Positions 1 to 64,000 of a stretch of 64,000 nt of DNA are shown one piece after another. The notes below the pieces were generated by a model, which saw nothing but the letters and a program-made list of their open reading frames with translations, did no database searches and was not told the DNA's origin. A program made the position numbers and the translations under genes. The stretch spans positions 1 to 64,000 of the forward strand of contig NZ_BPFJ01000001.1 of the NCBI RefSeq assembly GCF_019972115.1. Reading direction: 5' to 3'. The DNA comes from Sulfurovum sp. TSL6. GTDB taxonomy: Bacteria; Campylobacterota; Campylobacteria; Campylobacterales; Sulfurovaceae. Each line of letters begins with the position of its first letter. The first letter of the stretch is position 1.

Positions 1-70
1 CTGGAAGTCAAGCCTCCCATCGCCGATAATACTGCAGGCTACGTCTGTGGAAATGTAGGTCGCTGCCACT
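1..70 (+). rRNA. rrf: 5S ribosomal RNA, 3' part
   Basis: The first ~70 bases match the 3' half of a bacterial 5S rRNA: the segment CCCATCGCCGATAATACTGC followed by GTAGGTCGCTGCCA is the conserved loop D/E and 3' strand pattern. The 5' ~45 nt lie left of the window. This implies a 16S-23S-5S operon upstream. The exact 3' end is estimated from the closing-stem position. Confidence 0.85.
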
Positions 71-491
71 TTGAGTTTATAACACACACTTCATTCTTAA
101 ACAATCAATCAACTCTTATCAATATAAGCAATATCCCAAAAATTATTTATTACTTTTTTTACTTTATCTATCTATATTACTTTTACAAACTTTTGAAATT
201 TTATTTTATGCGTATTATTATTCATTCTGTATTGGAAGTTTGACATTTAAATCTTTGATTAACACTTTATTTACTCCTCATTAACTCCTATCGTTTATAA
301 TGTTATTAGAAAAGGTGACCATCTCCCTTTCCAAGAGATTAGTTTTACTCCTTGTCCAAAATTTGTAACAACTTCCTTGTTTCTCTTGGTACCGGTCATC
401 TTTTTACTGAAGAGCCTATCCCTCCCAAACCTTCTTAAACGTACTTTACGATAAAATACTCTTAATTAACTATACATTTCAGGAAACAATC
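71..491. other. Intergenic region after the rRNA operon
   Basis: About 420 bp with no convincing gene. It is AT-rich with pyrimidine-rich tracts on the + strand. An imperfect 11-nt inverted repeat (aaaaGGTGACC at 311-321 and GGTCATCtttt at 395-405) is the only structure I noticed. No tRNA cloverleaf was seen. The argH ribosome-binding site (CAGGAAAC, 480-487) lies at its right end. Confidence 0.5.
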
Positions 492-1880
492 ATGTCTAAA
501 AAAATTGCATCTGCAAGAATCTCTGAAAAGAGTTCACAATTACTTCAAGATCTCAATAACTCACTTCCATTTGATAAAGTACTCTACGCTGAAGATATAG
601 AGGGTTCACGTGCACATGCTTATATGCTTTGTGAACAGGGTATCATCTCTAAAGAGGATTATGAGAAGATAGAAGGCGGATTGTATGAGATACTGGGTGA
701 AATAGAATCCGGTGTCTTTAAACTTGATGGTGATGATGAAGATATCCACATGGCAATAGAAGGAAGACTGACTGAAAAGGTTGGCGATGCAGGTAAACGT
801 ATGCATACTGCACGTAGCCGTAATGACCAGATAGCACTTGACTTCAGACTCTATGTACAGAACAACACAAAAGCCATTGCAGAGCTGCTTTTAAAGAACA
901 TTACTACACTTGTAAATGTAGCAGAAGAAAATGCAGAAGTGATGCTCCCTGGTATGACACACTTGCAGCATGCTCAGCCTATAAACTTTGGTTACCATAT
1001 GATGGCTTATGCAAGTATGTTTAAACGTGACTATGAGCGTTTTATGAGCTCTTATGAGCGTAACAACTACTCTCCTATTGGTTGTGCTGCATTGGCCGGT
1101 ACACCACACCCTATTAACAGACAGACTACTTCAGATAAATTGGGCTTCAATGCTCCGACTTTAAACTGTCTTGACACGGTTAGTGATCGTGACTTTGCCT
1201 TAGAGATCCTTTTTAATATTTCTACTATGATGATGCATATGAGCCGTTTGAGTGAAGAGCTGATCTTGTGGTCTGCAAGTGAATTTAGATGGGTAACACT
1301 TTCGGACCGTCATGCAACAGGTTCTTCCATCATGCCACAAAAGAAAAATCCTGACATCCCTGAACTTCTCAGAGGAAAAACAGGACGTGTAAACGGTAAC
1401 CTGGTTGCACTTCTTACAGTCATGAAAGGTTTACCACTTGCGTACAACAAAGATATGCAAGAGGACAAAGAGGGTGTATTTGACTCTGTGAGAACAGCCA
1501 CACTTTCACTACAAGTACTCGAGGAGATGATAGCAGACATGACAGTCAATGCAGAGCAGATGGAAGCCGCATGTATGATAGGCCATCTCTCTGCAACAGA
1601 CCTTGCCGATTACCTCGTAAAAGAAGCAGGACTTCCTTTCCGTGATGCCTACCACATCACAGGTAATGCAGTAAACTTGGCAGAAGAGAAAGGGCTTGAT
1701 ATCTCTGAACTTTCTTTGGAAGATCTGCAAAGCATAGACGAACGTATAGGTGAAGGTGTAGTAGCTCTCCTTGACAACCGTGCTTCTATGAATGCCCGCC
1801 AGTCAGAAGGCGGAACTGCTACTGTGAGAACTTTAGAGCAGGTTGAGAGTTTGAAGGATTGGTTAGATAAACAAAAGTAG
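492..1880 (+). CDS. argH: Argininosuccinate lyase
   Basis: Last step of arginine biosynthesis: cleaves argininosuccinate to arginine and fumarate in the cytoplasm. The 462-residue length is normal for the fumarase/aspartase superfamily member ArgH. The signature loop [12 protein letters not shown] is at about residues 277-288 and carries the catalytic serine. The N-terminal block with [17 protein letters not shown] and the [15 protein letters not shown] region also fit ArgH. An AGGAAAC Shine-Dalgarno sits just before the ATG. It appears monocistronic here, ending at a hairpin shared with the convergent selO. argD of the same pathway lies far away at 56 kb. Assignment is secure. Confidence 0.97.
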
Positions 1881-1882
1881 TT

Positions 1883-1912
1883 CTCCTTATCGTCATCATG
1901 ACGAGCAGGAGA
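1883..1912. terminator. Hairpin between convergent argH and selO
   Basis: The inverted repeat CTCCT-n3-CGTCAT / ATGACG-n3-AGGAG forms a compact hairpin and overlaps the last codons of selO on the minus strand. Its position between two convergent stops suggests a bidirectional terminator. There is no long T-run, so the strength is uncertain. Confidence 0.5.
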
Positions 1913-3335
1913 GACAGATGTTTTTGTGTTCTTCTGGTGTCTCCCCAGCAAAATGTTCAAACTCTGGCAGTTCGTCAAATGGATGAGCTGCGATATACAG
2001 CAGTGTCTCTACCATAGAAAAATCCCCTTTTTGCGCAAGGTCTATCGCTTCTTGGAGCATATAGTTTTTCAGGACATATTTCGGGTTGGTTTTTAACATC
2101 GCTTTTTGGCGTTCATCTTGTGTGCGGGTTTCCTTTGACAAACGTTTATCATACAGGTTAAGCCAGCCGTCGACAGGTACAGGATTCATGGCGATATCAA
2201 AGAGGGGCATTCTGTCACCGTCATAGCGGCTGAGAGTTCGGAAGAAAAGAGTATGGTCCACGTAGGAGTCTTGCAGTGTGCCTACGAGATCTTTGATGAG
2301 TTCAACATCTTCATCCAGTTTTACAGCCAGTCCCAGTTTTTCGCGCATGACATCGATATAGGCATCAGGGTAGAGGAAGTTACCAAAATCATCGAGTTTC
2401 TTTTGCATTCTCTCTTTATCAATGATCGGAGTAAGTGCTTTGGAGAGCATGGTGAGGTTCCAGTAAGAGACATTGGGTTGGTCACCGTAGCTGTAGCGGC
2501 CTGCCTTATCGGTTTTGTTACAGACAAATCCGTAGTCAAAATCATCCAGCATGGCATAAGGCCCATAGTCGATGGTGAGACCTGCGATGGACATATTGTC
2601 TGTATTCATGACACCATGGTTAAAGCCTATGCCTTGCCACTGTGCTATCAGCTTTGCCGTTCGCTCAACGACTTCACAAAAAAACTTATAATAGCGATCT
2701 TCGTCATCCTGCAAGTTCGGGTAGGATTCGGTGATGACATAGTCTGTGAGAGATCTGAGTTTATCGTACTCTTTAAAGTAGTAAAAGTATTCAAACGTAC
2801 CAAAACGTACCCAACTTGGTGACATTCGCATCACAATGGCGCCGCGTTCTATTTGATTTCGTAGGATCTTCGTTTGCGATCCGATGATACCAAGAGCCCT
2901 TGTTGTAGGGATGCCAAGATGGTGCATCGCTTCGCTCATCAGGTATTCTCGTATGGAAGAGGGCAGGGCCGCGCGGCCGTCTGATGTGCGTGAGTAGAGT
3001 GTCTCTCCACTTCCTTTGGTTTGGAGGTGCCAGCCATTGATGCTTCCCAGGTTGATAGCCCTTCCATCTCCCAGACGTGGTGCGTAATTGCCAAACTGAT
3101 GCCCAGCATAGCACATGGAAAAGGGACGTGCCCCTTGGGGAATGAAGGTACCGTTGAGCAGTGCTACAAAACGGGGATCATCCTTGCTGTTGTTATCAAG
3201 ATCGATCAGTTCTGCCGCCATAGGATTGAAGCTGATCAGATACGGATCATCAAGTGGTGTGGGATCGGTCATATCGTAAAATTCGCTATCTAGCGAAAGA
3301 TATGCAGTTTGAAATTTAAGCTCATTAAGTGTCAT
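1896..3335 (-). CDS. selO: SelO (YdiU) family protein adenylyltransferase
   Basis: Pseudokinase-fold enzyme that transfers AMP from ATP to Ser/Thr/Tyr of protein substrates; linked to redox homeostasis in other bacteria. The length (479 residues) equals that of E. coli YdiU. Visible hallmarks are the flipped nucleotide-binding region around residues 88-130 (GDGRAINLG, TKGSGETLYSR, DGRAALPSS), the metal/catalytic segment NTDNMSI (244-250) and DYGPYAMLDDFD (256-267). The C-terminus ends CSS, with Cys477 at the position of the selenocysteine of mammalian SELENOO. Cys272 is also present; in E. coli SelO the equivalent pair is reported to form a regulatory disulfide. Convergent with argH. No strong Shine-Dalgarno is visible before this ATG. 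Confidence 0.93.
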   Translation of the reverse strand: MTLNELKFQTAYLSLDSEFYDMTDPTPLDDPYLISFNPMAAELIDLDNNSKDDPRFVALLNGTFIPQGARPFSMCYAGHQFGNYAPRLGDGRAINLGSINGWHLQTKGSGETLYSRTSDGRAALPSSIREYLMSEAMHHLGIPTTRALGIIGSQTKILRNQIERGAIVMRMSPSWVRFGTFEYFYYFKEYDKLRSLTDYVITESYPNLQDDEDRYYKFFCEVVERTAKLIAQWQGIGFNHGVMNTDNMSIAGLTIDYGPYAMLDDFDYGFVCNKTDKAGRYSYGDQPNVSYWNLTMLSKALTPIIDKERMQKKLDDFGNFLYPDAYIDVMREKLGLAVKLDEDVELIKDLVGTLQDSYVDHTLFFRTLSRYDGDRMPLFDIAMNPVPVDGWLNLYDKRLSKETRTQDERQKAMLKTNPKYVLKNYMLQEAIDLAQKGDFSMVETLLYIAAHPFDELPEFEHFAGETPEEHKNICLSCSS

Positions 3336-3477
3336 AAGAACGTTTTACATTTGTTATGCTTAAGTTCAGGTAAGCTTTTACTTTTTGCATGGTATTTTCT
3401 TTCTTTTATCCTACCTATTTACTTTTATAGCTAATATAGTATGATTCCACACTCAATTTATACGCTAAGGTATCTTC

Positions 3478-4230
3478 ATGTTTAAAAAAATTGTCTCTTT
3501 TTGTATTATACTCACTACATTTTCTTATAGTTTCATCAATATAGAACCTCCTGTTATCGGAGAGAAAGAGGGTTTGTCCGGTGAGGTTTCATTGGGGGCT
3601 AAATATAGTTCAGGTAATACAGATTCACGTTCAGCCGGATTAGCGGCTAAAGGGGAGTACAGTGAAAAAGAGTGGCTTATTTATCTTATCGCTTCTTATA
3701 CCTATGGAGAATCAAACGATCTAAAAGATACAAATGATGGTCAGTTTCATCTTCGTTATGTACATTCCATCATAGATACCACCTATGATTATGAATTTTT
3801 TCTTCAAACTGAATTTAATGAGTTTCAAGAGATAAAAGAAAGAAATTTGGCAGGGGCCAATATTCGAAAAAAGTTAGACCTTCCTTTTGATAAGTTTTAT
3901 GTAGCATTGGGTCTTTTTTATTCTTATACGGAACCAGATACAATTAGTGCCCTCGACCCGATATACAGACGAACACGTATGAACAGTTATGTCTCTTTTT
4001 TAAAAAATATAAATAAAAACTTTTCCATAACCTATCTTGGGTTTTATCAACCCAATGTTGAAGCGTTTTCAGACTTCAGAATATCGCAAACCCTACAACT
4101 CAATACTATTATAACGGAAGATCTCACATTTACATTTGATATCAATCACAATTATAATGCAACACCCTATCATGAGATTGAAAAAAGTGATATCCGTTCT
4201 ACTATTAATTTGAGATATAAGTTCAAATAG
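3478..4230 (+). CDS. DUF481 family outer-membrane beta-barrel protein
   Basis: A 250-residue protein with an N-terminal signal peptide (FKKIVSFCIILTTFSYSF). It then has alternating amphipathic strands typical of the YdiY/DUF481 family of salt-induced outer-membrane proteins. The family-typical opening GEVSLGAKYSSGNTDSRS is at about residues 36-53. The C-terminus ends in an aromatic strand (NLRYKFK) compatible with BAM recognition. No function is established; a small outer-membrane barrel is likely. It is flanked by divergent selO and by osmC in the same direction with a hairpin between, so it is probably transcribed alone. Confidence 0.8.
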   Translation: MFKKIVSFCIILTTFSYSFINIEPPVIGEKEGLSGEVSLGAKYSSGNTDSRSAGLAAKGEYSEKEWLIYLIASYTYGESNDLKDTNDGQFHLRYVHSIIDTTYDYEFFLQTEFNEFQEIKERNLAGANIRKKLDLPFDKFYVALGLFYSYTEPDTISALDPIYRRTRMNSYVSFLKNINKNFSITYLGFYQPNVEAFSDFRISQTLQLNTIITEDLTFTFDINHNYNATPYHEIEKSDIRSTINLRYKFK

Positions 4231-4252
4231 CAATCTCTTACTTTTCTCTCGC

Positions 4253-4270
4253 TGCCACGTTGTCGTGGTA
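4253..4270. terminator. Small hairpin after the DUF481 gene
   Basis: TGCCACG-TTGT-CGTGGTA gives a 7-bp stem (one G-T pair) with a 4-nt loop, 23 bp after the stop codon. No T-run follows, so it is only a possible terminator or mRNA-end stabiliser. Confidence 0.35.
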
Positions 4271-4393
4271 AGGCCTATTTCACTTGAATGACTCATAGAT
4301 ATTGGTCGTTTGATCTTATTTTTATTACAATATTTACCAACATTATGCTATTGTTCCTCCAAATAAAAATATCAACGATCCAAAGGAATAAAG

Positions 4394-4855
4394 ATGCAGG
4401 TATCAGTAGAGTATCTAGGTGAGAAAAAATTTAAAGCAAATACAATCAAGTCTTCATATATTTTAGACTGTAAAGAGATCACTCCGGTGGAGTATTTCGC
4501 GACGGGTGTCATAGGATGTACGGGGATAGACCTTGTAATGATGGCTGAAAAGGATGGCTTTGAAGTGACGAATTATTCTGTAAAGGCAGAGATAGAGAGA
4601 ACAGAGACTGTCCCTATGAAGTTTGCATCTATGCACATCATCTATGCGTTTGACGGGGCATTTGATGCGACTAAAGCAAAACGTTATATAGGGGCATCTT
4701 TAGAGAGTTACTGTACAACGGTGAACTCTATCCGTGATTCAGTGAAGGTGAGTTATACGATCATACAAAATGGTGAGAAGATCGCTGACAAAGAAGAACT
4801 TGTCTCCATGAGCGTACCGCTTGAAGACGGTTTCGGAGGAGCTTGCTGCTCGTAG
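4394..4855 (+). CDS. OsmC/Ohr family protein
   Basis: A 153-residue OsmC-fold protein, a family of thiol peroxidases that reduce organic or fatty-acid hydroperoxides. The two family cysteines are visible: Cys42 in GCTGIDLVMM at the start of the central helix and Cys107 in ESYCTTVNSI. The sequence is closer to the generic OsmC/YhfA-like group than to Ohr, so the substrate cannot be named. It ends GGACCS with two extra C-terminal cysteines. An AAAGGAA ribosome-binding site precedes the ATG. Convergent with the small cysteine protein, with only 3 bp between stops. Confidence 0.85.
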   Translation: MQVSVEYLGEKKFKANTIKSSYILDCKEITPVEYFATGVIGCTGIDLVMMAEKDGFEVTNYSVKAEIERTETVPMKFASMHIIYAFDGAFDATKAKRYIGASLESYCTTVNSIRDSVKVSYTIIQNGEKIADKEELVSMSVPLEDGFGGACCS

Positions 4856-4858
4856 CTT

Positions 4859-5065
4859 TTAAAGCTCGTCAATTTTATTGATGAGCGATGGGATACGTTT
4901 GGCTTTGAGTTTGTTCCCGTCTACTTTTGCTACAGGCTGTTTCTTACACAGTTTGCACATACTGATACATGACTTCACTATGACCATGTCATCTGGAAAT
5001 GCCTTTATCAGTTTCTTCTGAAGCTTATTGACCTTCGAGAATTTTTTACATATCTGTATCTTCAT
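4859..5065 (-). CDS. Small four-cysteine protein, DUF1450/thioredoxin-like
   Basis: A 68-residue basic protein with Cys6, Cys33, Cys37 and Cys40 (pattern C-x26-C-x3-C-x2-C). This resembles small thioredoxin-fold [2Fe-2S] or DUF1450/YuzB-type proteins and suggests metal or cluster binding. Lysine-rich helices flank the cysteines. It ends 3 bp from the convergent osmC stop, typical of a real gene pair rather than a random ORF. The function is unknown; the family assignment is by pattern only. Confidence 0.65.
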   Translation of the reverse strand: MKIQICKKFSKVNKLQKKLIKAFPDDMVIVKSCISMCKLCKKQPVAKVDGNKLKAKRIPSLINKIDEL

Positions 5066-5155
5066 ATTTTACTATAGCATATTTTTTCTGCTTCAGATAC
5101 TTTTTACTCTTAGAGGAGTATCATAATGTTAGCTCATAAACTAAAAGGACATAGT

Positions 5156-5359
5156 ATGAATCCTGTAGAACAAGATATTGCAAGAAGAAAAAATGAGATC
5201 ATAGCAGAGGTGAATGCACTTTTTAATGCAAATATAAAGTTTACTGATTGGGATGTACCTGAAGCAGATAATGAACTTGCAGGAAAACTTATTTTAGAGA
5301 TTATGCAAGAAGCACTTGATGGATTGAAAGCAAAATTGGATGCGGGTGAGTTGAAATAG
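5156..5359 (+). CDS. Small conserved-looking helical protein
   Basis: I do not recognise this protein. From the ATG at 5156 it has 67 residues, is predicted mostly helical and acidic, and contains KFTDWDVPEADNELAGKLI. Two starts are possible: ATG 5126 (77 residues, GAGGAG upstream) and ATG 5156 (AAGGAC upstream). I prefer 5156 because the sequence before it (LAHKLKGHS) does not extend the helix pattern, but this is not decisive. It is convergent with the next small gene, with a terminator hairpin between. Confidence 0.6.
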   Translation: MNPVEQDIARRKNEIIAEVNALFNANIKFTDWDVPEADNELAGKLILEIMQEALDGLKAKLDAGELK

Positions 5360-5391
5360 CATACCTATAAAAAATGTAGCGGATCTTTTCA

Positions 5392-5424
5392 TTCTCTCCT
5401 GCTAACCCATGAGAGAAGATTTTT
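5392..5424 (+). terminator. Rho-independent terminator
   Basis: TTCTCTC (5392-5398) pairs with GAGAGAA (5411-5417) and is followed by GATTTTT. It lies between the two convergent small genes and best serves the + strand gene. Confidence 0.65.
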
Positions 5425-5629
5425 AGATAAGTCCAAGTTCTGCAAGCAGTGCTTTGATCGTAGGTGAAATGTTACTTAACTCTTTCATAAATGTTCCCCA
5501 GGCCATATCTTCCCTGTACCACTCTTCGATGCGTTTCATTGAGTCGCTTTTTTCTTCTTCTGTAAGCGCGTCTGATTTGTCAATAGTGTCTTTGATCTTT
5601 TCTAAGTGTTTTAAGTTGCTGCCACTCAT
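5423..5629 (-). CDS. Small hypothetical helical protein
   Basis: A 68-residue protein, unrecognised, with charged helices (LKHLEKIKDTIDKSDALTEEEK) followed by a Trp-containing segment (IEEWYREDMAWGTFMKEL). The composition and the good RBS-like AAGGATACACA before the ATG on the minus strand favour a real gene. It is divergent from the ABC-F gene. No signal peptide or membrane segment. Function unknown. Confidence 0.6.
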   Translation of the reverse strand: MSGSNLKHLEKIKDTIDKSDALTEEEKSDSMKRIEEWYREDMAWGTFMKELSNISPTIKALLAELGLI

Positions 5630-5716
5630 TGTGTATCCTTTTGGTAGATATCATATGATTATTATAGGATGATAATACTTTCAAACATATATGATACGAC
5701 CTAATACACATTTCGC

Positions 5717-5722
5717 TATAAT
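5717..5722 (+). promoter_or_regulatory. -10 box for the ABC-F gene
   Basis: TATAAT in the context TTCGCTATAATGCC. Transcription would start near 5730, which excludes the upstream in-frame ATG at 5691 and supports the start at 5757. Confidence 0.6.
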
Positions 5723-5756
5723 GCCAACCCAAATTAGCCCCATACATGGATATATA

Positions 5757-7592
5757 ATGATACAACTTACAAACCTCTCTAAAAGCTTTGGGGGACAAAC
5801 CCTTTTTAAAGATGTCAACCTCAAGCTTTCACCTGGACAGAAAATTGGACTTGTCGGACGTAACGGGTCTGGTAAATCGACGCTTTTTAAGATCATCCTT
5901 GGTGAAGAGAGTTATGATTCCGGAGATGTAAGTATTCCCAAGAACTACATGATAGGTACACTTAAACAACATCTTGTGTTTACAGAACCTACAGTACGTG
6001 AAGAGTGTGCATTGGTACTTCCTGAAGATGAACAATGGAACTTTTATAAGATAGAAAAACTGCTTTTTGGACTGGGGTTTTCAGCAGAAGATCTGGAGAA
6101 AGATCCTATGAGTTTTTCCGGAGGATACCAGATACGTATCAATCTTGTGAAACTTTTGGCAACAGAGCCCAATATGTTATTGCTAGATGAACCTACCAAC
6201 TACCTTGACCTACCTTCTTTACGATGGTTGAAAGGGTTCATTAGGGAGTTTGAGGGTGAAGTGATACTCATCACACACGACCGTGACTTTATGGACGCTG
6301 TGACGACCCATACGATGGGTATACAGCGTAAAGGACTTCGTTTGGTGCAGGGTGACAGTTATAAGTACTACTCGACACTTGAGATGGAAGATGAAACGTA
6401 TGAAAAAACCAAGGCAAATCAAGATAAAAAGCGTAAAGAACTTGAAGACTTTGTCGCACGTAATAAAGCCAGAGCATCTACAGCTGCACTTGCACAGTCC
6501 AAGCAAAAAGAACTGGACAAGATGGATGACATGGAAGATTTGCAGAATGATGCTACTTTGTCATTCAGTTTCAAATATAAGGAGACACCTGCAAAAGTCA
6601 TTTTCCGTGCAGAAGATCTGGGCTTTGGGTACAACCCTGAAGAACCATTGTTTCAAGGCATTACTTTTGCTATGGAGAAGGGTAAACGTCTGGCTATTAT
6701 CGGTAAGAATGGTAAGGGTAAGTCAACGCTGCTCAATTACATTGCAGGAGAATTACCACTCCAACAGGGGAAGCTTGACTTTCATCCTTCTACCACATTC
6801 GCGCACTTTGGACAGACGAACATCGAAAGACTGAATGTCAAATCAACGATCATTGATGAGATCGCTTCAGTCAATAAAGATATAGGTATACCAGAGTCAC
6901 GCAGTATTGCTGGGCGTATGATGTTCTCAGGAGACCTTGCGGATAAAAAGATAGAAGTACTTTCCGGAGGAGAGCGCAGCCGTGTCATGCTAGGAAAGAT
7001 CATCGCAACACCCGCAAATCTTCTCTTCCTTGATGAACCCACCAACCACCTTGATATGCAGTCCATTGATGCTCTGGCAGATGCCATAGAAGACTTTGAA
7101 GGTTCTCTCATTATGGTCACGCACTCAGAGATGCTGTTAAGAAGATTGGCTGACGCGCTTATTATCTTTCATAAGGGTGGTGCAGAGTATTTTGAGGGTA
7201 CCTATGATGAATTTCTGGAAAAGATAGGTTGGGAAGAGGAAGAAGGGGCAGCACCTAAAAAGAAGAAACCTAAGATCAACCATAAAGAACGCAAGAAACT
7301 GCGTAAAGCTGTGATACAGGAACGTAATGAACTGCGTAAGCCTTATACGAAAGAGATAAAGCTCTGTGAAGAAAAAATTGAAGGGCTTGAAGCAGAACTT
7401 GAGGCTAAAAATGCAGAGCTTGAAAAAGCATCAAACTCTGGTGACAACGCTGTCATTATGGAACTTTCACGTGAAGTAGGTCTTGTACAGCAGGAAGTGG
7501 ATGCACTGTTCGAACGTTTGGAAATAGCTACGGAAAAAGATGATGAGATCGTGGCTGAGTATGAACTCAAGCTTGAAGAGATAGACGCATAA
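5757..7592 (+). CDS. ABC-F family ATPase (ribosome-associated)
   Basis: A 611-residue soluble protein with two ABC ATPase domains and no membrane segments, the hallmark of ABC-F translation factors (Uup/YheS/EttA relatives) that act on the ribosomal E site. Domain 1: Walker A GLVGRNGSGKST (31-42), signature FSGGYQIR, Walker B LLLDEPTNYLD. A charged linker (about 225-290, the P-site tRNA interaction motif region) follows. Domain 2: Walker A IIGKNGKGKSTL (about 312), signature LSGGERSR, Walker B LLFLDEPTNHLD (about 421). Residues 490-611 form a charged coiled-coil tail, more like YheS/Uup than EttA. The start at 5757 is chosen because the promoter lies inside the longer ORF. Confidence 0.92.
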   Translation: MIQLTNLSKSFGGQTLFKDVNLKLSPGQKIGLVGRNGSGKSTLFKIILGEESYDSGDVSIPKNYMIGTLKQHLVFTEPTVREECALVLPEDEQWNFYKIEKLLFGLGFSAEDLEKDPMSFSGGYQIRINLVKLLATEPNMLLLDEPTNYLDLPSLRWLKGFIREFEGEVILITHDRDFMDAVTTHTMGIQRKGLRLVQGDSYKYYSTLEMEDETYEKTKANQDKKRKELEDFVARNKARASTAALAQSKQKELDKMDDMEDLQNDATLSFSFKYKETPAKVIFRAEDLGFGYNPEEPLFQGITFAMEKGKRLAIIGKNGKGKSTLLNYIAGELPLQQGKLDFHPSTTFAHFGQTNIERLNVKSTIIDEIASVNKDIGIPESRSIAGRMMFSGDLADKKIEVLSGGERSRVMLGKIIATPANLLFLDEPTNHLDMQSIDALADAIEDFEGSLIMVTHSEMLLRRLADALIIFHKGGAEYFEGTYDEFLEKIGWEEEEGAAPKKKKPKINHKERKKLRKAVIQERNELRKPYTKEIKLCEEKIEGLEAELEAKNAELEKASNSGDNAVIMELSREVGLVQQEVDALFERLEIATEKDDEIVAEYELKLEEIDA

Positions 7593-7663
7593 TTGATTTG
7601 TTATGCATTTAATTTTTATAATTTAGGAAATTCCCGTAAAGGTCTACTTATGGTGTTGTTTCT

Positions 7664-7745
7664 CCCTTCATTTTTTTAGAAAAAACGAAGCAAAAAAGCG
7701 TCGTGGCTCTCGAATCGCTTCGCTTTCAAGGGCGTTCGCCACGAC
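7664..7745 (+). repeat. Structured repeat element, copy A
   Basis: 82-bp element: a T-rich leader with a TTTAGAAA core, then an 8-bp stem GTCGTGGC (7700-7707) / GCCACGAC (7738-7745) closing a 30-nt loop (7708-7737) that contains ATCGCTTCGCTTTCAAGGG. A second copy lies in inverted orientation at 7848-7925. The loop is 28/30 identical between copies while five of the eight stem pairs differ and all remain paired. The ~400-bp gap between the ABC-F and HIT genes holds nothing else. Confidence 0.75.
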
Positions 7746-7847
7746 AATGTTTTATTATTATCTGGACTATCGTCACGTATTCACTTTCTAAAGTATAAAA
7801 ACTTTAATTAATAAATTCTATCTATTCAATGACACGCAGTGTGCTCT

Positions 7848-7925
7848 GTTACTGTGAACACCCTTGAAAGCGAAGCGATTTGAGAACAGTAACGACTTTT
7901 GTTACTTTTCTAGAAAAGTAAAGGG
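7848..7925 (-). repeat. Structured repeat element, copy B (inverted)
   Basis: Inverted copy of the element at 7664-7745. The stem is GTTACTGT (7848-7855) / ACAGTAAC (7886-7893) around a 30-nt loop, followed by a 20-bp perfect palindrome (7902-7921, core TTTTCTAGAAAA) matching the leader of copy A. The pair resembles a REP/BIME-like arrangement, but I do not recognise the family. Confidence 0.75.
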
Positions 7926-7995
7926 AAAAGAAAGCCTCAAGTTCAATTTTGAGGGAGTTTTTTAGATGAAGGAAATTAATTCCCCAAAAGAGTTT

Positions 7996-8349
7996 TTATA
8001 AACTCTTATGCGGATCTTCGTGGCTGTGATCCCAGGTAAGTTTTCCTCCGCCTAACAGGTGGAAATGGAGGTGAAATACTTCTTGTCCTCCATCTGGACC
8101 ATTGTTGGTGATGAGTCTGTAACCTGATTCATCGATACCCACTTTTGTCGCGACTTCCTGTGCAAAACTGGTGAGTCCTGCTATGGTCTCCGGTGTGGCA
8201 TCCTGAAAACAATCTACATGTGTTTTCGGGATGATAAGAATATGGATTGGTGCCTTAGGGTAGAGATCATGAAATGCTAAAAAATGTTCACTCTCATGGA
8301 CGGTGTTATTGGGGATTTCTTTGTTTACTATTTTACAGAATATGCACAT
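7996..8349 (-). CDS. HIT family hydrolase (HinT-like)
   Basis: A 117-residue histidine-triad nucleotide-binding protein, probably a purine nucleoside phosphoramidase. The catalytic triad HLHFH (His93, His95, His97) is followed by LLGGG. Cys2 and Cys5 in CIFC are the N-terminal zinc-type cysteines of many HIT proteins. The gene is divergent from pheS. The same HIT-next-to-pheS arrangement is known in Campylobacter jejuni. Assignment to the HINT branch is by length and motif. Confidence 0.9.
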   Translation of the reverse strand: MCIFCKIVNKEIPNNTVHESEHFLAFHDLYPKAPIHILIIPKTHVDCFQDATPETIAGLTSFAQEVATKVGIDESGYRLITNNGPDGGQEVFHLHFHLLGGGKLTWDHSHEDPHKSL

Positions 8350-8513
8350 GCCGTGCTCCTTTAATCGGTTGATTTATTTTCTTTTTTTCTTATCATATCA
8401 ACTTGTGTATACCCCTGTCAAGCAAGGATATTTTTAGTGTGATTCTAAGTTTCATAGAGGTAAAGTATAACACAGATAAGTAGTAATAAATCCCATTGTT
8501 AGTAATTTTTAGA

Positions 8514-8519
8514 TAAAAT
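8514..8519 (+). promoter_or_regulatory. Probable -10 box for pheS operon
   Basis: TAAAAT in the context TTAGATAAAATCAC, 34 bp before the pheS ATG; no clear -35. A plausible housekeeping promoter for pheS-pheT-ispH-aroA. Confidence 0.45.
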
Positions 8520-8552
8520 CACAACAATACACAGAAGTCATATAGAGGTTAA

Positions 8553-9545
8553 ATGGAAAATTTAGAAGAGAAAATTGTTCAGGCTGATTCGCTTGAAACA
8601 TTAGAAAAAGTACGTGTTGAGCTTTTTGGGAAGAAGGGTGTTTTAGCAGCAGAGTTTGCTAAGATGAAAGATGTACCCGGACCAGAGAAAAAAGCATTTG
8701 CAGAGGGACTGAACAAAAGTAAAGCCGCATTGCAAGCAAGTTTTGATGCACGTTACGAAGTGCTTAAGTCTGAAGAGATAGAGAAAGTACTTAAAAGTGA
8801 AGCGATAGATGTTTCACTGTATGGCACACTGGCACAAAAAGGTGCACTGCATCCGGTGATGGAGACGATGGACAAGATCATTGACTATTTTGTAGCGTTG
8901 AACTTTGCTGTGGAGAGCGGTCCTATGGTGGAAGATGACTTCCATAACTTTGAAGCCCTTAACCTGCCTAAATACCACCCTGCACGTGATATGCAGGATA
9001 CATTCTATTTTAAGGATGGCGGACTTTTACGTACACATACTTCTCCGGTACAGATACGTACGATGATGGAGACCAAACCTCCTATTCGTATGATCGCTCC
9101 GGGGACAGTGTTCAGACGTGATTATGACTTGACGCATACACCTATGTTCCATCAGGTTGAAGGTCTTGTGGTCGATGAGAAAGGTAAAGTGAGCTTTGCA
9201 AACCTCAAAGCTATTTTGACAGATTTCCTACAGTATATGTTTGGGGATGTTGAAGTACGTTTCAGACCGAGTTTCTTTCCGTTTACCGAACCGTCTGCTG
9301 AAGTAGATATCTCTTGTATCTTTTGTGCAGGTGAAGGATGCAGGGTCTGTTCACATACAGGTTGGCTGGAAGTGCTTGGATGCGGGATCGTTGATCCGAA
9401 TGTCTTCAAGGCAGTAGGATACGAAGATGTGAGCGGATATGCCTTTGGTTTGGGTGTGGAGCGTTTTGCAATGCTTATGCATAAAATACCTGATCTGAGA
9501 TCTTTATTTGAAGGTGATATTCGTTTGTTGGAGCAGTTTAGATGA
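8553..9545 (+). CDS. pheS: Phenylalanyl-tRNA synthetase alpha subunit
   Basis: Catalytic subunit of the alpha2beta2 enzyme that charges tRNA-Phe. 330 residues, usual bacterial length. An N-terminal helical arm (about 1-85) is followed by the class II core. Motif 2 is seen as [25 protein letters not shown] and motif 3 as [16 protein letters not shown] near the C-terminus. The segment [19 protein letters not shown] matches the PheS insertion. The stop overlaps the pheT ATG by 4 bp, indicating translational coupling. Confidence 0.97.
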
Positions 9546-11875
9546 TAGTAACAAGAAGTTGGTTAAATGAATTTATAGACCTTAGTGATGTGTCTAACGA
9601 GAAGCTTTATGAAACGTTTAACTCCATAGGACTGGAAGTTGACAGTCTGACTCAAATAGAGATAGCGGAAAAAGTAGTGGTAGGGAAGATCCTTTCTTGT
9701 GAAAAACATCCTGATGCAGATAAACTCAATGTATGTAAGATAGATGTGGGAAGCGGAACAAGACAGATCGTCTGTGGTGCAGCTAATGTAGTGGATGCAG
9801 AATATGTGGCAGTAGCAACGATAGGTGCTGTACTCCCTGGTGACTTTAAGATCAAACATGCGAAACTCCGTGGTGTCGAGAGTGAAGGTATGGTATGTGC
9901 TTCTTCTGAACTTGGCTTACCCGATACGGGCAAAGGGATCATGATACTGGATGAAAGTATCGGTAAACTTGAAGCGGGTAAAGAGTTATGTTCTTATGAA
10001 AAGGTAGCAGACACACTCATCGAGCTTGAACTGACTGCCAACAGAGGGGATTGTCTAAGCATTTATGGTGTGGCAAGAGACTTGAGTACCGCACTTGATA
10101 TTGAGTTGAAAACGTTTGAATATAAACAAGAAGAGAAGATCAAACTGGGTATCGCCAGAGAAGCAGAGCTTCACCATACAGGTGAAATGGATGCCGATCT
10201 CCATTATAAACTGGCAACGATAGAAAATATTTCCAGTAATTTCCTTGTACAGTTACGTTTAGCCATGGTAGGTGTAGAAGCCGAAGGAAAACTTGCAAGT
10301 ATGCTGGCATATGCAACGCATACCACAGGCGTAGTGTTACGTGCCTATAACAGTAAAATATTCCGTAATGAGGAAAATAAGATCTCTGTACAGACGGTAG
10401 CAAAAGCAAAAGGTATTATCGAGATCATCGGAAATGAGAAAGTACTTTCTGTCGTAGGTGTGCTGCAAGAAGAAGAGTGCATAGCAAATGATAAGACGAA
10501 AGAGCTCTTGATAGAAGCCAGCTATATCAATCCTGATACGTTAGTGGAGGCTGTTGCGAACACTTCTTTGACAACGGATGAACTTTATTACAAGACATCA
10601 AGAGGTTCCAATCCTGATCTCTATTTCGGGTTATCGTTCTTGGCTTCTATGATGGACAATTATACAGATATCTCTTGTTATGAAGGTTCACTGATCGTGA
10701 GTGCTGAAAAAGAGCATGAAACTGTTATCGTAGATGCAAAAGAGATCTCTGCTATCATTGGTATGGATATTGAAATAGGAAAGATCGTAACCATTCTTCA
10801 TAAACTTGGATTTGAGATCAATTCTATGGGGCATGATCTTATTGCTGCAGTGGTACCGCACTTTAGACATGACATTAAGCATTTACAGGATATCGCAGAA
10901 GAGATCGTACGTATCGTTGGGATCAATAACATAGAAGCCAAACCTTTTGTTTTTGCTGAAAAACCGCGTCTTAATGCTACAACCGATAGATATAAAGCAA
11001 AAAAAGCGTTTAAGAACCGTGCAGTAGGTGTATCATTCAATGAGAATGTATCGTATGTATTTTCTGAAAGATCTCTTTTGGAAAAATGTGGTTTTTCTAC
11101 GTTAGAGGAAACACTTGAGCTCGCTAATCCTATCGCAGAAGAGCTCAATACATTGAGATCAACGATCTTGGTTAACTTGCTTAATGCAGTAAAGCGTAAT
11201 GTGAGTTATAGTAAAAAATCGATTCCTCTGTTTGAGATAGGTGCAGTATTTGGAAGTAAGAGAGAAGAGCGTGAAGTGATCGCTTTTGTTTTTTCCGGAC
11301 AAGTTGAGAGTGAAAATGTAAGAAATGCCGGGAAACCGAAGATGATCGACTTTGCCTCTTTTACCCAAAAAGTAGGTGCAGTTATCGGTGCATTTGAACT
11401 GGTACCTTGTACTTATGAAAATGGTCTTATCCATCCATATCAATCTGCAAATATCATTGTAGATGGAAAAGTGTGCGGATTCATTTCAAAGTTACATCTA
11501 ACAGTGCAGGAAAGTTTTGGTATTCCTGAGACATTCATCGCGGAGATTGATTTTGATGCCTTATTGCCTAAGCATATCAATGCAACACCTATCTCTAAGT
11601 TCCAAGGTGTTTATAAAGACCTCTCTGTAGTGATCGATAAATCTTTGAACTACTATGAAGTAGCTAAAGTACTCAATGCACTTGAACTTCCGATGCTTAG
11701 AGATAGCTATCCCGTAGATATCTACGAGGATGAAAAGTTGGGTGATAAGAAAAGTCTTACGGTACGTTTCTTTATTCAAGCTATGGAAAAAACACTGGAA
11801 GAGAGTGATATAGAAGCAGTGATGGGACATATCATGACTGCACTTGAGACAGAATGTAAAGCAGAATTGAGATAA
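9542..11875 (+). CDS. pheT: Phenylalanyl-tRNA synthetase beta subunit
   Basis: 777 residues, typical of bacterial PheT. An EMAP-II/OB-like tRNA-binding domain at about 40-150 ([26 protein letters not shown]) is followed by the B3/B4 editing domain, the B5 domain, the degenerate synthetase core and the C-terminal anticodon-binding FDX-ACB domain (about 690-777, [13 protein letters not shown]). B3/B4 looks divergent, which is common in Campylobacterota, so editing activity cannot be judged. Second gene of the pheS operon; ispH follows after 2 bp. Confidence 0.96.
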
Positions 11876-11877
11876 AG

Positions 11878-12729
11878 ATGAAAATACAATTAGCCTCTAG
11901 TTATGGATTTTGTTTTGGCGTGGAAAGAGCGATTGAAATAGCTGAAGAACACAGAGGATCTGTCACGTATGGTCCACTGATCCATAATAAGGATGAGATT
12001 AATAGACTGAAAGAAGGGTTCAACATCGGCCTTGCTGAACGTCTTGAAGATATCAAGACGGATGCTGCTGTGGTGATCCGTACACATGGTATCCCTAAAA
12101 ATGAATTGGCTGTGTTAAAAAGTCAAGATCATAAAGTGATAGATGCAACCTGTCCTTATGTCACGACCCCACAAAATATTGTACAAAAGATGAGTGTAGA
12201 GGGTTACAGTATCGTGATATTCGGTGACAAGGAACATCCAGAGATCAAAGGCGTAGTGAGTTATGCGGAAGATCTTGAGGATGCGTTTATCGTGCTTGAA
12301 CCTGAAGAGTTGGAAGCACTTCCTCTTAAAGGGAAGGTTGCTGTTGTTTCCCAAACCACAAAAAAACCTGAAGATTTTGCAAAGATCGTGACAGCATTGA
12401 TGGCAACACGTAAAGAGATCAGGGTATTTAATACCATTTGTAATGCAACATTTGAAAACCAGGATGCTGCAGCAGAACTGGCTAAAGAGGCTGATGTTAT
12501 GATAGTCATTGGTGGGAAACACTCTTCTAACACCAAACAACTGCATAGTATCTGTGAACGCGATTGTAAAGACAGTTACCTCATAGAGAATGAAAACGAA
12601 CTTGAAGCCGGTTGGTTTGAAGGTAAAGCACTTTGTGGTATCTCTGCAGGTGCTTCTACCCCTGACTGGATCGTACAAAACGTGATCAACAAGATACAAG
12701 AAATGAAGAAAGTAGATGAGGTTATATGA
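11878..12729 (+). CDS. ispH: 4-hydroxy-3-methylbut-2-enyl diphosphate reductase
   Basis: Last enzyme of the MEP isoprenoid pathway, making IPP and DMAPP with a [4Fe-4S] cluster. 283 residues. The three cluster cysteines are visible in GFCFGVERA (Cys12 region), DATCPYVT and [14 protein letters not shown]. The catalytic region with THGIPKNE and the substrate-binding [11 protein letters not shown] and [11 protein letters not shown] motifs are all present. It overlaps aroA by 4 bp. The pheT-ispH-aroA-rpsA order is conserved in Campylobacterota. Confidence 0.96.
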
Positions 12730-14006
12730 ACACATTAACGCTCAAACCCATTTCTAAAATAGCTGGAGAGATCAATCTCCCGGGATCCAAAAGTCTTTCA
12801 AATAGAGCATTACTGCTTGCTGCATTGGCTGAAGGGACTACACATATTACCAATCTTTTAGAGAGTGATGATACCAGACATATGCTCAATGCCCTGAAAC
12901 AGCTTGGTATCACCTATACCCTCTCTGAAGACAAAACAGAATGTACCGTCATCGGTAATGCAGGAGCGATACACAGTGCAAACCTGCAGGAACTCTTTTT
13001 GGGAAATGCAGGTACAGCGATGCGACCACTCTGTGCGGCATTGTGTCTGGGTACAGGTTCTTATCTGCTTACGGGGGAGCCCCGTATGAAAGAGAGACCT
13101 ATAGGACACTTGGTAGATGCTTTGAGAGAAGCAGGTGCAAAGATCAGCTATCAAGAGAATGAAGGATATCCGCCTCTTTTGATAGAAGCTGATGGGCTCT
13201 CTGGTGGTGATGTGAAGATCGACGGTGCGATTTCAAGTCAGTTTTTAACGGCACTCCTGCTCGCTGCCCCTCTGGCAAAAGAGGATATGACTATCTCTAT
13301 TATCGGGGAACTTGTCTCTAAACCTTATATCGATATTACCCTGCATATTATGAAAGAATTCGGTGTAGAGGTAGAGCATGACAATTATCAAACCTTTAAA
13401 GTAAAAGGTAGACAAACCTATAAAGCAGTAGAGAGGTTTATGGTAGAGGGTGATGCTTCTTCTGCGTCTTATTTTCTAGCTGCTGCTGCGATCAAAGGCG
13501 GTACGGTCAAAGTGACAGGTATCGGCAAAAAGAGTATCCAGGGTGATGTACAGTTTGTTGATGTCCTTGAAAAAATGGGTGCAATCGTAGAGTGGGGTGA
13601 TGATTATGTAGCTGTAAGCAGGGGTGAACTGCATCCCATAGATATGGATTTCAACCACATTCCTGATGCTGCAATGACCATAGCGACCACAGCACTTTTT
13701 GCAGAAGGTACGACAACGCTTAGAAATATCTATAATTGGCGGGTAAAAGAGACAGATAGACTGTTTGCCATGGCAACTGAACTTCGCAAGGTTGGAGCAG
13801 AGGTCGAAGAGGGTGAAGACTACTTAAAAATCACACCACCAAAGAAACTTAAACATGCAGCGATAGACACCTATGATGATCATAGAATGGCCATGTGTTT
13901 TTCACTTTTAGCACTCGACCCAGTTTCTGTAACGATCAACGAACCTGAATGTACAGCCAAAACTTTCCCTACATATTTTGAAGTACTTGAGAGTATTTCT
14001 TCTTAA
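12726..14006 (+). CDS. aroA: 3-phosphoshikimate 1-carboxyvinyltransferase (EPSP synthase)
   Basis: Sixth step of the shikimate pathway. 426 residues with two inside-out alpha/beta barrel domains. Seen: [18 protein letters not shown] (shikimate-3-phosphate binding), [12 protein letters not shown] (the PEP-site LGNAGT motif, here in sensitive-type form with Gly and Pro in the usual places), [23 protein letters not shown] and the C-terminal [10 protein letters not shown]. Last gene of the operon before a 167-bp gap containing the rpsA promoter. Confidence 0.96.
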
Positions 14007-14136
14007 AAAAACCAAATAAAAATAGTATTACAAACATACCAAGGTATCACGTTATTTGGGCAAAGAGGCGAAATTGGCCTTGTGTCAGTATAGCTTATGA
14101 TACTTTTTCTATAAGCCATATTTATGGTTAAAAAGG

Positions 14137-14142
14137 TATAAT
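14137..14142 (+). promoter_or_regulatory. -10 box for rpsA
   Basis: TATAAT in the context AAAAGGTATAATAACG, 31 bp before the rpsA ATG. The RBS AAGGATAGG follows at 14163. Suggests rpsA also has its own promoter separate from the aroA operon. Confidence 0.6.
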
Positions 14143-14173
14143 AACGCAAAATTAGGCACACATAAGGATAGGT

Positions 14174-15826
14174 ATGAAGTTCGAAGATATCGAAATAGAA
14201 GATGTAGATTTTGAGGCGATGCTCGAGGAATCGTTTAAAAAGTCAGAGTCAAAAAGTGATTTAGTTACAGGTACAGTTGTTAAAATAGATGAAAAAGATA
14301 ATATAGCAGTGATCGACATCGGTGGTGGTAGAGATGCAACTCTTACACTTGATGAACTAAAAGATGAAGAGGGTAACCTTGCGTTTAACGTAGGTGATAC
14401 TATAGATGTTGTTACTATGGGAAGAGGTCGTATTTCTCACAAAGCTGCATTAAGCAGAGTAGCACTCAATGAGTTTATCGCTGAGTATGATGAAGACCAA
14501 GAGTATATCATCGAAGGTGTTGTAACGAAAACAAACAAAGGTGGGTATGTTGTTGACTGTGATGGTCTAGAATTCTTCATGCCACGCACACTTTCTTACC
14601 TTTCTTCAAAAGTTGACCCTACAGGTAAAAAAGTAAAAGCGGTTATCGTAAAAGTAGATAAAGAGAAAGGTTCAGTTGTTGTTTCTAGAAAAGAACTTAT
14701 TGAGCGTGATAAAGCAAAAACAGATGAGATAGTTGCTGAACTTCTTGAGAAAAAAGAACCAGTAGTTGGTACAATCAAGAAAATCACTTCTTATGGTATG
14801 TTTGTAGATGTTGGCGGTATTGACGGTCTTGTTCACTACTCACAGATCTCTCATAAAGGTCCAGTGAACCCATCTAAATACTTTTCTGAAGGTGATGTAG
14901 TAAATGTTGTAGCACTAGACTATGACAAAAAGAAAAGACACCTTTCACTTTCTATTAAAGATGCAAATCCTGATCCTTGGGCTGACATTGATTCAATTAT
15001 CGGTGTTGGTGATACTGTTACTGCTACAGTTTCTAACATTGAACCTTATGGTGTATTTGTTGATCTTGGTGAAGATCTTGAAGCATTCCTTCATGTATCT
15101 GAAATCTCTTGGGATAAAAATGTTAAACACCCGAAAGACTACCTCGAACTTAATTCAGACATTAATGTTGAAGTGATCGAGATCGATAAAGAGGGTAGAA
15201 GATTAAGAGTGAGCCTTAAAAATCTTCTGCCAAAACCTATGGATGCATTTACATCTGAAAACAAAGTAGGTGATGTAGTCACTGGTACAGTAACATCAAT
15301 CACTGATTTTGGTGCCTTTGTAAAAGTTGGTGCAGTTGAAGGTCTTCTTCACAATCAAGAAATTTCTTGGGATAAATCAAAAAATGCAAAATCTGAACTT
15401 AAAGTCGGTGATGAAGTTGAAGTGAAGATCATCAAAATTGACAGAGATGCAGGTAAGATCTCATTGAGTAAAAAAGCGCTTGAAGATTCGCCGGTAAAAG
15501 CATTTGCTCAAACGCATAAAAATGGTTCTATCGTAACAGGAACAGTAAAAGATAAAAAAGATTTCGGTGTGTTTATTTCACTTGAAGACAACATCGACGC
15601 GCTTATCAGAACAGAAGATCTTCATCCACTCAAGTTTGACGAGATTGAAAAAGGTCAGGAAATTACAGGTGTGATCAGCTTTATCGATGCTGACTCTGAT
15701 AGAATCAGAGTTTCTGTAAAAAGACTTGAGCGTCAAGAAGAGAGAGAAGCTATGGATCAGCTTAATAAAGAACAAGATGACAGCATGACTCTCGGTGATG
15801 CATTTGGCGATAAATTTAAAAGATAA
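14174..15826 (+). CDS. rpsA: 30S ribosomal protein S1
   Basis: Binds mRNA at the 30S subunit and helps translation initiation. 550 residues with six S1 OB-fold repeats. The well-conserved central ones show as VVGTIKKITSYGMFVDVGGIDG, VTATVSNIEPYGVFVDLG and VVTGTVTSITDFGAFVKVG; the first two are more divergent as usual. It is rich in Lys, Asp and Glu, with codon use biased as in highly expressed genes. Followed by a strong hairpin terminator. Confidence 0.96.
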   Translation: MKFEDIEIEDVDFEAMLEESFKKSESKSDLVTGTVVKIDEKDNIAVIDIGGGRDATLTLDELKDEEGNLAFNVGDTIDVVTMGRGRISHKAALSRVALNEFIAEYDEDQEYIIEGVVTKTNKGGYVVDCDGLEFFMPRTLSYLSSKVDPTGKKVKAVIVKVDKEKGSVVVSRKELIERDKAKTDEIVAELLEKKEPVVGTIKKITSYGMFVDVGGIDGLVHYSQISHKGPVNPSKYFSEGDVVNVVALDYDKKKRHLSLSIKDANPDPWADIDSIIGVGDTVTATVSNIEPYGVFVDLGEDLEAFLHVSEISWDKNVKHPKDYLELNSDINVEVIEIDKEGRRLRVSLKNLLPKPMDAFTSENKVGDVVTGTVTSITDFGAFVKVGAVEGLLHNQEISWDKSKNAKSELKVGDEVEVKIIKIDRDAGKISLSKKALEDSPVKAFAQTHKNGSIVTGTVKDKKDFGVFISLEDNIDALIRTEDLHPLKFDEIEKGQEITGVISFIDADSDRIRVSVKRLERQEEREAMDQLNKEQDDSMTLGDAFGDKFKR

Positions 15827-15856
15827 TTATTAGAGTAAAGCTTCAAACTATCAAAA

Positions 15857-15892
15857 TGAGGAGATGTGTACTTAAACATATCTCCTTATTTG
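15857..15892 (+). terminator. Terminator after rpsA
   Basis: Hairpin AGGAGAT-g-TGT ... ACA-t-ATCTCCT (15859-15886) followed by TATTTGATTCTT. Confidence 0.65.
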
Positions 15893-15993
15893 ATTCTTAA
15901 TATTGAGTTGCCTTCAGTAGGTGGTTCATACGATTAGTCGTATCCTCCCGTACTTTATGGTACTTAAATTTTCACAGAAATAAAGGTTATAAG

Positions 15994-17583
15994 ATGTCAA
16001 AAAAGACGATTGTTGTTTGTGACCATATCCACCAAGATGGATTGGATATTCTTGCTAATGATAGTGAAATAGAATTTATAAATGCAGCAGATGAGCCTAA
16101 AGATAAGCTTCTTGCTGAGTTTATCCCTTTGGCAGATGTTGCTATCACACGTTCTTCTACAGATGTAGATGATGCATTTTTAGCACAAGCTAAAAAAGTA
16201 ACAGCAGTAGTACGTGCCGGTGTTGGTGTCGATAACGTAGATATCCCTGGATCTAGTAAACAGGGTATTGTTGTTATGAACGTGCCTACGGCGAACACTA
16301 TCGCAGCAGTTGAGCTTACATTGACTCATATGCTATCATGTGTAAGAACATTTCCTTATGCACATAATAATCTTAAGCTTGACCGTGTATGGAGAAGACA
16401 GGATTGGTATGGTACGGAACTTAAAGACAAAAAACTTGGTATCATCGGTTTTGGTAATATCGGATCACGTGTAGGAAAAAGAGCTAAAGCATTTGAAATG
16501 GATATTGTCGCATATGATCCATACATTGATTCAAGTAAAGCTACAGACCTGGATATCGGATACACTAAGAATTTTGAAGATATTCTAGCATGTGATATCA
16601 TTACGATTCATACACCTAAAAATTCTGAAACGATCGGTATGATTGGTAAAGAAGAGATAGCGAAGATGAAAGATGGTGTGATCCTTATTAACTGTGCGAG
16701 AGGTGGTCTTTATGATGAAGATGCACTTTTAGAGGGGCTTACTTCAGGTAAGATCGCAATGGCAGGTATCGATGTATTTAACAAAGAACCAGCGACAGAC
16801 CACCCACTTCTTGATCTTGAGAATGTGACTGTGACACCTCACCTTGGGGCAAATACTAAAGAATCTCAAAAAAATATTGCGATTCAGGCAGCTGAAAATG
16901 CGATCGCAGCCGCAAAAGGTATTTCATACCCGAATGCACTGAATTTACCTATTAAAGAACATGAACTGCCTGATTTTGTAAGACCATACCTGGAACTTAT
17001 TCAAAAGATTGGTCATATGTCTGCACAGGTCACAAAAAGTGCTGTGAAGTCTATTAAGGTAAGTGGAGCTGGTCCTGTGGCTGAATATTTAGAATCTATG
17101 GGTACATTTGCAACGGTAGGTGTACTTACAGAGTCTCTGGGTGATCAAGTAAACTATGTCAATGCTGAATTCGTTGCAGAAGAACGCGACATAGAGATCA
17201 CAAAAGAAGTAAAACCAAATAACAGTGGATTTACCAATAAAGTCGGTATCAAACTGACAACAGCTGCAGGAACAATTTCTATTGCTGGTACGGTATTTGA
17301 TGACACTGAACAACGCATTATTGAGATCGATGATTATATCTTGGATGTTGAGCCAAAAGGCACAATGGTCTTCTTTAGAAATACAGACACTCCGGGCGTG
17401 ATCGGTGATGTAGGTCGGATCATGGCAGAAAATGGTCTGAATATATCTGACTTTAGACTGGGACGTGACAGCAAGAAACAAGCACTGGCTGTTGTACGTG
17501 TAGATGGCCAAGTTAAAAAAGAACTTCTCGAACAACTCGCATCATTAGAAGCATGTATTAGCGTTTCTCACGCGACACTTTAA
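15994..17583 (+). CDS. serA: D-3-phosphoglycerate dehydrogenase
   Basis: First step of serine biosynthesis. 529 residues, the long form with an intervening ASB domain and a C-terminal ACT domain. NAD-binding GIIGFGNIGSRVGKRAKAF is at about 149-167. Catalytic Arg lies in INCARGGLYDEDALLEGL, and the His/Glu relay in VTPHLGANTKESQ. The ACT domain (about 455-529) contains RNTDTPGVIGDVGRIMAENGLNI and may give serine feedback control. rpsA-serA proximity is conserved in Campylobacterota. Ends at a perfect hairpin. Confidence 0.96.
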   Translation: MSKKTIVVCDHIHQDGLDILANDSEIEFINAADEPKDKLLAEFIPLADVAITRSSTDVDDAFLAQAKKVTAVVRAGVGVDNVDIPGSSKQGIVVMNVPTANTIAAVELTLTHMLSCVRTFPYAHNNLKLDRVWRRQDWYGTELKDKKLGIIGFGNIGSRVGKRAKAFEMDIVAYDPYIDSSKATDLDIGYTKNFEDILACDIITIHTPKNSETIGMIGKEEIAKMKDGVILINCARGGLYDEDALLEGLTSGKIAMAGIDVFNKEPATDHPLLDLENVTVTPHLGANTKESQKNIAIQAAENAIAAAKGISYPNALNLPIKEHELPDFVRPYLELIQKIGHMSAQVTKSAVKSIKVSGAGPVAEYLESMGTFATVGVLTESLGDQVNYVNAEFVAEERDIEITKEVKPNNSGFTNKVGIKLTTAAGTISIAGTVFDDTEQRIIEIDDYILDVEPKGTMVFFRNTDTPGVIGDVGRIMAENGLNISDFRLGRDSKKQALAVVRVDGQVKKELLEQLASLEACISVSHATL

Positions 17584-17610
17584 AAACTAAGTGGGTCTTC
17601 CACTTAGTTT
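17584..17610 (+). terminator. Terminator after serA
   Basis: Perfect 11-bp stem AAACTAAGTGG (17584-17594) / CCACTTAGTTT (17600-17610) with a 5-nt loop GTCTT, directly after the stop codon. Confidence 0.75.
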
Positions 17611-17745
17611 CATCCTCTCCCACTTTTTATTCCTATTTTATTTCTTATAATTTGTAGTTAGTCCTCTATGGATCAGTACTATAAATAAATAGATTAACTA
17701 TTGTATCAGGTTATAATAGATATAATTGTTTCTTATTATTATAGC

Positions 17746-17790
17746 CTCTATCGTATAGAGTGTGTTACTTTGGTTATAATATAATATAAT
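17746..17790 (+). promoter_or_regulatory. Promoter and dyad of the efflux operon
   Basis: A 15-bp dyad CTCTAT-CGT-ATAGAG (17746-17760) lies 14 bp upstream of three overlapping TATAAT hexamers (17775-17790). The RBS of the TolC gene is at 17801. The dyad is a candidate operator for a repressor or activator; no regulator gene is adjacent. Confidence 0.45.
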
Positions 17791-17813
17791 TTTGGATAAA
17801 TGGAGTGTCTCTT

Positions 17814-19175
17814 ATGAAAAAGTATCTCATTTTTCTTTTCTCATGGCCGCTATTGGCTGGGTTAAATAACCTGGAACTCAATCAGGCTATTTCTATGCTA
17901 AAAAACAACAATCTTGAATTAAGAATTTCCCATTTTAATGAACAAATGAAAGCCTATGAAACCGCTGCTGCCAAAGGGAATCACTATGGTAAGTTGGATG
18001 TTTCTGCTTCAGGTATGCGATCAAACGATGCAGGGAATGTGTTTGGCTTTAAATTGCAGAGTCGTGAAGCAAACTTTGGTGATTTTGGTGCAGAAGAATT
18101 TGTGACATCTCTGAGTAGTCCATCAGGACCAGATTACATAACCCCACCTAGTGCTTTAAATTACCCAGAAACGAGAAACCACTATCAGACAAAAATTTCT
18201 TATATGCTGCCTCTGTATACCGGTGGTAAGTTATCAGAATATGGACGAATTACGGATGCTTTACATCGTATGAGCCAATGGGATACACAAAAATTGATGA
18301 ATGAAAAGATATTTCAGACAAAGAAAGCATTTTATGACATTTCATTGGTAGACAACTATATTTTAAATCTTTCCAAGATCATTCAAAATATCAGTCATTT
18401 GGAATCTATTGTCAAAAGTATGGGTGAAGAAGGGTATGCACAGGAGATCGATCTCCTTGAAGTGCAAGCTCGCAGGTCCGAGGCTGAAAGTATGTATAAC
18501 CAAGCCAAGCTCAACAGGGATCTTGCGTATCAATTTCTTTCATTTTTATTAAATGAAGAAGTGAGTTCTATTAAAAAGGTCAATGAAATGGCACCTATGC
18601 CTAAGATTGTTTCCGAAGAACTTGAAAGTAATAATATAGATATACAAAAAGCACTGTTAGGGTTAAAGATCACTCAAATGGCCATGAAGGTTGAAAAAGC
18701 GAATTATCTCCCTACGATCGGTGCCTTTGGGGAATATGGAAGTGCAGATGATGAAATGTGGAATGAATTTAGAGACAAAGACTCCTATACTGTAGGGATC
18801 CAGTTGAAATGGAATATATTCAATGGCGGTATCGATGCTGCAAATCTTGAAAAAGCAAAAGTGAATCATCTGAAAGTACAAAATGAAGTTTCACTGGCTA
18901 AATCGGGTATTGGATTGAAGGTCAAAAAACTTGAAACAGAAATTTTAAGTAAGAATGCAGATGTAAAGAATTATCAAAAACAATTACGTTTTGCAAGAAA
19001 AGTCTATGAAAATTACCGTTCACGCTATAAAGAGGGTATTGTTTCTATTTCAGATGTTTTAATGAAGCAATCCAAGGAGCTGGAAGTATTACTTAAGTTA
19101 CTTACTTTAAAGAATGAACGTAATACCAAGATCTTTGAACTCAATAGTATTTTAAATACAGGGGGAAATGTATGA
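17814..19175 (+). CDS. TolC-family outer-membrane efflux protein
   Basis: Outer-membrane channel of a tripartite efflux system. 453 residues from the ATG at 17814, with signal peptide KKYLIFLFSWPLLAG. Two OEP repeats rich in long coiled helices are visible (LNQAISMLKNNNLELRISHFN and later FNGGIDAANLEKAKVNHLKVQNEV). A GTG nine bases upstream is in frame, but TGGAG at 17801-17805 is ideally spaced for 17814. It overlaps the fusion-protein gene as ATGA, the first gene of a four-gene operon. Substrate unknown. Confidence 0.88.
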   Translation: MKKYLIFLFSWPLLAGLNNLELNQAISMLKNNNLELRISHFNEQMKAYETAAAKGNHYGKLDVSASGMRSNDAGNVFGFKLQSREANFGDFGAEEFVTSLSSPSGPDYITPPSALNYPETRNHYQTKISYMLPLYTGGKLSEYGRITDALHRMSQWDTQKLMNEKIFQTKKAFYDISLVDNYILNLSKIIQNISHLESIVKSMGEEGYAQEIDLLEVQARRSEAESMYNQAKLNRDLAYQFLSFLLNEEVSSIKKVNEMAPMPKIVSEELESNNIDIQKALLGLKITQMAMKVEKANYLPTIGAFGEYGSADDEMWNEFRDKDSYTVGIQLKWNIFNGGIDAANLEKAKVNHLKVQNEVSLAKSGIGLKVKKLETEILSKNADVKNYQKQLRFARKVYENYRSRYKEGIVSISDVLMKQSKELEVLLKLLTLKNERNTKIFELNSILNTGGNV

Positions 19176-19972
19176 ATAAATTGATTAGTATCATTGTATT
19201 GGCACTGATGGTCACCTCTGCACATGCAATAGAAATCGAATTAAGCGGTTCTGTGATCTCTGATAATCAAAAGATGATCACCAGCCGTTATATGGGTTAT
19301 GTAAAACATATGGCTGTGTCTGAGGGTGACATAGTGAAGAAGGGACAACTTCTTTATGAGATAGATTCAAAAGAGATAGAGTCTGCAGAGAGACAAGTGG
19401 ATCTGGCTATTTCTCAAGCCAGGCTTTCTCTGCAGATGAATAAAAATCAATATAATAATGTGCTTACCAACCTTGCAAGACATGAAAGACTTTATAAGAA
19501 GAAAATGGTTTCCAAATATGAGTTTGAAATGTTGCAACTTTCTGCTAAAAATCTTAAAGATATGGTTACCATTGCCGAACAACAGGTGAAACAAGCATTG
19601 GCTAAAAAAGATGAAGTCTTAAATCAGTACAATTATTTGAAGATCCATGCACCAAATGATGGGGTTATTGTCGATAAACGCCTGAATGAAGGAGAAATGG
19701 CAATTCCCGGTATGCCGGCAGTTACGTTAACTGATTTGAGTAGATTGACCATCGTAGCAGAAGTGAGTGAAACACAATTAAAATACATACATCTAGGTAA
19801 AAAAGCTGATATCTCGATACCTTCTATCGGTTTTAGCACGGTGGGTGAAATCACTTCTATTATCCCAAGTTCAAACCCCATGACACACAAGTTTAAGATC
19901 AAAATAAAATTTGATAGGAAGAAGAGTTCTTCTGTTTATCCTGGTATGTATACCAAAATTATGATCAAGTAG
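19172..19972 (+). CDS. RND efflux periplasmic adaptor (HlyD/AcrA family)
   Basis: A 266-residue membrane-fusion protein linking the inner-membrane pump to the TolC channel. Signal peptide NKLISIIVLALMVTSAHA with no lipobox cysteine, so probably a soluble periplasmic adaptor. A first lipoyl half (MAVSEGDIVKKGQLLYEID) is followed by a helical hairpin (about 70-150) and a second lipoyl half (YLKIHAPNDGVIVDKRLNEGE). The beta-barrel has IPSIGFSTVGEITSIIPSSNPMTHKFKI and the end is YPGMYTKIMIK. It is short for the family. A clear paralogue lies at 32479-33291. GGGGGAAA is the RBS. Confidence 0.88.
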   Translation: MNKLISIIVLALMVTSAHAIEIELSGSVISDNQKMITSRYMGYVKHMAVSEGDIVKKGQLLYEIDSKEIESAERQVDLAISQARLSLQMNKNQYNNVLTNLARHERLYKKKMVSKYEFEMLQLSAKNLKDMVTIAEQQVKQALAKKDEVLNQYNYLKIHAPNDGVIVDKRLNEGEMAIPGMPAVTLTDLSRLTIVAEVSETQLKYIHLGKKADISIPSIGFSTVGEITSIIPSSNPMTHKFKIKIKFDRKKSSSVYPGMYTKIMIK

Positions 19973-19975
19973 GCA

Positions 19976-21616
19976 ATGATGGAAAATAAACAAGCCTATG
20001 AAATAGTCAATATAGCAGGAAGACTTGCAAAAAGTTTTTTACGTAATCCATTAACAATAGTTCTGGGTGCAATGTTACTATTGATTGGATATATAGCACT
20101 CACTACAATGCCCAGAGAAGAGGATCCACAAATTGCTATATCTGGCGGTGCTGTGATCGTTGCAATGCCAGGGGCAACACCCAAAGAAGTTGAAAATATC
20201 ATTATAAATCCATTAGAACGTAAATTGCGTGAAATACGCGGGATAGAACATATCTATGGTATGGCTATGGACAATGTAGGTATCGTGAATGTCATGTACT
20301 ACATTGGTGAAGATAGAGAAGATTCAAATTTAAAGCTCTATGACAAAGTGATGCAAAATATGGATCTTATGCCTAAGGGTGTCATGCAACCTAGTGTCAA
20401 ACCCTTTGATATTGATATCGATATCCCGATCGTTACGGTGGCATTTTATCCAAAAACAAAAAGCACTATAGATGAAGTTAAACTTTTTGAAATGGTCAGA
20501 AAAGTCCAGCAAAAAATAAATGCCGTTGACAATGTGGCTAAAACAACACTGAAAGGCGAGAGAAAAGCACAGTACAATATTGAGGTTGATATGGGGAAAC
20601 TTTCAGCCTATCACCTCTCTTTGGGACAGATCATGCAGGCAGTACAATCTTTGGCTGTTTCGGTACCTGATGTAAAGGGTAGAACAACAAAGAATCATTT
20701 AGTGATATTTGGTGTCAAAAATGCCATTGAAAGTATAGATGATGTAGGGAATGTGATCGTAGCACAGTATATGGGGTCACCGATCTACCTCAAAGATGTT
20801 GCGAAGGTAACCGAGGGCGTGGATACACAAAATTTTCAAACGGCAAAGATTTTATTGAAAGCAGACATGCATCATGAAAAGAGTGTAGATCATCAATCGG
20901 TACAGGTCAAATCACGTTTGAGTGAAGAGAAAAATCAAATTACACTGACCGTTGCAAAACTTGCTGGAACCAATGCAGTATTTGTTGCTGAGGATGTACT
21001 TGAGGTCCTTCAAAGCTATGAACATGAATTTGAAAAGTTAGGTATTGGATATCTTATTACGAGAAACTATGGTGTCCGGGCAAATGAAGCTGTAAATGAA
21101 TTGATGCATCACTTGATCATTACGATCGTGATCATTGCTTTAATGTTGGTTTTCGCTTTAGGTTGGAGAGAATCTATCATTGTTACATTTACTGTACCAG
21201 CCATTTTGGCAGTCACACTGTTTACTGCATGGATGACGGGTCAGACGATGAACAGGATCACACTCTTTGCACTCTTGTTATCCTTGGGATTGCTGGTAGA
21301 TGCTGCTATTATCGTGATTGAAAATATTCACAGACATTTACATAGCCATGGCGTTGAAGCCAAAGAGATGGATGAACTTTTAGTTGAAGCAACGGATGAG
21401 ATAGGTGCACCGACGAATATAGCAACATTGGCTATTATCTTAACGATGGTTCCCATGGCATTTGTTGGAGGGATGATGGGATCCTTCATGAAACCTATCC
21501 CCTATAATGTACCAGTCGCATTGATCGCTTCATTATTTGTAGCCTATATCTTTACGCCTTATTTGAGTTTAAAGCTATTGAAAAAGCCAGATCATCATGA
21601 TGAAGGATCAAAATAA
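19976..21616 (+). CDS. RND efflux permease, N-terminal half
   Basis: 546 residues corresponding to the first half of an AcrB-type pump. TM1 (IVLGAMLLLIGYIALTTM) is followed by MPREEDPQI, the porter domain (PN1/PN2 and half of the docking domain), and TM2-TM6. The TM4 proton-relay segment reads GLLVDAAIIVIENIHRH, with one Asp where AcrB has two, as in heavy-metal and some other RND pumps. The protein ends just after TM6 in a short hydrophilic tail. Its TAA overlaps the ATG of the next gene (TAATG). Together the two ORFs equal one normal RND protein of about 1,120 residues. Confidence 0.88.
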   Translation: MMENKQAYEIVNIAGRLAKSFLRNPLTIVLGAMLLLIGYIALTTMPREEDPQIAISGGAVIVAMPGATPKEVENIIINPLERKLREIRGIEHIYGMAMDNVGIVNVMYYIGEDREDSNLKLYDKVMQNMDLMPKGVMQPSVKPFDIDIDIPIVTVAFYPKTKSTIDEVKLFEMVRKVQQKINAVDNVAKTTLKGERKAQYNIEVDMGKLSAYHLSLGQIMQAVQSLAVSVPDVKGRTTKNHLVIFGVKNAIESIDDVGNVIVAQYMGSPIYLKDVAKVTEGVDTQNFQTAKILLKADMHHEKSVDHQSVQVKSRLSEEKNQITLTVAKLAGTNAVFVAEDVLEVLQSYEHEFEKLGIGYLITRNYGVRANEAVNELMHHLIITIVIIALMLVFALGWRESIIVTFTVPAILAVTLFTAWMTGQTMNRITLFALLLSLGLLVDAAIIVIENIHRHLHSHGVEAKEMDELLVEATDEIGAPTNIATLAIILTMVPMAFVGGMMGSFMKPIPYNVPVALIASLFVAYIFTPYLSLKLLKKPDHHDEGSK

Positions 21617-23340
21617 TGAAAAATCTTGAAAGTTTTATTTATGATATTCTTGATGACAAGTCAAAGAAAAAACTGGTGATCATTTTAACAGCTGCAGCAT
21701 TTTTCTTAGCACTTTTAATGTTCCCGACCAAATTGGTCCTGGCAAAAATGTTGCCGGGAAAAAGTGATAATACATTTTCTGTTTATATTGATACACCTAC
21801 GGGTTCATCGATAGAGCAGACAAAAGCTGTGAGTGACTGTGTGATCGATTTTCTAAAACAAGAAGATGAAGTGATGAATATAGAGCTTTTCTTGGGACAA
21901 GGTATTCCACTGGATTATGCAGGTCTAGTCAAAGGCGCGAGTATGAAACGTACTGAAAATGTTTCAGAAATAGCTGTGAACCTTACAGATAAGCATCATC
22001 GTGAAGAACCCTCATTTCTTATGGTGAAACGTTTAAGACCTAAGATTCAGGCTGAATGTACCTCTTTAACAAGAGGTACGAACATTAAATTTGTAGAGCA
22101 GCCATCCGGACCTCCCACATTGGCATCTGTTGTTGTTGAAGTACATGGTGATGATATGGAAAAAATAAGAGATCTCGCTGTAGATGTAGCAGATGTTCTC
22201 TCCCAAACAGAAGGGTTGGTTGATATTGATCTTATGGCAGATGAAAAATATGAAAGATATGAACTTATACCTGACAAAGAAAAAGTTGTTAGAAGCGGTC
22301 TAGGTGTCGGTCAAGTAAACAATATCATCTATCTTGCTTTTGAAGGTAAGGTCATAGCGCATAAGAATTCTCAAAATTCACCGGACCAGATACCTATATT
22401 TTTGGTATTGGATAATAGCAGTAAGAAGTTATCTGTATCCAATGAAGATGCATTGCAAAGCAAACTTTCTTCATTGAATTTAATGAATAAGAAGGGGATG
22501 ATGGTCCCATTAAGTGAAGTGGTTACGATTCGCAAAGTGAAGTCAAACCCTATGATCATGCATAAAGATCTTTCTCGTATGGTGAATGTGATCGCTGAAA
22601 CCGATATGGTTTCACAGGTCTATCCTCTTTTGGAGGCACGCAGTATGATGCTTGAAAAATTTGAAAAAGATTATAGGATTACAAAAGCAGGATTATCAAC
22701 CTATATGTTTGATTTTACTTTAGAAGACAAACAAACCCATGAAAAATTTCTCATACGTTGGGATGGTGAAATGAAAGTGACACTTGATACTTTTAGAGAC
22801 CTGGGTGCTGCATTTATCGCTGCATTGATACTGATCTTCTTGTTATTGGTCATTTATTATAAGAGTTTTGCAATCAGCGGTATTGTACTACTAGGTTCAT
22901 TCCTTTCCCTTATAGGGGTTATTATAGGACACTGGGTAGCAAACTGGTTTACTTCTGAGACTTTCTTCCTGACTGCTACTTCTCTTATTGGTTTTATCGC
23001 ATTGATAGGGATAAGTTCACGAAATTCATTGCTTCTTATAGATTTTGCGAAGTCTTTAATGGAGATTGAAGGTATCAAAAAACGTAGAGCTATTGCCATT
23101 GCAGCAGCAACCAGAGCAAAACCTATTGCTTTGACTGCCGTTGCCATTATTTTAGGTTCTGCATTGCTTGCAGGGGATCCGGTGTTTGGTGGGCTTGGTG
23201 TTGCGCTTATTTCGGGTACCGTTGCGGCAGTATTTGTTTCACTTCTTTTTATTCCGGTACTGATGGATAATGCAAAAGCGATGGATTTTGAACCCATTGA
23301 TCATTCAAAAGCACATCGCAACATTGCTATCACTAAGTAA
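21616..23340 (+). CDS. RND efflux permease, C-terminal half
   Basis: 574 residues corresponding to the second half of an AcrB-type pump. It has a short cytoplasmic start, TM7 (LVIILTAAAFFLALLMF), the PC1/PC2 porter domain starting NTFSVYIDTPTGSSIEQT, and TM8-TM12. TM10 reads GISSRNSLLLIDFAKS, with Arg at the position of the AcrB relay Lys940. The gene begins inside the stop codon of the N-terminal half, so translation is coupled. The break falls exactly in the cytoplasmic TM6-TM7 loop and neither half is degraded, so it looks like a genuine two-gene pump rather than a recent frameshift. Confidence 0.88.
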   Translation: MKNLESFIYDILDDKSKKKLVIILTAAAFFLALLMFPTKLVLAKMLPGKSDNTFSVYIDTPTGSSIEQTKAVSDCVIDFLKQEDEVMNIELFLGQGIPLDYAGLVKGASMKRTENVSEIAVNLTDKHHREEPSFLMVKRLRPKIQAECTSLTRGTNIKFVEQPSGPPTLASVVVEVHGDDMEKIRDLAVDVADVLSQTEGLVDIDLMADEKYERYELIPDKEKVVRSGLGVGQVNNIIYLAFEGKVIAHKNSQNSPDQIPIFLVLDNSSKKLSVSNEDALQSKLSSLNLMNKKGMMVPLSEVVTIRKVKSNPMIMHKDLSRMVNVIAETDMVSQVYPLLEARSMMLEKFEKDYRITKAGLSTYMFDFTLEDKQTHEKFLIRWDGEMKVTLDTFRDLGAAFIAALILIFLLLVIYYKSFAISGIVLLGSFLSLIGVIIGHWVANWFTSETFFLTATSLIGFIALIGISSRNSLLLIDFAKSLMEIEGIKKRRAIAIAAATRAKPIALTAVAIILGSALLAGDPVFGGLGVALISGTVAAVFVSLLFIPVLMDNAKAMDFEPIDHSKAHRNIAITK

Positions 23341-23349
23341 CCTTCTTTG

Positions 23350-23368
23350 GGCACCTCTTCAGGGTGCC
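23350..23368 (+). terminator. Hairpin ending the efflux operon
   Basis: GGCACC (23350-23355) pairs with GGTGCC (23363-23368) across a short loop, 10 bp after the permease stop. A weak T-rich stretch follows. Confidence 0.45.
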
Positions 23369-23394
23369 ACTGCAACCTTTTACCAAGCATTTGC

Positions 23395-23400
23395 TATAAT
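23395..23400 (+). promoter_or_regulatory. -10 box for efp
   Basis: TATAAT in TTTGCTATAATCACCC, 25 bp before the efp ATG, with RBS AAGGAG at 23415. Confidence 0.65.
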
Positions 23401-23425
23401 CACCCATAATTTTTAAGGAGCTACA

Positions 23426-23992
23426 ATGGCTACAATTGGAATGGGTGATATCAAAAAAGGTACAAGACTCGAAATTACAGGAAACCCGTATAAAGTTACA
23501 GATTTTCAGCATGTTAAACCAGGTAAAGGTGCAGCATTTGTACGTATGAAGATCAAAAATCTTGCTACAGGTAAAACGATCGAAAAGACAGTACATGCAG
23601 GTGATAAATTTGATGTACCGGAACTTGAACAAAAAACGATGCAATATCTTTATGATGATGGTGAAATGCTTCAATTCATGGATACAACAACATTTGAACA
23701 GATCGGGCTTACGCATGAGCAGGTAGGTAAAGATACGTTTGATTTTATGATAGATGGTATGGAGGCTGAAGTTCTGTTTCACGGAGGTAAAGCTATTTCC
23801 GTTGAAATACCACAAACTGTGGTACTTAAAATCGTAGATACACCACCTAACTTCAAAGGTGACTCACAAGGTGGAAAAAAACCGGCTACACTTGAAAGTG
23901 GTGCTGTGGTACAAGTACCTTTCCATGTTCTTGAAGGTGAAATGATCAAAGTGGATACTGTTGAGGGTAAATATTTGGAGAAAGCCAAATAA
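23426..23992 (+). CDS. efp: Elongation factor P
   Basis: Relieves ribosome stalling at polyproline. 188 residues, three OB-like domains. Lys34 in [11 protein letters not shown] sits at the site modified by EpmA (beta-lysylation) in other bacteria, so a lysine-modified EF-P is likely. The C-terminal signature region [16 protein letters not shown] is intact. Own promoter directly upstream and a strong shared hairpin downstream, so it is monocistronic. Confidence 0.97.
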
Positions 23993-24030
23993 AATATTTT
24001 CAAGTTGATCCTGAAAAAACTACGCTGAGA

Positions 24031-24067
24031 CTGAACGTACTTAAGAGTTACTCTTTAGTGCGTTCAG
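24031..24067. terminator. Strong bidirectional terminator hairpin
   Basis: A 17-bp stem running from CTGAACGTACTTAAGAG to CTCTTTAGTGCGTTCAG, with a TTA loop, one G-T pair and one mismatch. Lies between convergent efp and the DUF302-module gene and can serve both. Confidence 0.75.
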
Positions 24068-24083
24068 TTAGCGATCACTTCTT

Positions 24084-27000
24084 TTACTTTTTAAATACTT
24101 TCTCACAATCTTTTATCATGGCATCCGGTATGGTCGCAATGGTCATAAATTCAGACATTTGTAACATCGGATACATATAGGCGATATAATATTTGGGATC
24201 AAGTATCTTTGCTTTTCCATTCTCAATGAGAACAGGGTAAGGGAGCATTGCTGCATTGTTCCTACCAATTCTTCTTGTAAAGGTCCCGGTTCTTCTAGAG
24301 AGTTGAATACCGATCAGTGTTGAACCATTTTCCAGATCTTGTTTAAAAAGTACTTTATCGTTATTTTTAATTCTTTCTAGCAGATCATTACCAGAAGCTA
24401 CCTCGATCATATCTTCATAATGAGGCATACCATTCATAAATTGATATTTTGGCAATAGTTGGAATTTGAGTGCATCTTTCGAATTTTTTAATTTAGGGAA
24501 CTGTGTCATAAGTTTCACTAAAATCTTTTTGGCTGCTTTTTCATCAAAATCACTTTGTAAAAATCCTTTTGTCATATAAAGAGGATTGGTAATACTGGTC
24601 GTTTTATCTTTTGTATCCACAAGTACACGTAAGGATGCTATAAAGCCTCTATTTTCCTTACTTGCCATACTGACCAGTGATTTATCTGTAAAGACTACCG
24701 AAATGAGTGTTTTCTTTTTATCGACCGGAACAGAGGTCAAGACTTCAAACCCTGCTGCTCGAAGTTTTTCTTCTACGGTTTTTACATCTATAAATGGACC
24801 TCGAAGATATGCTGCTATCCTTCCCTGCGTTACTTCTCCGATCCTTGTATGGGTACTTTGTTTCAGTTTCTTTTTCTTATCAAACCTATGAGGTATATAG
24901 TTTGGTGGTATACGTTTTGAGAATTTAATGCTCCTATCTAATGTCTTTTTATTTTCTTCAGCATTAATACATACAGGTACTTCTGGTACCTCGGGTATAG
25001 GAATTTCTACCATACCATCTGCAGTTTTGATCTTTTGTACTTTTGCTATTTTGGATTTAGGTTCTAATATTGTTTTAAATGGTTGTTCTTTAGGTACAGC
25101 TATTTTGCTTACGTTTGTATCCTCTTTTATTTCAGCTTTGCATAAATCGGCTTGCAGTAGGGTATTCGTATTGGACGTTGCCTTCATTCCGAATGCAGTG
25201 AGGACCTCAGGTATTTCTTTGTCCAGTTTATTGATAAGTCCTACTCTCTTTTCATCAATGATATTTAAAGTCGTTGACCAGTTTTCAAGTCTTAACATAC
25301 CTACTACAAGTTTGTTTGAGCCTTTCTTACTATACACATACATGGTACAAGGCGCAAAAAGACCTGCCTCCGGGCGAGCCCCTTCATTATCAAACATGCT
25401 ATAGGAGAACCCTAAGTGACAAAGAGAATAGGTCCAGAAAGCATCATACCCTTCTAAGATCTCTTCAGCATCGTCCCTGCCTTCCATAAAATTATGGTAT
25501 CCGGCAATAAGATATCCTTTATTGATAAAGGCGAGTTCAAAACTATTTTGGAACTCTTCGAGAAATTCATCTAAGTCTTCAGGTGCTTCAAATGCATATG
25601 CAAAGTTATGCATACGATTTTCCGGAAGTGTTTTATAGGTGAGGTATGATTTTGTATATTTGAGCCCTTTAGCTCTGAATTCTGCTTCTACTTTTGCATT
25701 AAGTGGTTTTATTGAGTCTACAAATGTCTCTCTGACTTTTTTGTCTTCTATCCCTATCATATCCAAGAAGGCTTTCGGCATGATATGACCGACATGTGTC
25801 CTATTTTCATCCAATTTTTTGTAGATCAGCATATTGAATGGAGCAGTCGATGCTATACGGGGGTCGATATTAAGCAGCGGTAATATCACTTTGTCATTGA
25901 CAACAGATAAAAAGCTCAGTGTATCCAATACGGTTGAACCATACTTCTCTTCATACTGATCATTGACTCTATGATGTGGATCTGTGACTTCATAATTGAT
26001 TGTTTTTAGCTCCTCTAAAATGATCGTCTTGTACGGGTTTTCCACATTACCTTCTAGTGTGTACATGACGGCTAGGGCATTGTCAGGCACAGGTATCTCT
26101 TGTACAATCGTTTGTTTGACCTTTAGAGGCTCTTTGTTAGGAACTGTTTTGGTTGCTACTACAGTTTTTTTAGCCTTTGATACTGGAACTGAAAGTACTT
26201 TGGGTCTTTCTTTAAGTGGATTGACATTGGAAACAGCTGTCATGCCATAGGTCGTAAGAATTTCAGGTATTTCTCTATCAAGTTGTTCTACAAGAGCAAC
26301 TCTTTCTTTATCTGTAATATTCAGGGTATCAGACCAGTTATGCAGTCTATACATTCCAACGACAAGTTTATTGGTTCCTTTTTTGATATACATATACATC
26401 GTACAAGGCGCAAACATACCTGCCTCCGGACGAGCTCCTTCATTGTCAAACATATGGTATGAGAACTTTAGGTGACAAAGAGAATAGGTCCAAAAAGCAT
26501 CATAACCTGAGAGTATCTCCTCCGCATCATCCGTAGATTCCATGAAGTTATGGTATCCGGCGATGAGATATCCTTTGTCAATAAAGGCAAGTTCAAAACT
26601 ATTTTGTAATTCACTGATAAAATCATCCATATCTTCAGGTACTTCAAATGCATATTCGAAATTGATCATTCTTTGTTCAGGAAGTCTTTTATACGGCATG
26701 TACGATTTTTGACCGCCTAATTCTTCTGCGATTAATCTATCCAGAGATGTAAATGTAGCCGTAAACGTCTCTCTGACCTCTTTGTCTTCTATGCCTAATA
26801 TATCTAACATTATTTTAGGCATGAGGTGTCCCACGTGTGTTTTATTTTCATCAAGTTTTTTATGTATGAGCATATTGAATGGTGCAAAACCTGCAATACG
26901 CGGGTCAATGTTCAGCAGTGGCAAAATAACTTCATCATTGACTACAGGCATAAAACTGAGTACATTAAGCACCGTTGAACCATACTTGGTTTCATACTGG

Positions 27001-27227
27001 TCATTGACCCTTTTGTGTGGATCTGTGAGTTGAAAACCTATATTTTTTAACTTTTTCTCCATAAGGGCATTATATTTTTCCTCTATATTGCAATCAATCG
27101 TATAGAAGACTGCGAGTGCATCATCATTTGCAGCTGTTGTAGAAGTGCTTTCCTGTGTGGCAGTAGCAAAAAGAAGAGCAGGAAGAAATAGAGCACAATA
27201 GAGCATGAGATTTTTAATGTTATTCAC
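24084..27227 (-). CDS. Large exported protein with duplicated DUF302-like modules
   Basis: About 1,047 residues from the GTG at 27227, preceded by AAAGGA; a longer form from ATG 27290 adds 21 residues. N-terminal signal peptide ends near LLFATA. Two ~310-residue modules (about 35-345 and 375-695) are very similar to each other, sharing for example DPHKRVNDQYE-type, NSFELAFI-KGYLIAGYHNFME and EGARPEAG-FAPCTMY blocks. Each module appears to contain two DUF302-like halves. A linker rich in Lys/Glu/Pro/Val follows, then a divergent third region (about 810-1047, RGPFIDVKTVEEKLRAAGFE). The function is unknown. Conserved Cys in FAPCTMY is seen in both modules. Upstream on the same strand lies the repeat-protein gene array. 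Confidence 0.75.
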   Translation of the reverse strand: MNNIKNLMLYCALFLPALLFATATQESTSTTAANDDALAVFYTIDCNIEEKYNALMEKKLKNIGFQLTDPHKRVNDQYETKYGSTVLNVLSFMPVVNDEVILPLLNIDPRIAGFAPFNMLIHKKLDENKTHVGHLMPKIMLDILGIEDKEVRETFTATFTSLDRLIAEELGGQKSYMPYKRLPEQRMINFEYAFEVPEDMDDFISELQNSFELAFIDKGYLIAGYHNFMESTDDAEEILSGYDAFWTYSLCHLKFSYHMFDNEGARPEAGMFAPCTMYMYIKKGTNKLVVGMYRLHNWSDTLNITDKERVALVEQLDREIPEILTTYGMTAVSNVNPLKERPKVLSVPVSKAKKTVVATKTVPNKEPLKVKQTIVQEIPVPDNALAVMYTLEGNVENPYKTIILEELKTINYEVTDPHHRVNDQYEEKYGSTVLDTLSFLSVVNDKVILPLLNIDPRIASTAPFNMLIYKKLDENRTHVGHIMPKAFLDMIGIEDKKVRETFVDSIKPLNAKVEAEFRAKGLKYTKSYLTYKTLPENRMHNFAYAFEAPEDLDEFLEEFQNSFELAFINKGYLIAGYHNFMEGRDDAEEILEGYDAFWTYSLCHLGFSYSMFDNEGARPEAGLFAPCTMYVYSKKGSNKLVVGMLRLENWSTTLNIIDEKRVGLINKLDKEIPEVLTAFGMKATSNTNTLLQADLCKAEIKEDTNVSKIAVPKEQPFKTILEPKSKIAKVQKIKTADGMVEIPIPEVPEVPVCINAEENKKTLDRSIKFSKRIPPNYIPHRFDKKKKLKQSTHTRIGEVTQGRIAAYLRGPFIDVKTVEEKLRAAGFEVLTSVPVDKKKTLISVVFTDKSLVSMASKENRGFIASLRVLVDTKDKTTSITNPLYMTKGFLQSDFDEKAAKKILVKLMTQFPKLKNSKDALKFQLLPKYQFMNGMPHYEDMIEVASGNDLLERIKNNDKVLFKQDLENGSTLIGIQLSRRTGTFTRRIGRNNAAMLPYPVLIENGKAKILDPKYYIAYMYPMLQMSEFMTIATIPDAMIKDCEKVFKK

Positions 27228-27357
27228 AGGGATCCTTTGAACAAGTATATTATATAGAATAGCACAGAATTTATAAATATAATAAATCAAAGTTATATAT
27301 TTTTTTTATAAGAGTGAAACGCTACCAAAAGTGACCGACATTTCAAAGAGATAAAAT

Positions 27358-27376
27358 AAGAAGGGACAACCTTCTT
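27358..27376 (-). terminator. Terminator after repeat-protein gene A
   Basis: AAGAAGG / CCTTCTT stem (7 bp) with a 5-nt loop, followed on the minus strand by ATTTTATC. It separates gene A from the DUF302-module gene. Confidence 0.6.
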
Positions 27377-27399
27377 ATTTATGCAGAATCAAGCATTCA

Positions 27400-28173
27400 C
27401 TAATCGTTGATTGTTTTAACAGAATCATTTAGATTTTCAGAAACAGACTTGACTGATTCTCTATTGTCATTGGAAGCAGTTTTCACTGCATCAGCTGTAT
27501 TTTCATTGACTGACTGAATAGAAGCTCTTGAATCACTAGAAATTGTTTTTGTAGAGTCAGTTGCATTTGTCGCTACTCTAGATATAGAATCTTTTGTATC
27601 ATTAGAGATTGTACTGGTTGAACTGTTCATATCATTTGAAACTGTTTTCACTGAATCTTTAGAGTCACTAGACACTGTTTGTACAGAATCACTTGAGTCA
27701 TTTGAAACTGTTTTCACCGAATCTTTAGAGTCATTAGAAACCGTTTGTACAGAATCTTTTGCATCTTTAGATACAGTAATTGTTGAGTCTTTCATATCAG
27801 TACTAAGGTTTGTACCACTCTCTTTCATATCAGAAGTGGTAGTTCGAAGGGAGTCTTTGGTATCAGTTGAAAGATCCGTCGTTGCTTTACTGAGATCAGA
27901 AGTGGTATTGACTTCCACTGTTTTAATGTCATCAGAGACTTTCATTGAAGTATCTTTAGCATCTTCACTGACATTTGTTACAGTTCTTTCAGCACTTTGT
28001 GTTGTTTCAACTGCACCGTCTTTCATAGTAGTCACAGAATCTTTTGCATCTTTACTCATACTGATAGCCGCTTCTTTCATATCTTTGAACATATCGTTAA
28101 AGTCAAAATCTGCTTGTACACTCGTTCCTAATAATACAGCCACTGCTGCAGACGTCGTGATCATTCTTTTCAT
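27400..28173 (-). CDS. Exported 11-residue-repeat protein A
   Basis: 257 residues, family not recognised. A signal peptide (KRMITTSAAVAVLLGTSVQA) is followed by a conserved block DFDFNDMFKDMKEAA. From there to the end the protein is a run of about 20 units of 11 residues, in register at the C-terminus: DSVQTVSNDSK, DSVKTVSNDSS, DSVQTVSSDSK and so on. Units are rich in Ser, Asp, Thr, Val, Lys and Asn, with no Cys or Trp. Hendecad periodicity suggests a long amphipathic or LEA-like helix. Its own leader (RBS GGGGAAG) and terminator indicate a single-gene transcript. Function unknown. Confidence 0.8.
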   Translation of the reverse strand: MKRMITTSAAVAVLLGTSVQADFDFNDMFKDMKEAAISMSKDAKDSVTTMKDGAVETTQSAERTVTNVSEDAKDTSMKVSDDIKTVEVNTTSDLSKATTDLSTDTKDSLRTTTSDMKESGTNLSTDMKDSTITVSKDAKDSVQTVSNDSKDSVKTVSNDSSDSVQTVSSDSKDSVKTVSNDMNSSTSTISNDTKDSISRVATNATDSTKTISSDSRASIQSVNENTADAVKTASNDNRESVKSVSENLNDSVKTIND

Positions 28174-28390
28174 TACTTCCCCTTGTATAAGTATTTATAA
28201 ATAAAAGATATCATTTATTATGTTAAATTAAACTTAATATTTTTTATATTATTAATAATAAATATTTATATATTAAACTATAGAATCATATTATTATAAA
28301 TGAAACTCGAATCATTATCATGATGAAAAGCAGGGTAGGAAAGCAACCTTTTATAGTGGTTTCCTATGATGAGGTGTACTATAATAGAGC

Positions 28391-29236
28391 TTACTTATTG
28401 GTAGTTTTGTGTTTCTTTTTCATATGTTCTGTATATTCATCTTGAGTGATGGCTTTGGTGTCTTTACCTTGTGAGATATCTTTAAAAGAATCATTTAGAT
28501 TTGATGCAACTTCATCTATAGAGTCTCTCGTATCATTAGAAATGGTTTTAGTCATATCACTTGTATGCGTTGTAGTTGACTCTAGTGCATCACTTGAATC
28601 ATTTGAAACGGTTTTAGCAGACTTTTCTACATAGTGTGTCACAGAATCTACAGCATCTATAGAATCATTTGAGACATCTTCAGTGGATCTTTTTGTATCA
28701 TTTGAAAGAGTTTTGAGAGACTCAACAGAATCACTGCTCATATTTTCTGCCGTATCACGTGAGTCTTCAGAAACAGTTTCCATAGAGTTCCTGGCATCAC
28801 CTGAAACATCTTCAATGGAGTCTGATGCATCTGAAGAAACGGCTTCAACACTATCTTCAATGTCAGTAGAAATTGCATCTGTTGTATCTTTAAGGTCATC
28901 ACTTGTATCAGTCATAGCATCTTCCGTATCTTCAGATACCGATTCCATTGCATCTCTACCATCTGTCCATGTATCAGATGTGGCAGTTTCAATATCATCT
29001 GACACTTTCTCTGAAACATCTTCAACATCGGAATTTACAGCACGAACGCTTCTTTCACTGCTTTTAGAAACTTCCTCCACACCGTCTTTCATAGCATCCA
29101 TACTATCTTTTGCATCTTCGGTCATTGCGGTAGCTACGTCTTTCATATCGTCAAACATATCTCCAAAACTAAATCCAGCTTGGGCATTTGTTAAGAAAGC
29201 AGTAACTACTATCAATGGTGTAAATATTTTTTTCAT
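28391..29236 (-). CDS. Exported 11-residue-repeat protein B
   Basis: 281 residues; the most divergent intact member of the array. Signal peptide (KKIFTPLIVVTAFLTNAQA) and the block GFSFGDMFDDMKDVA align with the other copies. The repeat is still exactly 11 residues (DAMESVSEDTE, DSVEAVSSDAS, DSIEDVSGDAR, NSMETVSEDSR) but more acidic, with Glu replacing Lys. A unique Lys/His-rich tail (EYTEHMKKKHKTTNK) follows the last repeat. The divergence suggests an older duplication and possibly a distinct role. RBS GAGG precedes the ATG. Confidence 0.8.
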   Translation of the reverse strand: MKKIFTPLIVVTAFLTNAQAGFSFGDMFDDMKDVATAMTEDAKDSMDAMKDGVEEVSKSSERSVRAVNSDVEDVSEKVSDDIETATSDTWTDGRDAMESVSEDTEDAMTDTSDDLKDTTDAISTDIEDSVEAVSSDASDSIEDVSGDARNSMETVSEDSRDTAENMSSDSVESLKTLSNDTKRSTEDVSNDSIDAVDSVTHYVEKSAKTVSNDSSDALESTTTHTSDMTKTISNDTRDSIDEVASNLNDSFKDISQGKDTKAITQDEYTEHMKKKHKTTNK

Positions 29237-29353
29237 GCAGTAAACCTCTTATAGGATGATAATTGATGGTATCAATCGTTATTTTAAACATCTCTTCACG
29301 TAAAAATTGAGATAGAAGATCAAGAAACAATAGAGCACGTCAAGAGAGGTAAA

Positions 29354-29405
29354 AGCAACTCACGTAGGAGTTGCTAAGAGAGATAGAGAGCAAAGTACTC
29401 TATCT
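29354..29405 (-). terminator. Double hairpin after repeat-protein gene C
   Basis: Two 8-bp stems: AGATAGAG/CTCTATCT (29381-29405) and AGCAACTC/GAGTTGCT (29354-29375). The second is followed by TTTTACC on the minus strand. They lie directly downstream of gene C. Confidence 0.6.
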
Positions 29406-29412
29406 AGAGTGA

Positions 29413-30186
29413 TTAATCGTTAAGTGTTTTCACTGAATCGTTTAGGTTTTCTGAAACAGACTTCACAGACTCTCTCTGGTCATTCGAAGCGGTTTTCACT
29501 GCATCGCTTGTATTTGTTGCTACTGAATCTACTGAGTCTGTTGAGTCTTTAGAAATTTGTTTTGTAGCATCATTTGCATTGCTTGCAACAGTATCTACAG
29601 CATCTTGAGAGTCACTAGAGACAGTTTTCACGGAGTCAGCAGAATCATTTGAAACAGTTTTCACAGAGTCCGCAGAGTCGCTAGAAACAGTTTTTACAGA
29701 GTCAGTAGAGTCACCAGAAACAGTTTTTATAGAATCTGATGAATCGTTAGAAACAGTTTTCACTGAACTTGCTGTATCGGAAGAGACAGCAATAGTAGAA
29801 TCTTTCATCTCTTTAGAAGCTACTGTTGAAGAATCTTTAAGATCTTTTGTCGTATTTGTAATAGAATCTTTTGTATCTGTAGATACTGCATTTACAGTAT
29901 CTCTACTGTCCTTTGATGTAGAAACTTCAGCTGTTTTAAGATCATCAGAGACTTTTACTGAAGTATCTTTCGTATCACTACTTACGTTAGTCACAGTTCT
30001 TTCAGCACTTTGTGATGTTTCTACTGTACCATCTTTCACAGCAACCACAGAATCTTTAGCATCTTTACTCAGACTGATGGCAGCTTCTTTCATATCTTCG
30101 AACATTTCTCCAAAGTCAAAATCAGCTTGTGCACTCGTTACTAATAATGCAGCTACTGCTACAGAAGTCGTGATCATTTTTTTCAT
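29413..30186 (-). CDS. Exported 11-residue-repeat protein C
   Basis: 257 residues. Signal peptide (KKMITTSVAVAALLVTSAQA), conserved DFDFGEMFEDMKEAA block, then about 20 hendecads including DSVKTVSSDSA, DSVKTVSNDSA and DSVKTVSSDSQ, ending DSVKTLND. Long stretches are nearly identical to protein E (for example DSSTVASKEMKDSTIAVSSD), pointing to recent duplication or gene conversion. Its ~150-bp leader is also nearly repeated upstream of the decayed copy D. RBS AAAAAGG lies before the ATG. Confidence 0.8.
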   Translation of the reverse strand: MKKMITTSVAVAALLVTSAQADFDFGEMFEDMKEAAISLSKDAKDSVVAVKDGTVETSQSAERTVTNVSSDTKDTSVKVSDDLKTAEVSTSKDSRDTVNAVSTDTKDSITNTTKDLKDSSTVASKEMKDSTIAVSSDTASSVKTVSNDSSDSIKTVSGDSTDSVKTVSSDSADSVKTVSNDSADSVKTVSSDSQDAVDTVASNANDATKQISKDSTDSVDSVATNTSDAVKTASNDQRESVKSVSENLNDSVKTLND

Positions 30187-30411
30187 ATGTTGTAACCTTT
30201 TTAATAATTATATATAGATAGTAACAGTAATTATTTTAAAAATATCTTAAAACAAAAATATAAGTATAATTTTATTAAATATTAATAAATTATAAAAAAT
30301 ATTGTTTAAAGTGAAAGATTAGAGTCAGCAAGAAGTAAAAATAGCACGCATGGGTATCATCTATCGAATAGGGTGAAATCAGTTATCAGGTAGAATGGAA
30401 CATTGAGGATA

Positions 30412-30755
30412 TTACAGAGTTATGTAGGTTTTACAAACAGACATCCTAGACTCTCTATTGTTATTAGAAGCAGTTTTACAGTAAGGCCTTATTTTTTAAC
30501 AATATTCTTGATGGAGTCTTCAGAGTCCATAATAGCGGTGGATACAGAATAAACAGTCTCTTAACTGTTTTTAGATGCATCCTTAGTTGTTTTGGGGTCA
30601 GCAGTAACGTGAACTGTTTTATCTTGAGAATCTTTAGTGATTGTGAGTGCAGCTTCTTTCATATCTTCGAACATTTCTCCAAAGTCAAAATCAGCTTGCG
30701 CACTCGTTACAAATAATGCAGCTACTGCTACAGAAGTCGTGATCATCTTTTTCAT
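30412..30755 (-). pseudogene. Decayed repeat-protein copy D
   Basis: The first 64 codons encode an intact signal peptide and DFDFGEMFEDMKEAA block like protein C, then hit a TAA after only a short shifted repeat. Beyond the stop the same frame still reads repeat-like residues (ETVYSVST, MDSEDSIKNIV) until a second stop. Further on, DNA matching the C-terminal codons of the other copies (about 30412-30480) persists with small indels. An internal deletion plus nonsense decay explains it. A short secreted product from the first ORF (30561-30755) is possible but unlikely. Confidence 0.75.
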
Positions 30756-30937
30756 ACTATAACCTTTTTTAATAATTTATGCGCAAATAGTAGCAGTAAT
30801 TATTTTAATCATATCTTAAAATAAAAATAAAAATATAATTTTATCAAATACAAATAAATTATTAAAAAATATGGTTTAAAGTAGAAGATTAGAGTGAGTA
30901 TAAAGTAAAGACAACACAGTGGGTTATCTTATATGAT

Positions 30938-30963
30938 CGATAGCAGGCTGGTACCTGCTATCG
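30938..30963 (-). terminator. Terminator after repeat-protein gene E
   Basis: Perfect 10-bp stem CGATAGCAGG / CCTGCTATCG with a 6-nt loop, 8 bp from the gene E stop codon. Confidence 0.65.
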
Positions 30964-30970
30964 AGTAGCA

Positions 30971-31741
30971 TTAATCGTTAAGTGTTTTCACAGAATCATT
31001 TAGATTTTCAGAAACAGTCTTCACAGACTCTCTATTGTCATTAGAAGCAGTTTTTGCCGCATCACTTGTATTTGCTGCTACTGAATCTACAGAATCTTTA
31101 GAGTCTTTAGAAATTTGTTTTGTAGCATCATTTGCATTGGTTGCAACTGTGTCTATAGAATCTTTAGAGTCACCAGAGATCGTTTTTACAGAGTCAGATG
31201 AATCACTAGAAACCGTTTTCACAGTGTCTGCTGAATCGCTAGAAACGGATTGCACTGATGAATTCATATCATTAGAGACCGTTTTTACAGAGTCAGCTGA
31301 ATCGCTTGAAACAGTTTTTACGGAACTTGCTGTATCGGAAGAGACAGCGATAGTAGAGTCTTTCATCTCTTTAGAAGCTACCGTTGAAGAATCTTTAAGA
31401 TCTTTTGTTGTATTGGTAATAGAATCTTTTGTATCTGTTGATACAGAAACTACAGTATCTCTACTGTCCTTAGACGTAGAAACTTCAGAAGTTTTAAGAT
31501 CATCAGACACTTTGACTGAAGTATCTTTTGCATCAGCACTTACGTTAGTCACAGTTCTTTCAGCACTTTGTGTTGTTTCTACTGTACCATCTTTCACAGC
31601 AACAACAGAATCTTTAGCATCTTTACTCATACTGATGGCAGCCTCTTTCATATCTTTGAACATTTCATTTAAGTCATTAGCCTGTATATTCGTCAATAAT
31701 AATGCAGCTAGTGCTACAGAAGTTGTGATCATCTTTTTCAT
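30971..31741 (-). CDS. Exported 11-residue-repeat protein E
   Basis: 256 residues from the ATG at 31741, chosen over the longer ORF because AAAAAGGGG lies at RBS distance and the signal peptide (KKMITTSVALAALLLTNIQA) starts there. The conserved block is shortened to NDLNEMFKDMKEAA. About 20 hendecads follow (DSVKTVSSDSA, DSVKTVSNDMN, DTVKTVSSDSS), ending DSVKTLND like proteins A and C. First gene of the array on the minus strand and divergent from the cytochrome c' gene. Function unknown; the long open antisense frame is a by-product of the repeats. Confidence 0.8.
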   Translation of the reverse strand: MKKMITTSVALAALLLTNIQANDLNEMFKDMKEAAISMSKDAKDSVVAVKDGTVETTQSAERTVTNVSADAKDTSVKVSDDLKTSEVSTSKDSRDTVVSVSTDTKDSITNTTKDLKDSSTVASKEMKDSTIAVSSDTASSVKTVSSDSADSVKTVSNDMNSSVQSVSSDSADTVKTVSSDSSDSVKTISGDSKDSIDTVATNANDATKQISKDSKDSVDSVAANTSDAAKTASNDNRESVKTVSENLNDSVKTLND

Positions 31742-32067
31742 TCTGAACCCCTTTTTATAATTTTGGATAAGTAATAGTAACATGTTATATATTCAATTTA
31801 ACTTATGATCTAAATAATTAACAGTTATGATAATCACTATTATTGTTGAAGTTATGATGGTTCAGATGAGTGTATTGGAAACATCATTTCTAGATGGTTA
31901 CGCTTTAGAAGTAAGCTTGTAAGCATGAATCTGTTATGAGATTTACATAATTATTTTTGATTTAATTCATCATCATAATCAATTTAATGATTATCTGATA
32001 CAATACTTATAGGGTGTATAAAATATATCGTTAAGTATGTTGTATAGTAGGAAAAAAAGGAAAATAA
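31742..32067. other. Divergent intergenic region
   Basis: 326 bp between divergent gene E and the cytochrome c' gene. Very AT-rich with several GATAAT/ATTAT-type half-sites (about 31825-31845 and 31965-32000) that are loosely Fur-box-like. It probably carries both promoters. No gene, repeat copy or RNA was identified. Confidence 0.4.
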
Positions 32068-32478
32068 ATGAAAAAATTAGTGGCAGTTTACGTCATCATA
32101 ATGACTTGTGGATTTGCGGAAGAGTACACGCAGGCAGATAGAATTTTTGACATGCAAAAGATGGCACAGGCGATGCAAGATATTCAGTCTGGTTTTTTCT
32201 ATAATAACCTGGATATAGTGAAAGCCGGTGCAAAAGATTTAAAAGAAACTGTTGTTAAAATAGGACCCATAAAAAAAGAAACAGAAAATAAAGATGTCTA
32301 TGAAAGATGGATGACCAATAATACGGCAATGACCAAACGAATACAAAGAAAGATTGCACAAAATACAGATGACATCGTTGCACGTTTTTCTGCTGGTGAT
32401 GCAACGCAAGCATTACAGTTTTATAGCAAGATATCATCAGAATGTATGAAATGCCATGTACGTTTGAGAAAATGGTAA
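32068..32478 (+). CDS. Cytochrome c'-like (class II) haem protein
   Basis: 136 residues with a signal peptide (KKLVAVYVIIMTCGFA) and a single haem-attachment motif CMKCH only seven residues from the C-terminus. That placement is typical of four-helix-bundle class II cytochromes. The first helix (FDMQKMAQAMQDIQSGFFYNNLDIVKAGAKDL) matches the cytochrome c' pattern. Probably periplasmic; such proteins bind NO or act in electron transfer, but the role here is open. The stop is immediately followed by the ATG of a membrane-fusion protein, so the two are co-translated. Confidence 0.8.
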   Translation: MKKLVAVYVIIMTCGFAEEYTQADRIFDMQKMAQAMQDIQSGFFYNNLDIVKAGAKDLKETVVKIGPIKKETENKDVYERWMTNNTAMTKRIQRKIAQNTDDIVARFSAGDATQALQFYSKISSECMKCHVRLRKW

Positions 32479-33291
32479 ATGATGAAAATTAAGACATTAA
32501 TCATTGTAATATTATTATTCAATGTATTTTCTCAGGCGGGGGATATCATTTTAACAGGTACCGTTGTCTCTGATGGCCAGAAAATGATAGGCAGCCGTTT
32601 TATGGGATATATCAAAAAAGTACATGTAAAACTAGGTGACAAAGTAAAAAGAGAAGATGAACTGTATGAAATGGAGTCTGCTGAATTTGACATCATGAAA
32701 TCTCAAGCTGATCTCATGCTTGAACAGTCAAAGATCATTGTTGAATATTGGCGTGAAAAATTAAGAGATGTCAATACCAAAAAATTAAGATTAAAAAATA
32801 CCTATCGTGACGATAATAAGATCTTCCTTACAGATATGTATGATCTAGATGCTCAAGCAGCAAATATAGAGTCGATGTTAGAAGCAATGCAAATCATGGT
32901 TAAAGAAGCCACCATAAAAGCAAAGCAAATGGCAAGTACCTATAACTACATCAAAATGAAAGCGCCTTCTGATGGTGTTGTTGTACAAAAGAATATCAAA
33001 GTGGGTGATATGATCATGCCCGGTATGTTAACCATCATGATCGTAGATACAGAAAATTTAGAGATCGATGTGTCTATTTCAGAAAGTATTATATCGAGAG
33101 TGAAGACTGGTATGAAAGTACCAGTAGAAATACCATCTCTTGATTACAAAACGATGGGCATCATACATGCTATTGTACCTGATGCCAATCCTATGACACA
33201 TAAAATAAAAATGCGTATACGTTTTAACAGAGGAACTAAGAACATTTTCCCTGGAATGTATGCGAAAGTGACACTGAAGAACGGCAAATAA
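32479..33291 (+). CDS. Periplasmic adaptor (HlyD/AcrA family), orphan copy
   Basis: 270 residues, clear paralogue of the adaptor at 19172-19972. It shares the opening LTGTVVSDGQKMIGSRFMGYI, the lipoyl half KLGDKVKREDELYEMES, a helical hairpin, YIKMKAPSDGVVVQKNIKVGD, and the C-terminal DANPMTHKIKMRIRF and FPGMYAKVTLK. Signal peptide lacks a lipobox. No TolC or pump gene adjoins it; the only neighbour in the transcript is the cytochrome c'-like gene. It may exchange with the adaptor of the split RND pump or serve a pump elsewhere. ATG 32482 is an equally possible start. Confidence 0.85.
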   Translation: MMKIKTLIIVILLFNVFSQAGDIILTGTVVSDGQKMIGSRFMGYIKKVHVKLGDKVKREDELYEMESAEFDIMKSQADLMLEQSKIIVEYWREKLRDVNTKKLRLKNTYRDDNKIFLTDMYDLDAQAANIESMLEAMQIMVKEATIKAKQMASTYNYIKMKAPSDGVVVQKNIKVGDMIMPGMLTIMIVDTENLEIDVSISESIISRVKTGMKVPVEIPSLDYKTMGIIHAIVPDANPMTHKIKMRIRFNRGTKNIFPGMYAKVTLKNGK

Positions 33292-33319
33292 GTATAGAAA
33301 AATCAAATAAGGAGTTGAA

Positions 33320-33880
33320 ATGGCAAGTGTATTATTACCTATAGCAAAAGGTTTTGAAGAATTAGAAGCGGTTGCACTTATTGATGTAATGCGCCGCGGA
33401 GGTATAGAAGTGCGAGTCGCATATTTGGAAGATGAGTTCCAGGGTAACTTGGTCCTGGGGGCTAATGGAATCACACTTCAGGCTGACACATCTATTAAAA
33501 ATGTCATATCTGATGACTTTGATATGATGGTGCTTCCTGGTGGTTGGGGTGGAACACATGCCTTGGCTGAAAATGCAAGGGTGATAGAGCTCTTGCAAGA
33601 GTTCAAAGCTACAAAAGTGGTAGGTGCAATGTGTGCCGCGCCCTTTGCACTTAAAAAAGCCGGTGTTTTAGGCAATGCGTATACGTGTTACCCTGGTGCC
33701 AAAGAGGAGATAGACCATCCTGGTTATAGAGAGGATAGCAAAGTGGTTACCGACGGTAATGTGATGACTTCTCAAGGTCCGGGAACAGCCGTTTGTTTCG
33801 GGCTTGCCATTGTAGAACGTCTTGTTGGAAAAGAGAGTATGCAGGCTGTGAAAGATGGTATGCTTTTAGGATATTGCTAA
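33320..33880 (+). CDS. DJ-1/PfpI family protein (YajL-like)
   Basis: 186 residues with the DJ-1 fold. The nucleophile elbow GAMCAAPFAL carries the reactive cysteine (about residue 101), and the acid partner lies in the N-terminal GFEELEAVALIDVMRRGG segment. VTDGNVMTSQGPGTA near 150 is the conserved DJ-1 C-terminal motif. Members act in oxidative/carbonyl stress; the deglycase activity claimed for the family is disputed. RBS AAGGAG. Ends near a strong hairpin. Confidence 0.9.
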   Translation: MASVLLPIAKGFEELEAVALIDVMRRGGIEVRVAYLEDEFQGNLVLGANGITLQADTSIKNVISDDFDMMVLPGGWGGTHALAENARVIELLQEFKATKVVGAMCAAPFALKKAGVLGNAYTCYPGAKEEIDHPGYREDSKVVTDGNVMTSQGPGTAVCFGLAIVERLVGKESMQAVKDGMLLGYC

Positions 33881-33906
33881 AATGAGTGTTGTTGAAACAT
33901 TCTGAT

Positions 33907-33927
33907 GAAGCAGCTTGCTGCTGCTTC
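33907..33927. terminator. Bidirectional terminator hairpin
   Basis: Perfect 8-bp stem GAAGCAGC / GCTGCTTC with loop TTGCT, between the convergent DJ-1 gene and the Ile/Met-heptad gene pair. Confidence 0.65.
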
Positions 33928-33951
33928 TATCGGAACTTCAATTGTCTTTCA

Positions 33952-35097
33952 TTAATTGTTTGCAGCGATAATACCTATAGCCAACTGCTGGGCAGTTAGA
34001 ACAGAAGCTTGTGTTGCAGCGATATTTGTATTTTGCAGTTCTTGTGTCAGAAGGATTTGATCTGCCGATACACCTATATTATCAGCCATCAGAAGTATCT
34101 GGTCAGCCATTTCCAAAATATTGTTGGCAAGCTTACCAATATCAGAAGAGAGGCTTAGCATACTGTCCATAGCGTCAAGAAGTGTACTTGTACGTGTAAA
34201 GGACTGTGAAGCTTCAATAGCAGTCCCATAGCCATCCATCACTATACCTATAGAGTTCATGATAATGGAAAGATCAACCAATTTGTTCAATGCATCTGAG
34301 TTGATATAGATTGTATTTTGAACCATATCTGTATTAAGTAAATCTTTAAACTGCTCTACCTGAACTAAATAGTTATGAACATCTGTTTGAACATTGTCCA
34401 ACTCGCTAGCCATGTTCCAAGGATTTAAGCTCACTGATGCCATTTGGGCTACCAAGATATTTCCTTGAGTGATAAGTGTGTTCAAAGAAAGGTCATAACT
34501 TGCAGTTTCGATCACAGATACGAGGGCAAGTGTATTTGTCTGTGTTTGCAAGATAGTGTTTTGGGTAAGTATTAGGTTCTCACTTTGGATGACTTGCATC
34601 TCAAGGATACGATCTGCCATTAAACCGATATTGTCAGACATGATCAAGATATTGTCAGCCATTTCACCGATTCTATCAGCCATTTCACCAATGTCACTTG
34701 AAAGTTGCAACATGGCTGATATTGCATCAGCAAGTATGAAGGCATTCGTATCTGGTTGAATAAGCGTGATCTCATCTGACAAAAGGGATGATTGGTTAGA
34801 GAGTGATGCCACAGATACAAAGAGATTCTCAGTTAACAAGAGTGTCTCATTATCAAGTGTGATCGGTGAAGAAAAACTATCATTGAGAAGAACGATCGCA
34901 TTGACAATCTCTTTGGCTTGTTGATTCAGTGAGATCAATGATGCACATAGAGTAGTTGAATTCAGTTCTGCATTGGAGATGCTGCTGTTCAACTCTACCA
35001 TAGAGGTGTTGATATTGGCCAGGTCCGTTTTAAAGTCTGCTTGAAGCAATGAAGCCGATAATGCAAGTGCTGCAAAAAATTTAAGTATATGATTCAT
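33952..35097 (-). CDS. Exported Ile/Met-heptad coiled-coil protein 1
   Basis: 381 residues, family not recognised. Signal peptide (KFFAALALSASLLQA) then almost wholly helical sequence. Two copies of a ~60-residue module occur (about 135-195 and 315-375), each with a heptad run having Ile and Met at the core positions (SSDIGEMADRIGEMADNI; SSDIGKLANNILEMADQI) followed by a Gln/Asn/Thr-rich stretch. A single Cys is present (TLCASL, N-terminal region). Exactly the same length as its upstream neighbour, from which it is separated by 9 bp, so the two form an operon. Possibly a surface or periplasmic fibre. Confidence 0.78.
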   Translation of the reverse strand: MNHILKFFAALALSASLLQADFKTDLANINTSMVELNSSISNAELNSTTLCASLISLNQQAKEIVNAIVLLNDSFSSPITLDNETLLLTENLFVSVASLSNQSSLLSDEITLIQPDTNAFILADAISAMLQLSSDIGEMADRIGEMADNILIMSDNIGLMADRILEMQVIQSENLILTQNTILQTQTNTLALVSVIETASYDLSLNTLITQGNILVAQMASVSLNPWNMASELDNVQTDVHNYLVQVEQFKDLLNTDMVQNTIYINSDALNKLVDLSIIMNSIGIVMDGYGTAIEASQSFTRTSTLLDAMDSMLSLSSDIGKLANNILEMADQILLMADNIGVSADQILLTQELQNTNIAATQASVLTAQQLAIGIIAANN

Positions 35098-35106
35098 CTT
35101 TACTCC

Positions 35107-36252
35107 CTATAGTCCAAAATTTTTGATCACAGTGAGCATAATAGACTGTGATGTTAAAAGTGATGACTCTGTAAGTGCTACATTTGTCATCTGAATGTTT
35201 TGCGTAGTCACGATGTTATCTGACATCAGTCCTATATTGTCTGCCATGATGTAAATTTTATTGGTCATTTGCATGATACGGTCAGACATGACCCCTATAT
35301 CTTTTGTGAGTTGCAGCATCGTAGCTGTTGCATCTGAAAGAATAACGGTATCTGTCAAAGGTGCAAGCTGTTCGATCGTATTGGCATAAGTTTCCAATGA
35401 AGCACTTAGAGCACGATGTATACCGGAGAGGTCACCAAGCATTGTAAGCGTATCGGCATTGATATAGTGATTCATCTTTGCACTGTTTGTTACCATGAGA
35501 TCCAAAAGAGTTGTCATACTCTCTAGCAAGGTTACTGTTTGTGACTGAATAGATGCAAGTTCAGTTTGCATATTACTATTTGTAAGACTGGTTTGGTTCA
35601 TTTCATTTGAGAGAAGTTCTGTATTATCGATGATCTGTCCTAAGGTCAAATTATAGGTAATCGTAGAAAGTGAATCACTCAAAAGCACCATATTTTGCTG
35701 AGTGAGCAAAATAGAACTTTGTGTTAAAGCAATGTTTTGATTTTGAATCATTTGTGTCGTAATGATCCTGTCAGCCATCAAGCCGATATTGTCAGACATG
35801 ATCAAAATACGATCAGCCATCTCTAAAATACGGTCTGCCATTGCACCAATATCTTGAGAAAGTTGTAATATAGCATTGAGTCCGGCACTGTATTCAAAAA
35901 GTTCAGCAGTGTCAGTAATCGTATTTAACTCCATAGATAAACGAACTGACTCAACACTCATATTTTGACTTAAAGAGGATAAGTCATCTAGCACATCTAG
36001 ATCAGCATCGGTGACTGAAAAAGAAGACATAGTATCTGTGATGTTCTTAATGGTTAACGTATTATCTTCAATAGACTGATTCAATGTTCTCATCTGTGCA
36101 CATGAACCCTCCTGGTTGAAAGTGAAATTTGACAACTCACTATTGAGTGTATGGGTCTGGTTTAATAGACTTTGCAGATCAGTATGGATATCTGCACGTA
36201 ATGGCATACTGGCTAACAGTATGACAGTAAAAAACTTTATTAAGTTTTTCAT
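35107..36252 (-). CDS. Exported Ile/Met-heptad coiled-coil protein 2
   Basis: 381 residues, paralogue of the downstream gene. Signal peptide (KNLIKFFTVILLASMPLRA). Two copies of the same module: LSQDIGAMADRILEMADRI...NIGLMADRI (about 140-175) and LTKDIGVMSDRIMQM...NIGLMSDNI (about 315-350). The spacing I-x2-M-x3 is a textbook a/d heptad. A conserved single Cys (GSCAQM) aligns with that of protein 1 and could support dimer disulfides. First gene of the pair; divergent from dnaE. No enzymatic motif seen. Confidence 0.78.
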   Translation of the reverse strand: MKNLIKFFTVILLASMPLRADIHTDLQSLLNQTHTLNSELSNFTFNQEGSCAQMRTLNQSIEDNTLTIKNITDTMSSFSVTDADLDVLDDLSSLSQNMSVESVRLSMELNTITDTAELFEYSAGLNAILQLSQDIGAMADRILEMADRILIMSDNIGLMADRIITTQMIQNQNIALTQSSILLTQQNMVLLSDSLSTITYNLTLGQIIDNTELLSNEMNQTSLTNSNMQTELASIQSQTVTLLESMTTLLDLMVTNSAKMNHYINADTLTMLGDLSGIHRALSASLETYANTIEQLAPLTDTVILSDATATMLQLTKDIGVMSDRIMQMTNKIYIMADNIGLMSDNIVTTQNIQMTNVALTESSLLTSQSIMLTVIKNFGL

Positions 36253-36452
36253 ATGAATTTCCTTTTATAACTTTTTGTTTTTATATAAATAATTTGGAAT
36301 TATAGTAGAGTATTCTTATTTAAATATAAAATTATTATTGGTTTAAGTTATGATTTGGAAGTCATGCAAAGTACCTATTAAGTATTGGTGTATACCAAGT
36401 AGTATGAAAAAAATAGTCATTGTTTTTCAATCCATTTTTACCAAAACTTTGT

Positions 36453-36458
36453 TATATT
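36453..36458 (+). promoter_or_regulatory. -10 box for dnaE
   Basis: TATATT in CTTTGTTATATTAGGC, 26 bp before the dnaE ATG. Confidence 0.5.
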
Positions 36459-36484
36459 AGGCTCAATATTTCTAAAGGTCACAT

Positions 36485-39400
36485 ATGTCAGAAGAACCAA
36501 AAGCAAAACCGCAATTTACACATCTTCACTTACATACTGAATACTCGCTGCTTGATGGTGCGAATAAGATCAAAGCACTTGCGCAGAAGATCAAAGAGCA
36601 GGGCATGACCTCTGTAGCCATGACAGACCATGGTAATATGTTCGGTACCATTGATTTTTATAACACCATGCGTAAGGAAGGGATCAAACCTATCATTGGA
36701 ATGGAAGCGTATGTACACAACCAGGAGGAGTTGGGTGACAAATCTGTGCGTCAGCGTTTTCACCTTTGTCTCTATGCTAAAAATGATGTCGGTTACAAAA
36801 ACCTGATGTACCTGAGCTCACGTGCCTATATCGACGGATTTTACTATTACCCACGTATCAATTGGGATCTTCTTAAAGAGAACAGTGAAGGGCTTATCTG
36901 TTCTTCTGCCTGTTTGCAAGGAGAAGTCAACTGGCATATGAACCTTTCAGAGAGAAATAAGAAGTTTGGCGCTAAAGGGTATGAGGAAGCAAAAAAAGTG
37001 GCCTTAAAATACCAAGATGTCTTTGGTGATGACTTTTACCTTGAGTTGATGCGTCACGGTATCGGGGATCAGCATCGTATAGACAAGCAGATCATACAAC
37101 TCTCACAAGAGACCGGTATTAAGATAGTGGCAACTAATGATACGCACTATACAGAACAAAAAGATGCAGATGCACATGAAGCATTCATGTGTATCGCAAT
37201 GAACAAACTCTATGATGATCCTAACCGTTTACGTCATTCGGTCCATGAGTTTTATGTGAAATCACCAGAGCAGATGGCAGAACTTTTTGCAGATATCCCT
37301 GAAGCCATTGAAAGTACACAGGAGATCGCGGATAAATGTAATTTGGAGATCAAACTGGGTGATCCTACACCTCCTAACTTTAAATTTGCAAGAGAACGTG
37401 CAGCAGAGTCGGGCATCAGTATGCCTGAACCGGACACAGAGTATTCCTTGGAGAATGACAAAGTCCTTTTTATAGAAGAGTCTAAAAGAGGCCTTGAAGA
37501 ACGTCTCAAGATTGTACCTGAAGAGAAACATGAAGAGTACAGAGACAGACTCCAAGTGGAGATAGATATCATCAACAATATGAAGTTCCCTGGATATATG
37601 CTTATCGTTTGGGATTTTGTGGATGCAGCGAAGCAGATGGGGATACCCGTAGGGCCCGGACGTGGTTCTGCAGCTGGATCCCTGGTAGCCTACTCTTTGG
37701 GTATTACAGATATAGACCCGATGCCTTATGGATTGCTCTTTGAGCGTTTCTTGAATCCTGAACGTATCTCTATGCCGGATATCGATATGGACTTCTGCCA
37801 GGCAAGACGTCAAGAGATACTTGACTATGTGGTGGAGAAGTATGGGCGTGTGAACGTTGCACAGATCATCACCTTTGGTAAATTATTGGCAAAAGGGGTG
37901 ATACGTGATGTTGCACGTGTACTTGACATGCCTTACTCCAAAGCAGATGCAATGGCCAAACTTATCCCGGATGAACTGGGGATAGATCTGAAAAACTCTT
38001 ACGAAAAAGAACCGAAGATTAATGAGCTGTTAGAGAGTGATCCTCAGGCAAAACGTACCTGGGAGTATGCATTGGCGCTTGAAGGACTGAACCGTAATGC
38101 AGGAACACATGCTGCGGGTGTGGTTATCTCCAATGAACCGCTTTGGCAAAAAACACCCTTATTCAAACCTACGGGACTTGATACGCTTGCAACACAGTAC
38201 TCCGGTAAGTATGTTGAAGATGTGGATCTCATCAAGTTTGACTTTTTGGGGCTCAAAACACTTACCGTCATAGAAGAAGCTCTACAGCTTGTGGAAAAGA
38301 GACATGGCAAGCGTATTAATTTTGTTGAAGAGAATATTGAAGACAAAGAAGTGTATGACTACATCAGTACAGGTGAGACTCTTGGACTGTTCCAGATAGA
38401 ATCAGCTGGTATGCAGGATTTGGCCAAAAAACTTAAGCCAAACGGTTTTGAAGATGTTATTGCGATGCTTGCACTTTATCGTCCGGGACCGATGGAGTCA
38501 GGGATGCTAGATGACTTTGTCGAGCGTAAGCACGGTCGGGCAGAAATCACTTATGCTTTTCCTGAACTTGAGCCTATCCTCAAACCAACTTATGGGGTTA
38601 TTGTGTATCAGGAACAGGTTATGCAGATCGTGCAGACCATTGGTGGATTTAGTCTTGGGGGTGCGGACCTGGTACGTAGGGCGATGGGTAAGAAGATCAA
38701 AGAAGAGATGGATAAACTCAAAGGGCAGTTTGCCGATGGTGCTGCCCAAAAAGGCTTTGACAGAGAAAAAGCAGCAGATCTTTTTGATCTTATCGTAAAG
38801 TTTGCAGGCTATGGTTTTAACAAATCTCACTCTGCTGCGTACGCGATGATCACCTTTTATACTTCTTACTTGAAGCATTATTATCCTACAGAGTTCATGG
38901 CGGCTATCCTAACACTGGAAAAGAACAATACAGACAAAGTGGTAAAATACGTAGATGAACTCAAACGTATGGGTATTAAACTTCTTCCACCTGACATTAA
39001 CCGTTCAGGGCTTGTGTTTGAAGCACGTAAGATTGATGATGATGAGGTTGTTATGTTCGGTATGGGTGCCATCAAAGGTGCAGGTGATATCGCGATTAAA
39101 ACGATGCTTGAAGCAAGGAAAGAGGGAGAGTTCAAAGACTTTTCAGATTTTGTCTCACGTATAGACTCAAGCAAAGTCAATAAAAAGGTCATTGAATCAC
39201 TGATCAAGGCAGGAGCCCTTGACAGCTTTGGCTACAGTCGTAAAGCGATGCTTTCACAGATAGAAGATATCATAGAGACAGCGAAAAAAGCAGGGGATGC
39301 CAAGAAACAAGCTGTAGGTTCACTGTTTGGAGAGGGTGCTGAGATGACCTCTGTCACTTTAGAACTTTCTCATATGGCGGAGTTTGAACCTATGGAAATT

Positions 39401-40054
39401 CTGGAGATGGAAAAAGAATCATTAGGTTTCTATGTTTCAGGTCACCCGCTGGATAAATACCGTGAAACACTGGATGAGATCAGCTACACACTCAGTTCAG
39501 AGATAGATGATCTAGCGGATGGATCACAGGCCATGTTCATAGGTAAAATTGAAGAAATTACGCAGAAGATAAGTAAAAAAGGTAACAAGTTCGGTATCGC
39601 CAATATCATGGATCTACACGGTAACATCGAACTGATGCTTTTTGAAAACCGTCTTAAAGAACTGGAAGAAGATTTCGATCTTAGCAAACCCATTGCTTTT
39701 AAAGTGAAGATCACTAAAGACGGTGACTTTACACGTATGAATATATTGAAAATTTCAAGTATGAAAGATGCGAAGAAAACGAAAGTCAAAGTGGAAAAAG
39801 AGGTCAAACATGTGGAAGAGCCTGTGCAACCCCCACTTATCCTCTCACTTAACCTCATGCCTGATGCAAAGATCGTCGAAGAATTGATGTGTCTGGTCGA
39901 TAAATACCCAGGAAAACGACCATTAGAACTTCATATCAAGTCGAAACTTGCAGATGTAGTGATAGAATCTAAAATGAAAGTGAGTGAACTTATTATGGAA
40001 GAGGCGAAAGAACTCGGGGTTTATTTGGAAGAATCTTTAGCTGTCGAAGGATAA
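36485..40054 (+). CDS. dnaE: DNA polymerase III alpha subunit
   Basis: Replicative polymerase, 1,189 residues. N-terminal PHP domain begins FTHLHLHTEYSLLDGANKI. The polymerase active-site aspartates lie in SMPDIDMDFCQARRQEILDYV (about 430-450), with the GPGRGSAAGSLVAY motif before it. The HhH and OB-fold tail (AMFIGKIEEITQKISKKG, about 1015) follow. Own promoter; a 42-bp gap leads to the rhodanese gene in the same direction. Complete and normal for the DnaE1 type of Campylobacterota. Confidence 0.97.
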   Translation: MSEEPKAKPQFTHLHLHTEYSLLDGANKIKALAQKIKEQGMTSVAMTDHGNMFGTIDFYNTMRKEGIKPIIGMEAYVHNQEELGDKSVRQRFHLCLYAKNDVGYKNLMYLSSRAYIDGFYYYPRINWDLLKENSEGLICSSACLQGEVNWHMNLSERNKKFGAKGYEEAKKVALKYQDVFGDDFYLELMRHGIGDQHRIDKQIIQLSQETGIKIVATNDTHYTEQKDADAHEAFMCIAMNKLYDDPNRLRHSVHEFYVKSPEQMAELFADIPEAIESTQEIADKCNLEIKLGDPTPPNFKFARERAAESGISMPEPDTEYSLENDKVLFIEESKRGLEERLKIVPEEKHEEYRDRLQVEIDIINNMKFPGYMLIVWDFVDAAKQMGIPVGPGRGSAAGSLVAYSLGITDIDPMPYGLLFERFLNPERISMPDIDMDFCQARRQEILDYVVEKYGRVNVAQIITFGKLLAKGVIRDVARVLDMPYSKADAMAKLIPDELGIDLKNSYEKEPKINELLESDPQAKRTWEYALALEGLNRNAGTHAAGVVISNEPLWQKTPLFKPTGLDTLATQYSGKYVEDVDLIKFDFLGLKTLTVIEEALQLVEKRHGKRINFVEENIEDKEVYDYISTGETLGLFQIESAGMQDLAKKLKPNGFEDVIAMLALYRPGPMESGMLDDFVERKHGRAEITYAFPELEPILKPTYGVIVYQEQVMQIVQTIGGFSLGGADLVRRAMGKKIKEEMDKLKGQFADGAAQKGFDREKAADLFDLIVKFAGYGFNKSHSAAYAMITFYTSYLKHYYPTEFMAAILTLEKNNTDKVVKYVDELKRMGIKLLPPDINRSGLVFEARKIDDDEVVMFGMGAIKGAGDIAIKTMLEARKEGEFKDFSDFVSRIDSSKVNKKVIESLIKAGALDSFGYSRKAMLSQIEDIIETAKKAGDAKKQAVGSLFGEGAEMTSVTLELSHMAEFEPMEILEMEKESLGFYVSGHPLDKYRETLDEISYTLSSEIDDLADGSQAMFIGKIEEITQKISKKGNKFGIANIMDLHGNIELMLFENRLKELEEDFDLSKPIAFKVKITKDGDFTRMNILKISSMKDAKKTKVKVEKEVKHVEEPVQPPLILSLNLMPDAKIVEELMCLVDKYPGKRPLELHIKSKLADVVIESKMKVSELIMEEAKELGVYLEESLAVEG

Positions 40055-40096
40055 ACGCTTTTAAATAAACATGTTTATAATGCAAAGGGAAACAGT

Positions 40097-40807
40097 ATGC
40101 TCAGAAATATATTAGTGGTTTTATTTTTATTCACTTTTGCGTTTGCAGAAAAAAATGCAGTTATGATACACGCACATAGTATTGACATTAGCTACACTTC
40201 AGAAGATGGGAAAGTCAAAAAAACGACAATAGCCAGAGACTCAGACTTAAGATGTCGCAAGATACCTTTTAATGCAAGAGAGTATTGGGATGGTTCGTAT
40301 GCCAGTAGAGATGTGGCAGAATATTGTAAAAAAACATTTATTACTGCTGCAGGAAAACTTTCTCCGATGAAGATCCATAAAGACATTGAAACTTTTGGAG
40401 AGCTTGAAGTATTGGAGTTTCTTGAAGAGATGCAGGATGACAAGGAGATGTTATTCGTTGACAGCAGAAAAACACAATGGTTTGAAAGTTTGACCATACC
40501 TTCGGCGATCAATATCCCTTTTATCTACTTTACTGAACGAAATAAGTGGATCGAAGAGAAGAAAGAAACACTTAAACGTTTTGGGGTTAAAGGTGACAAA
40601 ACACCTTATGATTTTTCAAAAGCCAAGACTATCCTCTTTTTTTGTAATGGTGTGTGGTGCAGACAGTCACCACAGATGATAGAGGCTCTTTTAGAGTTAG
40701 GATACCCACCTAAAAAGATGAAGTGGTATCGTGGAGGTATGCAAAGCTGGTTGAGTGTCGGTATGACCTCTACACGGACAGCAGAGTCACGAGTTAACGA
40801 TAATTAA
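40097..40807 (+). CDS. Exported rhodanese-like protein
   Basis: 236 residues with a signal peptide (RNILVVLFLFTFAFA). A rhodanese domain occupies about residues 105-225: LFVDSRKTQWFESLTIPSAINIPF is the first conserved region and FFCNGVWCRQSPQM contains the active-site loop with the nucleophilic cysteine of CNGVWCR. The N-terminal ~100 residues are not recognised. A periplasmic sulfur carrier or transferase role would fit a sulfur-oxidising host, but this is inference. It may be cotranscribed with dnaE. Confidence 0.82.
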   Translation: MLRNILVVLFLFTFAFAEKNAVMIHAHSIDISYTSEDGKVKKTTIARDSDLRCRKIPFNAREYWDGSYASRDVAEYCKKTFITAAGKLSPMKIHKDIETFGELEVLEFLEEMQDDKEMLFVDSRKTQWFESLTIPSAINIPFIYFTERNKWIEEKKETLKRFGVKGDKTPYDFSKAKTILFFCNGVWCRQSPQMIEALLELGYPPKKMKWYRGGMQSWLSVGMTSTRTAESRVNDN

Positions 40808-40892
40808 TGTTAGGTAATCATGATGAAAGAGTATTGTAAGTTGTTAGTTAAGGTTATATAAAACCTTTAATCTTATTTTTATTTATATGCAT

Positions 40893-40898
40893 TATAAT
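40893..40898 (+). promoter_or_regulatory. -10 box for the DUF302 gene
   Basis: TATAAT in GCATTATAATTGGTGC, 29 bp before the ATG; RBS AAAGGAC follows. Confidence 0.55.
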
Positions 40899-40926
40899 TG
40901 GTGCTTATTCATACTAAAGGACAACA

Positions 40927-41535
40927 ATGAAATTTATTAAGGGTTTGTTTACATTTGTAGGCGCAGTAGTTGTGATCGGTTTTATTTTCGCATTCGTGAA
41001 GTTTGATCTGGGTACAAGGATCGGACAGGTAAGCAAGCTTGATCCTCAGGCATTACCCGAGTATATGAAAATGTTTGACAAAGTTCTCATAACAGGAGAT
41101 CCTGCTAAAGGGATGATCCGTAAAGTAAAGATGGTCATCCCCGAAGGTATGAGCAAACAAGAAGCATTTGAGAATGCTTTAGAGATCATGGATGAAACAG
41201 CAGGTGAGTTTGGTATGGCATTGGTAGACAGTAAAACGATGCCTAGAAATGGCAAGTTGTTCAAAAACGGTGGGCTTCTTACCCACATTCGTTCCTATTG
41301 TTCTCCTTATATCGCAGATATATTTTTAGCACATTCAGCTGAGTTCATTGGTTTTATGCCATGTAGAATTGGTTTCGTTGAAGAGCCAAATGGAGACATC
41401 TATATCTATACGATGAGTATGGAACTAATGATCAATGGTGGTTATGTGTTAGAACCTAAACTTCTTAAGCTTGCAAATGAAGTAAGAACAGGTATGTATA
41501 CGATGATGGAAAATGCTGCTGCTGGAGAGTGGTGA
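40927..41535 (+). CDS. DUF302 family membrane-anchored protein
   Basis: 202 residues. One N-terminal membrane segment (LFTFVGAVVVIGFIFAFVKF) serves as an anchor or uncleaved signal. The DUF302 core is at about 80-185, with the characteristic FMPCRIGFVEEPNGDIYIYTM strand-loop-strand near residue 140. DUF302 has no established biochemical role. The gene is related in fold to the repeated modules of the large exported protein at 24-27 kb. Strong terminator downstream, so monocistronic. Confidence 0.78.
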   Translation: MKFIKGLFTFVGAVVVIGFIFAFVKFDLGTRIGQVSKLDPQALPEYMKMFDKVLITGDPAKGMIRKVKMVIPEGMSKQEAFENALEIMDETAGEFGMALVDSKTMPRNGKLFKNGGLLTHIRSYCSPYIADIFLAHSAEFIGFMPCRIGFVEEPNGDIYIYTMSMELMINGGYVLEPKLLKLANEVRTGMYTMMENAAAGEW

Positions 41536-41546
41536 CCTCCTCTTTT

Positions 41547-41585
41547 AAGGAATGCTTACACTTTTAGGGTGTAAGTATATTCCTT
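41547..41585 (+). terminator. Terminator after DUF302 gene
   Basis: AAGGAAT-g-CTTACAC ... GTGTAAG-tat-ATTCCTT forms a long, slightly bulged hairpin followed by TTGATCC. Confidence 0.75.
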
Positions 41586-41633
41586 TTGATCCACAACACC
41601 TTATATCGATAGGCTGTTTATTGTATATTGTGA

Positions 41634-41639
41634 TATAAT
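41634..41639 (+). promoter_or_regulatory. -10 box
   Basis: TATAAT in TTGTGATATAATCATCC, 31 bp before the ATG at 41670. Confidence 0.55.
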
Positions 41640-41669
41640 CATCCGCTAGAAAACGCAATGAGGAATTTT

Positions 41670-42116
41670 ATGTCTACTTTAGAAGATGAAAAAGCATTTA
41701 GTCTCTTAGAACAAGCAGTCTATCGGGCTCAGGATTTACTTCAAAAAACAAAAAACTTTCAACCCTTTTTGCTGTTACTAAATGATGCGGCTGAAGTCGA
41801 ACTTTTCGAAAATGAAGTGAAAGATACCAATGAGAGTTATGCCTTATTGGAAGATACATTAAAGAAACGTATCAAAGAAGGTGATGTAGATGTGATGGTA
41901 CTTGTGGTTGACACACTCATACCTGAAAAGTTTGTTCAAGATGTTCCAAGTGGTATACGATTGCATTTAGAAGAAAAAAGTCAAATAAACAAGAAGATCG
42001 CTGCAAGATTTCTATATGTACCTTATGAACTATGTAGAGTAGGAGATGGTGAAATGTTTGTGAAGCTTCACAATCCGATACCGGTAGGATTTCCCGCGGA
42101 ATATATTGTCAGCTAA
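41670..42116 (+). CDS. Hypothetical protein
   Basis: 148 residues, not recognised. ATG 41670 is chosen because GAGGAA lies at RBS distance; an in-frame ATG at 41658 overlaps that RBS. It is a soluble alpha/beta-looking protein: N-terminal helices (DEKAFSLLEQAVYRAQDLLQ), a strand-rich middle (VDVMVLVVDTLIPEKFV), and a C-terminal segment (ARFLYVPYELCRVGDGEMFVKLHNPIPVGFPAEYI). No signal peptide. Isolated between a terminator and the icd promoter. Function unknown. Confidence 0.65.
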   Translation: MSTLEDEKAFSLLEQAVYRAQDLLQKTKNFQPFLLLLNDAAEVELFENEVKDTNESYALLEDTLKKRIKEGDVDVMVLVVDTLIPEKFVQDVPSGIRLHLEEKSQINKKIAARFLYVPYELCRVGDGEMFVKLHNPIPVGFPAEYIVS

Positions 42117-42227
42117 ATGTCTTTAGAATTCGGATAAATCGTTTATTTAACTATATAAAGAACAAAATTTGTGTAGTATAGAAACAAATAAATAATATAA
42201 CTTTTTGATAACACCCCATTTCAATCC

Positions 42228-42233
42228 TATAAT
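42228..42233 (+). promoter_or_regulatory. -10 box for icd
   Basis: TATAAT in AATCCTATAATACTAAAG; leader of about 45 nt before the icd ATG with RBS AAGGAAC. Confidence 0.55.
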
Positions 42234-42284
42234 ACTAAAGTAGTGCTACAATCTTTCCATTAATAATCAAACTAAGGAACAGAT

Positions 42285-44465
42285 ATGTCAAACTTACCAA
42301 AAATAATATGGTCAAAAATCGATGAGGCGCCGGCACTTGCTACGTATTCATTGTTACCAATCGTAAACGCGTTTACTCAAGCAGCAGGCGTAGAAGTTGT
42401 AGAGAGTGACATCTCATTAGCAGGAAGAGTACTTGCAGCTATGGGTTTAGCAGAAGATGAACTCTCTAAACTAGGTGAAGTGGTTCTACAACCAGATGGA
42501 AACATCATTAAACTTCCAAACATTTCAGCTTCTGCAGGTCAACTTAAAGATTGTATCGCTGAGCTTCAAGGTCAAGGTTACGATATTCCTAACTACCCTG
42601 AAAATCCAACAACGGATGAAGAGAAAGCTATTCAAGCTAAATATGCTACTTGTTTAGGTTCTGCTGTTAACCCAGTACTTAGAGAAGGAAATTCAGACAG
42701 ACGTGCTGCAAAAGCTGTAAAAAGATTTGCACAGAATAACCCACACAGACTTAAGGCTTTTGCTGAAAACTCAAAAGCATATGTTGCACATATGGAAGGT
42801 AAGGGAGATTTCTACGGAAACGAGAAATCTGTGACTGTGGATAAAGCTCAAAAAGTGACTATCGCTCTTAACGGTAAAGAGTTAACAACTATCGATGCAC
42901 TTGCTGGTGAAGTACTTGATGGTACATTTATGTCAGTTGCTGCACTTAGAGAATTCTATGGTAAAACAATTGAAGATGCAAAAGCAAAAGATCTTATATG
43001 GTCACTTCACTTGAAAGCGACTATGATGAAGATCTCTGACCCAATTATGTTCGGTCACGGATTTGAAATCTTCTTTGCAGATGTATTTGCTAAATATGCA
43101 GACACATTTAAAGAAGTTGGTGTTAATCCTAACATGGGTATGTCTGACCTTGAGAAAAAGATCGCTGGTCACGCTCAAGAAGCTGAGATCAAAGCTGCTT
43201 TCCAAGCAGCAGTTGATGCTGATGCCCCAAAGATCGCAATGGTTGATTCAGATAAAGGTCAAACAAACTTTAACGCATCTAACGATGTAATTATCGATGC
43301 TTCTATGCCTGTAGTAGTTAGAGAAGGTGGTAAACAATGGGACAGAACAGGTGCTGCTCTTGAAACTGTTGCAGTTGTTCCTGATTCTACCTACGCAATG
43401 TTCCACGCTGAAATGGTAGCTGACTGTGTGAAAAACGGTCAATTCGATGTATCTACAATGGGTACAATGCAGAATATCGGTCTTATGGCTCAAAAAGCTG
43501 AAGAGTACGGTTCTCACCCGACTACATTTGAACTAGCTGAAGCTGGTACTGTAACTGTAACAGGTGAAGATGGTGTTCTAATGAGCTTTGAGTGTGAAGC
43601 TGGAGATATTTGGAGAATGGCTAGAACAAAAGATATACCGATCAAAGACTGGGTAAGACTGACTGTTGAGAGAACAAGACTTGAAGGTATCCCTGCAGTA
43701 TTCTGGTTAGATGAAAACAGAGCACACGATGCAGAGCTTATCAAAAAAGTAAATACTTACTTAGCTGATCATGACACGGATGGTTTAGACATTCAATTCA
43801 TGAATGTGACTGATGCGACTAGATTTACAAACACAAGAATAAGAAGAGGTGAAAACACGATCGCTGTAACTGGTAACGTACTTAGAGACCACTTGACTGA
43901 TATGTACCCGATCCTAGAGCTTGGTACTTCAGCTAAAATGCTTTCTATCGTTCCATTGCTTGCTGGTGGAGGATTGTATGAAACTGGTGCTGGTGGATCT
44001 GCTCCTAAGCACGTTGACCAATTCCTTGCAGAGGGTCACTTAAGATGGGATTCATTGGGTGAGTTCTTGGCATTGGCTGAGTCATTAAGATTCATCGGTC
44101 AAAAACATGACGATGCAAAACTTAAAGCACTTACAGAAGCTTTAGATGAAGCAAACAACGGTTACCTTGATAACAGTAAAGAGCCAGGTAGAAAAGTAGG
44201 TCAACCAGATAACAAAGCATCTCACTTCTTCTTGGCACAATACTGGGCAGAAGCACTTGCAAATGGTTCAGATGCTGAACTCGCTGCGAAGTTCGCTCCA
44301 GTGGCTAAAGCACTGAAAGAGAATGAAGAGAAGATCATGGAGGAGCTTCTTGCTGTTGAAGGTCAACCACAAGATGTTGGTGGATACTTCCATCCAAATG
44401 ATGAGTTAGCTGCTAAAGCTATGAGACCATCTGCTACACTTAATGCGATCATTGACGCTATATAA
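42285..44465 (+). CDS. icd: Isocitrate dehydrogenase (NADP), monomeric type
   Basis: 726 residues, the large monomeric IDH family (Icd2-like). Recognisable blocks are KIIWSKIDEAPALATYSLLPIV at the start, LRRGNSDRRAAKAVK-like (here LREGNSDRRAAKAVKRFA), MVDSDKGQTNFNASNDVIIDASMP and YETGAGGSAPKHVDQF. It interconverts isocitrate and 2-oxoglutarate; in an autotrophic Campylobacterota it would run reductively in the reverse TCA cycle. It is separated from mdh by a hairpin-rich 267-bp gap, so cotranscription is uncertain. Confidence 0.96.
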   Translation: MSNLPKIIWSKIDEAPALATYSLLPIVNAFTQAAGVEVVESDISLAGRVLAAMGLAEDELSKLGEVVLQPDGNIIKLPNISASAGQLKDCIAELQGQGYDIPNYPENPTTDEEKAIQAKYATCLGSAVNPVLREGNSDRRAAKAVKRFAQNNPHRLKAFAENSKAYVAHMEGKGDFYGNEKSVTVDKAQKVTIALNGKELTTIDALAGEVLDGTFMSVAALREFYGKTIEDAKAKDLIWSLHLKATMMKISDPIMFGHGFEIFFADVFAKYADTFKEVGVNPNMGMSDLEKKIAGHAQEAEIKAAFQAAVDADAPKIAMVDSDKGQTNFNASNDVIIDASMPVVVREGGKQWDRTGAALETVAVVPDSTYAMFHAEMVADCVKNGQFDVSTMGTMQNIGLMAQKAEEYGSHPTTFELAEAGTVTVTGEDGVLMSFECEAGDIWRMARTKDIPIKDWVRLTVERTRLEGIPAVFWLDENRAHDAELIKKVNTYLADHDTDGLDIQFMNVTDATRFTNTRIRRGENTIAVTGNVLRDHLTDMYPILELGTSAKMLSIVPLLAGGGLYETGAGGSAPKHVDQFLAEGHLRWDSLGEFLALAESLRFIGQKHDDAKLKALTEALDEANNGYLDNSKEPGRKVGQPDNKASHFFLAQYWAEALANGSDAELAAKFAPVAKALKENEEKIMEELLAVEGQPQDVGGYFHPNDELAAKAMRPSATLNAIIDAI

Positions 44466-44478
44466 GTAATGTTCTTCT

Positions 44479-44709
44479 GAGTATTGCATCTTATTTCAGC
44501 AATACTCGTCACTAAAATGTAACAACATTTTAGTATGCTATACACTTCTGCAGAGGGTACACCTCTGCATCACTTCTTAGTATCTAGTGTAAAAAGATAC
44601 TCTTGACACTGATGTGTCATATAACATAGGGTTGATGTAAACCTCTTTTGTTGCAAAGCATAATTGATAATATAGGTTATGAGTTATGTTTTGCTTTGAG
44701 GTCCCCTAT
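44479..44709 (+). other. Hairpin-rich region between icd and mdh
   Basis: Five consecutive perfect inverted repeats: 44479-44507 (9 bp, GAGTATTGC), 44511-44534 (10 bp, ACTAAAATGT), 44549-44569 (8 bp, TGCAGAGG), 44579-44601 (6 bp, AGTATC), 44604-44619 (6 bp, TGACAC). A nested long-range fold follows: ATAGGG 44626-44631 with CCCTAT 44704-44709, CCTC 44642-44645 with GAGG 44698-44701, and GCAAAGCATAA 44653-44663 with TTATGTTTTGC 44684-44694. The first hairpin may terminate icd; the last structure ends just before the mdh RBS and could act as a leader. Confidence 0.6.
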
Positions 44710-44732
44710 AGTTCTCATTTAAAAGGATTGTA

Positions 44733-45686
44733 ATGGTAAAAAAAGGTAAAAAAGTAACGGTTATCGGTGCAGGAAATGTTGGAGCGACCGTAGCATTCAT
44801 TCTTGCAATGAATGGTATGTGTCACCATGTTGTATTAAGAGATAGAAATACTGAGATCGCTAAAGGTAAAGCATTAGATATGTCACAAGCAGCGAATGCT
44901 GCAAGATCACATACCATCGTTTCTGTAGCAGAGGATGCTTCAGGAATGGCAGGATCAGATGTGGTTGTAATCACTGCTGGTAGTCCAAGACTACCAGGAA
45001 TGAGTAGAGATGACCTGCTTATGATCAATGCAGAAATAACAAAAGAAGTAGTGCAGGATGTAAAAAAATATGCACCCGATTCGATTATCATTATGGTTTC
45101 AAATCCTCTTGATGTGATGACCTATGTAGCACTTAAAGAATCAGGTTTCCCAAAAGAAAGAGTTGTTGGAATGGCAGGGATTTTGGATTCTGCAAGAATG
45201 GCACACTTTATTTTTGAAAAAGTGGGTTATGGATCAGGTCAGATTCGTGCTTCTGTGATGGGTGGACACGGAGATGATATGGTGCCTTTACCAAAGTTTT
45301 CTACTGTTGCTGGTGTACCGTTGACTGATATTTTATCTGAGAAAGAAATATGTGAAGTCGTAGAGCGAACAAAACATGGAGGGGCTGAGATTGTCGGTTA
45401 CCTCAAAACAGGATCAGCGTATTATGCCCCAGCAAAATCAACAGCGATCATGGTTGAGGCTATTCTTAAAGATACAAAACAGATCCACCCTTGTGCAGTA
45501 TATTTAGATGGGCATTATGGACATTCTGATGTCGTTTCCGGTGTACCTGTTGCACTTGGTGCAAATGGCGTTGAAAAACTTTTTGAAATGACATTAAATG
45601 ATGATCAAAAAGAAAGATTTGAAAAAAGTGTTGGTTCTGTTAGAAGTATGATCGATGTACTTAAAGATAAGAATTTTTTTGGCTAA
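44733..45686 (+). CDS. mdh: Malate dehydrogenase (LDH-like type)
   Basis: 317 residues. NAD-binding [17 protein letters not shown] at the N-terminus. The substrate loop [13 protein letters not shown] has Arg at the discriminator position, indicating malate/oxaloacetate rather than lactate. Catalytic His lies in [11 protein letters not shown] and the [11 protein letters not shown] motif is present. TCA / reverse TCA enzyme. RBS AAAAGGAT. Followed after 9 bp by the fumarase alpha subunit, so an mdh-fumarase operon. Confidence 0.95.
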
Positions 45687-45695
45687 AGGGTGTAG

Positions 45696-46547
45696 ATGAG
45701 AGAAATTGAATTTGATGTTGTTGTAAAAGCGGTAAAAGATATGATCATGCATTGTGGTACAGATCTACCACAAGATACGTATGATGCACTAGAAGCTGCT
45801 ATGGAGGCTGAAAAGTCACCAGTAAGTAAAGAGGTGATCCGCCAAATACTTGAAAATGCAAACATCGCGAAAGACGAGAAGAGACCACTTTGCCAAGATA
45901 CCGGTTTAGCAGTATTTTTTGTCAATGTTGGGGAAGATGTACGTATTAAGGGTGGCCTTTTAAGAGACGCTATTAATAAAGGAACAGAAGAAGGTTATAC
46001 TGAGGGGTACTTAAGAGCCTCAACATGTGAACCATTCAGTCGTTTGAATTTAAAAGATACAGTAGGATATAACCTTCCGGCTATTGTTCATTTTGATATC
46101 GTAACTGGCGATAAGATCGACATTGAATACGCTGCAAAAGGTGGTGGTTCAGAAAATGTTAGCCGTGCGAAAGTTTTACCTCCCGCTGCTGGCAAAGACG
46201 GAATCGTAGAGTTTGTGAAAGAAGTGATCTCTGATGCAGGAGGAAACCCTTGTCCTCCTATAACAGTAGGTGTAGGAATCGGTGGTACATTCGAAAAAGC
46301 ATGTATCTCTTCTAAACATGCACTCTTTAGAGACTTAGAGACCAAACATGAAGATCCTGAAATGGGTGAACTTGAAGAAAGAATATTGAATGAGATCAAT
46401 AATCTTGGTATCGGTGCTATGGGGATGGGTGGAACAAAAACAGCATTGGCTGTTCATATTGAGTCTAATCCATGTCATATCGCATCGCTTCCTGTTTCTG
46501 TAAATGTTCAGTGTCATTCATCAAGACATACGCATATTACGATATAA
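45696..46547 (+). CDS. Fumarate hydratase class I, alpha subunit
   Basis: 283 residues; N-terminal subunit of the two-subunit, [4Fe-4S], oxygen-sensitive fumarase/L(+)-tartrate dehydratase family. Cluster cysteines are likely those in KRPLCQDTGLAVFF, STCEPFSR and TFEKACISSKHALFRD. The end carries the family motif GIGAMGMGGTKTALAVHIE and PVSVNVQCHSSRHTHI. The neighbourhood (mdh, fumC, sucCD) argues for fumarase over tartrate dehydratase. The ATG of the beta subunit comes 9 bp after the stop. Confidence 0.92.
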   Translation: MREIEFDVVVKAVKDMIMHCGTDLPQDTYDALEAAMEAEKSPVSKEVIRQILENANIAKDEKRPLCQDTGLAVFFVNVGEDVRIKGGLLRDAINKGTEEGYTEGYLRASTCEPFSRLNLKDTVGYNLPAIVHFDIVTGDKIDIEYAAKGGGSENVSRAKVLPPAAGKDGIVEFVKEVISDAGGNPCPPITVGVGIGGTFEKACISSKHALFRDLETKHEDPEMGELEERILNEINNLGIGAMGMGGTKTALAVHIESNPCHIASLPVSVNVQCHSSRHTHITI

Positions 46548-46556
46548 GGGAAATAG

Positions 46557-47114
46557 ATGGCAACTTATACTTTAACAACACCACTCACTGCTGAAGATAC
46601 AAAAAAACTTGTAGCTGGAGATACTGTTTTATTAAACGGGACCATTTATACAGCCAGAGATGCTGCACATAAGAGACTTGTAGACCTTATTGAAGCAGGT
46701 GAAGAGCTTCCGTTTGATCTAGAAGGTTCTATTATCTATTTTGTTGGACCTACGCCTCCTAAGCCTGGTGACCCTATCGGGAGTGCAGGACCGACGACAT
46801 CATACAGAATGGATACGTATTCTCCAACCATGTTAAAACATGGCTCAAAGGGGATGATCGGAAAAGGTAAAAGAAACCAAGCTGTTAAAGATGCTTGTGT
46901 TGAATATGATGGTATCTATTTTGGTGCTACAGGTGGAGCAGGTGCTTTACTTGGTAAACAGATCCGTTCGGCAGAAGTCATCGCTTATCCAGAACTTGGG
47001 CCAGAAGCTGTAAGAAAGATCACAGTAGAAGATTTTCCTGTCACTGTTGTCAATGACACCAAAGGTAATGATATTTATCAGATGGGTCGTGCTCAGTATG
47101 AGGTTAAGGATTAA
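46557..47114 (+). CDS. Fumarate hydratase class I, beta subunit
   Basis: 185 residues, C-terminal subunit of the class I enzyme. The conserved TARDAAHKRLVD, IYFVGPTPPKPGDPIGSAGPTTSYRMD and FGATGGAGALLG blocks are present, the last two forming substrate contacts in the family. Needed together with the alpha subunit. The operon ends here; a stem-loop lies 110 bp downstream before fumC. Confidence 0.92.
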   Translation: MATYTLTTPLTAEDTKKLVAGDTVLLNGTIYTARDAAHKRLVDLIEAGEELPFDLEGSIIYFVGPTPPKPGDPIGSAGPTTSYRMDTYSPTMLKHGSKGMIGKGKRNQAVKDACVEYDGIYFGATGGAGALLGKQIRSAEVIAYPELGPEAVRKITVEDFPVTVVNDTKGNDIYQMGRAQYEVKD

Positions 47115-47225
47115 AATCCAATGCATGTGAAGGGCTAAACCCTGAATCGTATAAGAGTTAAAACTCAATGCAGCGAGGCACTAAATTCCCAGTCGTACCA
47201 CGCTTAAAAAACATACCAAAATTTA

Positions 47226-47257
47226 GTAACATTGTATTTGAGTCAATACAGTGTTAC
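47226..47257 (+). terminator. Stem-loop after the class I fumarase operon
   Basis: A 13-bp stem GTAACATTGTATT / AATACAGTGTTAC with one G-T pair and a 6-nt loop. Only a weak pyrimidine run follows, so termination may be partial. Confidence 0.5.
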
Positions 47258-47367
47258 ATACTTTCCACTGCATAACTATTCACTTTTTTCAACTTTTTTA
47301 TCTTAGCAATATTTCATTAACCGAAACATAGTATTATAAGCATTAATGCTACGTAAAAGGATCACCT

Positions 47368-48765
47368 ATGGATTACAGAATTGAAAAAGACACAATGGGA
47401 GAGATGCAGGTTCCTGCTGACAAATACTGGGGTGCACAGACACAAAGATCAGTCCATAATTTTGAGATAGGTAATGAAAAAATGCCTCTTGAAGTCGTTT
47501 ATGGCTTTGCCAATTTAAAAAAAGCCTGTGCTTTGGTCAATCACTCATTAGGTCGCCTCGATGATGAAAAAACAACGGCGATATCTCAGGCATGTAATAT
47601 GGTTCTCTCGGGTGAACTGGATGACAACTTTCCACTCGTAGTCTGGCAAACAGGGTCAGGTACACAGTCGAATATGAATATGAATGAGGTCGTTGCAAAT
47701 AAAGCAACAGAGATCTTGGGTGGAGATTTTACACAAGAAAACCTGGTACATCCTAATGATGATGTAAATAAAGGACAGAGTTCCAATGATACCTATCCCA
47801 CCGCTATGCGTATCGCTGAAGTTGTAGCGGTAACCGATACGCTTATCCCCGCAGTGACCCAATTGAAAAATACCCTGAATGAAAAAGCGCAAAAATTTTC
47901 TGATGTTGTGAAGATAGGTAGAACACACCTTCAAGATGCAACACCACTGACATTGGGCCAAGAACTTTCCGGGTATGTATCGATGCTAGAAACAAATCTA
48001 AAGCAAATCAATGATGCACTTGTCTACTGTAAAGAAGTGGCAATCGGCGGTACGGCTGTAGGTACGGGTCTTAATGCACATCCAGAGTTTTCACAAAGAG
48101 TCGTGGTGCAACTGAACCAGTTTATGGCAAAAAATTATGGATTTGTTTCTCAAGCAAACAAGTTTCATGCACTGACAGGACACGATGCTGAAGTTGTGCT
48201 CAGCGGTGCACTTAAAGCACTCGCTGCAAATCTTATGAAAATTGCCAATGATATAAGATGGTTGGCTTCAGGTCCCAGATGTGGTTTGGGAGAGATAGAG
48301 ATTCCTGCAAACGAACCGGGTTCTTCTATCATGCCTGGTAAAGTAAACCCCACACAGGCAGAAGCGATGACAATGGTCGCTGTTCAAGTGATGGGTAATG
48401 ATACAGCAGTAGGAATCGCTGCGTCTCAGGGGAACTTTGAACTCAATGTATTCAAACCCGTGATCGCCTATAATGTCTTACAATCTATTAGACTTCTCTC
48501 TGATGTCATAAGAAGTTTTGATGTCAATTGTGCAGCAGGAATCGAACCGATCAGAGCTAATATTGATAAATTTTTAAATGATTCACTCATGTTAGTGACG
48601 GCATTGAATCCTCATATTGGGTATGAAAATGCAGCAAAAATTGCAAAGCAGGCGCATCTAAATGGTACCACGCTTAAAGAAGAAGCAGTAGCACTCGGTC
48701 TAATGTCTGCAGAAGAGTTTGACAAAAATGTGAGACCTGAAGAGATGATTGCACCAAAAGCATAA
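47368..48765 (+). CDS. fumC: Fumarate hydratase class II
   Basis: 465 residues, the iron-independent oxygen-stable fumarase. Signature loop [17 protein letters not shown] at about 318. The substrate-binding segments [14 protein letters not shown] and [14 protein letters not shown] and the catalytic His in [10 protein letters not shown] are intact. These distinguish FumC from aspartase, although that family is close. Its presence next to a class I fumarase gives two unrelated enzymes for the same reaction. RBS AAAGGA; hairpin terminator after the stop. Confidence 0.93.
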
Positions 48766-48771
48766 TTTTTA

Positions 48772-48797
48772 TGTCTCTTTTGTTACCAAAAGGGACA
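48772..48797 (+). terminator. Terminator after fumC
   Basis: TGTCTCTTTTG / CAAAAGGGACA, 11-bp stem with one G-T pair and loop TTAC, 7 bp after the stop. Confidence 0.55.
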
Positions 48798-48952
48798 ATA
48801 TTGCTTCTACAATATAAAATCTAATATTATCTTCCTAACTTAAATGTGTAAATACATAACATTTTTTTAAAATCACTATCTTTTATAGGCAAATTAATCA
48901 ATTCTTATTCTCTTTCATCGTATAGTTATGCAATTTATAAAAAGGAGTACAC

Positions 48953-50125
48953 GTGAATATTCATGAGTATCAAGCGAAACAAATATTCCAAAAGTATGGT
49001 GTCCCAACACCTAGAGGTATTATTGCAAATACACCTGATCAAGCTGTAGCAAATGCAGGAGAACTTGGTGGAAACGTTTGGGTAGTTAAGGCCCAAATCC
49101 ATGCAGGTGGTAGAGGACTGGGGGGTGGTGTAAAACTCGCTAAGTCTAAAGAAGAAGTAAGAGAACTTGCGACTGAAATTTTAGGGATGACTTTGGTAAC
49201 ACACCAAACTGGACCAGAAGGTAAACTTGTTCAAAAAGTATACATTGAAGAGGGTGCAAACATTAAAGATGAGCTTTATCTTTCTGTAGTACTTGACCGT
49301 GCAGCTGAAATGCCAATTATCATGGCATCTACTGAAGGTGGTATGGATATTGAAACTGTAGCTGAAGAAACACCAGAAAAGATCATTAAAATTGCAGTAG
49401 ATCCTGCATATGGTTTCCAAGGTTACCATGGTAGAGAACTCGTATTTGGTCTTGGTATAACAGACAAGGCAGAGCAAAAGAAAATGATTCAATTTGCTTC
49501 TAAACTCTATACACTTTATATGGAAAATGATGCTGAGATGATTGAGATCAATCCACTGATCAAAACAGCAGAAGGTGACTTTTTGGCACTTGATGGCAAG
49601 ATGGGCTTTGATGACTCCGCATTGGGACGTCACCCGGATATCGAAGATATGAGAGATATTTCTGAAGAAGATCCAGATGAAAGAGAAGCATCTCAGTATG
49701 GTCTTTCTTACATATCTCTTGATGGTGAGATCGGTTGTATGGTAAATGGTGCTGGTCTTGCAATGGGTACTATGGATACTATTAATTATATGGGTGGAAC
49801 ACCTGCAAACTTCCTTGATGTTGGTGGTTCTGCGAATGCTGAGACAGTTGCAAAAGGGTTTGAAATTATTCTTAAAAACCCAAAAGTAAAAGCTATTTTT
49901 GTAAATATCTTCGGTGGTATTGTAAGATGTGACAGAATTGCAAACGGTATTATTGAAGCAACGAAAATCACAGATGTAAATGTACCGGTAATCGTAAGAC
50001 TTGATGGTACAAATGCACCAGAAGCAGCAGAAATTTTGAAAAATGCAAACATTGCTAACCTTATCGTTGGTGATGATTTAGGTGATGGTGCAGCGAAAGC
50101 TGTAGCAGCGGCAAAGGGAGAGTAA
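48953..50125 (+). CDS. sucC: Succinyl-CoA synthetase beta subunit
   Basis: 390 residues starting at a GTG with AAGGAG 7 bp upstream. ATP-grasp N-terminal domain (MNIHEYQAKQIFQKYGVPTP, KAQIHAGGRGLGGGVKLAKS) and a C-terminal CoA-ligase domain (FLDVGGSANAETVAKGF, FVNIFGGIVRCDRIANGI). Works with SucD to interconvert succinyl-CoA and succinate; reductive in the reverse TCA cycle. Gap of 3 bp to sucD. Confidence 0.96.
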   Translation: MNIHEYQAKQIFQKYGVPTPRGIIANTPDQAVANAGELGGNVWVVKAQIHAGGRGLGGGVKLAKSKEEVRELATEILGMTLVTHQTGPEGKLVQKVYIEEGANIKDELYLSVVLDRAAEMPIIMASTEGGMDIETVAEETPEKIIKIAVDPAYGFQGYHGRELVFGLGITDKAEQKKMIQFASKLYTLYMENDAEMIEINPLIKTAEGDFLALDGKMGFDDSALGRHPDIEDMRDISEEDPDEREASQYGLSYISLDGEIGCMVNGAGLAMGTMDTINYMGGTPANFLDVGGSANAETVAKGFEIILKNPKVKAIFVNIFGGIVRCDRIANGIIEATKITDVNVPVIVRLDGTNAPEAAEILKNANIANLIVGDDLGDGAAKAVAAAKGE

Positions 50126-50128
50126 AAT

Positions 50129-50998
50129 ATGTCAATTTTAGTAAATAAAGATACAAAAGTTATCGTTCAAGGTTTTACAGGTAAAGAGGGTTCTTTCCAT
50201 GCTGAACAATGTATGGATTACGGTACAAAAATCGTTGGTGGTGTAACACCGGGTAAAGGTGGGCAAACACACCTTGGCCAACCAGTATTCAATACAGTAA
50301 AAGATGCTGTTAAGACTACTGGTGCGACTGTTTCTATGATTTTTGTTCCACCTGCATTTGTTGCTGACGCTGTAATGGAAGCTGCATCTGCTGGTATTGA
50401 ACTTGCTGTTATCATTACAGAAGGTGCACCAGTTAGAGATATGCAAGCTGCTAAAGCATGTGCGGTTAAAAATGGTATGAAAACAATCGGGCCAAACTGT
50501 CCTGGTATTATTACAGCAGAAGAGTGTAAAATCGGAATCATGCCTGGTATGATCTTCAAAAAAGGTAATGTTGGACTTATCTCTAAATCTGGTACATTGA
50601 CCTATGAAGGTGCAAACCAAGTATGTAATGAAGGTTATGGTATTTCTACAGCTGTTGGTATCGGTGGGGACCCGATTATTGGTCTTAGCTATAAGCAGCT
50701 TCTTCAAATGTTCCAAGAAGATCCAGAAACTGAAGCGATTGTTATGATCGGTGAAATTGGTGGAGATCTTGAGATTCAAGCAGCAGCATATATTAAAGAA
50801 AATATTACTAAACCGGTGGTTGCTTTTATCGCAGGTCAAACTGCACCAGCAGGTAAAAGAATGGGACACGCAGGTGCTATCATCTCTGGTTCTGCAGGTA
50901 CAGCAAAAGAGAAAATGGATGCACTTGAAGCAGCAGGCGTGAAAGTGGTTGTTTCACCAGCTGAGATCGGTAAAGCGGTTAAAGAAGTTCTTTCTTAA
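50129..50998 (+). CDS. sucD: Succinyl-CoA synthetase alpha subunit
   Basis: 289 residues. Rossmann CoA-binding domain ([17 protein letters not shown]) and phosphohistidine His247 in [15 protein letters not shown]. Also [20 protein letters not shown], the alpha-subunit signature. Last gene of the TCA block: unlike many Campylobacterota, no 2-oxoglutarate:ferredoxin oxidoreductase genes follow, and a UUCG hairpin closes the unit. Confidence 0.96.
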
Positions 50999-51015
50999 TT
51001 TTTAATACGCTTTTA

Positions 51016-51033
51016 GTGGGCATTCGTGCCCAC
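51016..51033 (+). terminator. Hairpin after sucD with UUCG loop
   Basis: GTGGGCA-TTCG-TGCCCAC, a perfect 7-bp stem with a stable tetraloop, 18 bp after the stop. No T-run; it may mark or protect the mRNA 3' end. Confidence 0.6.
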
Positions 51034-51110
51034 ACTACGACTTCTATCTCTCCAAACTCATTTTTTATTCTCTCTTTTTAACACTATACTTTTTCTTAAT
51101 TTATCTTTTT

Positions 51111-51128
51111 TGACTATAATATTAGTCA
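51111..51128 (+). promoter_or_regulatory. Promoter with overlapping dyad, HMA gene
   Basis: TGACTA-TAATAT-TAGTCA, an 18-bp perfect dyad that covers the TATAAT -10 box (51115-51120). A regulator bound here would block RNA polymerase. The gene is 22 bp downstream. Confidence 0.5.
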
Positions 51129-51150
51129 GTTAAATCGTCAGGAGTTATGA

Positions 51151-51429
51151 ATGCAGCAATCATTTGAAGTCTTTAATGTTAAATGTGGTGGATGTGCCTC
51201 TACACTTAAGAGTAAACTTGCCAAAGAGTTTGGAGAGATAGAAGTCGATTTGAACGTTCTGCCACGTAAAATTACCTTAGATATAGAAAATAAGGATGTA
51301 GATAAGTTATCTGAGGCACTAAAAGAACTTGGTTATCCTTTGGCTTCAGAAGAGATGAGTTTCATGGGTAGTACTTCAGCAAAAGCAAAAAGTTTTGTTT
51401 CGTGTGCCATAGGTAAAATAAACAGTTAA
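51151..51429 (+). CDS. Heavy-metal-associated (HMA) domain protein
   Basis: 92 residues. A ferredoxin-like HMA domain with the metal-binding motif CGGCAST at about 13-19 (VFNVKCGGCASTLKSKL), similar to CopZ/MerP-type metallochaperones, followed by a ~25-residue C-terminal extension with an extra Cys (FVSCAIGK). Probably binds Cu(I) or another soft metal in the cytoplasm. No copper ATPase gene adjoins. The dyad over its promoter suggests metal-responsive control. Confidence 0.85.
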   Translation: MQQSFEVFNVKCGGCASTLKSKLAKEFGEIEVDLNVLPRKITLDIENKDVDKLSEALKELGYPLASEEMSFMGSTSAKAKSFVSCAIGKINS

Positions 51430-51500
51430 TCAGGAGAAATATTTTCTGTATTTTCTCTGCTTCAACAGAGTATAACTATGCTTAATATTCATCATAACCC

Positions 51501-51529
51501 TTAACAATCACCTTTTTATATGCTATAAT
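51501..51529 (+). promoter_or_regulatory. Promoter of RNase P RNA
   Basis: TTAACA (51501-51506), 17-bp spacer, TATAAT (51524-51529), placing the start near 51536 where the RNA's terminal stem begins. Confidence 0.7.
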
Positions 51530-51535
51530 TCCATT

Positions 51536-51876
51536 AAGGTGCAACAGGTAGTTGCTGGTGACATGATGTCACGAGAGGAAAGTCCGGGCTGCAAGTGAGA
51601 CAGGGCTCCATCTAACGGATGGCCAGAGTAATCTGAGGGCAAGTGCAACAGAAAGTAGGTAGCCACTTCGGTGGTGATAGTGAAAGGGTGGGGTAAGAGC
51701 CCACCAGTGCCTGTGGTAACATGGGCAGCTAGGTAAACCCTGTCCGCAGCAAGAAGTATATGGTATAAGTCTCACAAGCTGTTAGATCAGCACTCATACT
51801 TCGCTTGAACGTATTGGTAACAATACGTCTAGATAAATAACTACCCACGACAAAACCCGGCTTATCGTTGCACCTT
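51536..51876 (+). ncRNA. rnpB: RNase P RNA, bacterial type A
   Basis: Catalytic RNA that matures tRNA 5' ends. The conserved P4 strand and neighbours GAGGAAAGTCCGGGC (51575 region) pair with the 3' part around ACAAAACCCGGCTTATCG (51850-51867). ACAGAAAGTAGGTAG and GTAAACCC are the other universal segments. The outer stem AAGGTGCAAC (51536-51545) / GTTGCACCTT (51867-51876) closes the molecule and sets the ends. Confidence 0.95.
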
Positions 51877-51966
51877 CTGTCTAGCATAGATATGAAAATG
51901 GTACAAAACTGCTTTCATCCAAGAACATATTTGATCTATGTATAATCATCCCAATTTTTCATGGAA

Positions 51967-53487
51967 CTATAATCTGGCATTTGCATCCAATACTCCTGAT
52001 AGTTCTGTAGTGATCGTAATGTCTTTTTCATTAATGGTAATATCTTCTACCGTTGCCTTCTCTAAACGTCCCGTAACCTTGAGATCACCCTGTGAAACCT
52101 CATTTAATGATTTGTTCGCTTTTACAACACCTTCATCGATTTTTTTCCCATAATCAAATTTTACAAGTCCTTCAAGATAAGACTGTATAGGTGCCAGCTC
52201 TGCAGTATCGATCAAGAGATCAAAAAGATCATTGTTGGTAGTCGAGTCATAAACCAAGTCATCAAAAATGAGGGTTCTGGTCTCTTTATCGATCCTTGGT
52301 GAACCTGTAAAGGTGATCTCCCCGTCAGTATCGAACCAATCGTACATATCAAACGTTTTTAACCATTCATCTCTGTTATCGTAACTGATATGAGCAGATA
52401 TACTTAGTCGTCCATCACTGCTTTTTCCTATCTTCGGGTTGGATACCTTTAACATTCCCGGCACCACACTTTTTACTAGATCGATCGTATAGACATCTGC
52501 ATATTTATTGTGTGATCTGGCCAATAACTCTTCATAGGTGATCCTCACAGGAAGGTGAAAATTGAATTTTCCTTCTTTGTAACAGATGGTTTCAAGATCT
52601 GTCATCTTTGTCTTAGTGTAATCTACAGGAGGCTTGCCTAAAAGCACTTGTGTTTTACCCCTTGCACTTATTGTACTTCGTAACACATGGTCAACGATAT
52701 CAATTTGAGAACAGGAAGCAACATGAGGTTGAAATAAGAGGTAGGTATCCGTGTCATCATCTATTTTTAAAGGATCTTGGATATCTTCCCACTGTTCTTC
52801 CATCATTCCTTTAATGTCAAGTTTTCTAAGAAGTTTTGGTACCCGCTTTGCAAATTTATCCAGTCTTTTTCGAAGTTTTGGTTCTATGACCTTTTTAATA
52901 TCAATGCTGAACAGATCAAACAGTTTTAATTCTGGGCTATTAGACCAAGCAAAATCATGTGTGATGTTTATGGAAATGGTCCAGTCATTATTAATGTGTA
53001 GTTTAGCATTGAGATAGAGAATGGCAGAGGCTCTTGCAGTTCCATAGATATATCCATCTGCAGATGCTTCTGCCTTCACTGGAAATGCAAATGTCAGTGT
53101 TGACCCATTACCAGAGAGTAAGATGCGTCCGTTTCTTTTGACCCAACCCTTTACATCACATTTTATTTTGGGCACTGTCCGAAAGTCCCTTGTCCAATCT
53201 TTACAAGAGACTTTAAAGCCTTTTATTTTACATTTTGGAATGAAAGGTACTTTTATATCTTGTGGTTTAAGACAGACCTTGCCACGCTCATCTAAGACAG
53301 CTACATCATAGGGGACATATTCATTTAAGTATTTTTCCAAGACACTGAGATCTGCTTGTACAGGGAGTGTAATGATGGACTCTTCTTGTATCTGCTTGTT
53401 GGCAAATGCACTAGGTGGATAAAGGAAAAAAAGGAAAAGTAAAATGCAGAAAAAATGATTTGTATTGATAGGGTATTTTTTACACAT
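51967..53487 (-). CDS. DUF4403 family exported protein
   Basis: 506 residues with a signal peptide (FFCILLFLFFLYPPSAFA). The rest is rich in beta strands with paired long helices and matches the DUF4403 pattern, for example LPVQADLSVLEKYLNEYVP near the N-terminus and EKDITITTELSGVLDANARL at the C-terminus. The family has lipid-transfer-like (TULIP/BPI-type) architecture, so periplasmic lipid or hydrophobic ligand binding is possible; this is inference. Several Cys (about residues 70-110) could form disulfides. Divergent from the adaptor-like gene. Confidence 0.72.
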   Translation of the reverse strand: MCKKYPINTNHFFCILLFLFFLYPPSAFANKQIQEESIITLPVQADLSVLEKYLNEYVPYDVAVLDERGKVCLKPQDIKVPFIPKCKIKGFKVSCKDWTRDFRTVPKIKCDVKGWVKRNGRILLSGNGSTLTFAFPVKAEASADGYIYGTARASAILYLNAKLHINNDWTISINITHDFAWSNSPELKLFDLFSIDIKKVIEPKLRKRLDKFAKRVPKLLRKLDIKGMMEEQWEDIQDPLKIDDDTDTYLLFQPHVASCSQIDIVDHVLRSTISARGKTQVLLGKPPVDYTKTKMTDLETICYKEGKFNFHLPVRITYEELLARSHNKYADVYTIDLVKSVVPGMLKVSNPKIGKSSDGRLSISAHISYDNRDEWLKTFDMYDWFDTDGEITFTGSPRIDKETRTLIFDDLVYDSTTNNDLFDLLIDTAELAPIQSYLEGLVKFDYGKKIDEGVVKANKSLNEVSQGDLKVTGRLEKATVEDITINEKDITITTELSGVLDANARL

Positions 53488-53607
53488 AGGTCTCTTTCAA
53501 CTTCTTGGTGTATCTCATTCTATCATAAAATACTAAGTTTAAGTGCTGAAATATACTTTTCATACCCCTTCTTGACCTTTACTATTTAGCACTTAACTCT
53601 ATTTTGA

Positions 53608-53613
53608 TATAAT
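53608..53613 (+). promoter_or_regulatory. -10 box
   Basis: TATAAT in ATTTTGATATAATCAATG, 22 bp before the ATG at 53635. Confidence 0.5.
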
Positions 53614-53634
53614 CAATGAAAAAAGAGACCGTGA

Positions 53635-54345
53635 ATGAAAATTTTTCTATTATTATTATTGACACCATTATTACTATTTGCAAAAGTACATTATGCAAAA
53701 GTCGAACCTTATGAATCTGTGGTTTTAAAGTCTGCAGTGAGTGCTTTGGTCATGGACGTTGATCTTGATGCCGAAGGTACAATGGTTGAGAGGCAACGAA
53801 TTGTCTATTTAGATGACAGTTTGGATAAGATCAACTTGAAAATATCAAAAGAAAATCTTCTCATTCTTCATGAAACATTAAAACGACAAGCGTCATATTT
53901 TCAACGCATAGATAAGTTGAAAACAGCCTCTACCACCCAAAAAGACAATGCTTTTTACGGTTATGCCTCTGCGAAAACACAGTATTTGGATATGCAGTAT
54001 AAAATTGCCCAGCTTGAAGATAGTATTGAAAAAAAATCCATTGTCCTTCACCATAAGTATCTGTATGAAATTATGGTACGTGAAGGTGATTATGTTGCCC
54101 CGGGTACACCTTTGGCAAGCATCGTAGATGCAAGTAGAGCAAAACTGGTACTTTTTTTAGAACCGGATGAATTAGAACAGATAGAGCAAAAAACCGTCTA
54201 TCTTAATGGTAAGAAGACAGATTACAAAGTGGATAAAGTATGGAGAGTGGCGGATGAGAAGTTTATCTCTTCTTACCGTGCAGAGATATATATCCCGGCA
54301 CCTGAAGGATCCTTTTCTGAACTGATGAAAGTGGAGATAAAATAA
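53635..54345 (+). CDS. Periplasmic adaptor-like (HlyD-type) protein
   Basis: 236 residues with a signal peptide (KIFLLLLLTPLLLFA). It has the split lipoyl/hairpin design of membrane-fusion proteins: a first half (VVLKSAVSALVMDVDLDAEG), a helical hairpin (about 65-130), a second lipoyl half (YEIMVREGDYVAPGTPLASIVD), then a short beta-barrel. It is only distantly related to the two adaptors at 19 and 32 kb. No pump gene follows; a TolC-like gene lies 3 kb downstream on the same strand and may be its partner. Its stop overlaps the probable start of the oxidoreductase. Confidence 0.72.
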   Translation: MKIFLLLLLTPLLLFAKVHYAKVEPYESVVLKSAVSALVMDVDLDAEGTMVERQRIVYLDDSLDKINLKISKENLLILHETLKRQASYFQRIDKLKTASTTQKDNAFYGYASAKTQYLDMQYKIAQLEDSIEKKSIVLHHKYLYEIMVREGDYVAPGTPLASIVDASRAKLVLFLEPDELEQIEQKTVYLNGKKTDYKVDKVWRVADEKFISSYRAEIYIPAPEGSFSELMKVEIK

Positions 54346-56108
54346 TCATCACAACAGCCTGTGGATTGGATTGTTACGATGCATGCAAGATCGTAGTGAA
54401 AGATGGAGCATTCCCTCATATATCAGGTGATGTGGAACATCCAGCAGGCAATGGTGCTTTATGTACTTTACTGAACAAAAGTATCCATGATGCATCGCGT
54501 ATTAAAAATGCACGTATTGATGGTCAAGAAGTAAGCCTGGATGAGGCTATGGAAGCCGTATATGACGCTTTTAAAAAAGAATCTTCTTTACTTTGGAGAG
54601 GATCAGGGAACATGGGTGTCATGCAGGAAGTCACGAATCTTTTCATGGAGAAAATAGAAGGTACGCTTACCAAAGGAAGCCTTTGTGATGGTGCCGGTGA
54701 TGCTGGGATCATTGAAGGTAGAGGCGTAAATAAAGGGTTGCCCCTTGAACAGATAAAAAAAGCCGATACCGTAGTGATATGGGGCCGTAATGTGACGGTA
54801 ACCAATGCGCATATCATACCTTTTTTAAAAGGTAAAAAGATCGTTGTGATCGACCCGGTTAAAACGGCTATTGCAAAGAAAGCCAATCATCATTTACAAT
54901 TACAGCCCCGTACAGATCATGATGTGGCGAACCTGTTGGCAAGGTTTATTTTTAGGAAAAAGAGTAAAGGTAGTGGATCGCTGGATGGGTTAGCAGTAGA
55001 TGAAGATTTTTATGATTTTGTACGGGAACACCTTCTTGAACCTGTTTTAGAATACTGTGGTACGGATATGGTTGAAATGGGTAGGCTTCTACACTATCTT
55101 CTGCATCAAAAGGTAGTATTTTTAGTCGGTACAGGGGTGCAGAAGTACGCCAGTGGAGCTTCTGTACTTCATGCCATCGATTCACTCGCTGCAACACTTG
55201 GTCTTTTTGGTAATGAGGGGTGCGGTGTACACTATTTAAGTGATTCAAAACTAGGGTTCGTCAACCCTTTTGATGTGCAATGTAAAAGCGTATCTAAAGT
55301 CGTCACACACTTTTCAGAGTTTGATACGGTTCTGGTACAGGGAGGGAACCCTGCTGAATCCATGCCTGATTCAAGACGTGTATGTGAAGAGCTGGAGAAG
55401 GTAGACAATCTCATCTATTTTGGACTCTATGACAATGAAACGTCTAGAAGAGCAAAGATAGTCATACCTGCTAAGACATTCTTTGAAAAAGAAGATGTAA
55501 GGCTCAGTTATGGGCATCAGTATGTAGAGAAGATGAATAAGGTGATGGATTCAGGTATAGGCATCAGTGAATATGACTTTACGAAGAGACTTTTTGAGGC
55601 GTTTAAATTTGCAGGTTTGGAGAGTGAAACATACTATATTGATGCTTGGTTGACACAGTGTCAAAAGCAAGAGGGACAGTATATGTCACCAGCATATGAA
55701 CCGCTGCCTTATAAAGAAGGCTTTGGCAAAGATGGGGATGAAGTATTTAATTTTGATCAAGCGTATGAAGATGATCTTAGGGATGCCAAGCGTTTTCCAA
55801 AAGTGGAGGTTGATCGATTTTGGCTGCTGTCCACTAAGGCAAACAAAGCGTTGAATACACAGTTTAAACGTAACAATACAGTACAGATACATCCTGGATC
55901 TGGTTATCTGGAGGGGGAGAAGGTGCTGCTTCGTTCTGAATTTGGTACCTTGGAACTTGAAGTCGTTTTAAACGAAGATTTAAGGACAAACTGTGTGGTA
56001 GTGACTAACAATACTTTAGGTCTGAATATCCTCACGCCGAGTATCATCAGTGAGAAGGGTGAAAATGCTTGTTATCAAGAGGTAAAAATAACGATTGAAA
56101 AAGTATAA
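54342..56108 (+). CDS. Molybdopterin-dependent oxidoreductase
   Basis: About 588 residues; an [4Fe-4S]/molybdopterin (DMSO reductase family) catalytic subunit, short for the family. The N-terminal cluster ligands read C-x3-C-x3-C (TACGLDCYDAC) with a later Cys in GNGALCTLL. The first ligand cysteine lies upstream of the only usual start codon (TTG 54366). The frame is open back to 54321 without ATG, GTG or CTG, so an ATA start at 54342 overlapping the previous stop is proposed, with GGAG at 54333. Cofactor-binding regions include SLCDGAGDAG, LVQGGNPAES and the C-terminal dinucleotide-binding domain (TQFKRNNTVQIHPG). Substrate unknown; no signal peptide. Confidence 0.75.
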   Translation: MIITTACGLDCYDACKIVVKDGAFPHISGDVEHPAGNGALCTLLNKSIHDASRIKNARIDGQEVSLDEAMEAVYDAFKKESSLLWRGSGNMGVMQEVTNLFMEKIEGTLTKGSLCDGAGDAGIIEGRGVNKGLPLEQIKKADTVVIWGRNVTVTNAHIIPFLKGKKIVVIDPVKTAIAKKANHHLQLQPRTDHDVANLLARFIFRKKSKGSGSLDGLAVDEDFYDFVREHLLEPVLEYCGTDMVEMGRLLHYLLHQKVVFLVGTGVQKYASGASVLHAIDSLAATLGLFGNEGCGVHYLSDSKLGFVNPFDVQCKSVSKVVTHFSEFDTVLVQGGNPAESMPDSRRVCEELEKVDNLIYFGLYDNETSRRAKIVIPAKTFFEKEDVRLSYGHQYVEKMNKVMDSGIGISEYDFTKRLFEAFKFAGLESETYYIDAWLTQCQKQEGQYMSPAYEPLPYKEGFGKDGDEVFNFDQAYEDDLRDAKRFPKVEVDRFWLLSTKANKALNTQFKRNNTVQIHPGSGYLEGEKVLLRSEFGTLELEVVLNEDLRTNCVVVTNNTLGLNILTPSIISEKGENACYQEVKITIEKV

Positions 56109-56185
56109 AGCATCCTTGTATATATAGTGAATAAAAACTTGCGTAGTCAACCCTGAAATTTTATCATCATAAAACAACACTTTGC

Positions 56186-56191
56186 TATAAT
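56186..56191 (+). promoter_or_regulatory. -10 box for argD
   Basis: TATAAT in CTTTGCTATAATACTG, 30 bp before the argD ATG. Confidence 0.6.
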
Positions 56192-56220
56192 ACTGTAAAG
56201 ACTAAGAGAGATGGAAAAAA

Positions 56221-57405
56221 ATGAATTTAGAACAACAAGATAAACAGTATGTATTACAGACCTATGCTCGTGACTATACGAACTTTGTCAAGGGTGTGGG
56301 TTCTACACTTTATGACGATCAAGGAAAAGATTATATCGATTTTGCTTCAGGTATCGCAGTCAACTCTGTAGGACATAATCACCCTAAACTTGTTGAAGCG
56401 ATTTGTAACCAGGCAAAGAATATCATCCATATATCAAATCTACAGGTGATCGAGCCTCAGGCAAAACTCGCACAGAAAATGGTGGAGTTGAGTGGATATG
56501 ATATGGGAGTATTTTTTGCAAACTCAGGAGCCGAAGCGAATGAAGGTGCCATTAAGATAGCACGTAAGTATGGTGAGACAAAGTTTGAGAACAAACGTTA
56601 TAAGGTCATTACCCTGGAGCATTCATTCCATGGACGTACGATCACTACAGTGAAGGCTACAGGTCAAGAGAGTTTTCATACGCCAAACTTTTCACCCTAT
56701 CCTGCTGGATTTTCGTATGAAAAATCTATAGAAGATGTCTACAAAGCCATCGATGATGAAACGGTAGCGGTACTGATAGAATTGGTACAAGGTGAGGGAG
56801 GTGTACAGCCTTTTGAGAAAGAAGAGATACAGAAGTTGGCAGCACATCTTAAATCTGAAGGTATTTTACTTATCGTAGATGAGGTGCAGACAGGTGTGTA
56901 CCGAACCGGTGAGTTTTTAGCTTCTAACCTCTATGAGATAGAGCCGGATATCATCACGTTAGCCAAAGGTCTTGGCGGCGGTGTACCTATAGGTGCAGTA
57001 ATGACAAAACATAAAGATGTATTGGTTGCAGGAGATCATGGGAGTACGTTTGGAGGTAATTACCTCAGTACAGCTGCCGGGCTTGCAGTTTTAGATATCT
57101 TGTATCCTTTGTATGATGATGGTAGCATAGATGAAACATTGGTCTATTTTTCTCAAAAACTGCATGAAGTGGCTGTAAAATATAAGCACTTGTTTGAAAA
57201 AGAAGTAGGATTGGGATTGATGCGGGGACTTCGTGCTAAAAGTGCAGAGGTTCAGGGCTCTGTGATAAAGAACTGTATGGCCCAAGGCGTCATTGTCCTT
57301 AAAGCAGGACGAAATACAGTCCGTTTCCTGCCAAGCATCACCATCAGTAAAAATGAAATAGATGAAGGGTTTAAACGTTTTGAAAAAGCTATTTCTTCTT
57401 TGTAG
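56221..57405 (+). CDS. argD: Acetylornithine aminotransferase
   Basis: PLP enzyme of arginine biosynthesis, 394 residues, class III aminotransferase. The PLP lysine is Lys249 in ITLAKGLGGGVPIGA. Also NSGAEANEGAIKIARKYG, LEHSFHGRTITT, LIVDEVQTGVYRTGEF and DHGSTFGGNYLSTAAGLAVL. May also act as succinyldiaminopimelate aminotransferase for lysine, as in relatives. Its 3' end overlaps the TolC-like gene. Confidence 0.94.
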   Translation: MNLEQQDKQYVLQTYARDYTNFVKGVGSTLYDDQGKDYIDFASGIAVNSVGHNHPKLVEAICNQAKNIIHISNLQVIEPQAKLAQKMVELSGYDMGVFFANSGAEANEGAIKIARKYGETKFENKRYKVITLEHSFHGRTITTVKATGQESFHTPNFSPYPAGFSYEKSIEDVYKAIDDETVAVLIELVQGEGGVQPFEKEEIQKLAAHLKSEGILLIVDEVQTGVYRTGEFLASNLYEIEPDIITLAKGLGGGVPIGAVMTKHKDVLVAGDHGSTFGGNYLSTAAGLAVLDILYPLYDDGSIDETLVYFSQKLHEVAVKYKHLFEKEVGLGLMRGLRAKSAEVQGSVIKNCMAQGVIVLKAGRNTVRFLPSITISKNEIDEGFKRFEKAISSL

Positions 57406-58579
57406 TTTAGTCGCATCATCACTGATACATGCGGATGAATTGGGTGAGATACTCTCTGATAATAAAGAATTGATCTTTGATTATCAGTTGGAAAGCAATG
57501 AACTTGAGAGTGATATACTTTCAAAAAGTTGGATGAATCCTGTAAGATTACAATATAGTAGGGACTACTCTACACAGATCGAGGATGTAACGCGAAAGAC
57601 AGGACGATACTCTGTCATTATTGATCAGCCTATATTCAGGTCAGGAGGGATCTATTATGGTATCAAGTACTCACAGGCACTCCGTGACGCCACTAGAACA
57701 GATATAGAGCTTCAAAGACGTACGATGATAGGTGATGCTATCTCCATACTTTTCAATTTGAAAAAAACAAAACTTGAACAAGAAAAAATGAAATATCAGA
57801 TCAAAAATGATGCGATCGATATACGCCAAAAACGTGACAGTTATGATGCAGGTCTGCTAGATAGCAGTTTTTTGGACCAGGCAATTTTGAAAAAAAGTCA
57901 GGATGAAACGGCACTGCTCGAAATGGACCTGACACTGATGGAACTCAAACAGAAGTTTGCACTCTTAAGTGATAAAGATCCGGAAAAGTTACGTCTCCCT
58001 GCATTAAAACTGATGAGTAAAACAGACTACAGTGAAGCAAATCTGGAACTTAAAAGAGACAGGCTGCGTGCTGTACAATCAGACTATAATCAAAAAGTGA
58101 CATGGGCAAAGTACCTTCCTGAAGTTTCACTACAAGGGCAGTATACCAAAATAGATGGAGACCTTCCATTATTTAACCCAATCGGATTGAAGCTTGATTA
58201 TTATAATTATGGATTTACTGTTTCCATGCCATTGGATATTAACTCTTTTTCTGATATTGAGGCCAGTAAAGTTGAAAAGTTAAGGGCTGCAGTAGAAGTG
58301 CTTGACCGAAAAGAGACGGTGGATGAAGAGTATGATTGGATCCATAACAGTCTAAGTATTTTAGATAAAAAAATTACTTTGGCCCAAAAAGATGAGAAGG
58401 TTTACAAAAGCCTCTTTCGTTTAACTAAAAATCTTGCGGATGCAGGAGAGAAGACCTCTTTTGATGCAGATATCATGCATAACTCGTTACAGATCAGAAA
58501 GATAGATCAAAAAATATATCAGATAGATAAACAGATACAGTTATTAAAACTTTATGTACGGGTGGAAAATGCGATTTAG
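57362..58579 (+). CDS. TolC-like outer-membrane efflux protein
   Basis: Up to 405 residues. Signal peptide KKLFLLCSLVASSLIHA. Long helices and strand pairs typical of OEP proteins (YSVIIDQPIFRSGGIYYGIKY; VSLQGQYTKIDGDLPLFNPIG; VSMPLDINSFSDIEASKVEKLR) identify a divergent TolC family member. The ATG at 57362 overlaps argD by 44 bp; an alternative TTG at 57380 would start directly at the signal peptide. It overlaps the next gene too, so argD, this gene and the methyltransferase form one transcript. Possible partner of the adaptor at 53635. Confidence 0.78.
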   Translation: MKGLNVLKKLFLLCSLVASSLIHADELGEILSDNKELIFDYQLESNELESDILSKSWMNPVRLQYSRDYSTQIEDVTRKTGRYSVIIDQPIFRSGGIYYGIKYSQALRDATRTDIELQRRTMIGDAISILFNLKKTKLEQEKMKYQIKNDAIDIRQKRDSYDAGLLDSSFLDQAILKKSQDETALLEMDLTLMELKQKFALLSDKDPEKLRLPALKLMSKTDYSEANLELKRDRLRAVQSDYNQKVTWAKYLPEVSLQGQYTKIDGDLPLFNPIGLKLDYYNYGFTVSMPLDINSFSDIEASKVEKLRAAVEVLDRKETVDEEYDWIHNSLSILDKKITLAQKDEKVYKSLFRLTKNLADAGEKTSFDADIMHNSLQIRKIDQKIYQIDKQIQLLKLYVRVENAI

Positions 58580-59555
58580 TGAGTATATGAATGAGTGGCT
58601 TTATGGAGAAGAGGGCTATTATAAAAAGTTCAAAGCTATAGGTAAATCTGGAGATTTCTATACGGCTGTCAGTACCAGCAGTTTTTTTGGAGCAAGTATT
58701 GCCAATTATTTCTATGCGCTTTTAAAAGAAGGTAAGGCAGATAGAAACGGATGGCTGATAGAGATAGGCGCACACCAGGGATATCTGATCTGTGATATGA
58801 TTCAGTGGCTCTATACTTGTGACCCGGCTTTGGTTAAAACACTTAAGTTTGGTATCGTAGAGCGTCAGCCTGAAGTACAAAAGGCACAATTGGCTTATAT
58901 TCAAGAGCGTTTTGGTGATGATGTACAGATCACACATTTTAATGACATTGCAGAAGTAAAAGCAGCCTATGCTTTTGTAGTAGCCAATGAAATTTTCGAT
59001 GCTTTCCCTTGTGAGCTTTTCAAAGATGAAAAGATAGCGCTGGTAAACGAGCATCAGATAGAGTGGACAGAAGCACCTGCAGAGATGCTGAACTGGGTTA
59101 AGAAACATCATTTAAAACAAGGTGAAATCGCCGTAGGCTATGAAGTGTTTGCAAAAGAGATGGCAGCGGGTATAGAAAAATGTGATTTTGTCTCTTTTGA
59201 TTATGGTGAAAAGTATGTACGTAATGACTTCTCCATACGTGTCTATAGAGCACATGAAACCTTTCCTCTATTTGATGAAGATCTTACTTTGTCTGAATCC
59301 TATCAAAAAGATGACATTACGTATGATGTGAACTTTGGACATGTGAGCGAAGCATTTGTAGCAGCAGGTTTTGAAGAAGTCTCCTATGAGACACAAGCGC
59401 GTGCTTTAATACGTTTTGGGATTATTGATATTCTTGAACGTTTTGCCAAACAAACAACGCAGGCAAAATATATGAGTGAAGCAGATAAGATAAAAACACT
59501 GATATCTCCCACGATGATGGGAGACAGATTTAAATTGGTACATTTCAGAAAGTAG
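58569..59555 (+). CDS. MidA/NDUFAF7-type SAM-dependent methyltransferase
   Basis: 328 residues from ATG 58569 (an upstream ATG at 58554 is also in frame). Member of the PF02636 family, whose mitochondrial relative methylates a complex I subunit. Visible: GDFYTAVSTSSFFGASIANYF, the SAM-binding ..LIEIGAHQGYLICDMI, VVANEIFDAFPCELF and SFDYGEKYV. The family's usual GxGxG is GAHQG here. Substrate in bacteria unknown. It starts within the TolC-like gene. Confidence 0.82.
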   Translation: MRFSEYMNEWLYGEEGYYKKFKAIGKSGDFYTAVSTSSFFGASIANYFYALLKEGKADRNGWLIEIGAHQGYLICDMIQWLYTCDPALVKTLKFGIVERQPEVQKAQLAYIQERFGDDVQITHFNDIAEVKAAYAFVVANEIFDAFPCELFKDEKIALVNEHQIEWTEAPAEMLNWVKKHHLKQGEIAVGYEVFAKEMAAGIEKCDFVSFDYGEKYVRNDFSIRVYRAHETFPLFDEDLTLSESYQKDDITYDVNFGHVSEAFVAAGFEEVSYETQARALIRFGIIDILERFAKQTTQAKYMSEADKIKTLISPTMMGDRFKLVHFRK

Positions 59556-59562
59556 TCTGCTG

Positions 59563-59937
59563 CTATCTTGTTGCTTTGAGCATTTTGCATCGTTTGATGG
59601 AAGCAGCTTCACTGCCGAACATCGCAGCATATTTATCGAACTTTTCTTGAGTGATCATGGCTATGCACTCTTCTTTATTCATGGGATTAGCAGTGTCTCC
59701 AGCCATTGGTGCAGGTATTTCTGCTTTGTCTCTTTTCTTTGACTCTGTGGGATACATGTAGTCTGCATCAAAATTGGTATCATCCACTTTTTTGAGTTTT
59801 ATTTTTTTTGCTGGAGGAGGCGGAAAATATGTTTGTTTGACAATATGAGGGGTATTTTTAGTTTTATTTTCTACTTTAGGTTGGTCACATCCACCTAAGA
59901 GCATCAGAATAGCAATAGTGACGATGCCATATTTCAT
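59563..59937 (-). CDS. Small lipoprotein
   Basis: 124 residues from the ATG at 59937, preceded by AAGGAG. The signal sequence ends in a lipobox LLGGC (Cys17), so a lipid-anchored periplasmic protein. A Pro/Lys-rich spacer (PPPPAKKIKLKK) follows, then a helical C-terminal domain with two further Cys (EECIAMITQEKFDKY; SIKRCKML) that could form a disulfide. Not recognised beyond this. The six extra upstream codons of the longer ORF are unlikely to be used. Confidence 0.75.
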   Translation of the reverse strand: MKYGIVTIAILMLLGGCDQPKVENKTKNTPHIVKQTYFPPPPAKKIKLKKVDDTNFDADYMYPTESKKRDKAEIPAPMAGDTANPMNKEECIAMITQEKFDKYAAMFGSEAASIKRCKMLKATR

Positions 59938-60033
59938 ATCTACTCCTTTATGCAATAATCATACACTTATTGTAATATAATCCATTGATAATTACAATAA
60001 TACTTTTTAAAATCTAAAAAATAAAGAGAGTGA

Positions 60034-60384
60034 TCATTGGTTAATGACTGCAACAGCGATAGCAAACCCACCATCATGGCTAATGGAGAGTGAAGATGCC
60101 TTGATCTGGTGTATTTTTTGTGCTTCTTTACTCAGTGTAAATGCAGGTGCACCACGGGAGTTTTTGGTGATGATGATGTCATGGAATGAGAGTTCACTGC
60201 CAATGCCGCAACCCAGTGCTTTTGATATAGCCTCTTTCGCTGCCCAAAATCCAGCTATAGATGCTGACTTTTGTACAAGTTCCATCTCTTGGGGATTCAA
60301 AAAACGTTGTTTGAATTTATCACCAAAGTGTGTCAATGCTTTTTCTATTCTATTGATCTGTACAATATCTGTTCCTATTTTCAT
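60034..60384 (-). CDS. acpS: Holo-[acyl-carrier-protein] synthase
   Basis: 116 residues. Transfers 4'-phosphopantetheine from CoA to ACP. The metal-binding Asp6 (IGTDIVQINRI) and Glu in FWAAKEAISKALG are the AcpS hallmarks; SISHDGGFAIAVAV closes the fold. Same strand as radA upstream with a short gap, probably cotranscribed. Confidence 0.94.
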   Translation of the reverse strand: MKIGTDIVQINRIEKALTHFGDKFKQRFLNPQEMELVQKSASIAGFWAAKEAISKALGCGIGSELSFHDIIITKNSRGAPAFTLSKEAQKIHQIKASSLSISHDGGFAIAVAVINQ

Positions 60385-60399
60385 GCCATATTATATCGA

Positions 60400-61752
60400 T
60401 TACATCCACTCAACAACTTTAGAGACTTCATCGGCTACAAAACATTTAATGTTTGTTTTTTCAAGTGGTTTATTCGGTATGACGGCTTTAGTAAATCCTT
60501 GGGTCTCGATCTCTTTGAGACGTTGAGAGAGTCCTGAGACTTCACGTATCTCACCGGTCAGACTTACTTCACCTAGAAAAAGTGTTTCTGCACTTAGTTT
60601 TCTGTCTCTATAGCTGCTTAAAATGGCTGCGATGATCGCAAGATCAGCAGAAGGTTCATGTATCTTGATCCCTCCTGAGACATTGATAAAGACATCATAG
60701 GTACCAAGAGGCAGATCAAGTTTCTTTTCGAGTAGTGCCAAAAGCATGCCCAGACGATTGTTATCAAAACCGGTAGAACTTCTTTTAGGATGTCCATAGG
60801 ATTCTGAAACCAGAGCTTGTACTTCTACAATGATAGGACGGCTTCCCTCCATGATGACAGTAAGTGCTGAACCTGACTGGAGATGGTCTTTGTTGAAAAA
60901 TTTACCTGCCATACTTTTTGCATCGTTCAAGCCTTCTTTGTTCATTTCAAATATACCAACTTCATTTGTTGCGCCAAAACGGTTTTTAAAACCACGTAAT
61001 AGACGAAGATCGGAGTTTGTATCTCCCTCGAAGTAGAGAACAGTATCTACCATATGTTCAAGGACTCTAGGCCCCGCTATGGAACCATCTTTTGTGATAT
61101 GTCCGATGATAAAGATAGGTATCTGTAAAGACTTCGCAATACGCATCAGTTCAAAAGTGATTGTACGTACCTGTGTGACTGAACCGGGTGCAGAGGGTGT
61201 TTCATCAGAGTAGAGTGTTTGTATGGAGTCAATGACAATAAGTTCATAGTCTTGATTACCGATTTCTGATAGGACAGAACTAAGATTGATCTCGGGGAGT
61301 AAAAAAAGGTTTTCATGGTTTGCTTCCAATCTGTTGGCTCGCAGTTTTATCTGTCCGGCAGATTCTTCTCCTGAGACGTATAAGACCTTTTTTGTAGCTC
61401 GGGCAAGGTTTCCTGCTATCTTCAGCAAAAGGGTGGATTTACCTACACCTGGGCTGCCTCCAATGAGTGTAAGTGAGCCCGGAACAATGCCTCCACCGAG
61501 TACCAGATCCAATTCTCCACTTCCTGAAGAGAAACGGACAATATTGTCCTCTTCTATCTGTGTGATCGGTTTCGCTTTGAGTATAGATGAACCTGAAGCA
61601 CTGGAACTTGACGTTTCTTTCAAAAATTTAATTTGATCAGCACTCAGTTCGATCATGGTTTCCCATTGATCACATGAAGTACATTTTCCCATCCATCTTG
61701 GAGATTGATATCCACATGCCTGACATTCAAATAATGTTTTTTTCTTTGCCAT
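60400..61752 (-). CDS. radA: DNA repair protein RadA
   Basis: 450 residues; RecA-like helicase helping branch migration in recombination. N-terminal zinc finger C-x2-C-x9-C-x2-C (FECQACGYQSPRWMGKCTSC), Walker A GGSPGVGKSTLLLK, Walker B ELIVIDSIQTL, the RadA-specific KNRFG (in RGFKNRFGATNEVGIF), and a C-terminal Lon-protease-like domain (about 290-450). Complete. acpS follows 15 bp downstream on the same strand. Confidence 0.96.
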   Translation of the reverse strand: MAKKKTLFECQACGYQSPRWMGKCTSCDQWETMIELSADQIKFLKETSSSSASGSSILKAKPITQIEEDNIVRFSSGSGELDLVLGGGIVPGSLTLIGGSPGVGKSTLLLKIAGNLARATKKVLYVSGEESAGQIKLRANRLEANHENLFLLPEINLSSVLSEIGNQDYELIVIDSIQTLYSDETPSAPGSVTQVRTITFELMRIAKSLQIPIFIIGHITKDGSIAGPRVLEHMVDTVLYFEGDTNSDLRLLRGFKNRFGATNEVGIFEMNKEGLNDAKSMAGKFFNKDHLQSGSALTVIMEGSRPIIVEVQALVSESYGHPKRSSTGFDNNRLGMLLALLEKKLDLPLGTYDVFINVSGGIKIHEPSADLAIIAAILSSYRDRKLSAETLFLGEVSLTGEIREVSGLSQRLKEIETQGFTKAVIPNKPLEKTNIKCFVADEVSKVVEWM

Positions 61753-61915
61753 GATTACCCTTCAGTTCTATTGTGATGTTATTATAGGGTCAAATGATGT
61801 GAACACCAGGAAATATGTCATATTGACATCTTTTTAAAGTATCCCATGTAAATTATGATCAACCTGAAGGTTAGGTATGCCCTTGCATAGGTATACATTT
61901 TTTAACTCTTTTGGT

Positions 61916-61921
61916 TATAAT
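61916..61921 (+). promoter_or_regulatory. -10 box for plsC
   Basis: TATAAT in TTTGGTTATAATTTCGGC. The predicted start near 61928 falls inside the longest ORF and therefore argues for the GTG start at 61946. Confidence 0.55.
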
Positions 61922-61945
61922 TTCGGCATATATGAAGGAAACTTA

Positions 61946-62644
61946 GTGACACTTAATACAATTAAACAGCTTTTTTATGGTCTTTATCTGACAAACAGTT
62001 TTGGATATAGATTAAGAAAAGTCAATGACCCCATGGAAATAAAAAGATTAAGACTTGCCTATTCGGAAGCACAGCTTGATACTCTACATGTTTCAGTGAA
62101 GATTGATAATCCTGAAAAACTGCCTCAAGAGGGCCAATATCTTCTTGTGATCAATCATAGAAGCATTATCGATCCGCCTATCGTAGAAGTGGCACTTAAA
62201 AATACAAAAATATTCGGTCCATGGATCTCAAAAAAAGAGCTTTATAACTCTTTTTTCTTTGGACTTTTTGTCCGTAATGCGGGTTCGATACTCCTCGACA
62301 GAGAAAAGAGCCAAATGAGTGGTTTTTTTGCAGAGACAAAAGAAGCGGTCAAACGTGGAGAATCCATTTTCATTTTTCCTGAAGGAACACGAAATAAAAC
62401 AGACAGCGCGTTGACAACATTCAAAGAGGGGTCTCGTATCATTGCTTTGAAAAACCGTTTGCCTATATTGCCTCTATATATTAAAACGGATGCGGATAAA
62501 GTATTGAAAAATGCGTTAAATGACAGTAAACTTGAACAAGAAGTGACTGTCGTTGTGGGGGATATTATAGATTATAAAGAGAAAACAAGTCTTGAAACAC
62601 TCTATCGTAAAATGTTTTCTCTTGAGGAAGAGAGCTCTTCCTAA
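61946..62644 (+). CDS. plsC: 1-acylglycerol-3-phosphate acyltransferase (PlsC-like)
   Basis: 233 residues from GTG 61946, chosen because AAGGAA lies at 61935-61940 and the promoter sits within the upstream extension of the ORF (which would start at 61877). Acyltransferase motif I NHRSIIDPP (H-x4-D) and motif III FPEGTRNK are intact; motif II region is GSILLDREKSQ. Makes phosphatidic acid for membrane lipids. It overlaps the convergent ftsY by 4 bp at the 3' ends. The specific substrate within the family is not proven. Confidence 0.85.
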   Translation: MTLNTIKQLFYGLYLTNSFGYRLRKVNDPMEIKRLRLAYSEAQLDTLHVSVKIDNPEKLPQEGQYLLVINHRSIIDPPIVEVALKNTKIFGPWISKKELYNSFFFGLFVRNAGSILLDREKSQMSGFFAETKEAVKRGESIFIFPEGTRNKTDSALTTFKEGSRIIALKNRLPILPLYIKTDADKVLKNALNDSKLEQEVTVVVGDIIDYKEKTSLETLYRKMFSLEEESSS

Positions 62645-63507
62645 ATAAAGATCTCGTCTAAGATCGTATTGACATACTCATTTGCTTTGAATCTTATAAG
62701 GTCTTCAGGCTGTTCTCCGGTCCCTATGTAAAAAATAGGCATTTTCAATTCATCTGCGATACTGAATACAGAACCACCTTTGGCTGTACCGTCAAGCTTG
62801 GTAATAATAATGCCATCAATGCCGACCATTTCATTGAATACTTTTGCCTGATTGATAGATGAACTTCCTTGTGTACCATCCAGAATAAGCATTTTACGGT
62901 GTGGAGCACCATCAAGTGCCTTTCCAGCAACACGGATCATTTTTTTCAACTCTTCACTCAGGTTTGTTTGTGTGTGGAGTCTTCCTGCAGTGTCAATGAT
63001 GATGTTATCAAAACCTTTGGCTTTTGCAGACTCTATAGTATCGAAGACCACAGCAGATGGATCATGCCCCTGTTGTGTAGCAATGATAGGGACCTCTAAT
63101 TTGTCTGCCCATCTTGTAAGTTGTTCTATCGCCGCAGCACGGAAAGTATCTCCTGCTCCAAGCATTACTTTTTTACCTTCTTGTTTGTAACGATACGCCA
63201 GTTTAGAGATGGTCGTTGTCTTTCCTGCACCATTGACACCGATAATCATTTCCACAAAAGGTGTGGCATCACTCTCTTTGAAGTCTGCTTTATATTGAAA
63301 CACAGAGATAAGTGAGTTGAAGGCTTGAATTTTGCTGATCTTGTCAGGCAATCCCTCTAAAAGTCTTTCTACAAGTTCATAGTTCACATCTGCTTCAAGC
63401 AAGATATCTTCAAATTCATCTTTAGGGATCACTTTTCGTTTTGTCGGTGCAACATCTTTGATGGCATCACTGGTTTTACCCAATACTTTTTTTAATAAAT
63501 TAAACAT
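62641..63507 (-). CDS. ftsY: Signal recognition particle receptor FtsY
   Basis: 288 residues, the short form lacking the acidic A domain. N domain (about 1-85) then the G domain: G1 GVNGAGKTTTISKLA (about 99), DTFRAAAIEQL, G3 IIDTAGRLHTQ, G4 ITKLDGTAKGG. The N-terminal MFNLLKKVLGKTSDAIK helix is the membrane-binding element. Downstream of, and 6 bp from, the TlpA-like gene on the same strand, as seen in related genomes. Confidence 0.96.
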   Translation of the reverse strand: MFNLLKKVLGKTSDAIKDVAPTKRKVIPKDEFEDILLEADVNYELVERLLEGLPDKISKIQAFNSLISVFQYKADFKESDATPFVEMIIGVNGAGKTTTISKLAYRYKQEGKKVMLGAGDTFRAAAIEQLTRWADKLEVPIIATQQGHDPSAVVFDTIESAKAKGFDNIIIDTAGRLHTQTNLSEELKKMIRVAGKALDGAPHRKMLILDGTQGSSSINQAKVFNEMVGIDGIIITKLDGTAKGGSVFSIADELKMPIFYIGTGEQPEDLIRFKANEYVNTILDEIFI

Positions 63508-63513
63508 GCTGTA

Positions 63514-64000
63514 TTACCTTGCTTTTAATTGTTTCTTGGCTTGTTGTATATCGTATTCTATCATTTCTACGGGGACTGCACCTTCATAATGTGTGAAGTA
63601 CTTACCCTCAACATACATCACTGTAAGGGGGATGGGAAAGTTCTTAGGTAAGTGGAGTGTCGTTGCCAGTAGAGTTGCAAACGCTTCGTTGTCTGTACCG
63701 TTGGAGATAAAATAATTGATTTGATTTTTTGCCATAAATGTCTCCAGTTCATCTTGTGCAATACTGTCATGGGTAAGTATACCTGCAACAAGAAGCTCTT
63801 TTTCATACTTTTTCTGAAGATCATTCAAATAAGGGATCTCTCCGATGCAAGGCGGACACCATGTAGCAAAAAGATTTACTATGAGAATGGGTTGTGCTGT
63901 ATCTTGAAACATGACTTTTTGATCGGAGACGGTCACTTTATGACTTTGTACTTTTGTGTTGATGAGTGTAAACGACCCTAGCTGTATTTCTGGTACAGAT
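63514..64000 (-). CDS. TlpA-like thiol-disulfide protein, 5' end outside window
   Basis: The frame stays open to the right edge of the window, so the N-terminus is missing; at least 162 residues are visible. Thioredoxin-like fold with the redox motif WCPPC (LFATWCPPCIGEIPYL), preceded by a FTLINTK-type strand typical of TlpA/ResA. cis-Pro region is FPIPLTVMYVEGKY. Periplasmic reductase function (cytochrome c maturation or similar) is likely for the family, but the export signal is not visible. GTG 63936 is an internal codon, not the start. Confidence 0.85.
   Translation of the reverse strand, partial: SVPEIQLGSFTLINTKVQSHKVTVSDQKVMFQDTAQPILIVNLFATWCPPCIGEIPYLNDLQKKYEKELLVAGILTHDSIAQDELETFMAKNQINYFISNGTDNEAFATLLATTLHLPKNFPIPLTVMYVEGKYFTHYEGAVPVEMIEYDIQQAKKQLKAR

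Follow-up and report, generated by a model that had tools for sequence, protein, structure and literature searches.

The Hendecad-Protein Array and Its Neighbors

The window examined here is a stretch of 64,000 nucleotides of Sulfurovum sp. TSL6 (contig NZ_BPFJ01000001.1, positions 1 to 64,000). On its minus strand, between positions 27400 and 31741, lies a tandem array of four intact genes and a fifth, broken one, whose products are exported proteins built of 11-residue units (hendecads). The coordinates and the tblastn and blastn comparisons agree with the sequence-only reading of this arrangement. The array and the genes around it are as follows.

17805..23340, plus strand: TolC-like outer membrane protein, RND adaptor, and RND pump split in two ORFs (19976-21616 and 21616-23340) (sequence)
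24084..27203, minus strand: DUF302 protein 3' of the array, a conserved neighbor with a distribution wider than that of the array family (neighborhood comparison)
27400..28173, minus strand: gene 1, a type-B paralogue of 257 aa and 20 units; terminator at 27380-27354 (sequence and tree)
28391..29236, minus strand: gene 2, a diverged and more acidic copy of 281 aa and 22 units with a basic DEYxxHMKKK tail (long branch in the tree)
29413..30186, minus strand: gene 3, exported hendecad protein of 257 aa and 20 units, followed by a T-tract hairpin (sequence)
30420..30755, minus strand: decayed copy, with signal peptide and head intact (64 aa, 30561-30755), then a stop, a central deletion, and an out-of-frame 3' remnant (tblastn and blastn against gene 3)
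30971..31741, minus strand: gene 4, exported hendecad protein of 256 aa and 20 units, first of the array and divergent from the cytochrome c'-like gene
31742..32067: divergent promoter region (alignment of 51 such regions)
32068..32478, plus strand: divergent 5' neighbor, a 136-aa exported protein with a C-terminal CMKCH and a predicted four-helix bundle of the cytochrome c'/b562 type (co-occurrence with the array family, model)
32479..33291, plus strand: RND/HlyD-type periplasmic adaptor, a conserved partner of the cytochrome c'-like gene (neighborhood comparison)

Genes 3 and 4 are 85% identical, and the decayed copy, which is interrupted by a single TAA and whose remnants reach to about 30420, retains 91% identity to its neighbor over the first 135 bases. 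All four intact genes encode a signal peptide, as had been read from the sequence; it is of the Sec type and ends in an AxA-type site. Each gene has its own purine-rich ribosome-binding site. The accompanying claim that each copy also has its own hairpin terminator held in part: convincing T-tract hairpins follow only the genes at 27400 and 29413, the strong hairpin 3' of 30971 lacks a T-tract, and that 3' of 28391 is weak. Similarly, the proposed F-x-[DE]-M-F-x-D-M-K block is present except in gene 4, where NDLNEMFKDMK matches it incompletely. Promoter-like matches within the array are no more frequent than expected by chance. Long ORFs on the plus strand, across from the repeats, have the appearance of composition artefacts. 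The family was found in none of the plasmid and phage records searched, and there is thus no sign of its mobility.

The conserved neighborhood, which formed no part of the earlier reading, offers the strongest clue to function. The TTTAAGT -35-like and TGnTAnnAT -10-like elements of the divergent promoter are kept in the 51 aligned regions; a candidate Fur box, matching at 14 of 19 positions in 11 of the 51 (3.1 expected), is not claimed, as these regions are related to one another and 14 is the highest score among them. The CxxCH of the 5' neighbor falls in the last helix of the predicted bundle, which fits the cytochrome c' type. Foldseek ranks cytochromes cb562 and c' as the best matches of its model, at E ~0.02, a level to be read in the knowledge that bundles of this sort resemble a large number of chains. 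By sequence, no Pfam or NCBIfam model exceeded its cut-off, and a PDB cytochrome c' was matched only at E 0.64. A small divergent CxxCH gene is the 5' neighbor at 50 of the 71 non-edge loci. It takes this place in other families too, in some of which the cytochrome c'-like gene appears to share one operon with the adaptor and the split pump. Some copies lie elsewhere, for example adjoining a nitrate/nitrous-oxide-type cluster.

Within the Sulfurovaceae every genome with the cytochrome c'-like gene also has the family (77/77), none of the 78 family-negative genomes has that gene, and in 20 of the 97 family-positive genomes no close cytochrome c'-like gene is present; the DUF302 gene occurs in 91/97 family-positive versus 28/78 family-negative genomes, all of these counts being drawn from genomes that are not phylogenetically independent and in which neighbors can be inherited together without interacting. 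Neither SoxB (45/97 versus 40/78) nor NosZ (36/97 versus 29/78) differs in this way between family-positive and family-negative genomes. There is consequently no association with thiosulfate oxidation or with nitrous-oxide reduction, which weakens both a sulfur-particle coat and a role in denitrification.

Hendecad Register and Composition

Three of the proteins contain 20 full units and the product of 28391-29236 contains 22, in an unbroken register that begins directly after the MFxDMK block and ends at the C-terminus. The strict period of 11 without insertions is therefore not limited to the C-terminal two thirds, as had been thought, but fills the mature protein. The units, previously described as some 15-20 exact repeats, are in fact degenerate. 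Self-identity is 0.23-0.35 at lag 11 and 0.29-0.41 at lag 22, with lag 22 exceeding lag 11. Over 1000 shuffles the maximum at any lag was 0.19-0.22, and the period of 11 is far beyond chance.

The hydrophobicity of the sequences peaks at 98.0-98.5 degrees per residue, compared with 98.2 for an ideal 11/3 helix. Over 1570 units, positions 3, 6, and 10 are apolar, 1 and 9 acidic, and 4 and 11 basic, and the core positions are occupied by Val, Ala, and Thr, not by Ile or Leu. The hydrophobic moment of 0.33, versus 0.13 for shuffled sequences, speaks for an amphipathic helix. The net charge is -1.7 (both values per 33 residues), GRAVY is -0.7 to -1.0, and only ~25% of the residues are hydrophobic. 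Among the family's 22,329 residues there are just 4 Pro, no Cys, and 165 Gly (0.7%).

The AlphaFold monomer model is one continuous helix from residue 25 to 256 with a mean pLDDT of 81; in three of the five models, however, the mean pLDDT is only 40-48. A single helix of ~230 residues, ~35 nm long if fully extended, is thus a prediction of the model. Helices are poorly favored by Ser, Asp, Asn, Thr, and Val; together with the three low-pLDDT models this suggests that a hendecad protein may be disordered when alone.

Relatives, Selection, and Identity

Measured between the MFxDMK block and the final unit, the stretch spans 128 to 337 residues across 72 relatives, and 70 of the 72 lengths are equal modulo 11. 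The number of units is mostly between 12 and about 38; natural variants differ largely by this number. Both head and repeats are under purifying selection (dN/dS ~0.24), and a tree shows two paralogue types kept across species. The family is real and selected. It is distributed over five families of one Campylobacterota order, mainly in sulfur-oxidising hosts.

Among 23 dereplicated members from four taxonomic families, polar positions are conserved to 93% in unit 3 and 88% in unit 5, compared with 56-74% in the remaining units of the head. In the f16 family the charged edges are largely swapped for Asn, and an electrostatic zipper between rods is therefore not universal.

The view that no described family accommodates these proteins was supported. 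Profile searches of Pfam and NCBIfam with the window proteins and 44 members gave nothing over cut-off, a PDB sequence search gave no match for the hendecad proteins, and Foldseek with the AlphaFold model gave none, as expected of a single long helix. In the literature we found no paper on Sulfurovum, Sulfurimonas, or the Campylobacterota that deals with hendecads or with LEA proteins. Below threshold, Apolipoprotein (PF01442) matched 30 of the 44 members at E<0.001 and ApoLp-III 14, the best PF01442 score being 33.9 bits against a gathering cut-off of 90 bits. The LEA_4 model (PF02987) had no match at E<=1 among the window proteins, nor at 0.001 among the 44 members. Neither a strong family match nor an absence of purifying selection was found when both were looked for.

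Discussion

We conclude, with a probability of roughly 80%, that the hendecad proteins are very long amphipathic 11/3 helices with a conserved head and a stalk of variable length. The long helical rod foreseen from the sequence agrees with the AlphaFold helix, the 11/3 period, the near absence of proline, and the modulo-11 lengths. On this anatomy we would build a mechanism in which a soluble Sec-exported protein, probably periplasmic rather than extracellular, forms one such helix. Its head, comprising the mature N-terminus DFxFGDMFKDMK and units 3-5 (DGxVExSxSAE-RTxxxVSxDxK-DxxxKVSDDxK), would dock to a putative partner, while the stalk would give length, the number of units varying freely but only by whole units. 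That the rods serve the envelope as a scaffold or tether, as part of a module with the cytochrome c'-like protein, the RND adaptor and pump, and the DUF302 protein is a tentative proposal, somewhat short of even odds. Its more specific form, an adjustable ruler whose head is docked to this assembly and which spans or organises the periplasm, is unlikely; if true, it would be a bacterial envelope part of a kind not previously described.

A different use of the same helix would be a perilipin- or apolipoprotein-like coat, unfolded in solution and becoming an 11/3 helix when it meets a lipid or other hydrophobic surface in the envelope (the inner leaflet of the outer membrane, or lipid carried by the pump), where numerous weak contacts from end to end would stabilise it. 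In physical terms perilipin 4 comes closest, and the sub-threshold apolipoprotein matches point the same way; yet the net charge is negative, hydrophobic residues amount to ~25% versus 35%, and neither surface nor cargo is known, so that we regard a coat as doubtful, though deserving serious attention. About as improbable as the ruler is a protectant of the LEA kind: a hydrophilic protein, present in abundance, that would turn helical in the cold or when water is lost and would shield membranes and the proteins of the periplasm. The hendecads, the low hydrophobicity, the near absence of Cys, Trp, and aromatics, and the several copies would suit it, but the LEA model is unmatched in every member scanned, where Apolipoprotein at least appears below threshold, units 3-5 carry a conserved polar surface, and the neighborhood with pump and cytochrome is fixed. 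Hydrophilins have more than about 6% Gly and high hydrophilicity; the Gly content here is well below this, and the hosts are largely marine and permanently wet. The LEA label as such is not supported; between taxonomic families, units 3 and 5 keep their polar residues more strictly than generic hydration needs. An ice-binding role was rejected by inference, the best conserved threonine (position 5) being flanked by D1 and D9 on the charged side of the helix.

Still less probable is a parallel coiled-coil stalk or surface filament, resembling tetrabrachion or an S-layer stalk and perhaps secreted to the surface. The straight stripe, bordered by an acidic edge and, opposite it, a basic one, would be compatible with parallel packing, but the core lacks Ile and Leu, the charged edges are mostly missing in f16, and no anchor, lipobox, or surface-sorting signal was seen in the sequences. 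A neutral or selfish expansion of repeats could account for the one decayed copy in five and for the variable number of units; it is very improbable, being disfavored already by the dN/dS of head and repeats, by the strict register, by the retention of two paralogue types across species, and by the occurrence in five families with mostly the same neighbors.

Sulfurovum and its relatives are dominant sulfur-oxidising bacteria at vents and seeps, and the family offers a handle on the uncharacterised envelope module formed by the cytochrome c'-like protein, the adaptor, the split RND pump, and DUF302. The variants in unit number constitute a natural length series suited to the ruler, coat, and protectant models alike.

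Comparison with Known Systems

The long helix with head and stalk that we favor has counterparts in several known systems. Group 3 LEA proteins (PF02987) share hendecads, hydrophilicity, and low complexity, but the family has a V/I/T stripe where these have Ala, a docking-like conserved block, and a fixed genomic context. The 3-4-4 apolar spacing (positions 3, 6, and 10) of a right-handed hendecad coiled coil of the tetrabrachion type is present; the family differs in its Val/Ala/Thr core, its single-chain prediction, and its lack of S-layer context. The 11/22-residue amphipathic period of Apolipoprotein A1/A4/E (PF01442) and apolipophorin III (PF07464) is echoed in the stronger lag-22 identity, with a weaker hydrophobic face and no Pro punctuation.

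Perilipin 4 consists of 11-mers without indels, poor in aromatics and rich in Val and Thr, with D > E, K > R, and a hydrophobic moment of 0.257 (PMC5889406, PMC8064757), and reversal of its net charge from +1 to -1 abolished droplet binding (PMC5889406). The hendecad proteins share its long indel-free run, its weak stripe with a low moment, its richness in Thr and Val, its few aromatics, and its excess of Asp over Glu and Lys over Arg. They differ in being exported and bacterial, net negative rather than non-negative in charge, and almost free of Gly, and in having mostly 12 to about 38 units and a conserved head block; the PAT domain and C-terminal four-helix bundle of perilipins are absent (no Pfam match, and a model of one helix). 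The family thus resembles perilipin 4 and the apolipoproteins physically and is a member of neither. If confirmed, this exported bacterial family would join the few giant 11/3 amphipathic helices, namely perilipin 4, the synucleins, and the apolipoproteins.

Organization of the array

The hendecad proteins form a real, conserved family that is undescribed so far; their sequences follow a striking rule, and their genomic setting is useful. Four intact genes and one broken copy lie on the minus strand at 27400-31741, and no others were found in a search of all 7 contigs (2.25 Mb) of the genome. The features discussed here are:

19976-23340, plus: RND pump whose N- and C-terminal halves are encoded by successive ORFs, two in all
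24084-27203, minus: DUF302 gene
27400-28173, minus: intact hendecad gene, type-B paralogue
28391-29236, minus: intact hendecad gene, diverged and more acidic
29413-30186, minus: intact hendecad gene
30420-30755, minus: broken hendecad copy
30971-31741, minus: intact hendecad gene
32068-32478, plus: cytochrome c'-like gene
32479-33291, plus: adaptor gene
33952-36252, minus: tandem pair of exported proteins, each of 381 aa, with 39% identity
27836-28204, 28683-29243 and 31035-31760, plus: long open frames opposite the repeats, repetitive themselves

The anatomy proposed by the sequence-only reading was mostly borne out: four intact genes, one broken copy, and a signal peptide and RBS for each; the terminator it gave every copy is clear for two, but not for the others. 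In all five the signal peptide has an AxA-type site for cleavage, and the RBS is purine-rich. The 11-residue period is far above chance (autocorrelation; hydrophobicity spectrum), but its supposed confinement to the C-terminal two thirds did not hold. Read in register, three proteins comprise a head (MKK...MF), 20 hendecads and an 8-residue end, and in the 28391-29236 protein 22 units precede a basic tail; the hendecads thus occupy the entire mature protein, the conserved KDMKEAAISMS block being unit 1. The plus-strand frames probably arise from the composition of the hendecad codons.

Distribution and diversification

With each species represented by one genome, a scan gave 60 hendecad loci, mostly Sulfurovum, titled Campylobacterota or near. 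Of 175 genomes in the taxonomic family to which the window belongs, 97 matched, and an order-wide search gave strong matches (most with E-values of 1e-50 to 1e-115) in five families, f1, f5, f6, f7 and f16, with one weak, repeat-only match in f20. A phylum sample added a single weak repeat-only match, and the plasmid and phage collections contained none. Arrays in other genomes have one to four intact copies. In a tree built on 121 columns the 27400 gene falls in one paralogue type and the 29413/30971 genes in another; because each type spans several species, the tandem duplication is old and both types have been retained. Six loci (L032, L036, L040, L044, L045, L053) have a subtype in which a linker rich in Ala, Pro and Glu separates the signal peptide from the head; at L036, L040, L045 and L053 it adjoins ferredoxin-type, cytochrome, NapH- or NapD-like genes, a nitrate/nitrous-oxide-type cluster.

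Measured from the MFxDMK block up to the last unit that can be recognised, 72 relatives span 128 to 337 residues, and in 70 of them these lengths are equal modulo 11; judged from these lengths, the number of units evolves and the register stays fixed. Estimated roughly by the Nei-Gojobori method from related sequences, dN/dS is about 0.24 for the head (2184 pairs) and also for repeat regions without gaps (73 pairs). After the head block there are 4 Pro and no Cys among 22,329 residues; in a chain rich in Ser, Thr, Asp and Asn this points to a helix under selection. The consensus of 1570 units, D-S-[VAT]-K-T-[VI]-S-x-D-[TAL]-[KR], has a narrow apolar stripe (positions 3, 6 and 10) with Ser on its flanks; acidic positions lie to one edge and basic ones to the other. 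Since f16 members have Asn for most D9 and K/R11, the family-wide features reduce to the stripe and D1/K4. Among 23 dereplicated members from four taxonomic families, polar positions are conserved at 93% in unit 3 and 88% in unit 5, compared with 56-74% for the remaining head units, and these two units may form a putative binding site. Some members (L009, L011, L025, L038, L108-L112, L124), from several taxonomic families, share a conserved basic C-terminus of the [DE]EYxxYxKLK type that may be a second contact site.

Genomic neighbourhood

The gene neighbourhood was absent from the sequence-only account. At 50 of 71 non-edge loci a divergent gene stands as the 5' neighbour; it encodes a small exported protein that carries CxxCH at its C-terminus, and a gene for an RND/HlyD-type adaptor usually comes next. 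The small protein has no Pfam or NCBIfam model; it is modelled as a four-helix bundle (pLDDT 84) with cytochromes cb562 and c' as best Foldseek matches (E about 0.02), weak evidence by itself because four-helix bundles match many chains. Its CxxCH sits where cytochrome c' has its own. At a cut-off of E<1e-30, set in the gap between 1e-33 and 3e-21, it occurs in 77 of 175 genomes, all 77 with the hendecad family, and in none of the 78 hendecad-negative genomes. The p-value of this co-occurrence is inflated by kinship of the 175 genomes; its direction, that the cytochrome never occurs without the hendecad family, is informative. One genome (G091:C1:1251264-1252919) carries the cytochrome c'-like gene and a hendecad gene head twice, inverted and with identical cytochrome scores, which is either a genuine inverted duplication or an artefact of assembly.

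The DUF302 gene lies 3' of the array, and the layout recurs in other taxonomic families. At both L109 and L110 a single apparent operon comprises the genes for the cytochrome c'-like protein, the adaptor and the two RND pump halves, and it diverges from the hendecad and DUF302 genes. DUF302 is more widespread (91/97 hendecad-positive versus 28/78 hendecad-negative genomes); in the same genomes SoxB and NosZ have no association with the family. One genome that lacks the hendecad family has a cytochrome c'-like paralogue beside a DUF302 gene (G089:C19:3973-5734), which suggests an older pairing of the two. The split of the RND pump is repeated in related loci of several taxonomic families. The 381-aa pair, also present in two other genomes (G137, G139), has internal helical repeats of the MADRI/LEMADNI type and matches nothing in Pfam or NCBIfam convincingly; it appears to be a further helical family that is undescribed. 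In Bradyrhizobium an RND pump with adaptor (bll5771-5772) lies near a DUF302 protein (blr5777), and these are among the proteins differentially expressed at low oxygen (PMC6515984), a lead that may bear on the hendecad module by analogy.

Possible function and comparison with perilipin 4

Our tentative reading (probability about 0.4) is that of a putative periplasmic amphipathic rod, whose conserved head would dock and whose hendecad stalk would give adjustable length, serving an envelope module of cytochrome c'-like, RND and DUF302 proteins. AlphaFold (44 relatives) predicts a single helix over residues 25-256 (mean pLDDT 81; the other four models 74, 48, 42 and 40), and Foldseek found no PDB match for it. 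An LEA-like protectant is rather unlikely, and the LEA label of the earlier reading is unproven; a coiled-coil stalk is improbable, and that proteins with the dN/dS given here have no function is hardly credible.

A perilipin/apolipoprotein-like coat, somewhat unlikely, has to be weighed against the physical properties of the repeats. Their hydrophobic moment at the 11/3 angle averages 0.33 per 33 residues (0.13 when shuffled) and their net charge is -1.7 per 33 residues; perilipin 4 has a moment of 0.257 and a net charge of +1, and charge reversal abolished its binding to droplets (PMC5889406). From this comparison the hendecad proteins share the physical class of perilipin 4, whose asymmetric charged residues are thought to connect adjacent helices (PMC8064757), but their negative charge, opposite to that of perilipin 4, speaks against binding of the simple lipid-droplet-like kind.
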